A stretch of DNA of 45,025 nt from a bacterium (GTDB taxonomy: Bacteria; Actinomycetota; Acidimicrobiia; Spongiisociales; ZC4RG35). Positions 1 to 45,025 of the stretch are shown here, piece after piece. The stretch lies in the NCBI GenBank assembly GCA_028819345.1, contig JAPPLW010000072.1, positions 1-45,025 on the forward strand, in the 5' to 3' direction. The position numbers and the translations under genes were made by a program. Each line of letters begins with the position of its first letter. Within the stretch, counting starts at the first letter, position 1. Under the pieces are notes generated by a model. The model was not told where the DNA came from and searched no databases. It worked only from the letters and a program-made list of their open reading frames with translations.

Positions 1-2
1 AG

Positions 3-314
3 CGACTCCGCCAGGAGATGGGCATGTTCTACGACGTGACCCACCGCACCGACGTACCCCGCCGAACGGACATGGGCAAACTGCCCAACTACCGGACGCA
101 CAAGCATCGCCTGTACGGGCGGCAGGAGGGCAACTGTTACGGGTGCAAGGCGCACTTTCCCTACAAGAACCTGACCGTGGACCATGTTGTGGCGGTGTCG
201 CGGGGCGGCTCTGACCACCTAGATAACCTGCAACTGCTATGCGGCTGGTGCAACAGCAAGAAAGGCACCAAGTCACAGGCCGAATTCTTGGCCGAACTAG
301 CACGCACCGGCTAG
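3..314 (+). CDS. HNH endonuclease domain, 3' end of a gene cut by the window edge
   Basis: The reading frame is open to the left edge (codons RLRQE precede the first Met at 18), so this is probably the C-terminal part of a longer protein. The visible part is a compact HNH/McrA-like nuclease: a CxxC pair (CYGC), then DHVV, then a Gly-Ser-rich turn, DNLQLLC and CNSKKG. These give the zinc-binding cysteines and the catalytic His of a beta-beta-alpha-metal fold. From memory of the family, the lead-in (TDVPRRTDMGKLPNYRTHKH, then GRQEG) resembles the tail that some site-specific DNA methyltransferases carry after their catalytic domain, so the parent gene may be a methylase-HNH fusion. That is inference; only the HNH part is seen. 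A 74-codon gene follows after 29 bases. Confidence 0.8.
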   Translation, partial: RLRQEMGMFYDVTHRTDVPRRTDMGKLPNYRTHKHRLYGRQEGNCYGCKAHFPYKNLTVDHVVAVSRGGSDHLDNLQLLCGWCNSKKGTKSQAEFLAELARTG

Positions 315-338
315 TATCGTTCACATAGCACTGAGGAG
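312..338 (+). promoter_or_regulatory. Putative promoter -10 box and ribosome binding site of the 74-aa gene
   Basis: TAGTAT (312-317) sits in the motif GGCTAGTATCGTTCACATAG, which recurs almost unchanged before the transposase at 727. A GAGGAG ribosome binding site (333-338) precedes ATG at 344 by five bases. No clear -35 box is seen. The two matching copies and their position make this a plausible promoter; the transcription start is not proven. Confidence 0.4.
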
Positions 339-343
339 AAACA

Positions 344-568
344 ATGGCTCGTAAACATCCCCGGCGGCCCACGGACATCAACGAGCGGGCCAAGATGATC
401 GTTGACCTCGCTACAGGTCAGATCACAGAAGACGACATCGACCAGATGCCGCCTATGGGCCGGGAGATAAGCGGACAGGCCCGCAACGCGGCGTTGTCTG
501 CGGAGCAGCGGTCGGAGATCGCCCGCCAGGGAGCCCTAGCCATGCACGCCAAGAAAGCCGCCACCTAA
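344..568 (+). CDS. Small conserved hypothetical protein (74 aa), basic and Ala/Arg-rich
   Basis: The N-terminus (PRRPTDINERAKMIVDLATG) and the Ala/Arg/Glu-rich second half (LSAEQRSEIARQGALA, ending HAKKAAT) match a family of short bacterial proteins often annotated as hypothetical or histone H1/RNA-binding-like. In those proteins a Gly-rich hinge is followed by the LxxEQRxEIA helix. Here the hinge reads GREISGQARNAAL, so it is degenerate. The start is supported by GAGGAG five bases upstream. Two hairpins follow the stop. The function is unknown; these proteins are often found in mobile or accessory DNA. Confidence 0.65.
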   Translation: MARKHPRRPTDINERAKMIVDLATGQITEDDIDQMPPMGREISGQARNAALSAEQRSEIARQGALAMHAKKAAT

Positions 569-571
569 AAC

Positions 572-600
572 GGAGAATTCTCCCCTTTGGCTGGGGGAGA
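572..600 (+). repeat. Overlapping palindrome and hairpin after the 74-aa gene
   Basis: GGAGAATTCTCC (572-583) is a perfect 12-base palindrome. Its right part also forms the left arm of a second stem: TCTCCCC (579-585) pairs with GGGGAGA (594-600) across an eight-base loop. The two structures are mutually exclusive. There is no T-tract, so this is a structured 3' end rather than a canonical terminator. Confidence 0.45.
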
Positions 601-637
601 TAGGACCGGGATAGCCGCCCGTCCGACCCACGAGAAA

Positions 638-679
638 GGGGCCGCCAGGTAGGGGACAGAAAACCCTGACGGCCCCGTT
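638..679 (+). terminator. Possible intrinsic terminator-like hairpin
   Basis: GGGGCCGCCAGG (638-649) pairs with CCTGACGGCCCC (665-676) with one mismatch, giving a GC-rich 12-base stem and a 15-base loop. Only GTT follows, so the U-tract is weak. It lies between the 74-aa gene and the promoter-like motif of the transposase and would separate the two transcripts. Confidence 0.4.
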
Positions 680-710
680 CTCCATGCTAGTAAGTGTCAC
701 ACCGTCTGGC

Positions 711-729
711 TAATATTGTTCACATAGTG
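711..729 (+). promoter_or_regulatory. Putative leaderless promoter of the transposase
   Basis: TAATAT (711-716) lies ten bases before GTG at 727, so transcription would start almost at the start codon. The surrounding GGCTAATATTGTTCACATAG differs at only two positions from the copy at 309-328. No Shine-Dalgarno sequence precedes the GTG, which fits a leaderless mRNA. Confidence 0.4.
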
Positions 730-1482
730 AACAGGCTGCCGACCGAGAAACGAACGCTCATTCTCCAACTATTGACCGAGGGAATGGGCATCAACGCAAT
801 CAGCCGCACCGTCGGCTGCTCGAAGAACACCGTCCTCAAACTCCTAGCAGACGCTGGCCACGCCTGTTTGGACTATCAGGACGAGACCCTCACGGACCTG
901 CCATGCACGCGCCTACAAGCCGATGAACTCTGGTCGTTTGTGTACGCCAAAGGACGGGCCGCTGCTACCGCCAAAAACCGCGACGCCGGTGACGTGTGGA
1001 CGTGGGTAGCGATCTGCGAAGACACCAAACTAGTCCCAACCTGGATGATCGGAGACCGCACCTATGAGACGGGTTCGGAGTTCATGCGAGACCTCGCCCT
1101 GCGTATCCGCCAACCTGTGCGGTTGACCACGGACGGGCTGGCCGCCTATGTCGAAGCGATAGACGACGCGTTCGGGTCGTGGATGGTTGACCATCGCATC
1201 CTCAAACGCCGCTATCCCGAATCCACTGGCAGAACGGGCCATATCGAACGGCAGAACCTGACGATGCGCATGCGTATCCGCCGCTACGCACGCGCCACCA
1301 ACGCCTTCTCGAAGAAGCTAGAGAACCACGCCCACGCGGTATCACTGCATTTCATGGTCTACAACTTCTGCACCCCCCACCGCACACTCGGGCGGGGCGT
1401 AACCCCTGCAATGGCCGCAGGGATCACCGACCATCAGTGGGAAGTCTCCGACATCACCGCACTAGTCGATGAATCAAACTGA
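727..1482 (+). CDS. IS1-family-like DDE transposase
   Basis: The product (about 251 aa) starts MNRLPTEKR at GTG 727, the usual opening of this family; a frame-open GTG at 694 would add 11 unlikely residues. An N-terminal helix-turn-helix (residues 20-45, INAISRTVGCSKNTVLKLL) is followed by the catalytic core. That core has Asp in ADELWSF, Asp in TTDGL, and Glu in GHIERQNL, then RRYARATNAFSKK, HFMVYNFC and HRTLGRGVTPAMAAG. The DDE triad is complete and the gene is uninterrupted, so it may be active. Classic IS1 uses a programmed frameshift; this single-frame form is found in many other bacteria. No flanking inverted repeats were identified. Its stop overlaps the next gene's ATG by 14 bases. 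Confidence 0.88.
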   Translation: MNRLPTEKRTLILQLLTEGMGINAISRTVGCSKNTVLKLLADAGHACLDYQDETLTDLPCTRLQADELWSFVYAKGRAAATAKNRDAGDVWTWVAICEDTKLVPTWMIGDRTYETGSEFMRDLALRIRQPVRLTTDGLAAYVEAIDDAFGSWMVDHRILKRRYPESTGRTGHIERQNLTMRMRIRRYARATNAFSKKLENHAHAVSLHFMVYNFCTPHRTLGRGVTPAMAAGITDHQWEVSDITALVDESN

Positions 1483-2878
1483 ACCACTACCCAACCAGGC
1501 TCCCCATCAGGACATTGCCACCCTGTTCTACACCCGCTGCGCAGAACTATACGCCAACCCCCCTGCCCTTATCGGCATGGTAATGCCCTACAGTGTTCTC
1601 CGCTCAGGTCACCATTTGAAGTGGAGACGAGGCGAATACAGCGGCACTGGCAAAGACCACGGGCCTGTTTTTGGGCTGGATCTTCGGGTTTACGAACCCT
1701 GGGACCTAGACAACGTCGTGCCGGATTTCTTCCGGATGCCAGCTAGCGTAGTATTCGCCCAAAAGGTAGCAACGGGTGAGGGAACCGCCTTGGCCCCGGC
1801 GACCGTGCAGGTGTGGCGCGGCGACTGGGAGAAAGACTTCGCCGGCATTAGCCGTAGCGGCGAAATTCTCTACCACGACGACGGCACTTTTAGGTCCCCC
1901 TACGGGGAACTGTCCACCCAAGGGCCAACCATGTTCGACCGCCGCCTGTTTTTTGTGGAAACTATAGAATCCACCGCAAAAATCCAAACAGCTCTAGCCA
2001 CCAAGGTCAGTCCACGACTAGGCAGCCAAGACCACTACAAATACGAAAACCAACTGCACAAACTTGAAGGTGTCGTTTCCAATGACCACCTGTTCGATGT
2101 GTACGTCGGGGCGTGCCTCGCTCCATACGTGGCTTTGAATCCTCTGAAGGCAGTGCTGCCAGTGTGCCGCTCTACTATGACCATGCCCCTAGAACACGAC
2201 GAGAACTGCGACGGTAGCACCCACAAACAATGTCACCTGGACATGGCAGCCTTACATCCAAACATGCAAATACGGTGGCAGCACATCTCCGACATGTACT
2301 ACAACGCCAACAAGAAGCGGACCATAAGGGACCTATACAGAAACCTAAACCACAATGGAAAACTAACCAGCCAACTGGAGTATCTCCAGAGGTTAATCGC
2401 AGGAAACAGCGGGGTGCGCGTGGCGTACACAGCGCAAGGGGAACCAACAGCAGCGATCATTGAAGACAATCATGCTGTTATCGAAAGCAAAGCGTACCAA
2501 GTGAAATGCTGGAACAGGGCCGAGGCCTACTATGTTCTGGCGATTATCAACAGCAACCATCTAGCATCCCAAGCCAAACCGTTCTGCACCACAAACTGGG
2601 CCAAGAAAATCAGAGACTTTCACTTGCACGCATGGAAACTGCCCATTCCCCGCTACGACTCCACTAACCCGCTCCATGGCCGCTTGAGTGAACTGGGCAA
2701 CGCCGCTGAGCAAGAATGCACCGCGATGATCGTAGCTAGCGACATCCTTACCAAACCCCCCGGCGGTTCCCAGAGCGACACCGCCCGCCAGTTGATACGC
2801 CGCGAATGGCAACCCAACAGTCCAACAGCCCATAACATCGAAACAGCAGTGGGAGAACTCCTGCCCAGAACAGACTGA
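1469..2878 (+). CDS. C-terminal half of a DNA adenine methylase/type II R-M-like protein (probably truncated)
   Basis: The 469-aa product begins inside the region that normally follows the methylase catalytic NPPY motif. ATLFYTRCAELYANP, IGMVMPYSVLRSG and HHLKWRRG resemble the post-motif-IV segment of N6-adenine methylases and Eco57I-type enzymes. The last part has NSNHLASQAKPFC, HLHAWKLPIPRYD and NPLHGRLSELG, typical of a target-recognition C-terminus. No SAM-binding FxGxG or NPPY motif is present. The ATG (1469) lies within the last codons of the transposase, so translation is probably coupled. I infer a 5'-truncated methylase whose catalytic half was lost, perhaps through insertion of the IS. 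A standalone recognition subunit is an alternative. Confidence 0.6.
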   Translation: MNQTEPLPNQAPHQDIATLFYTRCAELYANPPALIGMVMPYSVLRSGHHLKWRRGEYSGTGKDHGPVFGLDLRVYEPWDLDNVVPDFFRMPASVVFAQKVATGEGTALAPATVQVWRGDWEKDFAGISRSGEILYHDDGTFRSPYGELSTQGPTMFDRRLFFVETIESTAKIQTALATKVSPRLGSQDHYKYENQLHKLEGVVSNDHLFDVYVGACLAPYVALNPLKAVLPVCRSTMTMPLEHDENCDGSTHKQCHLDMAALHPNMQIRWQHISDMYYNANKKRTIRDLYRNLNHNGKLTSQLEYLQRLIAGNSGVRVAYTAQGEPTAAIIEDNHAVIESKAYQVKCWNRAEAYYVLAIINSNHLASQAKPFCTTNWAKKIRDFHLHAWKLPIPRYDSTNPLHGRLSELGNAAEQECTAMIVASDILTKPPGGSQSDTARQLIRREWQPNSPTAHNIETAVGELLPRTD

Positions 2879-3160
2879 GCTTGGTGAATGGAAATGGTGA
2901 GAATAAAGGCGGTGGGACCGCAATGCTTCTGCGGAATCCTTCGTCAGCTGTGGGACAGCATGTGGGGCAACTAGGCCACAAATGCGGGTCTAGCTGCCCT
3001 TTTATGGGGACTCATAACCCGTTGGTTTGCGGGCGGTAGGGGAGGATCGGTTCGTGGGCAGTTCTGGTCTGGGCGAGAGCATCACCCGTTGGGTTGGTTG
3101 CTCATTTGTCCGAGCCCTGCGGCAGGGGATCGGATGGCCCAACCCGGTTTGCGTGTTCGT
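2879..3160. other. Intergenic stretch between convergent genes
   Basis: 282 bases without a convincing gene. A short CCCTGC-GGCAGGG palindrome lies near 3115-3127, and ACCCGTTGG occurs twice (near 3017 and 3084). Nothing else is recognised. Confidence 0.4.
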
Positions 3161-4204
3161 TTAGTCGATTGAGTCTGCGATTTGTCTGATTTGTTTTACG
3201 ACGTGATCCACGACGCTCTTATATTCCACACCGGTTTGTATGTGAATCGGTATGGCGAAGGCACCCGGGCTTATGTAGTTGTCCAGTGATGGATCCATTT
3301 GCCGCAGTTTCTCACGGTTTATGGGCACCTTGCTGCCTATTCGTAGCCACAAGGGAGTTTCTCCGCTGGTTGCCCACAGTTTGTAGTTGATGCCTAGGAA
3401 CAAGTCTCCAGTGGCACCGGTGAAGGCAAAGTACCGACCGTAGCCTTCTCTTTTGGGAGTCATTCTGAAGCCGGTTATTGATAGCCAGCCTTCTGGTACG
3501 CCACGCGCCCCGATGGCGTCGTCGATCAGGCGGTTCAGTCCCCGGATTCGTCGTGGGAATGTCAGATCGAACTCCTGACGACGGACGGGAAGGAAAGCTT
3601 CTTCGTCCTGAAATTCTGCTAGGCCGCGGAGTTGGTTGATGTCCGATGTCAAGGTGGGATCAGAGGCGACCGACGTAGCCATCCTGTTCAACAATCGGGT
3701 CCAGCTGACCAGCATCAATCGATGTTTCGAATCGAGGATCGTTGCTTTGCGAGCGTGCTCGGCAGGTTCGAGCACCATTAGTTGGACTCCTGCTTTCCCG
3801 CTCTCCATTTGGCGCCTGATCTCTGACCACAAGGTCTCGATCCGGCTTTCCGGAGCGATGAACAACAGGACTGCTGGTCTGTCCTGGTCGAGCCTTGCGA
3901 AATAGCGACTGGCCTGATCTTGTTGAAGAACGGCCCAGAACTTCGCCTCCACCAAGAGTCGCTTCCCCCCGCGGCGGTCGTAACCAACCATGTCGGGTCG
4001 CGATCCGTCCTCATAAGTCACTTGTGTTTCGACTCTGCTAATGGGTTCGATCTCGAAGTTCTCGTCTCGGAGAAGACGGTCCAATGCGCGGCGGCAACCG
4101 GCTGATTTGTTCAGGATGAAGGCCAGAGCATCGGTAGCCGCGTCCTCAACCTGGTTGGTCAGTTTCGGTACCAAATGGGCCATTACTGTGGGTTCTTGAG
4201 CCAT
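3161..4204 (-). CDS. PD-(D/E)XK nuclease-superfamily protein
   Basis: 347 aa from ATG 4204, chosen because AAGGAGG lies seven bases upstream; an upstream frame-open start at 4282 has no such site. The nuclease core is seen as PDMVGYD (Asp71), a beta hairpin, then LLVEAKFW (Glu86-x-Lys88), with QASRYFARL after it, typical of restriction-endonuclease-fold enzymes that act on DNA. Residues 1-55 are helical. The C-terminal 150 residues (for example GRYFAFTGATGDLFLGINY and PLWLRIGSK) look like a beta-rich domain that I cannot name. The family is common in accessory DNA next to R-M genes, as here, and may be a defence nuclease. Its substrate is unknown. Confidence 0.72.
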   Translation of the reverse strand: MAQEPTVMAHLVPKLTNQVEDAATDALAFILNKSAGCRRALDRLLRDENFEIEPISRVETQVTYEDGSRPDMVGYDRRGGKRLLVEAKFWAVLQQDQASRYFARLDQDRPAVLLFIAPESRIETLWSEIRRQMESGKAGVQLMVLEPAEHARKATILDSKHRLMLVSWTRLLNRMATSVASDPTLTSDINQLRGLAEFQDEEAFLPVRRQEFDLTFPRRIRGLNRLIDDAIGARGVPEGWLSITGFRMTPKREGYGRYFAFTGATGDLFLGINYKLWATSGETPLWLRIGSKVPINREKLRQMDPSLDNYISPGAFAIPIHIQTGVEYKSVVDHVVKQIRQIADSID

Positions 4205-4334
4205 CGGGCTGCCTCCTTGGTCTGGTCGGGGCGGCGCAACTAATTCTACTACGGTTCTTCCCGCGGTCATCGACGCGTTCATGGGCCATGACCAACAGGC
4301 GTCGGATCCGACAGAACTTTGTCTGAGGGCGCCT

Positions 4335-5579
4335 TCAGTTTTGGAAGAGGATCGTGTCTATCTCCTCGATTCGCTCGTCCTGCGTGTAACGCCAAATGCC
4401 GATGTAGCCTTGGAGTAGATCGCCGTTGCTGTCCCAGTCCAGGGAGTTGGCGGCGCCTTCGTAGTCGATCTGCCGACCCTCGGCAAGCAGGCGAAGGCCT
4501 TCGGCGACTCCGTCGGGAGTGCCAAGGACAGTCTCCCCGGGCGGTCCGGTGACGGCCCGCAGTTGGTCACGAATGGCTGCGCCGTCGAGGCTTCCGGCGG
4601 CCTGGGCCGCCAGGGCCAGGGCAACGGTAGCGTCGTAGGTCTCCTTGACGTAGGTGAGCTGGGGCGGCCCGCCGTAAGCGGCTGTGAAGGCCGCCTCCCA
4701 TGCGGCGGTGGCGTCGTTGGCCGGGGCGGGAGCACCTGCGGTGCCGTACATGTCGCCCAGCCGGTCGCCTCCTATCTCCTCGACCAGGCCCAACCTCTTT
4801 ACGGCGTCGCCGAACAGGAACTGGGTGTAGAGACCCTCTTCCAGCGCTTCCCGGATGATGGCTATCGCCTGTTGTTCGAAGGTGATCACCACCAGCGCCT
4901 GGGCGCCGGCCCCGGCAGTGGTCCGTAGGTCCGCAAGATGGTTCGTCTGGTCGGGGTCGACAGGAACGGCGCGCAACTGCCCGTCCCAGGAGTCCTCGAA
5001 GCTCTGAGCCAGTCCCTGGCCGTACGGGTCATCGATGTAGACCAGGCCCACGTTGTCGAAGCCTCGCTCTCCGGTCAGGCGGGCGAGGATCGGGCCCTGG
5101 GCGGTGTCGGAAAGAGCGGTGCGGAAGAAATAGCCGTCGTCGGCCGCGACGGTCAGCTGTGGAGAGGTGGCCGAGGGGCTGATGGTCGGCACCCCGGCCG
5201 GCCCGGTGACCGTCTCCGCCACGGGCAATGCGATGACGCTGGCGGTGGGCCCCACGATGGCATGGACGCCCTCAGACTCCACCAGGCGCCGCGCCGCCTC
5301 GACACCCTGCTGAGGATCTCGCGTGGAGTCGGCCTCCACACCCTCCACGGGCATGCCGAGCACTCCGCCAGCCTCGTTGACGTGCCGTATGGCCAGATAG
5401 AATGACCGCTTCCTGTCGGCGGCGGTCTCCGGGGAGCCGCTGAAATTCACCATCAGGCCGATCTTCATCGGCGCGGAGGCCCCCGGCTCCTCCGGGGCGC
5501 CGTCATCGCAGGCGACAGCAGCGACGAGCAGGCTAGCCGTCACCAACAGCCGCACCAGGTTCGGCAATGCTGACAACAT
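4335..5579 (-). CDS. ABC transporter substrate-binding lipoprotein, branched-chain amino acid (LivJ/periplasmic-binding type I) family
   Basis: 414 aa from ATG 5579. A lipoprotein signal (NLVRLLVTASLLVAAVAC) ends at Cys24, which would be lipidated and anchor the protein outside the membrane. Family hallmarks follow: KIGLMVNFSGS, RKRSFYLAIRHVNEAGGV, EGVHAIVGPTASVIALPVAE, PTISPSATSP, GYFFRTALSD, NVGLVYIDDPYGQGLA and LTYVKETYDATVALALA. These are the two-lobed amide or amino-acid binding fold. No permease or ATPase genes of a Liv system are nearby, so its transporter must lie elsewhere or it acts as an orphan sensor or binding protein. The longer open frame to 5771 lacks a signal peptide and is rejected. 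Confidence 0.9.
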   Translation of the reverse strand: MLSALPNLVRLLVTASLLVAAVACDDGAPEEPGASAPMKIGLMVNFSGSPETAADRKRSFYLAIRHVNEAGGVLGMPVEGVEADSTRDPQQGVEAARRLVESEGVHAIVGPTASVIALPVAETVTGPAGVPTISPSATSPQLTVAADDGYFFRTALSDTAQGPILARLTGERGFDNVGLVYIDDPYGQGLAQSFEDSWDGQLRAVPVDPDQTNHLADLRTTAGAGAQALVVITFEQQAIAIIREALEEGLYTQFLFGDAVKRLGLVEEIGGDRLGDMYGTAGAPAPANDATAAWEAAFTAAYGGPPQLTYVKETYDATVALALAAQAAGSLDGAAIRDQLRAVTGPPGETVLGTPDGVAEGLRLLAEGRQIDYEGAANSLDWDSNGDLLQGYIGIWRYTQDERIEEIDTILFQN

Positions 5580-5957
5580 GCCCTCGCCACTCGCTGTTCG
5601 TGGTAGGGAGAATAGCGACGCGGAAACGGAGGCGCCGGGCTGTGCCTCCCAAGGGAGGGGAACCTCAATCGGAGTCCTTTGCGGCGGAACAGCATGGAGG
5701 GGGGTGGATCGGCACTCTGTCGGGCAGGTTCTCGGTCCGGTCCGCAATTGTGCGAATGATGGGCATGGCATGGTGGGGTGGCTTCGCCAAGGGACAAAGC
5801 CGTCGCTTGTTTGGGGACAACCGGTAGTGTCGGCGCGATGTCACCCCTACCAATAACACCATCCGGTTCGAGCGGCTTTAGGAGGCTCGAACCGGCGTTC
5901 CGGCTCACAGGTTTTCGCGGCTCACAGGGATCCCAATCCGGTTTTCGATCCCGGACG
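5580..5957. other. Intergenic region between divergent genes, with an 11-base inverted repeat
   Basis: About 380 bases separate the binding lipoprotein (-) from the LRR protein (+). The region should hold both promoters, but no clear -35/-10 pair was recognised. A perfect inverted repeat, CCGGTTCGAGC (5863-5873) and GCTCGAACCGG (5885-5895), surrounds GGCTTTAGGAG. A short direct repeat, CGGCTCACAGG, follows near 5902 and 5919. Confidence 0.45.
5863..5895. repeat. Perfect 11-base inverted repeat, 11-base spacer
   Basis: Arms 5863-5873 and 5885-5895 are exact reverse complements. If the LRR gene starts at 5958 the repeat lies in its leader, where it could be an operator or an RNA hairpin. If it starts at 5838 the repeat would be coding. 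Which holds is not known. Confidence 0.5.
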
Positions 5958-8540
5958 ATGGCAAGGGCGGCGCTGGTGCTGTGGTTGGCGGTGTCAGCCA
6001 CCGTCGGCCCTGTCTCGGTCGGGCAGGGGCCGGGAGTTGCCACGGCCCTGGCCGATGAGGCCAGTGACCGCCGGGCTCTGGTGGCTCTGTACCAGGCAAC
6101 CGACGGGGAGCGGTGGCTCAGGTCCGGGAACTGGCTGGAGGATGTCCCTCTCGGCGAATGGGAGGGTGTAACGACCGACGGTGACGGACAGGTCACCGCA
6201 CTGTCGCTGGCGGGCAACCACCTGTCGGGAGATCTTCCCCCTGAGATCGGGGACCTGGCCCGGTTGCGAGGATTGGACCTGAGTGGCAATTACCTGTCGG
6301 GAGAATTGCCGGCGGAGATCGGGAGCCTGTCCGAACTACGGGAGTTGAACGTGGGCCGGAACCATCTCACGGGCGAGCTTCCCTGGCAACTCGGCAACCT
6401 GGTCGAGCTGGGGGAGTTGAAACTCGATTCGAACCGGTTCACCGGGCCGCTTCCGGCCTTCTTCGGGGGGCTCGGCAAACTGAGGGTCCTGGACGCCGGC
6501 GACAACGACCTGTCGGGCGAGATTCCGGACGGGTGGCGCAGCCTGAGTCGGCTGACCCATCTAGTGCTGCGGTCCAACTCGATCGGGGGGCTGGTACCCG
6601 CCTGGCTGGGGGAGTTGACGGACCTGCAGTGGTTGGACCTCAGCTACAACCAGTTGACCGGAGACATACCGCCGGAGCTGGGGAGGTTGAAAAACCTGTC
6701 GGTGCTCTATCTGAGCTTCAACGAGTTGTTCGGTGACATCCCTCCCGAATTGGGCGGGCTCGCCAGCCTGCAGATCCTGAACCTTCGGGTAAACCGACTG
6801 TCGGGAGAGATCCCGGCGGAGTTGGGCAGGCTCGGCAACCTGCGCATCATGAATCTGTGGAACAACAGCCTGTCCGGCGAGATTCCCCCCCAGCTGGGTT
6901 CTCTGACCAGCCTCCGGCGGCTCGACATGGACTCCAACAACCTATCGGGGGAGATCCCCGCAGAGCTCGGCAACCTCACCGATCTGCGAGAGTTGTGGCT
7001 GCAGGGCAACGAGCTTTCGGGCATGATTCCCGCCCAACTGGGCAATCTCTCCGAACTCGATCGCCTGTATCTGCACAACAACCGACTCTCGGGAGAGATC
7101 CCGTCAGAACTCGCCTATCTCTCCAAACTATCCAGGCTGTGGCTGGGACGGAACCAGTTGTCAGGGGAGATTCCCGCCTGGCTCGGCAACCTTCCCAATC
7201 TCACCCAGTTGTACCTGCGGTCGAACCAATTCTCAGGGAAGATCCCGGCTACATTGGGCAACCTGGCGGGTCTGGAGAGGTTGAACCTGTGGAACAACCG
7301 TCTGTCGGGGGAGATCCCGCCGGAACTCGGGAAACTGACCAATCTTCGCCTATTGCACCTGGATGGAAACGACCTGTCGGGGGAGATCCCTGCCGAACTT
7401 GCCGGGCTCGTCAACCTCGAGGAACTGGTGCTGCAGGACAACCGGTTGTCAGGCCGGCTCGGGTCCTGGTTGGGTGACCTTGGCAACCTGCAACGCCTGG
7501 CTCTCCACGACAACCGACTGTCGGGCCCCATTCCTGTTTCGCTCGGCAACCTCGCCAACCTTTCGGTTCTGACCCTTGATCGCAACGAATTGTCGGGCCC
7601 GGTGCCGGGCGGGCTGGGAAGGCTGACGGAACTGGTCCGTCTGCGGCTGGGGCACAACCGCCTGTCGGGGGAGATCCCGTCCGAACTCGGTTGGCTCGTG
7701 AACCTGACCGAACTCGGTCTGGAGCACAACGACCTGATCGGGGAGATCCCCCCTGAGCTGGGAGATCTCGGTGAGTTGACCGGTTTGCGGCTCAACCGCA
7801 ACACCCTGTGGGGAGAGATCCCGGCGGAACTGGGCAACCTGGGGAACCTGGCGTCTCTCAACCTGGAGCACAACAAGCTGTGGGGAGAGATCCCGGCGGA
7901 ACTGGGTGACCTGGAGAACCTGGCCGACCTGCGTCTCGGGCACAACGACCTGTCCGGCGAGATACCGGCCCCGCTGGGGAGACTCCTCCGGCTGGTCAGT
8001 CTGGATCTCAGCGGAAACTGGCTGTGGGGCGAGATTCCCCGGGACCTTGGCTCCCTGGGGTCGCTGGAACACCTGGACCTGCATGATAACCAGTTGACCG
8101 AACACATTCCTGTTGAATTCGGGGGGCTCGCCAATCTCAGACTGCTGGATCTGAGCAGCAACCGCCTGTCCAGAGAGATTCCCCACCAACTGGGCGGCCT
8201 CACCAATCTGGAGACCCTGAACCTTCAATACAACGGCCTGTGGGGCTCGATACCCAAGGAGTTGGGAGAACTTACCGGGTTGAGACGCCTCGTGTTGGGC
8301 AGCAATAACCTGTCAGGTGAGATTCCGGCCGAACTCGGCAGGCTGGAGGCGTTGATGGAGTTGAACCTCAGCGGCAATCGCCTATCCGGACAGATCCCGG
8401 CCGAGCTCGGCAAACTGGCCAACCTCACCCACCTGCTGGTGGGTGACAACCGGTTGAGCGGATGCCTACCGGCAGGGTGGCAGTGGCTCGAGACCGTGGT
8501 TGACGATCTGGATGATCTCGGCTTGCAGGTCTGCCCCTGA
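5958..8540 (+). CDS. Secreted leucine-rich repeat protein with 32 plant-type 24-residue repeats
   Basis: 860 aa from ATG 5958, chosen because a signal peptide (MARAALVLWLAVSATVG, cleavage near ALA/DEA at about residue 32) starts there. Upstream frame-open starts at 5778 and 5838 lack one. A bacterial LRR cap follows (RRALVALYQATDGERW, then NWLEDVPLGEWEGV). Residues 80-847 are 32 gapless repeats of exactly 24 residues, consensus LxxLxLxxNxLSGEIPxELGxL, the plant-specific LRR class, coded by 72-base DNA repeats (6195-8498). A short tail (VDDLDDLGLQVCP) carries the final Cys; no cell-wall anchor is seen. It is probably an extracellular or surface solenoid for binding protein or sugar ligands, perhaps in host contact; the ligand is unknown. 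Confidence 0.92.
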   Translation: MARAALVLWLAVSATVGPVSVGQGPGVATALADEASDRRALVALYQATDGERWLRSGNWLEDVPLGEWEGVTTDGDGQVTALSLAGNHLSGDLPPEIGDLARLRGLDLSGNYLSGELPAEIGSLSELRELNVGRNHLTGELPWQLGNLVELGELKLDSNRFTGPLPAFFGGLGKLRVLDAGDNDLSGEIPDGWRSLSRLTHLVLRSNSIGGLVPAWLGELTDLQWLDLSYNQLTGDIPPELGRLKNLSVLYLSFNELFGDIPPELGGLASLQILNLRVNRLSGEIPAELGRLGNLRIMNLWNNSLSGEIPPQLGSLTSLRRLDMDSNNLSGEIPAELGNLTDLRELWLQGNELSGMIPAQLGNLSELDRLYLHNNRLSGEIPSELAYLSKLSRLWLGRNQLSGEIPAWLGNLPNLTQLYLRSNQFSGKIPATLGNLAGLERLNLWNNRLSGEIPPELGKLTNLRLLHLDGNDLSGEIPAELAGLVNLEELVLQDNRLSGRLGSWLGDLGNLQRLALHDNRLSGPIPVSLGNLANLSVLTLDRNELSGPVPGGLGRLTELVRLRLGHNRLSGEIPSELGWLVNLTELGLEHNDLIGEIPPELGDLGELTGLRLNRNTLWGEIPAELGNLGNLASLNLEHNKLWGEIPAELGDLENLADLRLGHNDLSGEIPAPLGRLLRLVSLDLSGNWLWGEIPRDLGSLGSLEHLDLHDNQLTEHIPVEFGGLANLRLLDLSSNRLSREIPHQLGGLTNLETLNLQYNGLWGSIPKELGELTGLRRLVLGSNNLSGEIPAELGRLEALMELNLSGNRLSGQIPAELGKLANLTHLLVGDNRLSGCLPAGWQWLETVVDDLDDLGLQVCP
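6195..8498 (+). repeat. Tandem 72-base coding repeats (32 copies) of the LRR domain
   Basis: Each unit codes one 24-residue LRR; recurring DNA words include CTGTCGGGGGAGATCCC and GAACTCGGCAACCTG. There are no insertions or deletions between units. The near-identity favours expansion and contraction by recombination, and assemblies may misplace copies here. Confidence 0.85.
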
Positions 8541-8581
8541 ATCGGCCGGTCGGCGAGATTCGCAAAACCTCAATGAAAGAA

Positions 8582-9007
8582 CTACACCGCCGGCAGGCAA
8601 GACGCGGCATTTATGACGTCCGGCCCGCTATTGAAGTAGACCAGACACTCCCCGTCGGGATGCTCGAACCGCACCCATTCATAAGGTACGAAATGGGGGC
8701 CTCCGCATAAGGAAGCAGTGGGGGGCTCTTCGTTGCGTTGGGACAGTGCGAGGAACAGGAATCGGGATAGAGATCGTGCCTGTTCACTCGATGGCAGGAA
8801 CCTTTCTTGCGGGAGCCTTACCACCACCCCGTTGTCCCCGGAATGCTCCACGACACGACCGTCGGATTCCAGAGCCGCGCACACGGGAGCGTACGCCTCC
8901 CATAGTGCTTGATACTCCTCAGTCCGTTGCCGGGCGGACCATACGAGGGCGAATAGGCCAATCCCGAAAAGGACGGCGACCACCATGGACCTGGAGCGCT
9001 TCGACAC
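8582..9007 (-). CDS. Small membrane-anchored hypothetical protein
   Basis: 141 aa from GTG 9007; an internal ATG at 8986 is an alternative. One hydrophobic segment (residues 9-24, VVAVLFGIGLFALVW) is an N-terminal anchor or uncleaved signal. The rest is a soluble domain with four Cys in its C-terminal two-thirds (VCAAL, SLCGG, ECLVY, ASCLP), which could form disulfides outside the cell. No family is recognised. It starts 58 bases after the stop of the upstream PPC-domain gene on the same strand, so the two are probably cotranscribed. It converges on the LRR gene with a 41-base gap. Confidence 0.6.
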   Translation of the reverse strand: MSKRSRSMVVAVLFGIGLFALVWSARQRTEEYQALWEAYAPVCAALESDGRVVEHSGDNGVVVRLPQERFLPSSEQARSLSRFLFLALSQRNEEPPTASLCGGPHFVPYEWVRFEHPDGECLVYFNSGPDVINAASCLPAV

Positions 9008-9065
9008 TATGGATCAGAAAGTACCGCGAGGCAAACTGTGCCCCAACCTAATCGGGACGGAACTG

Positions 9066-11561
9066 CTACTGTTCACCGGAGTTCGGCGGGTCCATCAACT
9101 TCGCTGCTGGTACCTCTATCTCGCTGCTGCGGAACCAGACTCCCACCGGGAGGTGGGCGGGAAGGTAACGAATGCGGGGGGCTATCGCTTCGCCGTCGGC
9201 GCCGACGAATCCCAACTCGGTCCTGCCATCTTCAAGGCGCCGGGCCCTGATTCTCCCGATCGAGCCTTCCCCACTCTCTACGTCGCTGCTCTCGCGCCAT
9301 GTTCCCACAGGTGCGTCGACACCGAGGAATCGCTGCGGCGGCAGCACCTGCCGGCCGCTGGCAAGCTCGACACCCTGCTCAAGGCGGCCGTCCTCGCCTA
9401 ACCGGGCGACTATGCGCAGCCGGTAGGACTCGGGGCCGGACGCCGGGGGCGTCTCGAGACCCACCAGCTTGCGAAGCTCGGGACTATGGCTGATTGCCAG
9501 TCGCTGCAAGAAGCGGAGATTCGCAGAGCGGGCCATCGCAACCGCGCACAATGCATTGTCCACCGCTAACCCGTGAACAGGGCGGGCGGCACGCATTTCG
9601 GCGTCGAGAGCCAGTAACTCGCTGATGTTGGCGACCTCCGTTGTCTCGAGCGCGTCGCGCAGTGCGTCCGCTCCGGGGTTGCAGCCTGCCAGGTCCGCCA
9701 TCATCTCCTGAACGCCGGCGTCCCTCCATCCCTCTTCTGCGTCCCGGGCCGCGGTGACGATCTCTCCAGCTTTCATGGCCGCCGCGACGACGCTTTCGGC
9801 GTAGGCGACCTGGGAGTGGGTCTCCAACGCTTTCTCGAAGGAGAGGATCGCGCCACTGTCGATCCGATTCTGGAGCGAGCGCCAGGAGGAGGACATCCAT
9901 GCGAACTCCGAGGATGCCGCAGCGGCCGCCCGCAGCACGGAATCCTCGACTGTGACCGGATTGAGCGCCTCCCCGGCGGCCAGGGAATCGATCATCCCCG
10001 ATACTTCGGCGACAGAAACGTATCGCTGTGCGAACCTCTCGAGGAGAGCGCTTGTCGACAGGTTCACCACGGTGACCGGCGCCGGCCTGGCTCCTTCCGA
10101 CAGCGCCGCGATCCCCGGCCGCTCGAACACGCCGTCCAATAGCTGGGTGAGTACGCCCGCCGTATAGATCGCCCTAAGCCGAACCTCCCGATCCACTTCT
10201 GAGCCGACGGCGGAGATCACATCGGTCGTGACCTCCCCGTCGCTGTCGTATACAGGGGCCACGGTGTATTTGGCGCCGTCCACCCGCACGTCCACGGGTT
10301 CGAAGACCGGACTGCTCAGCACCATCAGGTTCTGCCACTGGCCGTGGAATCCAATCTCGTTACCCGCCCTGTCGTAGGTGACCATTCCCACGAACAGCCA
10401 CGAGGGGCCGGACCGACTGAAAGTGACCTCGAACGGGCCGAGGTCGTCGATCGAGGTGCTTCCTGCGCTCGCCGTTTCGGGACCAGAGTGATACGAGGCT
10501 CCGGCCTGCCAATGCCCCCTGACACGGCCGAGGCTGTCGAACACGCGGGGCCCAACCACGTACACCAGGGCGTAGCCGCCCGGGGGGAGATCGCCCCCCA
10601 GGTTCCCGGCGCGGTAGTGGACGGGGAATGGATTGCCGGCCACCACCTCCGGAGGGGCGTGCACGTCCTCGATTTTCAGCTTGGCTCGCACCTGCTCGGC
10701 CTGCTCGTCCACCAAGTGGACCGTGAGGTCGAAGTCGGACCTCAGCGGCTGGTTATCGCGCTCCAGATAGGTTGTCGCCTCGATGAAGTAGCCACCGGCC
10801 GGCAGGTATTGGTCTATGCGGGAGTTGCGGCGCTCCCCGCCATCGTCATTGGCCCCGATTATCCCGCCCGACAGCGACGCCAGGGACAGGACAGGGTCAC
10901 CGTCCTCCGACGTCAGGTCGATTCTCACCCGGCCGCCCTGCTCGAGGTTGAAAGTGTAACCGTGAGCGGGATGCTCGACGACGAAGCGCGACCCGCACGT
11001 GTCAAGTGTCCAAGACCCGGATGCGGTGAGATCGGCGCCCGGTTCCAGCGTGCCGAGATGGACCGGCTCGCAACCGGAGACGTAGCTGACGGAGATGGCG
11101 AAGTCCGCAGGTCCCCTGCTCCGACCGCCGACTGTCGTTGCCTCGATCATGTATGTGCCGGACAGCAGGTCGCGCTCGACGCGGGCGTCGGTGCCGCCTC
11201 CACCGTCGTCATTGTCAGCGATGCGAGTGCCGTCCTCCGCCAGGAGGTAGAGGTGTGGGTCGGCTTCTGCGGATGTCACCTCGATCCTGACTCGTCCCGC
11301 AGTAGCCACCTCGAACCTGTAGGTGTGGGCGTCGCTGCCGGCGCGGAAACGTGAATCGCAGTCCTCGGTCGTCCAACGTCCGGTCGCTCCCAATGGTTCC
11401 TCGCCCAGCGTCCCCAGGTCTGTCACCTCGCAGTCAGGGGACTCCTGTCCCGACGCCGTTCCCAATCCCGGAAAGGCGAGAATACTCGCTATCAGGGTGA
11501 AGGCGATGCACGCCCGCGCCAGGGTGCGCACGCCGGGCCTACCAACTAGGACTCGTCCCAT
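9066..11561 (-). CDS. Large secreted protein with two tandem PPC-like domains
   Basis: 831 aa. The signal peptide (basic start, then ARACIAFTLIASILAFPG) is cleaved near TASG/QES. Residues 44-160 and 165-285 form a tandem repeat: Cys-xxx-LGTL, GRW or GSW, a second Cys, YRFEV or YTFNL, GRVRI, then ASP-rich turns (DNDDGG, ANDDGG) and GTYMIEATT or GYFIEATT. This is the pre-peptidase C-terminal (PPC) beta-sandwich pattern, often used for substrate or surface binding. A beta-rich middle (to about 430) and a helical region (about 500-740) follow. The last 90 residues are beta-like (YRLRIVARLGEDGRLEQGVE). No catalytic domain was recognised. It is divergent from the SDR gene. Confidence 0.75.
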   Translation of the reverse strand: MGRVLVGRPGVRTLARACIAFTLIASILAFPGLGTASGQESPDCEVTDLGTLGEEPLGATGRWTTEDCDSRFRAGSDAHTYRFEVATAGRVRIEVTSAEADPHLYLLAEDGTRIADNDDGGGGTDARVERDLLSGTYMIEATTVGGRSRGPADFAISVSYVSGCEPVHLGTLEPGADLTASGSWTLDTCGSRFVVEHPAHGYTFNLEQGGRVRIDLTSEDGDPVLSLASLSGGIIGANDDGGERRNSRIDQYLPAGGYFIEATTYLERDNQPLRSDFDLTVHLVDEQAEQVRAKLKIEDVHAPPEVVAGNPFPVHYRAGNLGGDLPPGGYALVYVVGPRVFDSLGRVRGHWQAGASYHSGPETASAGSTSIDDLGPFEVTFSRSGPSWLFVGMVTYDRAGNEIGFHGQWQNLMVLSSPVFEPVDVRVDGAKYTVAPVYDSDGEVTTDVISAVGSEVDREVRLRAIYTAGVLTQLLDGVFERPGIAALSEGARPAPVTVVNLSTSALLERFAQRYVSVAEVSGMIDSLAAGEALNPVTVEDSVLRAAAAASSEFAWMSSSWRSLQNRIDSGAILSFEKALETHSQVAYAESVVAAAMKAGEIVTAARDAEEGWRDAGVQEMMADLAGCNPGADALRDALETTEVANISELLALDAEMRAARPVHGLAVDNALCAVAMARSANLRFLQRLAISHSPELRKLVGLETPPASGPESYRLRIVARLGEDGRLEQGVELASGRQVLPPQRFLGVDAPVGTWRESSDVESGEGSIGRIRARRLEDGRTELGFVGADGEAIAPRIRYLPAHLPVGVWFRSSEIEVPAAKLMDPPNSGEQ

Positions 11562-11653
11562 CTCGAACTCCTTGTGCCTTGAAATGCCGTTGCCGTATGG
11601 CCGATATTATCCCGAATGTAAAGTGCTCTGGCCCCCCCTGTCGAAGGTGGATC

Positions 11654-12523
11654 ATGATCCTTGAAGGCAACCCGGCAATGTCCCGACTGGAGGGGAGGGT
11701 TGCGCTGGTGACCGGCGCGGGCCGGGGCCTCGGCTGCGGAATCGCCAAAACCCTGGCGGGGGCGGGTGTGAAGGTGTGCGCCACCGATGTGGATGAGGCG
11801 GAGATGGAGGCGTCATTCGGGGGGATGGAGACCGGTGGGACCGGGTTGCTCCATCTGCCTTTGGATGTAACCGACCCTGAAATGTTCGACGACGTCGTCC
11901 ACAGAGTGGTTGATGAATGGGGCAGGCTGGATGTGTTGGTTCATGCCGCCGTGATCATGCCGTTGATCACTTTCGAGGAGACGTCTCATGCGGCCTGGTG
12001 GGGTGAGGTCATCATCAACCTGGGCGGCCTCTTCAATGGCGCCAAGGCGGTGTGGGACTTGATGAAGGCACAGGGCGGGGGCCACATCATGTCGGTGGCC
12101 AGCCTCTCCAGCTTTCACGGCTTCGCCAATGAGGTCGCGTATTGTGTGGGAAAGCACGGCCAGGAAGGGTTCACCAAGTCCCTGTCCATAGAGGCGAAGC
12201 CCCACAACATAGCTATCAATGCCATAGGTCCCGGAAAGCGGATCAAACCATCGGGAGTAACTGTGGCGGAGGCAGCCGAGGCGCCCGAAGACGTGAGGTC
12301 TACCTGGACGGATCCCACCGATCTGGGTAAGGCCTTCGTCTGGCTGGCGAGCCAGCCTCCGGACCGATTCAGCGGACTCTGCTTCAATGCCGCAAAGATC
12401 GTGGACACCATTGCAGCCGAAGGATGGGAATTCGAGTTCGCGCCTGAAAAGGTCACGTCGGCGCCGGAAGACATGAAGTCGCGATGGGAGTGGTATGCAA
12501 CACAATCAGGCCGGGGGTACTAA
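11654..12523 (+). CDS. SDR-family NAD(P)-dependent oxidoreductase, copy 1
   Basis: 289 aa from ATG 11654, with AAGGTGG just upstream. This start gives the same 14-residue lead-in to LEGRVALVTG as the paralogue that follows. Rossmann motif TGAGRGLG (residues 20-27), HAAV (NNAG position, 97-100), Ser150, and the catalytic Tyr163-CVG-Lys167 are all present, so it should be an active classical SDR oxidising or reducing a carbonyl/alcohol. The acidic CATDVDE after beta-2 suggests NAD(H) preference. The C-terminal lid is unusual (KRIKPSGVTVAEAAEAPEDV, FVWLASQPPDRFSGLCF). It begins a same-strand cluster reaching 18688. Confidence 0.9.
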   Translation: MILEGNPAMSRLEGRVALVTGAGRGLGCGIAKTLAGAGVKVCATDVDEAEMEASFGGMETGGTGLLHLPLDVTDPEMFDDVVHRVVDEWGRLDVLVHAAVIMPLITFEETSHAAWWGEVIINLGGLFNGAKAVWDLMKAQGGGHIMSVASLSSFHGFANEVAYCVGKHGQEGFTKSLSIEAKPHNIAINAIGPGKRIKPSGVTVAEAAEAPEDVRSTWTDPTDLGKAFVWLASQPPDRFSGLCFNAAKIVDTIAAEGWEFEFAPEKVTSAPEDMKSRWEWYATQSGRGY

Positions 12524-12532
12524 CGGTTCGTG

Positions 12533-13435
12533 ATGAGTCTCAGAAGAAACCCCGCCATTCCCCAACTGGAGGGGAAAGTAGCGCTGGTGACCGGCGCGGG
12601 CAGGGGCCTTGGCTCAGGAATCGCCGAGGCTTTCGTGGGAGCGGGCGTCAAGGTCTGCGCGGCCGATGTGGATGAAGACGACATGGCGGCTTCTTTCCGG
12701 GGAACCGAGGGGAAGGGGACCCGCCTGCTCACCGTTCCATTGGATGTGGCCGACCACGAGATGTTCGATGATGTCGTCGGCAGGGTGGTTGACGAGTGGG
12801 GCAGGCTGGACGTGTTGGTTCACGCCGCCGCGATAATGCCGGTGATCAGTCTGGACGACACGTCTCATGAGTTCTGGTGGCATGAGTTGCGCATCCATCT
12901 GGGTGGACTGTTCAACGGCGCCAAGGCGGTGCGAGACGCAATGAGAGCCCAGGGCGGCGGACACATCATCTCCGTCGCCAGCCGCGCCGGATTCTTCGCC
13001 TATCCCAACGGGGTTGCCTACTGTGTGGGAAAGCACGGACTGGAAGGGTTCACCAAGTCCCTGGCCATAGAGTGGATGCCGTACAACATCGCGGTCAACA
13101 CCATGGGTCCCGGCTCCGGGAAGCGAATCAAGCCGACCGGGATGACCCTGGCGCAGGCAGCGCAGGTTCCCGAGGACGTGAGGTCCGGTTGGACCGACCC
13201 CACCGAACTGGGCGAGGGGTTTGTCTGGCTGGCCGGCCAGCCTCCAGGAAGGTTCACCGGGCTCTGCTTCGACGCCGGCATGGTGGCGGACGCCGTTGCC
13301 GCCGAGGGATGGGACTTCGATTTCGCTCCCGGCAAAGTCACTCCGGATCCGAAAGACATGCATTCTCGCTGGGAATGGCAAGAGCAGTGGGAAAGGGAGG
13401 AACGACACAGGCAACGACCGGGCGGAGGACGCTGA
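12533..13435 (+). CDS. SDR-family NAD(P)-dependent oxidoreductase, copy 2
   Basis: 300 aa from ATG 12533 (GTG 12530 is directly upstream). It is a close paralogue of the preceding gene along its whole length, sharing VALVTGAGRGLG, VDEWGRLDVLVHAA, GGLFNGAKAV, YCVGKHG, EGFTKSLAIE and KRIKP, so it is a tandem duplication. The catalytic Tyr-CVG-Lys is intact. Only nine bases separate the two genes. The pair may form a heteromer or act on successive or stereoisomeric substrates; that is inference. The 3' end overlaps the probable start of the isochorismatase-fold gene. Confidence 0.9.
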   Translation: MSLRRNPAIPQLEGKVALVTGAGRGLGSGIAEAFVGAGVKVCAADVDEDDMAASFRGTEGKGTRLLTVPLDVADHEMFDDVVGRVVDEWGRLDVLVHAAAIMPVISLDDTSHEFWWHELRIHLGGLFNGAKAVRDAMRAQGGGHIISVASRAGFFAYPNGVAYCVGKHGLEGFTKSLAIEWMPYNIAVNTMGPGSGKRIKPTGMTLAQAAQVPEDVRSGWTDPTELGEGFVWLAGQPPGRFTGLCFDAGMVADAVAAEGWDFDFAPGKVTPDPKDMHSRWEWQEQWEREERHRQRPGGGR

Positions 13436-14124
13436 TCGCAGCGCGCCATCCCCTGACTCTGGTCACCAGGGAGTCGAGACCTATCGAGCTGACGGCCGAC
13501 AACGCCTGCCTGCTGTTGCAGGATGTACATGCTCCGTTTGCCGACCCCGCGCATGGATGGTTGGCGCAGCGGGTCAAGCAGAAGGTGCTGACCAGGGAGT
13601 TTGACGAATACATCGAACTCCTTGCCATCATCTCCGAGAACATCCCCAAGGTATTGGGCGCGGCGCGTCGTCTGGGGATGGGTGTCGTCTATGCCAGCCT
13701 GGGTTACCGGGACGACGACGTCTCGGAGTTTCAACGGGCTACCGGATGGCTGTGGGACTTGAATGGAGAGGATGGCCGCTACCTGCCGGCCTGGGAGCCC
13801 GCCGGGTATGAGTTGGTCCTTGCCAAGCCCGGTTGGAGCGCCCTGTCCAATCCGGCCTTCGCGTCGTACCTGGTCGAGAACCGTCGAACCAACGTGGTGG
13901 TCATGGGCGCCATGCTGGACTTCGGTATAAGCCAGACGTGCCTCGCACTCAGTGACCGAGGCGTCGGCAGCCTGGTGGTCTCGGACGCGGTGGCGGCGCT
14001 TACCCGGGCCGGTCAGGACTATGTGAGCGGCAACCTGGCGCACGGTTTGATAAAGCTCCGCACAACCGGTGAGGTCCTGGATCTGCTGGATGTGATGGAG
14101 AAGCAGGGCGCGGTCCTCATCTAG
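13375..14124 (+). CDS. Isochorismatase/cysteine-hydrolase-fold protein, catalytic Cys apparently replaced
   Basis: The conserved domain starts near RHPLTLVTRESRPIEL (about 13444). The start is uncertain: ATG 13375 or GTG 13387 inside the SDR gene, or CTG 13432, which has GGAGG three bases before it and a CTGA overlap with the SDR stop. The fold is recognised from CLLLQDVHAPFAD (catalytic Asp), ELVLAKPGWSAL (catalytic Lys) and VVVMGAMLDFGISQTC, then SLVVSDAVAALT. In isochorismatases and nicotinamidases the last segment reads GxxTDxCV with the nucleophilic Cys; here that position is Gly and a Cys lies five residues later. The enzyme may be inactive as a classical hydrolase or use another residue. 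Its cluster suggests work on the same substrate series. Confidence 0.8.
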   Translation: MARAVGKGGTTQATTGRRTLIAARHPLTLVTRESRPIELTADNACLLLQDVHAPFADPAHGWLAQRVKQKVLTREFDEYIELLAIISENIPKVLGAARRLGMGVVYASLGYRDDDVSEFQRATGWLWDLNGEDGRYLPAWEPAGYELVLAKPGWSALSNPAFASYLVENRRTNVVVMGAMLDFGISQTCLALSDRGVGSLVVSDAVAALTRAGQDYVSGNLAHGLIKLRTTGEVLDLLDVMEKQGAVLI

Positions 14125-14144
14125 GTGCGGGGACGGATTCGGAG

Positions 14145-15104
14145 ATGATCCAAACCGTGTTGGGTCCGATAGACGCCGGCCAACTGGGAGTCTGCCTGCC
14201 CCACGAGCACATCTGGTGCGACCAGCGCCTCGGGCCGCGGACGGACCTGCTGGCCGCCACCCGTCCGGAAAGCACCTACATGCGGTTGGATGACTTCGAC
14301 GTTATGGTGTCCGAACTGACGGCCTACCGCCGGGCCGGGGGCAGGGCGATGGTGGACGTGACCTGCGACGGATGGGGCAGGGACCTGGAGGTGCTGGCCA
14401 GGCTCTCGGAGACCGCCGAGGTGCACATAGTGGCGACATCGGGGTTTTACATAGAGCCCCACATTCCGGGATTCGTGCACGAATGGTCCAGAATGCGCCT
14501 CGCCGACCACTTGACCCGAGAGATAGAAGGGGGAATCGGCGCCGGCAAACGCCGGTGCGGTCTGTACAAGTCGGCGATACACCGGGCCAGGGTGGAGGGT
14601 GTGGAGTTGAAAGTGTTGATGGCCGTGGCGGTGGCTCAGAGACGAACAGGTGCCGTGATCACCACCCACACCACAGGGGACCGGCGCATGGAAGTGCCGG
14701 GGGGCGTGGCGGGAGCGCAGCAGCTGGAGATCCTCCAATCGGAGGGGGTCAGTCCCTCCCGCCTCATCGTGGGCCACGTGGACGAGCGCCCGGACATCGA
14801 CGTGCTGTCCGGGCTGGCCGACCAGGGGTGCTTCATCCAGTTCGACGTAATCGGAAAGGAGCACTACCTGCTGGATCAGACCAGGGCCGAGTTGCTGCAT
14901 GCGCTGATTCAGAGGGGGTACGTCGACAACCTGCTTCTCTCCCAGGACACCAACCGCGAGACAGACCTGCACAACGCCGGCCGGTCCGGGTACTGCCACA
15001 TCTTCGAGGACTTCCTGCCCAGGCTCAGGGCCTTGGGCGTGACTGGAGCGGAGATACGAAAGATGATGGTCGCCAACCCTGCCAGGGCCCTGGACATTGC
15101 CTGA
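14145..15104 (+). CDS. Phosphotriesterase-family metal-dependent hydrolase
   Basis: 319 aa. The opening MIQTVLGPIDAGQLG, LPHEH is the family signature. Binuclear metal ligands are visible: His20 and His22 (HEH), the bridging Lys142 (GLYKSAI), His175 (TTHTT), His211 (VGHVDE) and Asp268 (SQDTN). The (beta/alpha)8 barrel enzymes of this family are mostly lactonases, esterases or amidohydrolase-like hydrolases; true phosphotriesterase activity is rare. It starts 20 bases after the preceding gene. Together with the hydantoinase-like gene it suggests stepwise opening of a ring or ester compound. Confidence 0.9.
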   Translation: MIQTVLGPIDAGQLGVCLPHEHIWCDQRLGPRTDLLAATRPESTYMRLDDFDVMVSELTAYRRAGGRAMVDVTCDGWGRDLEVLARLSETAEVHIVATSGFYIEPHIPGFVHEWSRMRLADHLTREIEGGIGAGKRRCGLYKSAIHRARVEGVELKVLMAVAVAQRRTGAVITTHTTGDRRMEVPGGVAGAQQLEILQSEGVSPSRLIVGHVDERPDIDVLSGLADQGCFIQFDVIGKEHYLLDQTRAELLHALIQRGYVDNLLLSQDTNRETDLHNAGRSGYCHIFEDFLPRLRALGVTGAEIRKMMVANPARALDIA

Positions 15105-15218
15105 ACACCCCTTGCTGCCCATCCCAAACTCTCCACGCGAACAACGGCGCCCGCCGACCCCGACCGGTACACTGGACCCAAACAGGCTGGACGGCACTTA
15201 GGACTGATAGCGCGAAGC

Positions 15219-16709
15219 ATGGTTGCAAAAAACGCCGATGTCCTCGTCCGGGGAGGTCTTCTGGTCTCCGGGCAGGGGATCACCCGCTCGGATGTCCTCG
15301 TCGGGGGCGGCAAAGTCTTGGAGGTGGGGGATGACCTGTCTGCCAGGAGCGCCGGGCGTACCATCGACGCGGCGGGCAAATACGTCTTGCCGGGGGGTCT
15401 GGACTCCCATGCGCATCCCATCTTCGGGGAGAAGATGGACACTTACTCCATCTGCGCCGCCTATGGGGGCGTCACCACCGTGGTCCCCTTCATCGGCTCG
15501 GAGACCCATCGCCACGAGATGTTCGGGAACCACTGGGGAGTCAGGAAGTACAACCCCGACATCGTGAGGGGGTTCATCGAATACGCCGAAGAGGTCTCCT
15601 ACACCGACTTCGCCATCCACGGACTGATCACCAAGCGGGATGAGGAGGACATTGACAGGGTCATCCCCGAACTGATTCGCCTGGGCGTTAACGCCTTCAA
15701 GATGTTCATGGTGTGGAACCCCTGGGCGGGACCAGACTCGCGGACCAACCTCCTCGCCATCCCCGACGACCTGATCATGACGGTCATGGACCTGGCGGGC
15801 CGAGAGGGCGGCATGGCGATGATCCATGCCGAGAACGGAGTTTGCAAGGCTTACCTGGAGCGAAAGTTCAGATCGGAGGGAAAAGTCTCCGTCCACCACT
15901 ACAACGCGGCGGCTCCCAACATAATCGAGGCCGAGGCGGTGCACCGCGCCGCCACCATGGCCACCGTCGCTGACTGCCCGGTCTATCCGGTCCACCTGAG
16001 CACCAAAGAGATAGTGCCCATCCTGGAGCAGTACAAGAGCAAGGGTCTCTCCATTTACGGAGAGACCTGCCCGCACTACCTTGCTCTCACCAATGACGAC
16101 CTCATCCGGGAGGGCTATCTGCTGAAGGTGGCCCCACCTCTTAGAGAAGAGGAGGACCAGGACGCCATGTGGCAGGGGCTGGCGAGTGGAGCGCTGGACG
16201 TGATCGGCAGCGACTACACCGGATACACACGGGCCTTGAAGCTGACCGGGACGCTGGACGGTCAGGCTGAGGAGCCCGAGGCGGGCGAGGAGAACATCTT
16301 CGAGATCGGCGCGGGTCTCACCACCCTGGAGTTCATGATGCCGGTCGTCTGGACCCACGGCGTCAACGGCGGGAGAATGACCCTGCCCCGGTTCGTCCAG
16401 GTCTTCTGCGAGAACCCCGCCAAGATCTTCGGCATTTACCCCCGCAAAGGGACCCTCCAACCCGGATCGGACGCAGACATCGTGGTCTGGGACCCTGCAA
16501 GGAGACATGTGGTTGACCAGGAACACGGGATCAGCGACTTCTCCACCTTCAAGGGCACCGAACTCCTCGGAATGCCGGTGGTGACCATGGTCCGGGGTGA
16601 TGTGGTCATAGAGGACGGCGAGTTGGTCGGGAAACCGGGCAGGGCCCGCTACATCCCGGGCGACCCCAATGCCGCCGCCTATGCCCCTGGCGGGTTCGAC
16701 GTCAACTAG
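15219..16709 (+). CDS. Dihydropyrimidinase/D-hydantoinase-like amidohydrolase
   Basis: 496 aa. It has the small N-terminal beta domain (DVLVRGGLLVSG, IDAAGKYVLPGG) and the cyclic amidohydrolase barrel with all metal ligands: His64 and His66 (HAHP), carboxylated Lys161 (FKMFMVW), His203 (IHAENG), His259 (PVHLST) and Asp332 (GSDYTGYT). Hydantoinases usually have Asp-His at the last site; here it is Asp-Tyr. The C-terminal PGSDADIVVWDP repeats the family's closing motif. It probably opens a cyclic amide or imide (hydantoin-, dihydropyrimidine- or allantoin-like) in the cytoplasm. A 114-base gap precedes it, so it may have its own promoter, and the M28-like gene follows after 14 bases. Confidence 0.9.
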   Translation: MVAKNADVLVRGGLLVSGQGITRSDVLVGGGKVLEVGDDLSARSAGRTIDAAGKYVLPGGLDSHAHPIFGEKMDTYSICAAYGGVTTVVPFIGSETHRHEMFGNHWGVRKYNPDIVRGFIEYAEEVSYTDFAIHGLITKRDEEDIDRVIPELIRLGVNAFKMFMVWNPWAGPDSRTNLLAIPDDLIMTVMDLAGREGGMAMIHAENGVCKAYLERKFRSEGKVSVHHYNAAAPNIIEAEAVHRAATMATVADCPVYPVHLSTKEIVPILEQYKSKGLSIYGETCPHYLALTNDDLIREGYLLKVAPPLREEEDQDAMWQGLASGALDVIGSDYTGYTRALKLTGTLDGQAEEPEAGEENIFEIGAGLTTLEFMMPVVWTHGVNGGRMTLPRFVQVFCENPAKIFGIYPRKGTLQPGSDADIVVWDPARRHVVDQEHGISDFSTFKGTELLGMPVVTMVRGDVVIEDGELVGKPGRARYIPGDPNAAAYAPGGFDVN

Positions 16710-16723
16710 GGAGAGTCGAGCCG

Positions 16724-18688
16724 ATGCGCAGAAGAGAACTCATCAGCTTCATCGAGGGTGAACTGTCGGGGGAGCGAGCCCTGGAGGCCGCGGCCCACAT
16801 GACGAAGTTCTACCGTTCGCCGGGTTCCTCCGGGTACCACCGCGCCACCGACTTCGTGGCGCAACTCCTGAGAGACAACGGGGTGGAGCGAGTCTGGGTA
16901 GAGAGGTTCCCACTGGACGGCGAACACCGGTTACTTACCCAGACCATGCCCCTGGCTTGGGAACCGTTGAGCGCCGAACTGAGGGTGGGGTCCCCGAATG
17001 GAAGGCTCCTGGTGTCCTATGAAGACTCACCGTCCTGCCTGCCGTGGTGGACGCCGTCAACCCCGGAGGGCGGACTGACGGTCGAGGTGGTGGACGTAGG
17101 CACGGGCGAGCGGTCCGAGGACTTCCAGCGACAGGAGGTCAGGGGCAAGGCGGTCCTGGTGCGAAGCACCACGGTGCCCGATTCCTTCGCGAACGCGGTG
17201 GCGTTGGCTACCGAGCACGGCGCGGTGGGCGTGATAACGGACACATTGTTGTATCCCACGGCTCCCTTCCGCACCAGGGAGTCCCTGCCGGACCCCGTGC
17301 AGCTCCTGCGGATGCCTTCCAACCTGCCGGGACTCTGGGCGATCGCCGTCAATTACCATGCTGCGGAGCGCCTCGCCTCGATGGCGCGGCGGGGGACAGC
17401 CAGGGTCTGGATCGACATCCAGGCCAAGACCTTCAAGGGGGAGGCCCAGAATCTCTTCGGAGAGATACCCGGCGCCGACCGGGCGGATGAGTTCATCCAC
17501 TTCGTCTGTCACTCGACGGCGGGCACCAAGCCGGGGGCCAACTGTGCTTCGGGCCCCGCATTGCTGGCCGAAGTCGGACGGGTGATCTCCCGCCTCATCT
17601 CGGATGGAAGTATCCCGCGACCGCGACGCACCATCAGGTTCCTGGTGGACGTCGAGGGGCACGGGACCAAGCACTATCTCCACAACCATCGGGAAGAGGC
17701 TGAGCGAGGCATCGTCTCGATCGCCCTGGACAGCGTCGGCCACGACCAGCGAAAGAGCAAGGCCGCACTGCTGTTCTATCACTCCCCGGACTCCGTCCCG
17801 ACCTTCATCAACGACTATTTCGTGTCGCTCATCGAGGCGACTCCCAAGGAGACGCGCTGGGTGTTCAGCAATGACGACGAGATCCCGTTCGTGAACTTCC
17901 CGGACCTGCCCTACACGCCCTGGAGCGACAACAAGTACTACCCCGCCTTCGGCATAGCGTCTCCGCTGTTCATGTCATGGCCGGACCTGTTCTTCCACAC
18001 CGACTATCTCAAACCCAGCATGCTCGACCCCGCGGTGTTCCGGAGGTGCGGGATAGTGATCGCTCTGGCTGCTTTGGAGTTGGCCTATGCGGGCCCCCGG
18101 GAAGGAATCAGGATCATGAGGGAGGTGACGGCGCGTAGCGAGTTGAGATTGAGCCACATCGCGCTGGGAGACGAGCGGCCCCCCCTTGCCACGAGGAAAC
18201 GCCTCGATCACCTGGCGAGGAGGGACAAGAAGGCGATTGAATCAGCCCTGGTGTTTGCCGACCAGGGGGACCCGGAGGGAAGCCGGGCCCTCGATGCCAC
18301 CAGTGACCGGATGCAACAGAGGATCCAGGACCGGCTGGACGAGGTGCTGGGATGGCTGCCCGAGTCGGCTCCCGAGGAGGTCTTCGAGCCGGGGGAGGTG
18401 ATCCCCAGACGACTGGTGGAACGGGACGCGCCGGGACTCGCCGGAACCTCCTATGAGACACGAATCCGCATGGCCGAGGAGATGAACGCCCGAGACCCCC
18501 GGATGCGCTATGACTCCCTCCGGATCATGGGAGACGAGATATGGAATCTCACCGACGGACACCGGAGCGTGAACGACGTGGCTGAGGCAATCGCCGCAGA
18601 ATTCGACTTCGACCTGGAGCCGCGACACATCCTGGAGTTGTTCGAGGGGCTGGTCAGAGAGGGCTTCATCACCCTCGACAGCCCCTAA
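16724..18688 (+). CDS. M28-like metallopeptidase with PA-like insert and PqqD-like C-terminal domain
   Basis: 654 aa. N-terminal helices and YRSPGSSGYHRATDFV resemble the start of M28/DUF4910-type aminopeptidases. EVRGKAVLVRS near residue 140 is a PA-domain insert. The catalytic core has HFVCHSTAGTKPGANCASG, where typical M28 has H-x-D/H then GANDNASG; the second metal Asp is replaced here. RFLVDVEGHGTKHYL and HTDYLKPS supply other putative ligands. Residues from about 595 (DEIWNLTDGHRSVNDVAEAI, RHILELFEGLVREGFITL) look like a PqqD-type winged helix, the fold of RiPP recognition elements. Its role may be hydrolysis of an amide or peptide product of the cluster; activity is uncertain. No signal peptide is seen. 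Confidence 0.75.
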   Translation: MRRRELISFIEGELSGERALEAAAHMTKFYRSPGSSGYHRATDFVAQLLRDNGVERVWVERFPLDGEHRLLTQTMPLAWEPLSAELRVGSPNGRLLVSYEDSPSCLPWWTPSTPEGGLTVEVVDVGTGERSEDFQRQEVRGKAVLVRSTTVPDSFANAVALATEHGAVGVITDTLLYPTAPFRTRESLPDPVQLLRMPSNLPGLWAIAVNYHAAERLASMARRGTARVWIDIQAKTFKGEAQNLFGEIPGADRADEFIHFVCHSTAGTKPGANCASGPALLAEVGRVISRLISDGSIPRPRRTIRFLVDVEGHGTKHYLHNHREEAERGIVSIALDSVGHDQRKSKAALLFYHSPDSVPTFINDYFVSLIEATPKETRWVFSNDDEIPFVNFPDLPYTPWSDNKYYPAFGIASPLFMSWPDLFFHTDYLKPSMLDPAVFRRCGIVIALAALELAYAGPREGIRIMREVTARSELRLSHIALGDERPPLATRKRLDHLARRDKKAIESALVFADQGDPEGSRALDATSDRMQQRIQDRLDEVLGWLPESAPEEVFEPGEVIPRRLVERDAPGLAGTSYETRIRMAEEMNARDPRMRYDSLRIMGDEIWNLTDGHRSVNDVAEAIAAEFDFDLEPRHILELFEGLVREGFITLDSP

Positions 18689-18701
18689 CCCAACTCACCC
18701 G

Positions 18702-20381
18702 TCAGGTGGCGATGTCTCTTCGGTCGAACCGGCTTATGGCCACCCATCCCATCACGAGCGCGCCGGCCAGCAACAGGAAGTAGGTCGGTTCGAAGCCCTT
18801 GGCGAGCGGCGGTGTGTCTCCGAAGTACCAGTAAAAGGGAGAGATGACCCGGGCGGTTTCCAGGGCCTCGCTCAAAGAGCCGAGGCCGTTCAGAAGGAAG
18901 GTGGCCATTGCCAGCACCGCAGTGATCCGGACTGCAGGGAACGACGCTCCGCCCAGAGCCCAGATCGCCAGGGTCAACCCGCCGAAGAACAGGCCGAGGA
19001 GTCCCAGGCCCGCGCCGGCGGCGAGAATCCTTTCGGCGCCCAGTTCGGTTTCCCAGGCGAAGTTTCCCACCAGCGCGGCGACCGTGATGATCACGATGAC
19101 CAGGCCGGTCGAGAACGCCACTCCCAGCGCCTTTCCGGCGATGACGCTTTTGCGGGAGGCGGGAATCGAGAGCGCCAGGTCGAAGGCGCCGTCGCTCTCC
19201 TCCTTGACCATCGCCATGGAGACCCCCCTGACCACGAACATGATGATGAGAATCGGGCCGATGGCCTGGTAGGTGCGGGAGGAGACAAAACCCGCCGGGG
19301 TGACTATCGCGGCGGGATCGCTCATGCCGAACATTGCGAAGACCTCTCTGGGCAGGGAAGTGATCAGGCCGGCCAGCGCCTCGGCATCCTCGGCCATGGA
19401 CGGCCATACCGAGAACATGACCAGCGTCAGGAGCCCCAGACCTCCGCCCCAGCCCCAGACCGAGCGGCGACGGTCCCAGATGGTCTTGCGGAATGATCCG
19501 GTCAGCAGCCACGCCGCCCGGACCGAACGGCCCTTACGCTTACGGGCAAGTCGGGTGATCCTGGTGGCCGGCAGCAGCGCCCGCTCGGTGGAGAGGTCAC
19601 GGCGCCGGAACATCAGGGTGGCCGCCGCGATCAGCCCCGCGGCCGTCACAGCCAACCACACCTGCCCGGCGCCGACTCCGTCCGTGAGGGGATGAGGCTC
19701 CTGGTACCACGTGAACGGACTGGCCTTGTCGAAGGTCTCCAAAGGCGCGTACAGATCGGAAAAACCGCTGACGAACCAGGCGAGGAACGCCGCGGAACCC
19801 GCTACTCCTCCCGCTACCACGCTGCGACCGGTGAACGTGCCCGCCACGAGCGTCAAGGCCGCGAACAAAACGCCCAGCAACCACAGGGACAGTCCGGCGG
19901 CGAGCACCCCGGTCACCGAGAGTGACAGGTCGAAGATCGGGTTCACCACCAGGAGAGCCACGGTCAGGACCGCCACCAGCACCAGGGCCGCCAGGGCCAC
20001 TCCACCCGTCTTCTCCAGGAACACCCGGGTCCGGGATACGGGAGAGGAGAGAAGCATGTCCAGGAGACCATCCCGTTCCTCTGCCATGACCTCGTTTGCG
20101 GCCGCGTTGATTACGAAGAACAGGACGAACAGGGGAGCGAACAGCGTGAAAAGATAGGAGGAGAGGAATCCCGCCGCCGAGAGGAAGGTGGCGGAGTCTA
20201 TCCCGAATGCGGACAGCAGCCCGGCGGGGAGGTTGTTCATGAACTCGGTGAAATCGTCGGACTCGCGCATCACCGTGAACATCACCCCCAACCACACCGA
20301 CAGCGCCACGATCCCCAGGCCAAAACCCATCACGGCCCGCTGGCGGTCACGGAGGGTCTTTCCGAGAATGGCGGGAATCAT
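18702..20381 (-). CDS. ABC-2 type exporter permease (two fused halves)
   Basis: 559 aa, about 12 membrane segments in two similar halves. Each half has a cytoplasmic opening helix (ILGKTLRDRQRAVMGFG; FRKTIWDRRRSVWGWG), an extracellular PAGLLSAFG or PREVFAMFG segment, and the ABC-2 loop (AEERDGLLDMLLSSPVSR; KEESDGAFDLALSIPASR). This architecture matches exporters annotated for polyketide antibiotics in Actinobacteria and Chloroflexi. It starts four bases after the ATPase gene, so the two form one transporter operon. The substrate is unknown. It converges on the M28-like gene with a 13-base gap. Confidence 0.9.
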   Translation of the reverse strand: MIPAILGKTLRDRQRAVMGFGLGIVALSVWLGVMFTVMRESDDFTEFMNNLPAGLLSAFGIDSATFLSAAGFLSSYLFTLFAPLFVLFFVINAAANEVMAEERDGLLDMLLSSPVSRTRVFLEKTGGVALAALVLVAVLTVALLVVNPIFDLSLSVTGVLAAGLSLWLLGVLFAALTLVAGTFTGRSVVAGGVAGSAAFLAWFVSGFSDLYAPLETFDKASPFTWYQEPHPLTDGVGAGQVWLAVTAAGLIAAATLMFRRRDLSTERALLPATRITRLARKRKGRSVRAAWLLTGSFRKTIWDRRRSVWGWGGGLGLLTLVMFSVWPSMAEDAEALAGLITSLPREVFAMFGMSDPAAIVTPAGFVSSRTYQAIGPILIIMFVVRGVSMAMVKEESDGAFDLALSIPASRKSVIAGKALGVAFSTGLVIVIITVAALVGNFAWETELGAERILAAGAGLGLLGLFFGGLTLAIWALGGASFPAVRITAVLAMATFLLNGLGSLSEALETARVISPFYWYFGDTPPLAKGFEPTYFLLLAGALVMGWVAISRFDRRDIAT

Positions 20382-20385
20382 CGGC

Positions 20386-21300
20386 TCAGCCCGCCGGGTC
20401 GGTGTGGGCGTCCGACCCGTAGTAGGAGAGGAACACTTCGTCGAGGTCGGCCTCCTCGGAGGTGACGGTTATAACATCCCTCGACGAAGCCTCCCCGATC
20501 ACCGCCCTCTGGGATCCGGCGATGCTCAGTCGCAACAGGGTGCCGCCGTCAAGGAGGTCGATCACGGTCACGCCTTCGATGGACGCGAATTGAGCAGGGT
20601 CGACCGGCGAGCCGAACTTGATCGTCAGGTTCGACTGGACCTTCGATCTGAACCCCGACAGGGTGTCCACGTCGATGAGACGGCCCTGGCGGACTATCCC
20701 CACCCGGTCCGCCACCCGCTCCACCTCGGGGAGGTAGTGGGAGGAGAGAAACACCGTGCGTCCCTCGGCTCTGACCTCGGTCAGCAGTTCGGCGAACTCC
20801 TGTTGCATGAGGGGGTCGAGACCGCCGGTGGGCTCGTCGAGGATCAGCAGTTCCGGCTCGTGCATGAAGGCGTTCACCACGCCGACCTTCTGGCGGTTCC
20901 CCTTCGAATACTCCTTGATGCGCCGGTCGAGGTCCAACTCGAACCGCTCGGCCAGTCTCAGTGTGACGGAAGCGGTGTCGATGCCTCGCAGTCTGCTGAA
21001 ATAGAGCAGGAACTCCCGACCGGTCATGGACGGATAGAGCGCCAGGTCGCCCGGCAGGTACCCGACCCGGCTGCGGATCGCCAGCGAGTCTCCTTCGATG
21101 TCCAGCCCGAAAATGGACCCCGAACCCGCAGAGGGCTTCAGGAAGTTGAGAAGCAGGCGGATGGTGGTGGTCTTGCCCGCCCCATTGGGACCGATGAACC
21201 CGAACACCTCTCCCACATCCACTGCCAGATCCAGGTCGACGATCCCCGCCGTGTCCCCGTAGTACTTGGTGAGACCCGAGGTCTCTATGGCTCTCGACAC
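20386..21300 (-). CDS. ABC transporter ATPase subunit (drug/polyketide exporter type)
   Basis: 304 aa from GTG 21300, chosen because VSRAIETSGLTKYYGD is the usual start; the open frame extends to 21489 without family similarity. Walker A GPNGAGKTT, Q-loop region, signature YSKGNRQKV, Walker B LLILDEPTGGLDP and the H-loop (LSSHYL) are intact. The C-terminal 80 residues are an ABC-2 regulatory tail ending DLDEVFLSYYG. It energises the permease encoded just downstream. A GGCAGG site precedes the GTG by about eight bases. Confidence 0.92.
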   Translation of the reverse strand: MSRAIETSGLTKYYGDTAGIVDLDLAVDVGEVFGFIGPNGAGKTTTIRLLLNFLKPSAGSGSIFGLDIEGDSLAIRSRVGYLPGDLALYPSMTGREFLLYFSRLRGIDTASVTLRLAERFELDLDRRIKEYSKGNRQKVGVVNAFMHEPELLILDEPTGGLDPLMQQEFAELLTEVRAEGRTVFLSSHYLPEVERVADRVGIVRQGRLIDVDTLSGFRSKVQSNLTIKFGSPVDPAQFASIEGVTVIDLLDGGTLLRLSIAGSQRAVIGEASSRDVITVTSEEADLDEVFLSYYGSDAHTDPAG

Positions 21301-21473
21301 GGTCGCACCTGCCTTATCCCACCCCCGCAACCCCTTACGGCTACGTGGGCAATCCTCGTCTTGCCTGTCCCCGCAAACTCTACCCTTCCGGGTTGGGCCG
21401 GCCCATGGGTCCGATGGACGCGGAAGCAGGGTAAGCGATGGGTGAGGAGGAGGCCGCTCCTCTTCACCCGCGG

Positions 21474-21490
21474 TATCGTGCTGATCCATG
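21474..21490 (+). promoter_or_regulatory. Possible leaderless promoter of the nitroreductase gene
   Basis: TATCGT (21474-21479) lies eight bases before ATG 21488 and no Shine-Dalgarno site is present. The same TATCGT word occurs at 315-320. No good -35 box is visible, so this is weak support. Confidence 0.25.
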
Positions 21491-21988
21491 AGTGAGACCT
21501 ACCGACACATCCTCGGCCTTCGAGCCATTCGCAATTATCAGGAGCGTCCGATCCGCCAGGAAGACCTCGACCGGGTGCTGGAGGCGGCCAGGTGGACGGG
21601 CAGTTCGAAGAACCTCCAGAAGTGGGCGGTCGTGGTCATCCGCAACCCGGACCAGATCGGGCGACTGGCCGACTGCGGCACCTTCACCACCCCGCTCCGA
21701 ACGGCAGCGGTGGCGCTTGCCCTGGTCCAGGAGCCGAACACCCGGGAGTTCGACACGGGACGGATGGCGCAGAACATCATGCTGGCGGCTGACGCTCTGG
21801 GGATGTCCACCTGCCCGATCACCCTGCAGCGCACCGAGGACACGGCCCGCGTGCTGGGGCTGCCGCCGGGCTGGACATGCCGCTACGCCATAGCGCTCGG
21901 TTACCCTGCTACCGACGCCCGCCCGTCCCGGTACGGGGGGCGCAAGCCGCCCGAAGAGATCCTTCACCAGGAGTCGTTCGGCCGATGA
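21488..21988 (+). CDS. Nitroreductase-family FMN oxidoreductase
   Basis: 166 aa, short for the family (usually 170-220). The FMN-binding start RAIRNYQERPIRQEDLDRVLEAARWTGSS, the core WAVVVI, NIMLAADALGMSTC and the closing YAIALGYPA are typical. The enzyme would reduce nitro, quinone or similar groups with NAD(P)H. The gene is divergent from the ABC exporter and its stop overlaps the DUF885 gene (ATGA), so these two are translationally coupled. Confidence 0.88.
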   Translation: MSETYRHILGLRAIRNYQERPIRQEDLDRVLEAARWTGSSKNLQKWAVVVIRNPDQIGRLADCGTFTTPLRTAAVALALVQEPNTREFDTGRMAQNIMLAADALGMSTCPITLQRTEDTARVLGLPPGWTCRYAIALGYPATDARPSRYGGRKPPEEILHQESFGR

Positions 21989-23640
21989 CCGCCACCGTTC
22001 AAGCGCTGGCCGACCAGTACTGGGAGTTCCGGCTCGAGCATCGCCACTTCGCCAACCTCTCCCGCGGCGAACTGAGCCGCTTGGAGCGGTGGGACGATCT
22101 CTCCTCCGATGGAATAGCCGCCTCCAGGGAGGCCTTTCTCCGGTTCGCCGCCGAGGCGGCCCAGGTGACCGCCGAGGAGCCATCCGACCGGATCCTGGCG
22201 GAGACCCTTGCGGCAGCCGCCTTCATGGATGCGAGCGTCACGGTCTGGTGGCCGGAGCTACAAGCGCCCAGCACCCAGAGCGGGTTGTTGAGGTCGCTCA
22301 TTCCGGCGCTCTACCTTCAACCTCTGGTCACCGCCGACCACGGACGCAGGTATCTGGAGAAGTTGGCAGGGTTCCCTGCGATGGTGGAACAGTTGGTCGA
22401 CCGTCTGCGGGAAGGCCGCGCCGCCGGGGTGGCGCCGCTCTCTCGCCATGTCCGCCAGACCATGGGGAAGCTCGACGAGATCCTCGCACGGCCGCCGGCC
22501 GACGACCCGGTCGCCACCCAGCCCGCACCGGCCGAACTCGGTACGAACGAAGCTGCCCGCTGGCCGGCAGAGGTGGTGGAAGGGATCGAGATGGGCTTGC
22601 GTCCCGGCCTGGTTCGCTTCCGAGAAGCGCTGGCCGAGATCACCCTTCCCTCCGGACGTCCCGATGATCGGCCCGGGCTCTGCCACCTGACCGGCGGCGA
22701 TGCGGTGTACCGGGATATGGTCAGGAGCCACACCACCCTCGAAATGGAACCCGAGGCCATCCACCAGTTGGGCCTGGAGCGAGTCGGGATGCTGGAGGAC
22801 GAATACCGGGTCGTCGCCGGACCGCTGCTCGACACAAACGAAGTCGCCGAGATATACACCCGCCTGCGCGACGACCCGGGGCTCCGGTATGCAGGCTCCG
22901 ATGAGTTGGTCGCTGACGCCCTGCGCTGCCTTGACAAGGCCACCGCCGCGATGGGCGGGTGGTTCGATCCCCTCCCTCGGGCGCCCTGTGAGGCCCATCC
23001 CATCGACGTGGGGTCCATGGCCTACTACTACCCGCCGTCCGCCGACGGCGTCCGACCGGGCATTTTCTTCTTCAACGTGGCGGACCCGACCGCCTGGGCC
23101 CGGTTCCAGATTCCCGGCATCGCCTATCACGAGGGCATACCGGGCCATCACCTCCAGATGGCCCTGGCCGTTGAGAACTCCGGCATCCACGACATCCACC
23201 GCAACTACCTGCCGGCTTTCTGCGAGGGATGGGGCCTGTACACCGAGCGCCTCTCCGACGAGATGGGCCTCTACGAGGACGACTGGGAACGGATCGGCAT
23301 GCTCACCGCCGACTCCCTGCGAGCCGGTCGACTGGTGGTGGACACGGGAATCCATGCGCTGGGCTGGTCGCGCCGAAAGGCCATCGAGTTCCTCGCCGAC
23401 CACTCGCCGATGTCACTCCACGAGATCACCGAGGAGATCGACCGGTACATCGCAACCCCCGGCCAGGCTCTCTCCTACATGATCGGTCGCCTCGAAATCG
23501 AGTCCCTGCGCGCCGAGTCCGAAGCCCGGCTGGGCCCGGCGTTCGATGCCAAGAGCTTCCACGGCACCGTCCTCGGCAACGGCGCCGTCCCCCTCGCCAC
23601 CCTTCGTTCGATGGTCCGGGACTGGCTGGCCGCCCACTGA
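21985..23640 (+). CDS. DUF885-family metallopeptidase-like protein
   Basis: 551 aa from ATG 21985, which overlaps the nitroreductase stop; the open frame upstream is a shadow. The zinc site is IAYHEGIPGHHLQ (His382, Glu383, His388), followed by PAFCEGWGLYTERLSDEMGLY, where Glu in CEGW is the likely third ligand. Those motifs define DUF885, distantly related to M2/M3-type gluzincin carboxypeptidases. The N-terminus starts LADQYWEFRLEHRHFAN and there is no signal peptide, so it acts in the cytoplasm, probably on short peptides or amides. Confidence 0.88.
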   Translation: MTATVQALADQYWEFRLEHRHFANLSRGELSRLERWDDLSSDGIAASREAFLRFAAEAAQVTAEEPSDRILAETLAAAAFMDASVTVWWPELQAPSTQSGLLRSLIPALYLQPLVTADHGRRYLEKLAGFPAMVEQLVDRLREGRAAGVAPLSRHVRQTMGKLDEILARPPADDPVATQPAPAELGTNEAARWPAEVVEGIEMGLRPGLVRFREALAEITLPSGRPDDRPGLCHLTGGDAVYRDMVRSHTTLEMEPEAIHQLGLERVGMLEDEYRVVAGPLLDTNEVAEIYTRLRDDPGLRYAGSDELVADALRCLDKATAAMGGWFDPLPRAPCEAHPIDVGSMAYYYPPSADGVRPGIFFFNVADPTAWARFQIPGIAYHEGIPGHHLQMALAVENSGIHDIHRNYLPAFCEGWGLYTERLSDEMGLYEDDWERIGMLTADSLRAGRLVVDTGIHALGWSRRKAIEFLADHSPMSLHEITEEIDRYIATPGQALSYMIGRLEIESLRAESEARLGPAFDAKSFHGTVLGNGAVPLATLRSMVRDWLAAH

Positions 23641-23699
23641 ACCGCATCAGACCGGGCGCGGGAGGGGGTGAACGCTACGCTCCGGCCTGGTGGTGACCT

Positions 23700-24920
23700 T
23701 CAGACCGATACTGATAGGTGCGAGAACTTCTCCCGCCACTTGATACAACGTTGCGCATCACGTTCCTCATAAACCCGCAATGCGGACTGAGGGTCCATTG
23801 TGAACGCTTCCTCCCGGTCCTCTGCCAGTGCCGTCAAACGCATCGTGTACCAGGCTGTTGCCCCGCCCCGAGGTGGGGAATCGAACACCGGAAACTCAGG
23901 ATCGCCACCTTCCTCGGTCAACCAGGCCTCCGGGAGCCGCGGATCAAGGACCATCGCACGCGCCATGCTCACCATGTCGACAGCTCCGCTGACAACTGCA
24001 TCCACCGCCTGTTCACGCCTTTTGAAGCCCCCCGTCAGCATTAGCGGCACATCGGTTACGCCTTTGGCGCGTCGGGCAAACCTGAGAAAGTACGGTTCGC
24101 CATCCGATGGCCCGTCGGAGCTTGCCTTCGCCCCGGGGAAATACGTCCCGCCACTGATGTCAATCAGATCAACCGAGGTCTGGTCCAGGATGCGAACCAC
24201 CTCCAAGGCGTCATCCTCTGTCAATCCACCCTCCAGTTGGTCCGTCGAGTTGATCTTGATCCCCACGGGAAACAACGGACCGACGGCGCGCCGTATTGCA
24301 TCGATTACTTCGACCACTATCCGGCATCGCGCCTCGATTGAGCCACCGTAGCCATCGCTGCGGCGGTTGAACAATGGCGACAGGAACTGACTGAGCAGGA
24401 ATCCGTGCCCGGCGTGAACATGAACGCCACTGAACCCTGTGTCCGCTGCGTATGCTGCGGTTCTTGCATACATGTCGGGTAGTTCCTGGATGTCTTCACC
24501 TGACATGCCTGCGCACCGAAGACCTTCGATGTGCAGCGCGGACGGTCCCTTCGGGTGACTGATCGGCAGGTGCGAAAGGGCGCCGGCATGACCGAGTTGC
24601 GGCCATAGGTGAGCACCCCCAACCACGGCGCGGCTGACCAATGACGCCATGGCCTGGTGATTGGTGTGCGGTCCGAACACCAGGTTTCCAGGTTTCTCCG
24701 GATAGCGAGGATCACCTTGAACTTCACCAATGATCGAAACTGCCGCCCCACCTTCCGCCCATCTCTCGTAGAGTCGCATCTGAGCCTCGGTGGGGTCACC
24801 TTCACCGTTTCCCAGCGAGTCCGACATGGCGGACTTGGCGAGTCGGTTCTTCAGGAAGGCGCCACAAGGAAGTTCCAGCGAACTGCGAAGTGGATTGGGG
24901 TTGGAGGTTTTACGCTTCAA
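23700..24920 (-). CDS. NADH:flavin oxidoreductase, Old Yellow Enzyme family
   Basis: 406 aa. The TIM-barrel FMN enzyme is recognised from LPCGAFLKNRLAKSAMSD, LWPQLGHAGALSH, SGVHVHAGHGFLLSQFLSP, FNRRSDGYGGS, GIKINSTD, DLIDISGGTY and the phosphate-binding MLTGGFKRREQ. It would reduce activated C=C bonds or nitro compounds with NAD(P)H. It is a single-domain form without the C-terminal iron-sulfur/FAD module of 2,4-dienoyl-CoA reductase. It converges on the DUF885 gene (59-base gap) and marks the right end of the metabolic block. Confidence 0.92.
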   Translation of the reverse strand: MKRKTSNPNPLRSSLELPCGAFLKNRLAKSAMSDSLGNGEGDPTEAQMRLYERWAEGGAAVSIIGEVQGDPRYPEKPGNLVFGPHTNHQAMASLVSRAVVGGAHLWPQLGHAGALSHLPISHPKGPSALHIEGLRCAGMSGEDIQELPDMYARTAAYAADTGFSGVHVHAGHGFLLSQFLSPLFNRRSDGYGGSIEARCRIVVEVIDAIRRAVGPLFPVGIKINSTDQLEGGLTEDDALEVVRILDQTSVDLIDISGGTYFPGAKASSDGPSDGEPYFLRFARRAKGVTDVPLMLTGGFKRREQAVDAVVSGAVDMVSMARAMVLDPRLPEAWLTEEGGDPEFPVFDSPPRGGATAWYTMRLTALAEDREEAFTMDPQSALRVYEERDAQRCIKWREKFSHLSVSV

Positions 24921-25292
24921 GGTCTCTCCACTGTCTCAGTCCTGTTCATCGAGTCATCGCAATCTCTCAGTTCAAGTCTTGTTCCTTGGCGCCGGTGCTT
25001 TTGAACTCGCGCCCGCCCTCTTATGTGGCTTTGAATGCCCTCTCAGCCGGGATGGCACAGGCTGCCAATCCCTAACGGGCCGGGCGAGCGGGGTATTAGC
25101 GACCACCGGTGACCTGCGCCTTAGCAGGGTACTTGAATGGGTCTCCATATTTATAAGGGCGATCCTCCATAAAGGGGTGTTTGCCACCACCGGTGACCTG
25201 CGTCTCAACAGGGGGCTTGGGGAGGACACCGTAATTCTGACAGGGGGAACCCACAGTGTGGAAGACGCAGCGGTTCAGCTAAGCGGATTCCC
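24921..25292. other. Gene-poor gap with an 84-base-spaced direct repeat
   Basis: About 370 bases with open frames on both strands that only reflect the repeats. A 35-37-base unit occurs at 25100-25134 and 25183-25219. No gene or RNA was recognised. This gap separates the metabolic block from the defence-like region. Confidence 0.5.
25100..25219 (+). repeat. Imperfect direct repeat, two copies 84 bases apart
   Basis: Both copies share CCACCGGTGACCTGCG (25103-25118 and 25187-25202), then CTtAgCAGGG or CTcAaCAGGG and CTTG. The core CACCGGTG is palindromic. A much weaker likeness (GACCACC, TGACC, CTT, AGGGGGTA) occurs near 26241-26275, beyond the HNH gene. The meaning is unknown. Confidence 0.55.
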
Positions 25293-26150
25293 TTATCCTC
25301 CCACCAGCTGCTGCAACCACTCTGTTAGTGCCGCTTGGACTTCCTCACCAGCAGGGCCGTACCACCACTTGAAAGCCAATACCGAACCCAACGACCACAA
25401 TGTGAAGGCAGTTAGCGCCAAGGCCCCTCTCTGGGTGGCCTTCTTGGTGGCGATCGTCCCGTCGTTCAAGATATCGTGTTGTCCTGGCGCTGGAACCATC
25501 AACCTCGATCCGGTGGGTGTTAGGGCTATCCCCAAAGGGGGCATGTCTGGGTGGCGCCACTTCCGCAACTCTGGTGTGTTGCCCTTGGGCTTGTTGCAAT
25601 AGGAGTGCGCCGCTTGGAGATTGTCAAGTTTGTGGAGAACGCTCTTGAACTGGTTGCCACTAACAGCTTTCCCTCCATTGATGTTGAATGTCGTGAACAC
25701 TTTCGGGGCGATGTGTTCGACTTGAGCACCTTTGATCTTCGTTTTCGCCCCGCAAAGCCCGCACTTGCCCCCGTCGCGGTTATACACATATCGGAGAACC
25801 GATCTTCGATGTTTGGATTCCCATACCCCTGTGGCATCTGGTTCGTCCGACTCCAGACGGCGACGATGCCATTTATGCAACCATCCTATAAGCGCGGCAG
25901 TTGCCTTGGATAGCCGCCCACGTTGTGTTGGTTGCGGCAGTTTGCCGTGATACTCGTCCTCGGACAACACCGAGAACGCCCTTCTGCCATCCTCGCCCTC
26001 GCTGTTCTCTTCTAAGAGTGAGAGGGTGAAGTCGCATTTTGTTTTCGGCCAGCTGCTGCAACCCAGAAAGTCGGTGCCGTCCTCCCTGTTGGTGACAACT
26101 TTCATAGGGCTGTTGCATCGTGCGCACAGGGGTACTGGTTGGATCGACAT
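25293..26150 (-). CDS. Membrane-anchored HNH endonuclease with topoisomerase-type zinc finger
   Basis: 285 aa from ATG 26150 (an alternative start at 26165 adds five residues). Residues 8-45 form a zinc ribbon (CARC, then GCSSWPKTKC) like those at the C-terminus of topoisomerase I, which bind single-stranded DNA. Residues 115-205 are an HNH domain: RYVYNRDGGKCGLCG, VEHIAPK, LDNLQAAHSYCNKPKG. Near the C-terminus LALTAFTLWSLGSVLAFKWW is one membrane segment. The order zinc finger, HNH, membrane helix suggests a membrane-tethered DNA nuclease, a layout fitting a defence effector that attacks incoming DNA. That role is inference from domains and neighbours. Confidence 0.8.
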   Translation of the reverse strand: MSIQPVPLCARCNSPMKVVTNREDGTDFLGCSSWPKTKCDFTLSLLEENSEGEDGRRAFSVLSEDEYHGKLPQPTQRGRLSKATAALIGWLHKWHRRRLESDEPDATGVWESKHRRSVLRYVYNRDGGKCGLCGAKTKIKGAQVEHIAPKVFTTFNINGGKAVSGNQFKSVLHKLDNLQAAHSYCNKPKGNTPELRKWRHPDMPPLGIALTPTGSRLMVPAPGQHDILNDGTIATKKATQRGALALTAFTLWSLGSVLAFKWWYGPAGEEVQAALTEWLQQLVGG

Positions 26151-26485
26151 GCAGGCATCGATCATAACTGCTCAGGGCATTTGGCATCACGTAGTTCACC
26201 CCATGGACAACCATGTTGTCGAGGCTGCGGTGTTGACCACCACCCCTGACCCTTCGGCTTGGAGGGGGTATCGGGATGACACTCCAAACGTAGGGATACG
26301 CCACAACGGCGACCGCCCGCGGAGATGCTCGAAAGGGACCAACAACCCTTCGACTGCTATCTATCCCCACGGCGGCGCAACCTATGAATCGCTAATCTGG
26401 AACGCGGATCGCGGGGATAGGGAATGGGGCGCTCTTTCCCGAGAGGGATTAGTCGGATGTCAAAGCGGGGTGAAACAATCAAGAC
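26151..26485. other. Intergenic region between the divergent HNH and first STAND genes
   Basis: About 335 bases between the HNH start and the stem described below. Both promoters should lie here, but no clear -35/-10 pair was recognised. The only visible feature is the weak repeat likeness near 26241-26275. Confidence 0.35.
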
Positions 26486-26530
26486 CATAGCGACACATGA
26501 AATCTTCTCTGTAAGTAGGTGGTCGCTATG
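26486..26530 (+). promoter_or_regulatory. Inverted repeat that would pair with the ribosome site and start codon of the first STAND gene
   Basis: CATAGCGAC (26486-26494) is the exact reverse complement of GTCGCTATG (26522-26530), whose last three bases are the ATG start codon. With one bulge the stem extends by two more pairs into the AGGTGG ribosome site (26517-26522). In RNA this hairpin would hide the start; as DNA it could be an operator. Confidence 0.45.
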
Positions 26531-29500
26531 ACCTTGCCCGGCGGAGGTGCTCTCCGTACGGGGCTCGACTACGAGGATTGGTGGCTGGCGTGGCGGATAG
26601 TTGAGATGTTGGAGGGGAAGGCGACTCGGATTCGTTTGGAACCGCCAGGTGATGAGGGCACAGGGATCGAATTCGAGGTCGACATCAAGGGTGAAACGTG
26701 GGGCGAGCAGGCAAAGGACGAGCAGAAGCGATGGACAATCAATCGGCTCCGTAGGGAGAAGGTGCTGTCCGCTGCCAAGACCCAGATCGGATTGGGTCGC
26801 GGCTTTAGGTTCGTTGCTACGAAGGACGCTAGCGAATTGGCTGCTCTCTCCTCTTTTTCTAAGAAGGCAGAGTCATTTGCCTACTACGAGCAGTTCCTGA
26901 CCGATGGGCGTCGAGCCGACCTCGCTGGAGTCGCTGAAGAATGGGGGATTTCAGAAGCAGACGCTTGGCGCATGCTCAAAAAGGTGGATGTGCGACATCT
27001 TACGATGGACTCGCTTCGGATGACAGTAACGACCAAGCTGGAACATCTCTATGTCGATGATCCCGCTGCTGTGGTCGGTGCCCTTCGTTTGTTCTGCCAT
27101 GAGACCATGCATCGGAGCTTCACAGCACCGGAGGTGGAAGGGCATTTTGAAAAGAAGGGTTTCCGGCGAAGGCTGATCGTCGGCGATCAGAACGTAATCA
27201 ATCGGCTAAGGGACACCGTCCAGTCCCAAGACCTTCATGTCGCGTCCTCCGAACCCGCCATAGGTTTGGTTACCCGCTCCGATGTCGGCTGCCTTCTAAA
27301 CAGACTTCGCGACCCGGACTGCAAGCAAATCGTGGTGGTTGATGGAACGGCTGGTTCTGGCAAGTCAACCGTGATCACTGCTGTCGCTAAGGAACTCCAA
27401 AACGACGGCTGGTTCGTGGCTGTGGCACGCATGGATGGGCACAGTCCGATATCAACTTCGGCGGACCTAGGGCAGGCGATGGGACTAGTTGACAAACCAT
27501 CGGTACTGCTTGCTGGGGTTTCGGACGGTATGCCCGCCCTCCTTGTCGTTGACCAGTTGGATGCCGCCAGTTTGTACAGCGGGCGGATGCCCAACAACTT
27601 CAACGCCGTGCAAAAGACTCTCGCCGAACTCGAACCGTACCCCCATGTCAAGGTTTTGCTGGTAACGCGCACAGCCGATCTACGGAACGATTGGAGGATG
27701 GTTAGGTTGCTGAAATCCCAGGATCGCGTCGAGCAGCACACGATCGGCAAGTTGGATGTTCAAGACGTCAAAACTCACCTGTCAGCAAAAGGCATCGGCA
27801 TTCCGATGTCGGCCACCACGCTCGAGTTGCTTCGCACGCCCCTGCACCTAGCTATTTTCAGCCATCTCCCCAAGAGCGCTCAGGCTACCAACTACTCCAC
27901 GCTACAAGGGCTTTACAAGAAGCACACCGAACATGTCCGGGTTGGTCTCGAACGGGAAAGAGGGTTTGACCCTGCAAGTTGGGGGGTGATCACGGGAACT
28001 TTGGTCGAGCACATGAGCGCTAGCGAGGTTCTTAGCGCTCCAAAGCGGATTTTGGCCGAGGTTTCCCCTGTGGCGGTCCGTGATTTGGTTTCCGAATCGG
28101 TCCTTGTAGATACCGGAGAGGGCTATGCCTTTTTTCACGAATCCTATTTCGACTTCTTGTTCGCCCAGGGCTTTGTCGCGTCAGGACGCTCCCTTCATGG
28201 TTTCCTTGTGGAATCCGAGCAGGGGCTGTTTCGACGTGCCCAGGTACGGCAAGTTCTGGAGTACCTGTCCTCCGAAGACCGGAGCAACTTCAGGTCAACG
28301 GTTGTGGAATTGCTCTCCTCTGACCATATACGGTTTCACCTCAAAGACGCGGTTGTCAGCGTTCTCAGCGATTCTCGACCAACTGCCAAAGATTGGGAAG
28401 CGCTCAATTTCATTGCCTGGGATGGGTCAAGTATCGGTTCTAGGCTGATAACTGTCCTTGGACAGGGGGGATGGTTCGATGCTGTGGACTCGTTGGGCCT
28501 ATGGGAAGAGTGGCTGGCGGACCGGGAGAAAGCGGACAAGGTATTCCATCAAGTAATGCGGGTAGCCAAGGAGCGACCCGCCCGGGTCGCTGCACTCGTT
28601 CGACCTCATATAGGGCAGTCCGGAGAGTGGCGGATTCGGTTCCACCAGCTAGCGAGATTCTCATTGAACAAGGAACTCGTGGACCCAATTGTCGAACTTG
28701 TGGAGAGGGGACAACTTGACGACATTCGCGATCCCTGGTCTCTTTTCTATTCGATCAAGGGATATCCAGCGGAAGAGGCCCGGCTCATAGGGTCGTTTCT
28801 ACAGAGGGGACTTGCCCAGGCGCTAGAAGCCGGGTTGGCCGACCCTTTCTCATCGGGGCTTCTGTCGCGTGGTTCGCAGTCGCACTCCGTTATCAGTGAT
28901 GTGGCCGCGGAAGAACCCGCGGCGTTTATCAGGCATGTGTTGCCTTTCGTGATTGGTGTGTCGATGAGCAACCAGCGCCGACTAGGGCAGGAGAGTCTAC
29001 CTTGCAGTGACCTCTGGACCGTCCGCTATCGGGGGCAGGCGTACGGCTTGAAAGCGGTCGTGTTTAAAGCCATCACCGATGCATTGGAGAAGCTGGCCGT
29101 AGACCGGCCGGAAGACTGCGCTACGGTCATACGTGGCCTCCGCCATGCCGAGAGTGAAGAGTTGCGGTTCCTTGCTTGCCGCGTCCTCACAGTCATGAAC
29201 GACTCGGACGATGCCATGGATTGGCTACTGTCCGACACTCGCAACTTTGCGCTCGGATGGTCCGACAATCATCTATGGGCATCCCGCGAGCTAATCGAAA
29301 AGCACTCCGTTGCCTGCTCAACCGCCCTGTTCGAGAGACTTGAAGAGTTCCTGCTCGGTTATTCGCTTTCAGTTGAAAAGGGATGGCCAAAGTATCGTGG
29401 GCGCAGCAGATACGAATTGCTTTCCGCAATGCCCTTCTCCAGGTTGTCCAATCTGGCAAAGCGAAAGCTCCAAGAACTAGAGAGACGCTTCAAAGAAAGC

Positions 29501-30889
29501 TCGCTCGAACCGCCACGGGGCATCGAGGTCCGTTCTGTCGAATCGCCGATTCCCGAAGAGTCGACAAAACACATGTCAGACGACAACTGGATACGCGCCC
29601 TCAAAAAGCACACGAGCAAACAGCCAACCTCGGACGGACATAAGGCCATCGGGGGAGCATTCCATCTGGCTCAACAGTTGGGCAGACGATCCAAGGAACA
29701 CCCAGAGCGTTTCGCCGAACTATCACTGAGATTCGACAACGCAATTCCCAGTGTGGCCATGAACACCATCCTCGATAGCGTCTCCGACTCTATTGACAGT
29801 GCTCTCCTGACCAACATTTGCGAACACGCCGCAAATACCTATGGGACAGACGCAGCACAATCAGTCTGTCAAGCGATCTGGAAAACCAAAGCTGGCAATC
29901 CGACAACCGTGAGGATTATCACCTCCTACAGCCAGGCCCGAGACGAGCAGGGATCAGAAGAATATCCCTCAGATACTGCGCGGGAGTGGGCTGCTCTCGC
30001 TGCTGCATCGGTCTTGCTGTCGGGACCGGACCACGTCGATGAACTCTTACCGGTAATCGAAACTCTCGCCAACGACCACAGCCTAAGAGTCCGGTGCGCA
30101 GCCGCGTTCGCTGTTCATGTCCTTGGTAACCACCAGTCCGAACGAGCACTTGAAATAGCCGAAACCCTGTTCCAAACCCCGGAGGTACTCGACTCTCACA
30201 ACAGCGAAAACCTTCTCGGCTACGCCGTTCTGTGGAGACCGGACCGCTTCGTTCCGCTGCTTTCCCGCGCCCTCCGGTACACTGGCTCCGGCGCAGACCC
30301 GCGGGGAGGCGGGGGGTCGGTGGCGAGGAGGGCTGGTTGTATATGGGCAGTGGCCTACCTTCGCAACCGGTTTCCCTCATCCATTACTCACGACGTATCG
30401 ACGCTTCCTGTCGCTGCTCGGGTGGGAGCAGCACAGATTCTCGCTGCAAGACTCCCTGACAGTTTGGATGTCTTGCCCGTTTTGTTTGACGACGACGACC
30501 CGGAGGTTCGGCGGAGCGCTTCGTTCGCGGTTAGATACATCGCCGAGATCTCAGCGAACGAACAGGATGAACTACTTGAGGCGTTGGTGCAAAGCAAGGC
30601 CTTCTCGGAAGGGAAGGGTTTGCTATTTATCGAGCTTCGAGAGTTGCCTGGAGAGTTGCCCAACGGCACGATCACAGCATGTGAACGGGCTATCGAATTG
30701 GCTGGTGCCCTGGTAGGGGACATCAGAACCGCCGAAGCCGGGCTAGGTACGCATCTGAGCGATGTGGTGCTACGCCTCTACAAGGAATCAGAAGACGACT
30801 TGAAGATCCGCTGCCTCAACATTATTGACAAACTGGTCGAGTTCAACGCTTTCGCCATCCAGAAAAGGCTCGACCAAGAAAGACAGTAA
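26528..30889 (+). CDS. Giant STAND-type NTPase with N-terminal nuclease-like domain (Avs-like)
   Basis: 1453 aa from ATG 26528 (AGGTGG six bases before). Residues 5-110 look like a Cap4/DUF4297-type restriction-endonuclease fold: GLDYEDWWLAWRIVEML, then EFEVDIKG (Asp52) and EQAK (Gln61-x-Lys63). Residues 125-165 resemble a winged helix (GVAEEWGISEADAWRML). The NTPase core has Walker A GTAGSGKST (273-281) and Walker B LLVVDQLD (Asp342), with STAND-like downstream helices and FHESYFDFLFAQGF near 540. The last 850 residues are helical repeats (for example HSLRVRCAAAFAVHVLG, DDPEVRRSASFAVRYIA, HEAT-like). This order, effector, NTPase, sensor repeats, is that of antiviral STAND proteins. It is divergent from the HNH gene. 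Confidence 0.8.
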   Translation: MTLPGGGALRTGLDYEDWWLAWRIVEMLEGKATRIRLEPPGDEGTGIEFEVDIKGETWGEQAKDEQKRWTINRLRREKVLSAAKTQIGLGRGFRFVATKDASELAALSSFSKKAESFAYYEQFLTDGRRADLAGVAEEWGISEADAWRMLKKVDVRHLTMDSLRMTVTTKLEHLYVDDPAAVVGALRLFCHETMHRSFTAPEVEGHFEKKGFRRRLIVGDQNVINRLRDTVQSQDLHVASSEPAIGLVTRSDVGCLLNRLRDPDCKQIVVVDGTAGSGKSTVITAVAKELQNDGWFVAVARMDGHSPISTSADLGQAMGLVDKPSVLLAGVSDGMPALLVVDQLDAASLYSGRMPNNFNAVQKTLAELEPYPHVKVLLVTRTADLRNDWRMVRLLKSQDRVEQHTIGKLDVQDVKTHLSAKGIGIPMSATTLELLRTPLHLAIFSHLPKSAQATNYSTLQGLYKKHTEHVRVGLERERGFDPASWGVITGTLVEHMSASEVLSAPKRILAEVSPVAVRDLVSESVLVDTGEGYAFFHESYFDFLFAQGFVASGRSLHGFLVESEQGLFRRAQVRQVLEYLSSEDRSNFRSTVVELLSSDHIRFHLKDAVVSVLSDSRPTAKDWEALNFIAWDGSSIGSRLITVLGQGGWFDAVDSLGLWEEWLADREKADKVFHQVMRVAKERPARVAALVRPHIGQSGEWRIRFHQLARFSLNKELVDPIVELVERGQLDDIRDPWSLFYSIKGYPAEEARLIGSFLQRGLAQALEAGLADPFSSGLLSRGSQSHSVISDVAAEEPAAFIRHVLPFVIGVSMSNQRRLGQESLPCSDLWTVRYRGQAYGLKAVVFKAITDALEKLAVDRPEDCATVIRGLRHAESEELRFLACRVLTVMNDSDDAMDWLLSDTRNFALGWSDNHLWASRELIEKHSVACSTALFERLEEFLLGYSLSVEKGWPKYRGRSRYELLSAMPFSRLSNLAKRKLQELERRFKESSLEPPRGIEVRSVESPIPEESTKHMSDDNWIRALKKHTSKQPTSDGHKAIGGAFHLAQQLGRRSKEHPERFAELSLRFDNAIPSVAMNTILDSVSDSIDSALLTNICEHAANTYGTDAAQSVCQAIWKTKAGNPTTVRIITSYSQARDEQGSEEYPSDTAREWAALAAASVLLSGPDHVDELLPVIETLANDHSLRVRCAAAFAVHVLGNHQSERALEIAETLFQTPEVLDSHNSENLLGYAVLWRPDRFVPLLSRALRYTGSGADPRGGGGSVARRAGCIWAVAYLRNRFPSSITHDVSTLPVAARVGAAQILAARLPDSLDVLPVLFDDDDPEVRRSASFAVRYIAEISANEQDELLEALVQSKAFSEGKGLLFIELRELPGELPNGTITACERAIELAGALVGDIRTAEAGLGTHLSDVVLRLYKESEDDLKIRCLNIIDKLVEFNAFAIQKRLDQERQ

Positions 30890-30898
30890 AGATCGTTC

Positions 30899-30923
30899 CT
30901 GGTCATGTGCTTGGTTTGACCAG
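30899..30923 (+). terminator. Small hairpin just after the first STAND gene
   Basis: CTGGTCA (30899-30905) pairs with TGACCAG (30917-30923), nine bases after the stop codon. There is no T-tract, so termination is only possible. The rest of the 188-base gap to the convergent gene shows nothing recognisable. Confidence 0.3.
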
Positions 30924-31077
30924 CAGATAGGACAGATTCCCAGGGCAACCGTCGCCATCCAGTGTGCTGGGGAACCTCGGCCCGCCGGCGCCGTGGGCGT
31001 TAATGCGCCCATGATCCCAACTGGGAGCGACAACGACCACACTGTGTCCCGATCCTGACATCTGGGACCATCCGCCC

Positions 31078-31638
31078 CTACCTCAGAGCTATGACGACGC
31101 TCGTTACTGCGGCAAGGGCTGCTATGGCGGTAATGGTGAACATCAACCAGTAACTCCAGCCCAGTCTCCTGGACTGTCGGATTTCCTCTTGTATCTGGCT
31201 GAGTGCTTCGAGTTGCGCCACCTGCATCTCCAACGTCGGGGAGACCGGCAATGCTGGTACTTTTGTGGGGTCGAGTGCTGGTAGGCGATCTGGAAGTCCG
31301 GCAACCTTCGATAGGTCTGGGAGTTTCGGGAAGTCTATCTTTGGGAATGACAGGGATGCTTCCGCTATCCGGTCTTTTATTTTGGCGAACTCCCGGGAGT
31401 TGGCTTCGTCCAACATTGTGGAGACTTCCTGCATCCGCTCTTTGAAAGCCTCGTTCTCTCTGTCCACGGCTTCCTTCAACAGCGGATCGGCGTCTAGGAT
31501 ATGCATGCCTCGTCTTCCCAACTCAATCCAATGCTTCATGGGCCACGAGCGGTCTTCCATCCCTTCTCGAAGGGTGGCAACGAAGTCCGAATCAGATAAG
31601 TCTGATAAGGCAGTGTCACCCATCTCTATCTGTGGCAT
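31078..31638 (-). CDS. Small C-terminally membrane-anchored protein, third gene of the XRE-ImmA operon
   Basis: 186 aa from ATG 31638, which lies 13 bases inside the end of the XRE-ImmA gene; the open frame further upstream to 31956 is a shadow of that gene. Residues 1-100 are helical and charged (EAVDRENEAFKERMQEV, likely coiled coil). A repetitive Pro/Leu/Asp stretch follows (FPKIDFPKLPDLSKV, LPALDPTKVPALPV). The C-terminus has a membrane helix (YWLMFTITAIAALAAVTSVV) with only ALR after it. No family is recognised. Its overlap with the metallopeptidase-regulator suggests joint expression, and it could be a membrane substrate or effector. Confidence 0.65.
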   Translation of the reverse strand: MPQIEMGDTALSDLSDSDFVATLREGMEDRSWPMKHWIELGRRGMHILDADPLLKEAVDRENEAFKERMQEVSTMLDEANSREFAKIKDRIAEASLSFPKIDFPKLPDLSKVAGLPDRLPALDPTKVPALPVSPTLEMQVAQLEALSQIQEEIRQSRRLGWSYWLMFTITAIAALAAVTSVVIALR

Positions 31639-32717
31639 GCCGTCTTGGGGTGCCTTCCACTCTTTTTGACTATGCGGAGGGCGGGGAGCGGCAGGGGAAG
31701 TGTCCGGGCGGCTTGGTCTACATTGGCGAATCCACCGAGGTTGGCGATTTGTTGCGGGTCGTAGGCGAGTTCTCCGAGGGCGTTGACGATTGATGCCGGT
31801 GTTGAGGGTGTTTCCGGCGGCAGTTGTTCGCTGAGGGGTTCCCGTTTTCGCCATCCTCTTGCGCTGAGTGCCTTGTAGAGAGACGTTTTGTTGGTTTGGG
31901 TGATCGTGCCGAGGTCGTGGGCTCGTGTAATCAGCGCGGCTATGGAAACCATCCATTTGCGTTTCAGGTTGGCGAAGTGCCCCAGGGAGCGTTGTCGGAG
32001 TTCGGGGCGGATCATGTGGGCGGGCATGAGAAACTCGGCGGCGAACTGCATGGCTTCTTCTTCGCTTTGGTTGGATAGGTGGATTGGTTCTGAGTGCATG
32101 ACTATGTGTCCGAGTTCGTGAGCCAGTGTCAGTCGTTTTCTGTCAGTTGGCACTCGGGAGTTGATCATGATGATTGGATGGTCATCGATCCATTGGGAAA
32201 GGCCGTCCACGCGGGGACTGCCGAAGTCGCGTTCGATAATCAGACAACCTGCTGATTCCATCCACGCGGTCAGGTTCCGGACCGGTCCCTGGGGCATGCG
32301 CCATTGCGCTCTGACGAGACGGGCGGCTTCGTGGGGTGGGTACTCGATCGGGTCGAGGGTGGGCATGGTGTTGGATGGGCGATAGTCGATTACTGACAGA
32401 AGGAGACGCATCTGTGCTCGGAGGACATTGATGCCCGCTTCGAGGCGTCTCCACACTCTTGCCGGTGCGGTCGCCCGTCGTCTCATGTGCGCTTCTGTGG
32501 CTATTGAACCGGCGATTTGGGACATGTTGGTGAGAAGGTGACTGTTAACACCGACAGCCGATGCCAACTGTTCAAGGGTTTCCGGGTCTGGGTCCCGTAA
32601 ACCGTTTTCGTATCTCGACAGGGCCGCTTGTGTGACCCCGGCTTGTTCCGCCAGCTGTGCCTGGGTCAAACCGGAGGCGATCCTTGCGGTGTGAATCGCC
32701 TCTCCGAGTCCGTTCAT
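31626..32717 (-). CDS. XRE regulator fused to ImmA/IrrE metallopeptidase
   Basis: 363 aa from ATG 32717, which overlaps the stop of the gene before it (ATGA). Residues 1-62 are an XRE helix-turn-helix (HTARIASGLTQAQLAEQAGV, ALSRYENGLRDPDPETL). Residues 120-260 are the ImmA/IrrE domain, with the zinc motif LAHELGHIVMH (His200, Glu201, His204) and EEEAMQFAAEFLMP supplying the distal Glu. ImmA/IrrE proteins cleave cognate repressors or act as stress switches and toxins. The C-terminal 100 residues carry a wing-like region (LYKALSARGWRKREPLSEQ). Its DNA-binding part probably acts on the dyad over the operon promoter at 33347-33362. Confidence 0.88.
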   Translation of the reverse strand: MNGLGEAIHTARIASGLTQAQLAEQAGVTQAALSRYENGLRDPDPETLEQLASAVGVNSHLLTNMSQIAGSIATEAHMRRRATAPARVWRRLEAGINVLRAQMRLLLSVIDYRPSNTMPTLDPIEYPPHEAARLVRAQWRMPQGPVRNLTAWMESAGCLIIERDFGSPRVDGLSQWIDDHPIIMINSRVPTDRKRLTLAHELGHIVMHSEPIHLSNQSEEEAMQFAAEFLMPAHMIRPELRQRSLGHFANLKRKWMVSIAALITRAHDLGTITQTNKTSLYKALSARGWRKREPLSEQLPPETPSTPASIVNALGELAYDPQQIANLGGFANVDQAARTLPLPLPALRIVKKSGRHPKTACHR

Positions 32718-33343
32718 GCCTTCGAATCTTTCCGGGTGTCGACGTTGGTTTCCATCGGTCGGACAGTGGGTGCCGGAGCGTCCGGTCGGGACGGCACGAT
32801 CACGCCCGAAGGTGCCTGCGGTCTGATCTCCCGGATCCACAGCGTGTCGCTTCTGCTCGTCGGATATGACACCGTAGCCGCTCCCATTTCTCCGAGTTCG
32901 CGATGCCAGATGTAGCCGAACACCAGGTTGGTCATCTCGGGGAGGTCGTCAAACAAAACGAACTGTCCCGGCGGAGGGTGTTGTCCGTAGAACCGCAGGG
33001 CTTGGTCAGTGGGGTAGCTGGCGATGGCGCCGGTGCCATGGTGGCGTTTGACACGGATACGGAAACGGTCATGCACGATGAGTTCCCGCAAAGGCCCACT
33101 CTCGAAGACGGTGACTTCGTCTATGTCGTCGGTTTCGGCTTTCAGGTGTTGCCACAACAAGTCGTGGATGACGTTGGACATTCCACGGGGACCGTGAGCG
33201 GCCGCCTGGGACGGCAGAGCCGCCCTGTATTCGGCCAGGTCGGCGGTTGCGTTCGCTACCGCTGATGCCCACGCAGCGAGCAACTTGTCACCCAGTGACT
33301 CCAACACATGGTCCGCATCGACGGAAAAACTGTCCGATAACAT
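32714..33343 (-). CDS. Hypothetical protein, first gene of the XRE-ImmA operon
   Basis: 209 aa from ATG 33343; a longer frame to 33400 would read through the promoter. No named domain is recognised. The protein is soluble, with an N-terminal helical part (DHVLESLGDKLLAAWASAVAN) and a beta-rich second half (FRIRVKRHH, FVLFDDLPEMTNLVFGYIWH, DTLWIREIRPQ). As best I recall, similar proteins precede ImmA/IrrE genes in actinobacterial mobile elements. Its stop overlaps the next start by four bases, so coupling is tight. It may be the partner or substrate of the metallopeptidase. Confidence 0.6.
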   Translation of the reverse strand: MLSDSFSVDADHVLESLGDKLLAAWASAVANATADLAEYRAALPSQAAAHGPRGMSNVIHDLLWQHLKAETDDIDEVTVFESGPLRELIVHDRFRIRVKRHHGTGAIASYPTDQALRFYGQHPPPGQFVLFDDLPEMTNLVFGYIWHRELGEMGAATVSYPTSRSDTLWIREIRPQAPSGVIVPSRPDAPAPTVRPMETNVDTRKDSKA

Positions 33344-33380
33344 ACCGGTCAGTATACCGACCCTGCTCGGTTTTCTCCAA
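33344..33380 (-). promoter_or_regulatory. Promoter with overlapping operator-like dyad of the XRE-ImmA operon
   Basis: On the minus strand TTGGAG (33375-33380), an 18-base spacer and TATACT (33351-33356) form a promoter. ATG 33343 begins only seven bases after the -10 box, so the mRNA would be leaderless. The -10 box lies inside a 16-base imperfect palindrome, GGTCAGTATACCGACC (33347-33362), with one mismatched pair. This is the expected place for self-repression by the XRE protein of the operon. Confidence 0.55.
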
Positions 33381-33410
33381 ACACCTTTCTTCCCAGGCAT
33401 CTACCCTGTC

Positions 33411-33448
33411 CACACGAGGCAAGTGGGCACTCCGGTACGTCCGAGGTC
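33411..33448 (+). repeat. Direct repeat copy A flanking the J-domain gene
   Basis: CACACGAGGCAAG, then CGTCCGAGGTC at its end; copy B (35833-35869) has CACACAGGCAAG and the same CGTCCGAGGTC. Both are preceded by a CATCT and a T-rich TTTTCTC word. The copies lie in the same orientation on either side of the J-domain gene. Confidence 0.45.
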
Positions 33449-33524
33449 CGCTATTGGCGATGTCGGGTTGATCGTTCAGGATAGAGGAGTAGTGATAGGT
33501 GTCACTGAGGGCTGGGCGGGGGTT

Positions 33525-35651
33525 TTATTCCCACCATGTGGGTGCGCCGACCAGGGTTGCTCGCCGTTGCCGGGTTTCCACGGTCATGGTGTCCCCGCTT
33601 GAGTAGACACGGCGTATGGGAGCCTTGGTGACCACGCTGCCCAGATAGTGTCCGTCTTCTCGGAACCAGCGGAGACGCTTTTTCTGGAGTAGACCGAACC
33701 CGGTTTGGGCTACGACAAGACTGCCCGCCTCGAAGGTGTCGAGCAGGGCGCAAAGCGCATTGTCCCGCAAGACGTACAGTCTCGTGTCTGTCAACATGTA
33801 CAGATAGTCCCCTGTGTCGATGATTTGTCGGGGGACGCTTCCGATGTCGTATAGGCGTCTCCCTTTCCCGTTGTGGTCCACCAGCACCACCCGACCGGAG
33901 TAACTGGCGAGATAAACCGCGTCGGAACCAGCCGCGAAAGCGGCGGCGTATATCCAATCGGCGGCATCCTGTTCCCTGCCCACCATCCCGATTGACACGG
34001 TGAATCCCACTTCTGGCAAATCGATCGTCGACTCGCTGGTTTCTCGGGCAAACAGGGCATAGGAGGACAGGGCGCTGGTGTCTACTCCTGTAAGCGTCTC
34101 AGCGGCCTGGTTGATGTTCCGCATGGTCGCTTCAGCGTTTGGTTGGTTGGAATTGACGTCTGGGTGGTGACGTTTCGCCAGTTCTCGATATCGCCTTTTC
34201 AGATCCTCGGGGGTGAAGGGCATCGCGAGGCCCATGAGGTCAAGGGCCTTTCGCACCTGGTAGTCGGCGGCGGCGCTACTGCTGGGTGGGGGTATCTTCT
34301 TCCACCCTTCTTTCAAGGGGAATCTGGCTCCCCATAGTCCCTTGCCTCTCACATCCACACACCATGCCTCGTCAACGGCCGTGAAGAGGTACCGTCCTAC
34401 TGTTTCTGAAAGAGCCACACATCGGATGTGGTTCTTGAGTTGTTTGTCTGGAATGCGAAAGCGGTTCCGCAACGCTCTTATCTCGGGGGACTTGTCCAGA
34501 GGTGTCTCGAAAATCGACTGCAGGTGCTCGTCGTAGGCATGCAGGACGCACTCCTTTGACATGGCGATGAACCCTCTACCCGGAGGATGCATCCCCGTGC
34601 GGTAGACACCGTGACCGAATCCGGCTTTGGCGCCCACTTTGCCCGTCCGGTCATACTGCAGGGCTGAGGCTTCGGAATGTTCCATGCCCTCGGCGTTTCC
34701 GAGGTCATCAACCATTAACAGGCCAGAATCGTTGGGATATAGCTTTCGGAATGCGGGGTCTGGGCGTTCGGACATGGGAATGCTCTCGACCTTGGCAATC
34801 TTCCAATCGGCATCGACAACCCGGAAATGACCGTCGATCTCAGTTGGAGTCGTTCTCCCCCGGGGCACCTGCGCCTCGTTCCAACGATTTGGGGACCGAG
34901 GCAACGGCACGTATTCAAGGAATTCGATGTCAAGTTCGCGCAGCTTGGGCGGGGTTCTGTCTGTCCGATGCGATGCCACTGGTGCCTGTGGTTTCGCAAC
35001 GGGAACACCATTCGCATCTGCGGGCAGGAGGCGGTAGGTACGTCCTTCTTTGACGCGCACGATCTTCCCTGCCTTCTCGAGATACGAGATCAGATTGGCT
35101 ACTCTGCGCCCGTCCTGCTCACCTACCAACCCCTTGACATCCCGTTGCAAGCAATTGGGGTTGGAACGGACCGCTTCCTGTATGGACTCGAACAGCGCCA
35201 TGTTGTACAGATGATCTTCGATGCCTTCCACCCACATTTCGAGTAGAGGTGTGCTCTTGGCGATATCCGCCATGCGGGAGAGCCCTTCATGGTCGCCGAC
35301 CAACGCGAGAATCGTGCCTCCCTGCTGAAATACTGGCATTGATGGAGGCAACTCGCCGTGTTCCTGCGTCCACTCGGTAATCCACCCCGGCACCGCAGCA
35401 ATGTTTTCCCGTACCAGCCGGGCGGCCTGCTCGTAGTCATGTTCCGCTATCGCTTTTCTCATTTGGTTCATTGACTCGAAGTAAGCATCAGTTGCCGGAG
35501 TGCATCTCTCTTGTCGGGCTGAATAAAAGGGGACGTCACGATCAGGTTGAGGGTTGCCCCCGTCAATCCGCCGGAGAGTCCGTTCTGGGGTTCTTTCGGT
35601 CGGTTGTTTTTTGTTCCCTCTTCCGAAAAGGCGCTTACCCCATCCTGCCAT
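33525..35651 (-). CDS. Winged-helix, J-domain and propeller-like multidomain protein
   Basis: 708 aa. Residues 1-45 are basic and disordered. Residues 55-150 are helical. Residues 155-210 resemble a winged helix (NCLQRDVKGLVGEQDGRR, LEKAGKIVRV). Residues 475-520 are a J-domain with helix II KRRYRELAKRH and the HPD motif at 496-498, so it should stimulate an Hsp70. The flanking stretches (FIAMSKECVLHAYDEHL, DAVYLASYSGRVVLVDHNGK, DYLYMLTDTRLYVLRDN, RLRWFREDGHYLGSV) are beta-propeller-like blades split by the J-domain. No Hsp70 gene is near. Similar DnaJ-type proteins occur in bacterial stress or defence clusters. It is divergent from the metallophosphoesterase. Confidence 0.72.
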   Translation of the reverse strand: MAGWGKRLFGRGNKKQPTERTPERTLRRIDGGNPQPDRDVPFYSARQERCTPATDAYFESMNQMRKAIAEHDYEQAARLVRENIAAVPGWITEWTQEHGELPPSMPVFQQGGTILALVGDHEGLSRMADIAKSTPLLEMWVEGIEDHLYNMALFESIQEAVRSNPNCLQRDVKGLVGEQDGRRVANLISYLEKAGKIVRVKEGRTYRLLPADANGVPVAKPQAPVASHRTDRTPPKLRELDIEFLEYVPLPRSPNRWNEAQVPRGRTTPTEIDGHFRVVDADWKIAKVESIPMSERPDPAFRKLYPNDSGLLMVDDLGNAEGMEHSEASALQYDRTGKVGAKAGFGHGVYRTGMHPPGRGFIAMSKECVLHAYDEHLQSIFETPLDKSPEIRALRNRFRIPDKQLKNHIRCVALSETVGRYLFTAVDEAWCVDVRGKGLWGARFPLKEGWKKIPPPSSSAAADYQVRKALDLMGLAMPFTPEDLKRRYRELAKRHHPDVNSNQPNAEATMRNINQAAETLTGVDTSALSSYALFARETSESTIDLPEVGFTVSIGMVGREQDAADWIYAAAFAAGSDAVYLASYSGRVVLVDHNGKGRRLYDIGSVPRQIIDTGDYLYMLTDTRLYVLRDNALCALLDTFEAGSLVVAQTGFGLLQKKRLRWFREDGHYLGSVVTKAPIRRVYSSGDTMTVETRQRRATLVGAPTWWE

Positions 35652-35920
35652 CAGTCATCCTCCTGATAGGCGGCACCGTGTCCACCTATTTGTTGAAACG
35701 AAAGCTTGAGAGTGTACCTCCAGCCAAATTCGCGACCCGCGCCTTTCCCTAACAGCCCAGCACACCAGGCATTGTTCCTAATGGCAGTCAGGGAACTCGG
35801 TGAGGTTTTTCTCTCCAGGTTGCCATCTTGCTCACACAGGCAAGGTGGTCCGCCACTGCGTCCGAGGTCTCTGAAACTGGGTGGATGTGTGGGAGGCGGG
35901 TCTCTTAGCCTGGAGCGCCT
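35652..35920. other. Divergent promoter region containing repeat copy B
   Basis: 268 bases between the J-domain gene (-) and the metallophosphoesterase (+). Repeat copy B is at 35833-35869. No convincing -35/-10 pair was recognised. TGGAG (35911-35915) is the ribosome site of the + strand gene. Confidence 0.4.
35833..35869 (+). repeat. Direct repeat copy B flanking the J-domain gene
   Basis: It matches copy A (33411-33448) at CACAC(G)AGGCAAG and CGTCCGAGGTC, with a diverged middle of similar length. It ends about 50 bases before the metallophosphoesterase start. Confidence 0.45.
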
Positions 35921-36685
35921 ATGGGTTCCAGATTTGCGTTGGTGGGTGACATTCATGGCCGTTTCGAGGTGCTGGCCGAGGCTCTCGATGTGGCTCGTGG
36001 TCGGTGGGGAAGGTTCGATTTCGTGCTGGCGGTAGGTGATGTGGAACCCAACCGTGGTTTTGAGGATCATCTTGGGGTGGTGGGTCCGCCCCGCTATCGC
36101 AAGGTGGGCGACTTCCCCCAAGTTGTTGCTGGTGACATCACCCTCGGTGCGCCCCTGTACTTCATCGGCGGGAATCACGATCCGTATCCGGCGTTGGACG
36201 AGGCGGGGGCGGGTGAGTGGGCACCGGGAGTGTGGTGGCTCGGTCGTTGGGGCATTACCAAGATACGAGATGTGAATGTGGGGTTCTTGTCGGGGATCTA
36301 CTCGCCGAAGTACAGCGACCTCCTCGAACCGAAACGCGACCATGCCAAACAGCGGACCTACTGGCATCGGTCCGAGTTGGAACATCTCACCCGTGCCGCC
36401 CGCCGCTACCACGGACGTGTCGATGTGCTGTTGACTCACGACTGGCCGTCGGGCGCGGGCACCAACCGGGCAGGCCAACCGGTCGGGGATCCGTCTATGC
36501 GGCAACTCGTCGAGAAACTGCGGCCCCGTATCCACGCCTGCGGGCACATGCACTACGACCACCGGGCCAGGATCGGCCCTACCCAAGTTGTTTGCCTAGC
36601 CAGACCACACATTGCTTCTGACGGTTTGTATGGCGTGGCCGTGGCCGAACGCGACCGCCGGGGAAACCTGCAAATCCTCCCCTAA
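35921..36685 (+). CDS. Calcineurin-like metallophosphoesterase resembling RNA lariat debranching enzyme
   Basis: 254 aa from ATG 35921 (TGGAG five bases before). Metal ligands are Asp10 and His12 (VGDIHG), Asp40 (VGDVE), Asn85-His86 (GGNHD), His173 (LTHDWP) and His209/His211 (CGHMH), so the binuclear site is complete. Two segments recall Dbr1, the 2'-5' debranching enzyme: GFLSGIYSPKYS, and the spacing of the helix SELEHLTRA before VDVLLTHDWPSG. The protein is about the length of the Dbr1 catalytic domain alone. The enzyme probably cleaves a phosphodiester in a nucleic acid or nucleotide; lariat activity is only suggested. A 112-codon gene follows after two bases. Confidence 0.82.
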   Translation: MGSRFALVGDIHGRFEVLAEALDVARGRWGRFDFVLAVGDVEPNRGFEDHLGVVGPPRYRKVGDFPQVVAGDITLGAPLYFIGGNHDPYPALDEAGAGEWAPGVWWLGRWGITKIRDVNVGFLSGIYSPKYSDLLEPKRDHAKQRTYWHRSELEHLTRAARRYHGRVDVLLTHDWPSGAGTNRAGQPVGDPSMRQLVEKLRPRIHACGHMHYDHRARIGPTQVVCLARPHIASDGLYGVAVAERDRRGNLQILP

Positions 36686-36687
36686 GA

Positions 36688-37026
36688 ATGTCACTAACAC
36701 GCGAACAGAGAAGAAGCCTCTATCTTCACACCGCCATCGCGAAGGCACTCCGACATCGCCCAACCGAAGTGATCGAGATCGCCCGGGAAAACATTGACAA
36801 GATGCGGTCGGTCAATCCGCAAGCTTGGCGGCTTTTGGACGAATGGGAACGGATTCTCAAGGGGACGACCAGCGAAATCGTCGCCAGCATGCTCGACCCC
36901 AGTGAACACGGCCAGGACCTCCGCCAGGTTTCCCCCTTCGCTGGGGTACTCACTGCTGATCAACGCGCTGACGCATACCGCAGGTTCAGGAAGGCGGAAG
37001 CGAAACGGAAACACCCGTCCACATAG
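36688..37026 (+). CDS. Small helical protein coupled to the metallophosphoesterase (antitoxin-like family)
   Basis: 112 aa. MSLTREQRRSLYLHTAIAKAL, then ENIDKMRSVNPQAWRLLDEWERIL and DLRQVSPFAGVL match, as far as I recall, a family of small actinobacterial proteins often next to toxin-like nucleotidyltransferase genes. The second half ends with a basic helix (YRRFRKAEAKRKH). It has no Shine-Dalgarno site and starts two bases after the phosphoesterase stop, so translation is coupled. It may control or bind its neighbour. Confidence 0.65.
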   Translation: MSLTREQRRSLYLHTAIAKALRHRPTEVIEIARENIDKMRSVNPQAWRLLDEWERILKGTTSEIVASMLDPSEHGQDLRQVSPFAGVLTADQRADAYRRFRKAEAKRKHPST

Positions 37027-37165
37027 GTTGGACTCATGAACCGCCCAGGGTTATAGGGGGAGATAAGACCGATCAATCCGGGGATGGGCCGGTGTCCACC
37101 ATAACTGACCTTCACCTAACAGTGATTCCGGCTGACCTTCTTGTGGACAAGAATGGTCGGTGGGG

Positions 37166-37915
37166 TTAGAGGATCATCTCGCTGATACCGAATGTCCAGT
37201 AGGCTGATTCGTACTCGCCTCTTTCGACGAAGTGCATCATGGAATACCCACCGATTCTGAAACTACCGGCTTGCCAAGGAATTTTGAGCAGCTGGGACGT
37301 GTCAGAGTCGTAGAAACAGCAGATCATGACCCTTATGAGTTCTCGCACCTGTCCGAAGTCGTATACGGGCAGACCCGCGGGGCGTGGCACCCGATCGGGA
37401 CCGTCGACGATCATCTGTTTCACCAGAGCACCCAGATCGACCCCGGGGGGCGGTTTCGGATGAGGTCCCAGGTCGGCGTGGAACCTGAGCGTCCGATGCG
37501 CAGCTTCGTAGCTCCCCCACTTCACGAGTTGGATAATGGACTTCCCATTCGCTTCCGGGCCGCCGGGTCGCGAAGGTATTTTCAGCAGCTGTGACGTGTC
37601 AGCGTTGGGGAAATAAACGATCATGCACCTCACGAGTTCCCGGACCTGGCCGAAGTCGTGAACAGGGAAATTCAGTGGCGGTGACACGCGATCGGGGCCG
37701 TTGATGATCATCTGTTTCACCAGGGCGCCGAAATCAGCTCCGGTAGGTGATTGTATGAAACGATCCGGGTCGGGCTCGGGGGTGGGTTGCGTCGTTTCCA
37801 TCGGGTGCAATCGTATCGGACTGTCCGCAGGACCCGTGGGGGGTTGTTCGGTGAACATCAACCCCTTGGGCTGTTCAAAGGCACGGGTGGGGAAGCCAAC
37901 CCCAGGGTATCTCAT
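37166..37915 (-). CDS. Protein with an internal duplication of an 85-residue domain
   Basis: 249 aa from ATG 37915, which has AAGGGG five bases upstream. A Pro-rich lead (residues 1-57) is followed by two copies of one domain (61-146 and 160-244). Shared motifs are GALVKQMI, NGPDRV or DGPDRV, DFGQVREL, MI, DTSQLLKIP, G-x-S and WGSYEAAHRT or RGEYESAYWT. The pattern LLKIP, GG-S, L-x-G-x-E-x-A recalls the C-terminal domain of MbcA/ParS-type antitoxins (DUF2384), but the likeness is weak. No nuclease or membrane motif is seen. The small membrane protein gene lies upstream on the same strand (109-base gap), so the two may be cotranscribed. Confidence 0.6.
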   Translation of the reverse strand: MRYPGVGFPTRAFEQPKGLMFTEQPPTGPADSPIRLHPMETTQPTPEPDPDRFIQSPTGADFGALVKQMIINGPDRVSPPLNFPVHDFGQVRELVRCMIVYFPNADTSQLLKIPSRPGGPEANGKSIIQLVKWGSYEAAHRTLRFHADLGPHPKPPPGVDLGALVKQMIVDGPDRVPRPAGLPVYDFGQVRELIRVMICCFYDSDTSQLLKIPWQAGSFRIGGYSMMHFVERGEYESAYWTFGISEMIL

Positions 37916-38024
37916 GATTCCCCTTCAATGTGATGGGTTGGTTCCGTCGGTTAATGGGGCGGTTCCTTCCGGTGGTCTATCGGCCACACCCTCTCCGGCC
38001 TGCGGTTCGATGGGGAATCCGCCT

Positions 38025-38360
38025 TCAAACCGGATTGGCTCTGCTTTGGCCAGGGTTGTCTGGTTTGAAGACGTTCGGTCCGAAAAGCACTACCACTAGC
38101 AGTATCAACGCAAGTCCCAAACCGATCCACATTCCCCAGGTGGCTACCCAGGAAAGGAAAGTGTAGATCGCCACAAAGGTCAGGGCTACCAGGGTCATGA
38201 CCACTGACGCGGTGTGAATCGTCCAACGCAAAGCCTCGCGGCGTGGCTGCTTTTTCCCTTTCCTACAGTTCCGATACAACCTGCACAGCAGAAGGATGGG
38301 CAACAGGGATAGCCAGACAAGACCGGCTAGTCCCGCTATTTGCTCAAGAGGGCTGGTCAT
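38025..38360 (-). CDS. Small three-helix membrane protein
   Basis: 111 aa from ATG 38360; ATG 38375 would add five residues. Hydrophobic segments: LAGLVWLSLLPILLLC, TASVVMTLVALTFVAIYTFL and GMWIGLGLALILLVVVLFG, with a basic loop RNCRKGKKQPRRE between the first two. No family is recognised. It lies beside the duplicated-domain gene and divergent from the second nuclease-STAND gene, where small membrane proteins are often effectors or anchors; that role is inference. Confidence 0.55.
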   Translation of the reverse strand: MTSPLEQIAGLAGLVWLSLLPILLLCRLYRNCRKGKKQPRREALRWTIHTASVVMTLVALTFVAIYTFLSWVATWGMWIGLGLALILLVVVLFGPNVFKPDNPGQSRANPV

Positions 38361-38474
38361 TGTTTTCCACTCCATGTCTTGTCTTGGACGGAGCGCACGC
38401 CTCCAGTCGTGGTCTTGGCCCGCGACTGTTAGCGGTGCATGTTTTTGAACAGGAGAGTCTCCAGGCTTGGCGCT

Positions 38475-38538
38475 GTCACACCCCCTCGGCTAGATTAGAC
38501 CTTGGCATCTGCCCTACAAGGCGCGTGAGGATTGAAAC
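38475..38538 (+). promoter_or_regulatory. Upstream region of the second STAND gene with a CRISPR-repeat-like end
   Basis: GTCACACCCCCTCGG (38475-38489) and GCGCGTGAGGATTGAAAC (38521-38538) resemble the two halves of a type I CRISPR repeat, separated by 31 bases. The second half ends directly at the GTG start. Only one such unit is present, so this is not an array. GTGAGG also serves as a plausible ribosome site. Confidence 0.25.
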
Positions 38539-41500
38539 GTGGATAGAGCAGAACCGGTAGAGATCCTCAGTGGTCGTGGGTTCGCCTTCGAAGATCACGT
38601 TGGTACGTATTTCGCTGCTGCCATGCTGGCTGACGAGTCGGTGGTGGGCCTCGGGCCACCGATCAAGATTGAGTTCCAGGTCAAAGTCGACGGGTGGCGG
38701 TTGGATGACCTTCTAGTTTGGTTCGGCACTTGCGAAGATACGTGCCGGAGGTGGGCTGTTTCCATCAAGAGCGGTCAGCCTATTCGGTCTGTTTTCGAGA
38801 AGGATTTTACGGAGAGGGCGTGGGATGAATTGCTCGGAGAAAGCGGGAGCGGCTTCAACCCAGACATAGACCTAGTTGGTTTGGTAACTCGTCCGTTGCC
38901 TGTTGACACGAAAGAGAATTTGGAGGATCTCATCGCCAAAGCCCGTTCCCAGGACCCGCGGGATCTTGATCGTCGCATCGCCCGTCCCAGGTATGTGAGC
39001 AGGGACAAGCGAAAACTGTGGAACAGTCTCCGAGGTCCGACCGAATCAGGCAGGGTGTCGGCTTCCCCTGGGGAACTTCTCAAACGCTTCAAATACCTCG
39101 ATCTAGACCTGTTGCGGTCTACATCCTCAAGCAAGGAACAAGCAATCCGATGGTGCGAGAGATCACTCCCGGAACCAGGTGAAGCTGACAAACTGTGGGA
39201 TTCTCTGTTTGCCGAGGTCCAAACCGAACGCACCAACGGTGGGTACCTGAACCTCCCCAAGTTATACGGCAGGTTGTCGTCCAAGTACGAGTTCCTACGC
39301 GACGGACATTCCGCCCACAACCAGGTGCCAAGTGGGGAACACACCGATTTGGCTGGTCGTCCCTCTCTCCAGATCCTCTCTGATTACCGACATAGGATGC
39401 GGGACAGTCTCGCCGATGGCGTTGAGAAGTTCGTTGACCTTGTTGTAGCGTGTGAAGAGGGAGAGGATATGGATTCCTCTGCTGTCAGTCGCCGAATCGG
39501 TGAGAGGACTCCGGTGGCGTTGATCGGCCCGTCCGGTTACGGCAAGTCGTTCCTGGCGCAGCACTTGGCGGTGCGGCACTGTGAGGACGCCCGTCTAGTG
39601 GTGTGGATGCATGCCGACGAGTACGAAAAGGGCCGATTCGACGAACTTCTTGCACGGTCTATGGAACCATTCAGCGAGAAACGGTGGGAGACGCTTCTGG
39701 GTGCGGCAGAAGAGTTCGGCGTTGGGACAACCTTCGTTGTGGATGGACTGAATGAATGCCCGCCGAGTGAACGAGGGAGGCTGCTCCAACAGCTAAGTGG
39801 GTTCGCGTTGCGCCATGCGGCGAGTGTGCTGATCACGAGCACCACCGAAGCCTTTCCCAACTTGCCCAAAGCCACTGTCCTCCGCGTCAAGGCACCAGAT
39901 GAAAAGACCCGCCTGGCCATTCTCACTGCCCACGGCGCCAAGCACCCGGAACGTATCAGCAGCCAGTTCCGCACCCCCTATGAGCTTGCCATTGCTGCTA
40001 AGTGTGAGAGCGAACTTGATGAGAATGCTTCAGTCATTGAACTCGAAGGGGCCTACATACGAGAGTTCGCACGCACAGAGCAACTCCGGGCGGGTCTGCG
40101 CTCTCTCGCCAGTCATTTGCACTCGAGACTTCGGACAAGCATGAGCAAGCAGGAGGCCATTTCGATTCTCATGCGTCCAAGAGGGAACCATTCGCCCCGA
40201 GAGGTGGATGAAGTGCTTGGGTGTCAACTCTTGAACAATGACCGCTACCGGGTGAGGTTCTCCCACGAACTCATTGGCCGGTACCTCGCCGCCGAAGACA
40301 CTGTCCTGTCAACCGACTCGGACCGGTCGTTAGGCGAGCTACTTCAACAGGCACCCAACAGAGTCCTTTTGGAGACGGCGTTGACGATCGAAAGCGACCC
40401 TCGCCGGGTGTGGGAAGCGATGAAGGTGCTCACCCACTCCGAACATGTTTTCTCGGCGCTCATCGGTAGCTATGGCTCGGATGTCGCTGAAGTGGCAACT
40501 CAAGAATGCCGAGATGTGCTACAGCGGGCTACCGCCTCGACCACCGAAGAGCAGGGGCACATCGAGAAAGCCTCCGATCCGTTCTTTGGGGTTTGGATTA
40601 CCGATCGTCAGTGGACCGAGTGGGAACGAACGGTTTTGGCCACAGTTGGGATGGGTCTCACAAGGGGCTTGTTCGTAGGCGAGGTGTGCGAATTGATCGA
40701 CCGCACAGACGAAGCCTGCCTAGTCCAAGCTCGGAGACTGCAAGCGGACGGGGACCGCACGCCGGTATCGCGGGTTGTTTCCGCCACCTTCACTCAGATG
40801 TCCCAGAGGGATGGCCATGGACTCCCAGCCTGCTATGTGGTGCCGGTGTTCGAGAGGACATTGGGAAGAACAAAGTTCACATCAGACTGGCGAGGAGACG
40901 GACTCGCTCGACGTTTCGCCGCCGGCGCAGGTACCTGGTCGTGGGGACGTCTCTATCTGGCGGTGCTATCCGTTGACGAACGGGACCCCTCGGACCAAGC
41001 CTTTTTCGCTTCGTTGCTGCAGCGAGCGTGGAAGGCTGGGGGATATCACCTCCAACTCGAAGCTCTCGAGACCGCCCGGTTTTTCCGCAGGGTCGATGAA
41101 CCCTACCGCTCCGAGATACTCAATGTGGTCGAAGACATCGAGCCGAACAACTGGGCGCTACAGCACGCCCAAATCGAGGTATTGGACGCGTTCGGAGTGA
41201 TCGAGAGTTCAACGACGGTTGAAGATGTCCAGGCCCACGTCCGCTGTGTGATCGTTCATGCCGACGACATCGAGAAGTGCAAGGCGGCTAGCGGCATTCT
41301 CTCCATGCGGTTCGAACCCATCGTAGGTCCCTATTTCGAAGCCGTCGAAAAACTAACAAGAGAAGAGAAAGTGCGGCTGCTGACGATGGGAGCCCATGGG
41401 TCGGATCCGTCCATATCATCCGATCTCCACATCACCCTCGACGAACTGACGGAACTAATACCCACCGGCAATGCGGACTTGGACGATGCAGCCAAGTCTG

Positions 41501-42066
41501 CTTTCGTTCCGTTTCTTCACGGACCACCTGAAGATGCCTTCAACCCAGGACAAGCAGCTGGTGCTTGTCTTGCTGCCCTTCGAGGATGGGCCAAGTTCGA
41601 AACGGCACTACCCCCCGAAGCTCCTGGCCTAAGCGCCCAGCAGAGGAACTGGCGGCTCGTAACCAGCCTCGTTCTCGCCGGCCTACGCCATGACACAAAC
41701 GTTGACGCCGAAGAGACTTGGCGTGTTCTCATCCGCCAACCCACCCAAACCATCCTGAATTTGGCATCACTCCAAAGCGGATCTCGGTATCCCCTCGACG
41801 ATCCTAAAGCCAATGCCTTCGAACGCCTTGTTAAGGACTACGGGGAACCAATGCGTCTTCTTTTCGAACTAGTCCTCGAAGACCCGGACAAAGTGCCTGC
41901 CGAACGCCTCCGGCGCAGAGCCGGCGACAACTTCATAACGCGGATACTGGGACGTGTCGGAGATGAATCCACAGCGGCACGCCTCCGGTCTCACATCTCA
42001 CATCAGGAAATGGGCCCAGCGGCGGTTGAAGCCATCCGGCAGATCAACAACCGCGTCTCGCCTTAG
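38539..42066 (+). CDS. Second large STAND-type NTPase with N-terminal nuclease-like domain
   Basis: 1175 aa from GTG 38539. Residues 8-110 resemble a restriction-endonuclease fold of the Cap4/dsDNA-nuclease type: GRGFAFEDHVGTYFAAAML, LDDLLV (Asp56-Asp57) and AVSIKSGQP (Lys77), though the usual Glu/Gln before the Lys is Ser. Residues 280-300 are a linker helix. Walker A is GPSGYGKSF (330-338), Walker B TTFVVDGLNE (Asp402), then VLITSTTEAFP (sensor-like) and RFSHELIGRYLAAED near 575. The C-terminal 600 residues are helical repeats without named motifs. The layout matches antiviral STAND proteins and differs in sequence from the gene at 26528, so this is a second system or partner, not a duplicate. 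It converges on the OLD gene. Confidence 0.78.
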   Translation: MDRAEPVEILSGRGFAFEDHVGTYFAAAMLADESVVGLGPPIKIEFQVKVDGWRLDDLLVWFGTCEDTCRRWAVSIKSGQPIRSVFEKDFTERAWDELLGESGSGFNPDIDLVGLVTRPLPVDTKENLEDLIAKARSQDPRDLDRRIARPRYVSRDKRKLWNSLRGPTESGRVSASPGELLKRFKYLDLDLLRSTSSSKEQAIRWCERSLPEPGEADKLWDSLFAEVQTERTNGGYLNLPKLYGRLSSKYEFLRDGHSAHNQVPSGEHTDLAGRPSLQILSDYRHRMRDSLADGVEKFVDLVVACEEGEDMDSSAVSRRIGERTPVALIGPSGYGKSFLAQHLAVRHCEDARLVVWMHADEYEKGRFDELLARSMEPFSEKRWETLLGAAEEFGVGTTFVVDGLNECPPSERGRLLQQLSGFALRHAASVLITSTTEAFPNLPKATVLRVKAPDEKTRLAILTAHGAKHPERISSQFRTPYELAIAAKCESELDENASVIELEGAYIREFARTEQLRAGLRSLASHLHSRLRTSMSKQEAISILMRPRGNHSPREVDEVLGCQLLNNDRYRVRFSHELIGRYLAAEDTVLSTDSDRSLGELLQQAPNRVLLETALTIESDPRRVWEAMKVLTHSEHVFSALIGSYGSDVAEVATQECRDVLQRATASTTEEQGHIEKASDPFFGVWITDRQWTEWERTVLATVGMGLTRGLFVGEVCELIDRTDEACLVQARRLQADGDRTPVSRVVSATFTQMSQRDGHGLPACYVVPVFERTLGRTKFTSDWRGDGLARRFAAGAGTWSWGRLYLAVLSVDERDPSDQAFFASLLQRAWKAGGYHLQLEALETARFFRRVDEPYRSEILNVVEDIEPNNWALQHAQIEVLDAFGVIESSTTVEDVQAHVRCVIVHADDIEKCKAASGILSMRFEPIVGPYFEAVEKLTREEKVRLLTMGAHGSDPSISSDLHITLDELTELIPTGNADLDDAAKSAFVPFLHGPPEDAFNPGQAAGACLAALRGWAKFETALPPEAPGLSAQQRNWRLVTSLVLAGLRHDTNVDAEETWRVLIRQPTQTILNLASLQSGSRYPLDDPKANAFERLVKDYGEPMRLLFELVLEDPDKVPAERLRRRAGDNFITRILGRVGDESTAARLRSHISHQEMGPAAVEAIRQINNRVSP

Positions 42067-42142
42067 GAACACTCAAGCCTGTCAGCCAGCGGCCACCCGG
42101 CCTGGGCGTCCCGCCGGTTCCCAAAGCGAGGCACACAGCACC

Positions 42143-44078
42143 TCAAACTGTCCCACCAATACGAGTCGAAACTTGCAGTGCGCTAAGTAGCGCATTGTGG
42201 AGTTCTATCAACGTGTTCGTGTGCCGCGGTTCCAGTAATGGAAGCCCTGATTTGTTCGGTTGTCTAGCCGCTATTTCAAGAACACGACTCGCTATGGCCC
42301 GTTTGGAGGGTGCTGGAATACCGGCGCTTTCATACCAGTCGTCCAGGTAGGTGGACCGCCCACATTCGGGAAGTTTCAATTCTTCTGTTGGTTCAAAGCC
42401 GGACCTCCGGATCTCTTCTGACACTGCCATGGTCAGCGTCTCACCCGCCACTAGGTCCTCAAGGACCGTGCCAGGCGGCAACGAGAATATGTGTTCGCAA
42501 GGAACACCTGCTCTTTTGATCTGGTGGGTCTTTTTCTCACCGGCTTCATCGCCGTCGGTTAGATACATCATCCTGTCGGATTCCAAGTTGATGCTCTCGA
42601 TGCCGTCACGTGAGAGTCGCGCGAGTCCGGGAACTATCTGATAGGGCAGGGACTCACTCCCTGTTGCTTGTCGCAGTAGGGATGGAAGGAGAATGAAGTC
42701 GGCGACTCCTTCTGTAGCTACCGCGAATCTGTGGGGTGTGACTGCGGCTGTGGAAGCACCCATGTCAAGCAACAGGGGTCTGAATCCGGAACGGGAATGC
42801 CATATCCAGTTCTTGACGTAGCTGCGGTCATCTTGGTTGGGGTCGGGCACGACAGCCCGCACAGCAGCACCGAGATCATGCGGGAGGCATCCAGGCGAAT
42901 GCGTCGAATAGATGACCTGTGACGCCACGTCCTGGTGGTAGAAGAGGTTGACAAGATCGGCTTGCGCATCCCAGTGAAGATGAATGTCCGCTTCGTCGAC
43001 AACGAGCACGGGCCGAGTGTTCGTGCCGATCTCAGCTAGAAATGCCACAAGGGCGACAAAGGTTCGCAGTCCCGCGCTTCGGTCTTTCCATTCTGTACAT
43101 TTCGCCGTCTCCAGCGGCAACATAAATCTTCAACCAGGGCGGGGGAGACACGTTCAGTCGGACTCGGAGATTGTTCACTTGTGACCAATGGGCCGACAGT
43201 GTCTCGGTAAGGCGACGGTTAGCTTTGTCCAGCAGGTCCTCCCACAGTTCCGGCTGGGCACCTCTAACAAGGTTGCTGATATTTCGGAGGCTAAACCCGC
43301 CTAGTCGCGCAAGGTTCTTCACCCCATCCGTCCAGGATGAGGGATCATCCAGGTTGTATTCTGAGTGCAACGTTCGGGCGCTCTCCGAAAACTCCACAAT
43401 CCTCGGAGCCAGACCCTGCAGCTTTGACAATGCCAGTTCTTGAAAGCGCCTCCGTTTTTCGTGTTCCACAACCCGACCGATCCACGTAACTATTCGATCA
43501 GCTTCCACCGGCGGCGGAATCCCCTCAGCAGCGAGCGTCAAAACCAGATAGCGCCCGAACTCGGTGAGGGCAGCTAGTTCCTCCTCCGAGTAGTCACTCG
43601 GCTGTTTCATCAGAATCGGCAACGCTTCCCCAATCCGCGCTGCGACGCCCAAGGCTTTGAAGTGATCCCAATTCGCACCGCGGAGTTCGTTGAGGGCTTC
43701 GCTGGCCCGAGTCGTCTCGTCAACGTTGAGCAGTGCCGGAATGATTTCGTGGGATTGGGAACCGTCGGCGTTCCGCCACACCCGGTACCAGCGGATATCG
43801 GAGGCCATGGGAACGCTTTCCTCAAGGTTTCTACGGTCATCATCGTCGAGAAGGAAGGTTCCTTCCAGAACCCGACCCTCCAAAGCCAACCCTCTTGTCA
43901 CATCTCGAGGATCAAAACCTGCACTGCCGCCTAACTGCGTGAGAGCATCCAGCAAACTGGTTTTGCCGGACTCATTCGGCCCTACAAGCGCCACGACTGG
44001 AGCGTCAACATTGACCTTGGCGCTTTCGAACCGCCGAAACCGTCGAAGGTGAAACCAAGCCAACCTCACAGCCAACAA
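42143..44078 (-). pseudogene. OLD-family AAA/TOPRIM nuclease gene split by one frameshift
   Basis: Two overlapping frames together code a 644-aa OLD protein. The 5' frame (44078 to about 43085) has Walker A GPNESGKTS (residues 33-41). The 3' frame (ending 42143) has the signature DRSAGLRTF, Walker B PVLVVDEADIHLH, the H-loop STHSPG, and the TOPRIM nuclease (EGVADFILLP, then YLTDGDEAG). Skipping one base in the A-run of GGAAAGACC (plus-strand T-run 43085-43087) joins YRME to DRSAGL exactly where all OLD ATPases have ERSAG. It is a true mutation, a sequencing indel or, less likely, +1 frameshifting. OLD proteins are antiphage nucleases. The PP2C gene lies 47 bases upstream on the same strand. 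Confidence 0.85.
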
Positions 44079-44125
44079 CTATATCTCCGCATGACTGTCC
44101 GCTGCTGCTAGGTCTTGGCCGGTGG

Positions 44126-44836
44126 TCATTCCTGACCTTCGGGGTCGGCGAGTTCTATCACCGCGACGGAGAAGTCGTCGGTGTTTCCCGACGCGATGGC
44201 CACCCGCAGCAGTCGGTCGGGAACTGTTTCGAGGGGTCCGCTCATAGCCTGTGCCAGGGTGTCCCGGTCAGCCAGTCCGAACAGTCCGTCGGTTGCTGCA
44301 AGGATTCTTCCGCCTTGGCGGGGGATGTTGGTGGTGTGAACTCGGATGGGCTGGAACCACGAGTAGCCCCCCAATGTTTGGGTGATAAACCCCTCGTCCC
44401 AGTCGTCCACCGTGACCTGTGCCAGATCGTCGCCGGCGTAAAGGTACACGCGGGAGTCGCCCACCCAGAATACAACCACCGTGTCAGTAGTGACAAGAAC
44501 CCCGGCGATGGTGGTGCCCATTTCCCGCAGGCCCTTGTGAACGAGCATCATGTTATATAGCAACCGGTTGGCGTCCTCCACCAGCGATATGACATGCTGT
44601 TCGGTCTTCAACCCAGAGCTCCCCTGAGCGATGACTTCGGCTGCTAGGGCTGCGGCTATGTCACCGGCAGGGTGTCCCCCGAGTCCATCAAGCACGGCCA
44701 CCACACTGGGACACCCGAGAGTGAACATGGTCGTGGTGGGCTGGGCGCTGTCAACCACGGTGTCGCCAACGACCACACGGTCCTGGTTGATCTTCCTGCC
44801 CGACCCCCTCCGCGTGAGAACAGCAACTCTCAACAT
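44126..44836 (-). CDS. PP2C-family serine/threonine phosphatase
   Basis: 236 aa, a minimal catalytic domain. Motifs in order: RKINQD, VAVLDGLGGHPAGDIAA (metal Asp), GTTIAGV, VFWVGDSRVYLY, GFITQTLGG, ILAATDGLFGL and NTDDFSVAVI. It removes phosphate from Ser/Thr of proteins and would counter a kinase. In bacteria such small PP2Cs often sit with a VWA/TerY-type protein or a kinase in defence or stress clusters; the gene cut at the right edge could be that partner. It precedes the OLD gene by 47 bases, suggesting one transcript. Confidence 0.92.
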   Translation of the reverse strand: MLRVAVLTRRGSGRKINQDRVVVGDTVVDSAQPTTTMFTLGCPSVVAVLDGLGGHPAGDIAAALAAEVIAQGSSGLKTEQHVISLVEDANRLLYNMMLVHKGLREMGTTIAGVLVTTDTVVVFWVGDSRVYLYAGDDLAQVTVDDWDEGFITQTLGGYSWFQPIRVHTTNIPRQGGRILAATDGLFGLADRDTLAQAMSGPLETVPDRLLRVAIASGNTDDFSVAVIELADPEGQE

Positions 44837-44870
44837 TCAACCTCCAACCCCGTGCGACCGTAACAGCCTC

Positions 44871-45025
44871 TCACGATTCGGCCACAAACCCACAGTTGGG
44901 GTTGGCTCTTGTTGCTTTCACGGTCTCTCCGATGTGCAGTCCTGGGAACCCGATCACACGATACCCCGAGCCTGTGACATGCGTGTTTGAATGGGGGTGG
45001 AGCAGCCGGTGGGGGTGGCTCCCCT
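44871..45025 (-). CDS. Possible C-terminal end of a gene upstream of PP2C (cut by window edge)
   Basis: A minus-strand frame open from the right edge to TGA at 44871 has GC-rich third positions and ends GYRVIGFPGLHIGETVKATR, then NPNCGFVAES. A competing frame (GEPPPPAAPPPFKHAC) runs to a TGA overlapping the PP2C start (ATGTTGA) but has poorer codon pattern. Too little is present to name a family. Its place 34 bases before PP2C suggests an operon partner. Confidence 0.35.
   Translation of the reverse strand, partial: GSHPHRLLHPHSNTHVTGSGYRVIGFPGLHIGETVKATRANPNCGFVAES

Follow-up and report, generated by a model that had tools for sequence, protein, structure and literature searches.

A putative single-gene nuclease-NACHT immune sensor and an independent protein of the same plan encoded in one bacterial genomic island

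STAND2, a gene located at positions 38539-42066 of the forward strand of the analysed DNA (referred to below as the window, with a total length of 45,025 nucleotides), very probably encodes a self-contained single-gene immune sensor that acts like Avs1-4 and the nuclease-type bNACHT proteins. In the same strongly favoured reading, another giant gene of the window, STAND1, encodes a second, independent protein, which has the same plan and belongs to another family; the two have an island in common and not a pathway. STAND2 is novel at the level of the family, and it is of a kind that is already known, i.e. an Avs/bNACHT-like single-gene sensor.

Domain organization of STAND2

The STAND2 ORF starts with GTG and encodes a protein of 1175 aa, uninterrupted by internal stop codons. 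An in-frame stop codon is located just upstream of the GTG, and the sequence GAGG lies ~9 bases upstream of the start. Scanning for promoters and terminators revealed nothing exceeding the values obtained with shuffled sequences. Homologs of the protein (~23-33% identity over 58-76% of the protein length) are encoded by plasmids of Mycobacterium, Mycolicibacterium, Acidisarcina, Xanthomonas and rhizobia, and a further genome of the phylum to which the window belongs encodes a match of 31% identity to residues 316-1173. Because of these homologs, STAND2 can be considered a real gene and not a chance ORF. No family matching STAND2 was found using PADLOC and NCBIfam, and the PADLOC hits did not include an Avs model.

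The predicted features of STAND2 are as follows:

38539..42066 (+), STAND2, nuclease-NACHT-helical sensor protein (1175 aa)
38539..39288 (+), N-terminal PD-(D/E)XK nuclease domain of the Cap4/Avs3/LmuA/DUF4297 type (~residues 1-250; AlphaFold2, Foldseek, VIA)
38590..38592 (+), helix 1 residue E18 (motif GxGxxFE), predicted to belong to the active site
38704..38709 (+), D56-D57, predicted to bind metal, invariant in alignments; at the start of core strand 58-63
38755..38769 (+), AVSIK (residues 73-77; S75-I-K77), SxK variant of (E/Q)xK, terminating core strand 69-77
39526..39549 (+), Walker A, GPSGYGKS (residues 330-337)
39733..39759 (+), Walker B, FVVDGLNEC, NACHT-like DGxxE (residues 399-407)
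40084..42063 (+), all-helical C-terminal half, presumed sensor (~residues 516-1175; low-confidence model, alignment)

A single protein thus contains the whole tripartite plan of effector, NTPase and repeat sensor, the last of these parts being modelled at low confidence. The original prediction had described the gene product as a nuclease-like STAND protein, and both the model of the N-terminal fold and the Pfam NACHT match agree with this description.

The N-terminal nuclease domain

Residues 1-316 were modelled with AlphaFold2 (mean pLDDT 72; 66-94 for most of residues 14-250). In this model, a helix (14-30) is followed by three strands (41-46, 58-63 and 69-77), a second helix (88-98) and a further strand (111-117), which corresponds to the alpha-beta-beta-beta-alpha-beta core of the PD-(D/E)XK fold. 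Among the best matches of this model in the PDB, Foldseek gave E 2.8e-5 for Cap4 and E 1.4e-4 for Avs3, and the Z scores calculated with VIA were 13.6 for Cap4, 13.1 for LmuA (Lamassu), 13.0 for Avs3, 12.5 for DUF4297 (HerA-DUF) and 11.2 for HamA of Hachiman. Sequence searches of solved structures yielded only matches of the P-loop type with the N-terminal alignment (e.g. Avs4, E 0.013) and none with the full protein.

The alignments used for structure modelling comprised only sequences from the window, from genomes and from related loci. E18 and D56/D57 are invariant in an alignment of eight rows (D56/D57 also in a second alignment), and K77 is kept in most of the aligned relatives. STAND2 itself has D57 and K77, with S75 in place of E/Q; the SIK ending of the motif (residues 75-77), noticed earlier in place of QxK/ExK, was therefore read correctly. 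In the nuclease alignment, the relatives from Paraburkholderia, Aromatoleum and a viral contig have AxSxK, the one from Desulfobacterales has ACTIK, that from Hymenobacter QIK and that from Azospirillum QAK. SxK is a lineage variant: AxSxK occurs in the closer kin and QxK in the more distant ones, and E18, D57 and K77 are retained.

It is likely that the predicted domain is an active nuclease. The serine in place of E/Q, together with the loss of the lysine in two relatives within the phylum, could also mean that the domain lacks catalytic activity or does no more than bind nucleic acids, and that the output is produced by sequestering or by another route. We consider this unlikely, since E18, D57 and K77 are all present both in STAND2 and in its relatives outside the phylum, and related proteins carry another nuclease, NERD, in the place of this domain.

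The two relatives that belong to the phylum of the window are giant proteins (locus L096 of genome G246 and locus L097 of genome G023), in which the DD motif is kept and the region of the catalytic lysine reads AVACRAQ and ALAMRRAP, respectively. Part of the family may thus possess a domain that only binds nucleic acid.

The NTPase and the sensor half

Residues 325-445 of STAND2 match the Pfam NACHT family (E 3e-6; 27.6 bits vs the curated cut-off of 26.7), and the region contains both Walker A and a Walker B of the DGxxE type, as found in NACHT P-loop modules. The full-length model is of low overall confidence (pLDDT 58, pTM 0.32); the pLDDT reaches 75-86 in much of the NTPase region, and what remains of the modelled C-terminal half consists of helices only. 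The top ranks of a Foldseek search with this model were occupied by NLRC4, NAIP5, SAMD9 and Avs4. The family to which the sensor half belongs is common to plasmid-encoded proteins of Mycobacterium, Mycolicibacterium, Acidisarcina and Xanthomonas.

Probable exchange of effectors and sensors

The two halves of STAND2 have different sets of relatives. The NACHT-sensor half is homologous to plasmid-encoded proteins with an N-terminal NERD nuclease (PF08378), and the nuclease half to proteins with other sensors (loci L024, L037, L075, L077 and L078), of which that of Azospirillum (L078) has an Avs4-like sensor (E 1.4e-23). STAND2 and its relatives are therefore mosaics, and these sequence comparisons are most simply explained by an exchange of effector and sensor. 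Such swapping (a Cap4-like vs a NERD nuclease; an Avs4-like vs other sensors) helps to predict which part of a protein senses and which part kills. The NACHT-sensor family of STAND2 is also an addition that is absent from the defence catalogue searched (PADLOC).

A more far-reaching proposal, which we put forward tentatively and find somewhat more doubtful than probable, is that the NACHT-plus-helical-sensor half represents an undescribed plasmid-mobile family of Actinomycetota, Acidobacteriota and Pseudomonadota, whose nuclease is exchanged between the Cap4/Avs3 type and NERD, which would respond to a signal of infection other than those used by Avs1-5, and in which the SxK nuclease would be active.

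Comparison with known systems and proposed mode of action

STAND2 most closely resembles the Avs (AVAST) proteins, especially Avs3 (8dgc) and Avs4 (8dgf), which are likewise large single proteins composed of an N-terminal nuclease, a STAND NTPase and a helical C-terminal sensor. The nuclease model of STAND2 matches residues 4-246 of Avs3 (Z 13.0). In contrast, the PADLOC Avs models do not match STAND2, whose sensor half is a different sequence family. The bNACHT systems also consist of a single gene encoding a central NACHT, an N-terminal effector and a C-terminal sensor, and the likeness to bacterial NLR-related proteins is reflected by NLRC4 and NAIP5 among the best structural matches of the full-length model.

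The PD-(D/E)XK fold, extending over ~200 residues (Z 11-13.6), is common to STAND2 and to Cap4 (CBASS), LmuA (Lamassu), DUF4297-HerA and HamA. In the latter group the nuclease has (E/Q)xK and is coupled to a SAVED receptor or occurs with SMC, HerA or helicase partners, whereas in STAND2 it has SxK and is fused to a NACHT protein. The NERD-NACHT proteins encoded by Mycobacterium, Xanthomonas and rhizobial plasmids have NACHT and sensor halves homologous to those of STAND2, but their effector is a NERD nuclease and not a Cap4-like one.

By analogy with the Avs and bNACHT proteins (PMC12931631, PMC12169576), the following mode of action may be proposed for STAND2. The protein would be held off until its C-terminal helical half meets a cue made during infection. 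Binding of the cue would lead to nucleotide exchange in the NACHT ATPase and to oligomerisation, which would bring together the N-terminal Cap4/Avs3-type PD-(D/E)XK domains. The gathered nuclease domains would then cut DNA, probably that of both host and phage, so that phage growth is halted and the cell is sacrificed (abortive infection). The sensing of the trigger, the oligomerisation, the DNA cleavage and the antiphage function are all predicted from what is known of other STAND proteins.

STAND1 and its relation to STAND2

The second giant gene is situated 7.65 kb from STAND2:

26519..30889 (+), STAND1, nuclease-STAND-HEAT protein of a separate system (1456 aa; AAA_16 and HEAT in Pfam)

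Its nuclease motif is GxxYE...GxEF...QxK. Direct BLASTP comparison of STAND1 and STAND2 gave only a non-significant match (E 0.07). The profiles of both proteins, extending from the N-terminus to the P-loop, align over 275 columns (E 1.8e-12), and this match drops to E 0.0024 (probability 12%) without the P-loop; the signal thus derives mostly from the linker and the P-loop. In addition, the N-terminus of a STAND1 relative from genome G184 is reached by the profile built for the nuclease region of STAND2 (E 7e-5). STAND1 and STAND2 are two families of the same plan, whose nucleases are possibly remotely related. The earlier description of the two genes as having the same plan and little shared sequence is therefore correct, and the term "unrelated" was too strong.

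In two related genomes (locus L028 of genome G130, 1719-6417, and locus L029 of genome G290, 7015-11494), the STAND1-type gene is present as two ORFs that overlap by ~11 bases, with the break at an identical position, so that a gene of its own encodes the C-terminal repeat part.

Independent occurrence of the STAND genes

Among 296 genomes of the phylum surveyed for kin of both proteins, clear kin of STAND1 were found in 5 other genomes and of STAND2 in 1; the genome from which the window originates was the only one with both. There was also no overlap between the plasmid records containing kin of STAND1 and those containing kin of STAND2. In a tblastn comparison of 14 genes of the island with 29 relative loci, not one of the 29 had relatives of STAND1 and STAND2 together. 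The remaining cross-hits of this comparison concerned common domains, i.e. ImmA (L034, L035), ABC-type P-loops, a PP2C and a weak match of the HEAT type in L073. The flanks of the STAND relatives are unrelated, and contain integrases and IS elements, replication genes or metabolic genes. The missing co-occurrence is by itself a weak argument, since the genomes sampled contain few STAND2 relatives; the case for independence is made by the solitary occurrence of each gene. STAND1 and STAND2 are, moreover, each bordered on both sides by genes of the opposite strand, so neither of them shares an operon with a partner.

No relatives of STAND1 or STAND2 were found in the phage collection, nor in the viral contigs with either protein as a single query; one nuclease-domain relative was found in these contigs with the N-terminal alignment as the query.

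The original prediction had offered two alternatives for this block of genes, namely a multi-gene defence system or a stack of independent ones. It had proposed a search for the pair and its inner genes in other genomes, and had named the occurrence of each STAND gene alone, with unrelated neighbours, as the finding that speaks against a single system. This is what was observed: STAND1, STAND2 and the inner genes showed no conserved co-occurrence, and their independent occurrence points to an island. The second alternative thus stands and the first does not.

A defence system in which STAND1, STAND2, the XRE-ImmA, J-domain and Dbr1-like proteins act jointly would account for the presence of all these parts within ~16 kb of one low-G+C island, but every part recurs without the others and both STAND genes lie between opposite-strand genes, which makes such joint action extremely improbable. 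The multi-gene system was rejected on the basis of the independent occurrence of its parts. This settles a question of annotation: the two neighbouring look-alike giant genes are two independent alarm genes and not the subunits of one machine.

The inner genes and the surrounding island

The following genes are located between STAND1 and STAND2:

31626..33400 (-), 228-aa protein and XRE-ImmA protein (RmrA-like), separate RosmerTA-like module
33525..35651 (-), 708-aa J-domain protein, no linkage to STAND genes at other loci
35921..37026 (+), phosphoesterase (calcineurin-like, Dbr1-like) and 112-aa gene, likewise without linkage to STAND genes at other loci

RmrA, the antitoxin of RosmerTA (PMC10440598), is the PADLOC match of the XRE-ImmA protein (E 1e-62). 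On a Rhodococcus plasmid, the gene for the 228-aa protein overlaps an ImmA gene, and the STAND genes are absent there.

Kin of the J-domain gene adjoin genes of the repA/repB/repC or parA/parB type on plasmids of Rhodobacterales (L068, L069, L070), and a copy (60%) is present on another contig (C90) of the genome of the window; this long J-domain gene looks like a plasmid-associated one. A functional link between the J-domain protein and STAND2 would have a precedent in bNACHT25, which needs DnaJ (PMC12169576), and the J-domain gene is 3-5 kb from the NACHT gene. The published chaperone is, however, the general DnaJ of the host (PMC12169576), kin of the J-domain gene were found at none of the STAND2 relative loci, and such kin adjoin plasmid replication and partition genes. 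A link of this kind is therefore highly unlikely.

The Dbr1-like gene (35921-36685, +) has a copy of 80% identity on contig C44 and a fragment on contig C68 of the same genome (L073, L074), in both cases without STAND genes, which suggests that it is mobile or repeated cargo.

The G+C content of the island (24900-45025) is 0.55-0.60 from ~24 kb, vs 0.62-0.67 in most of the left flank. A tRNA search of the window found none.

Two further genes of the complementary strand were noted in this region. The first (37166-37915) encodes a 249-aa protein composed of two similar halves of ~80 residues (DFGALVKQMI...DTSQLLKIP), for which a convincing Pfam match was not found. The second (42143-44078) is an OLD/GajA-like gene encoding AAA plus Toprim, which is divided into two ORFs (43032-44078 and 42143-43123) that overlap and are read in different frames; this gene is broken, due to either a frameshift or an assembly error.
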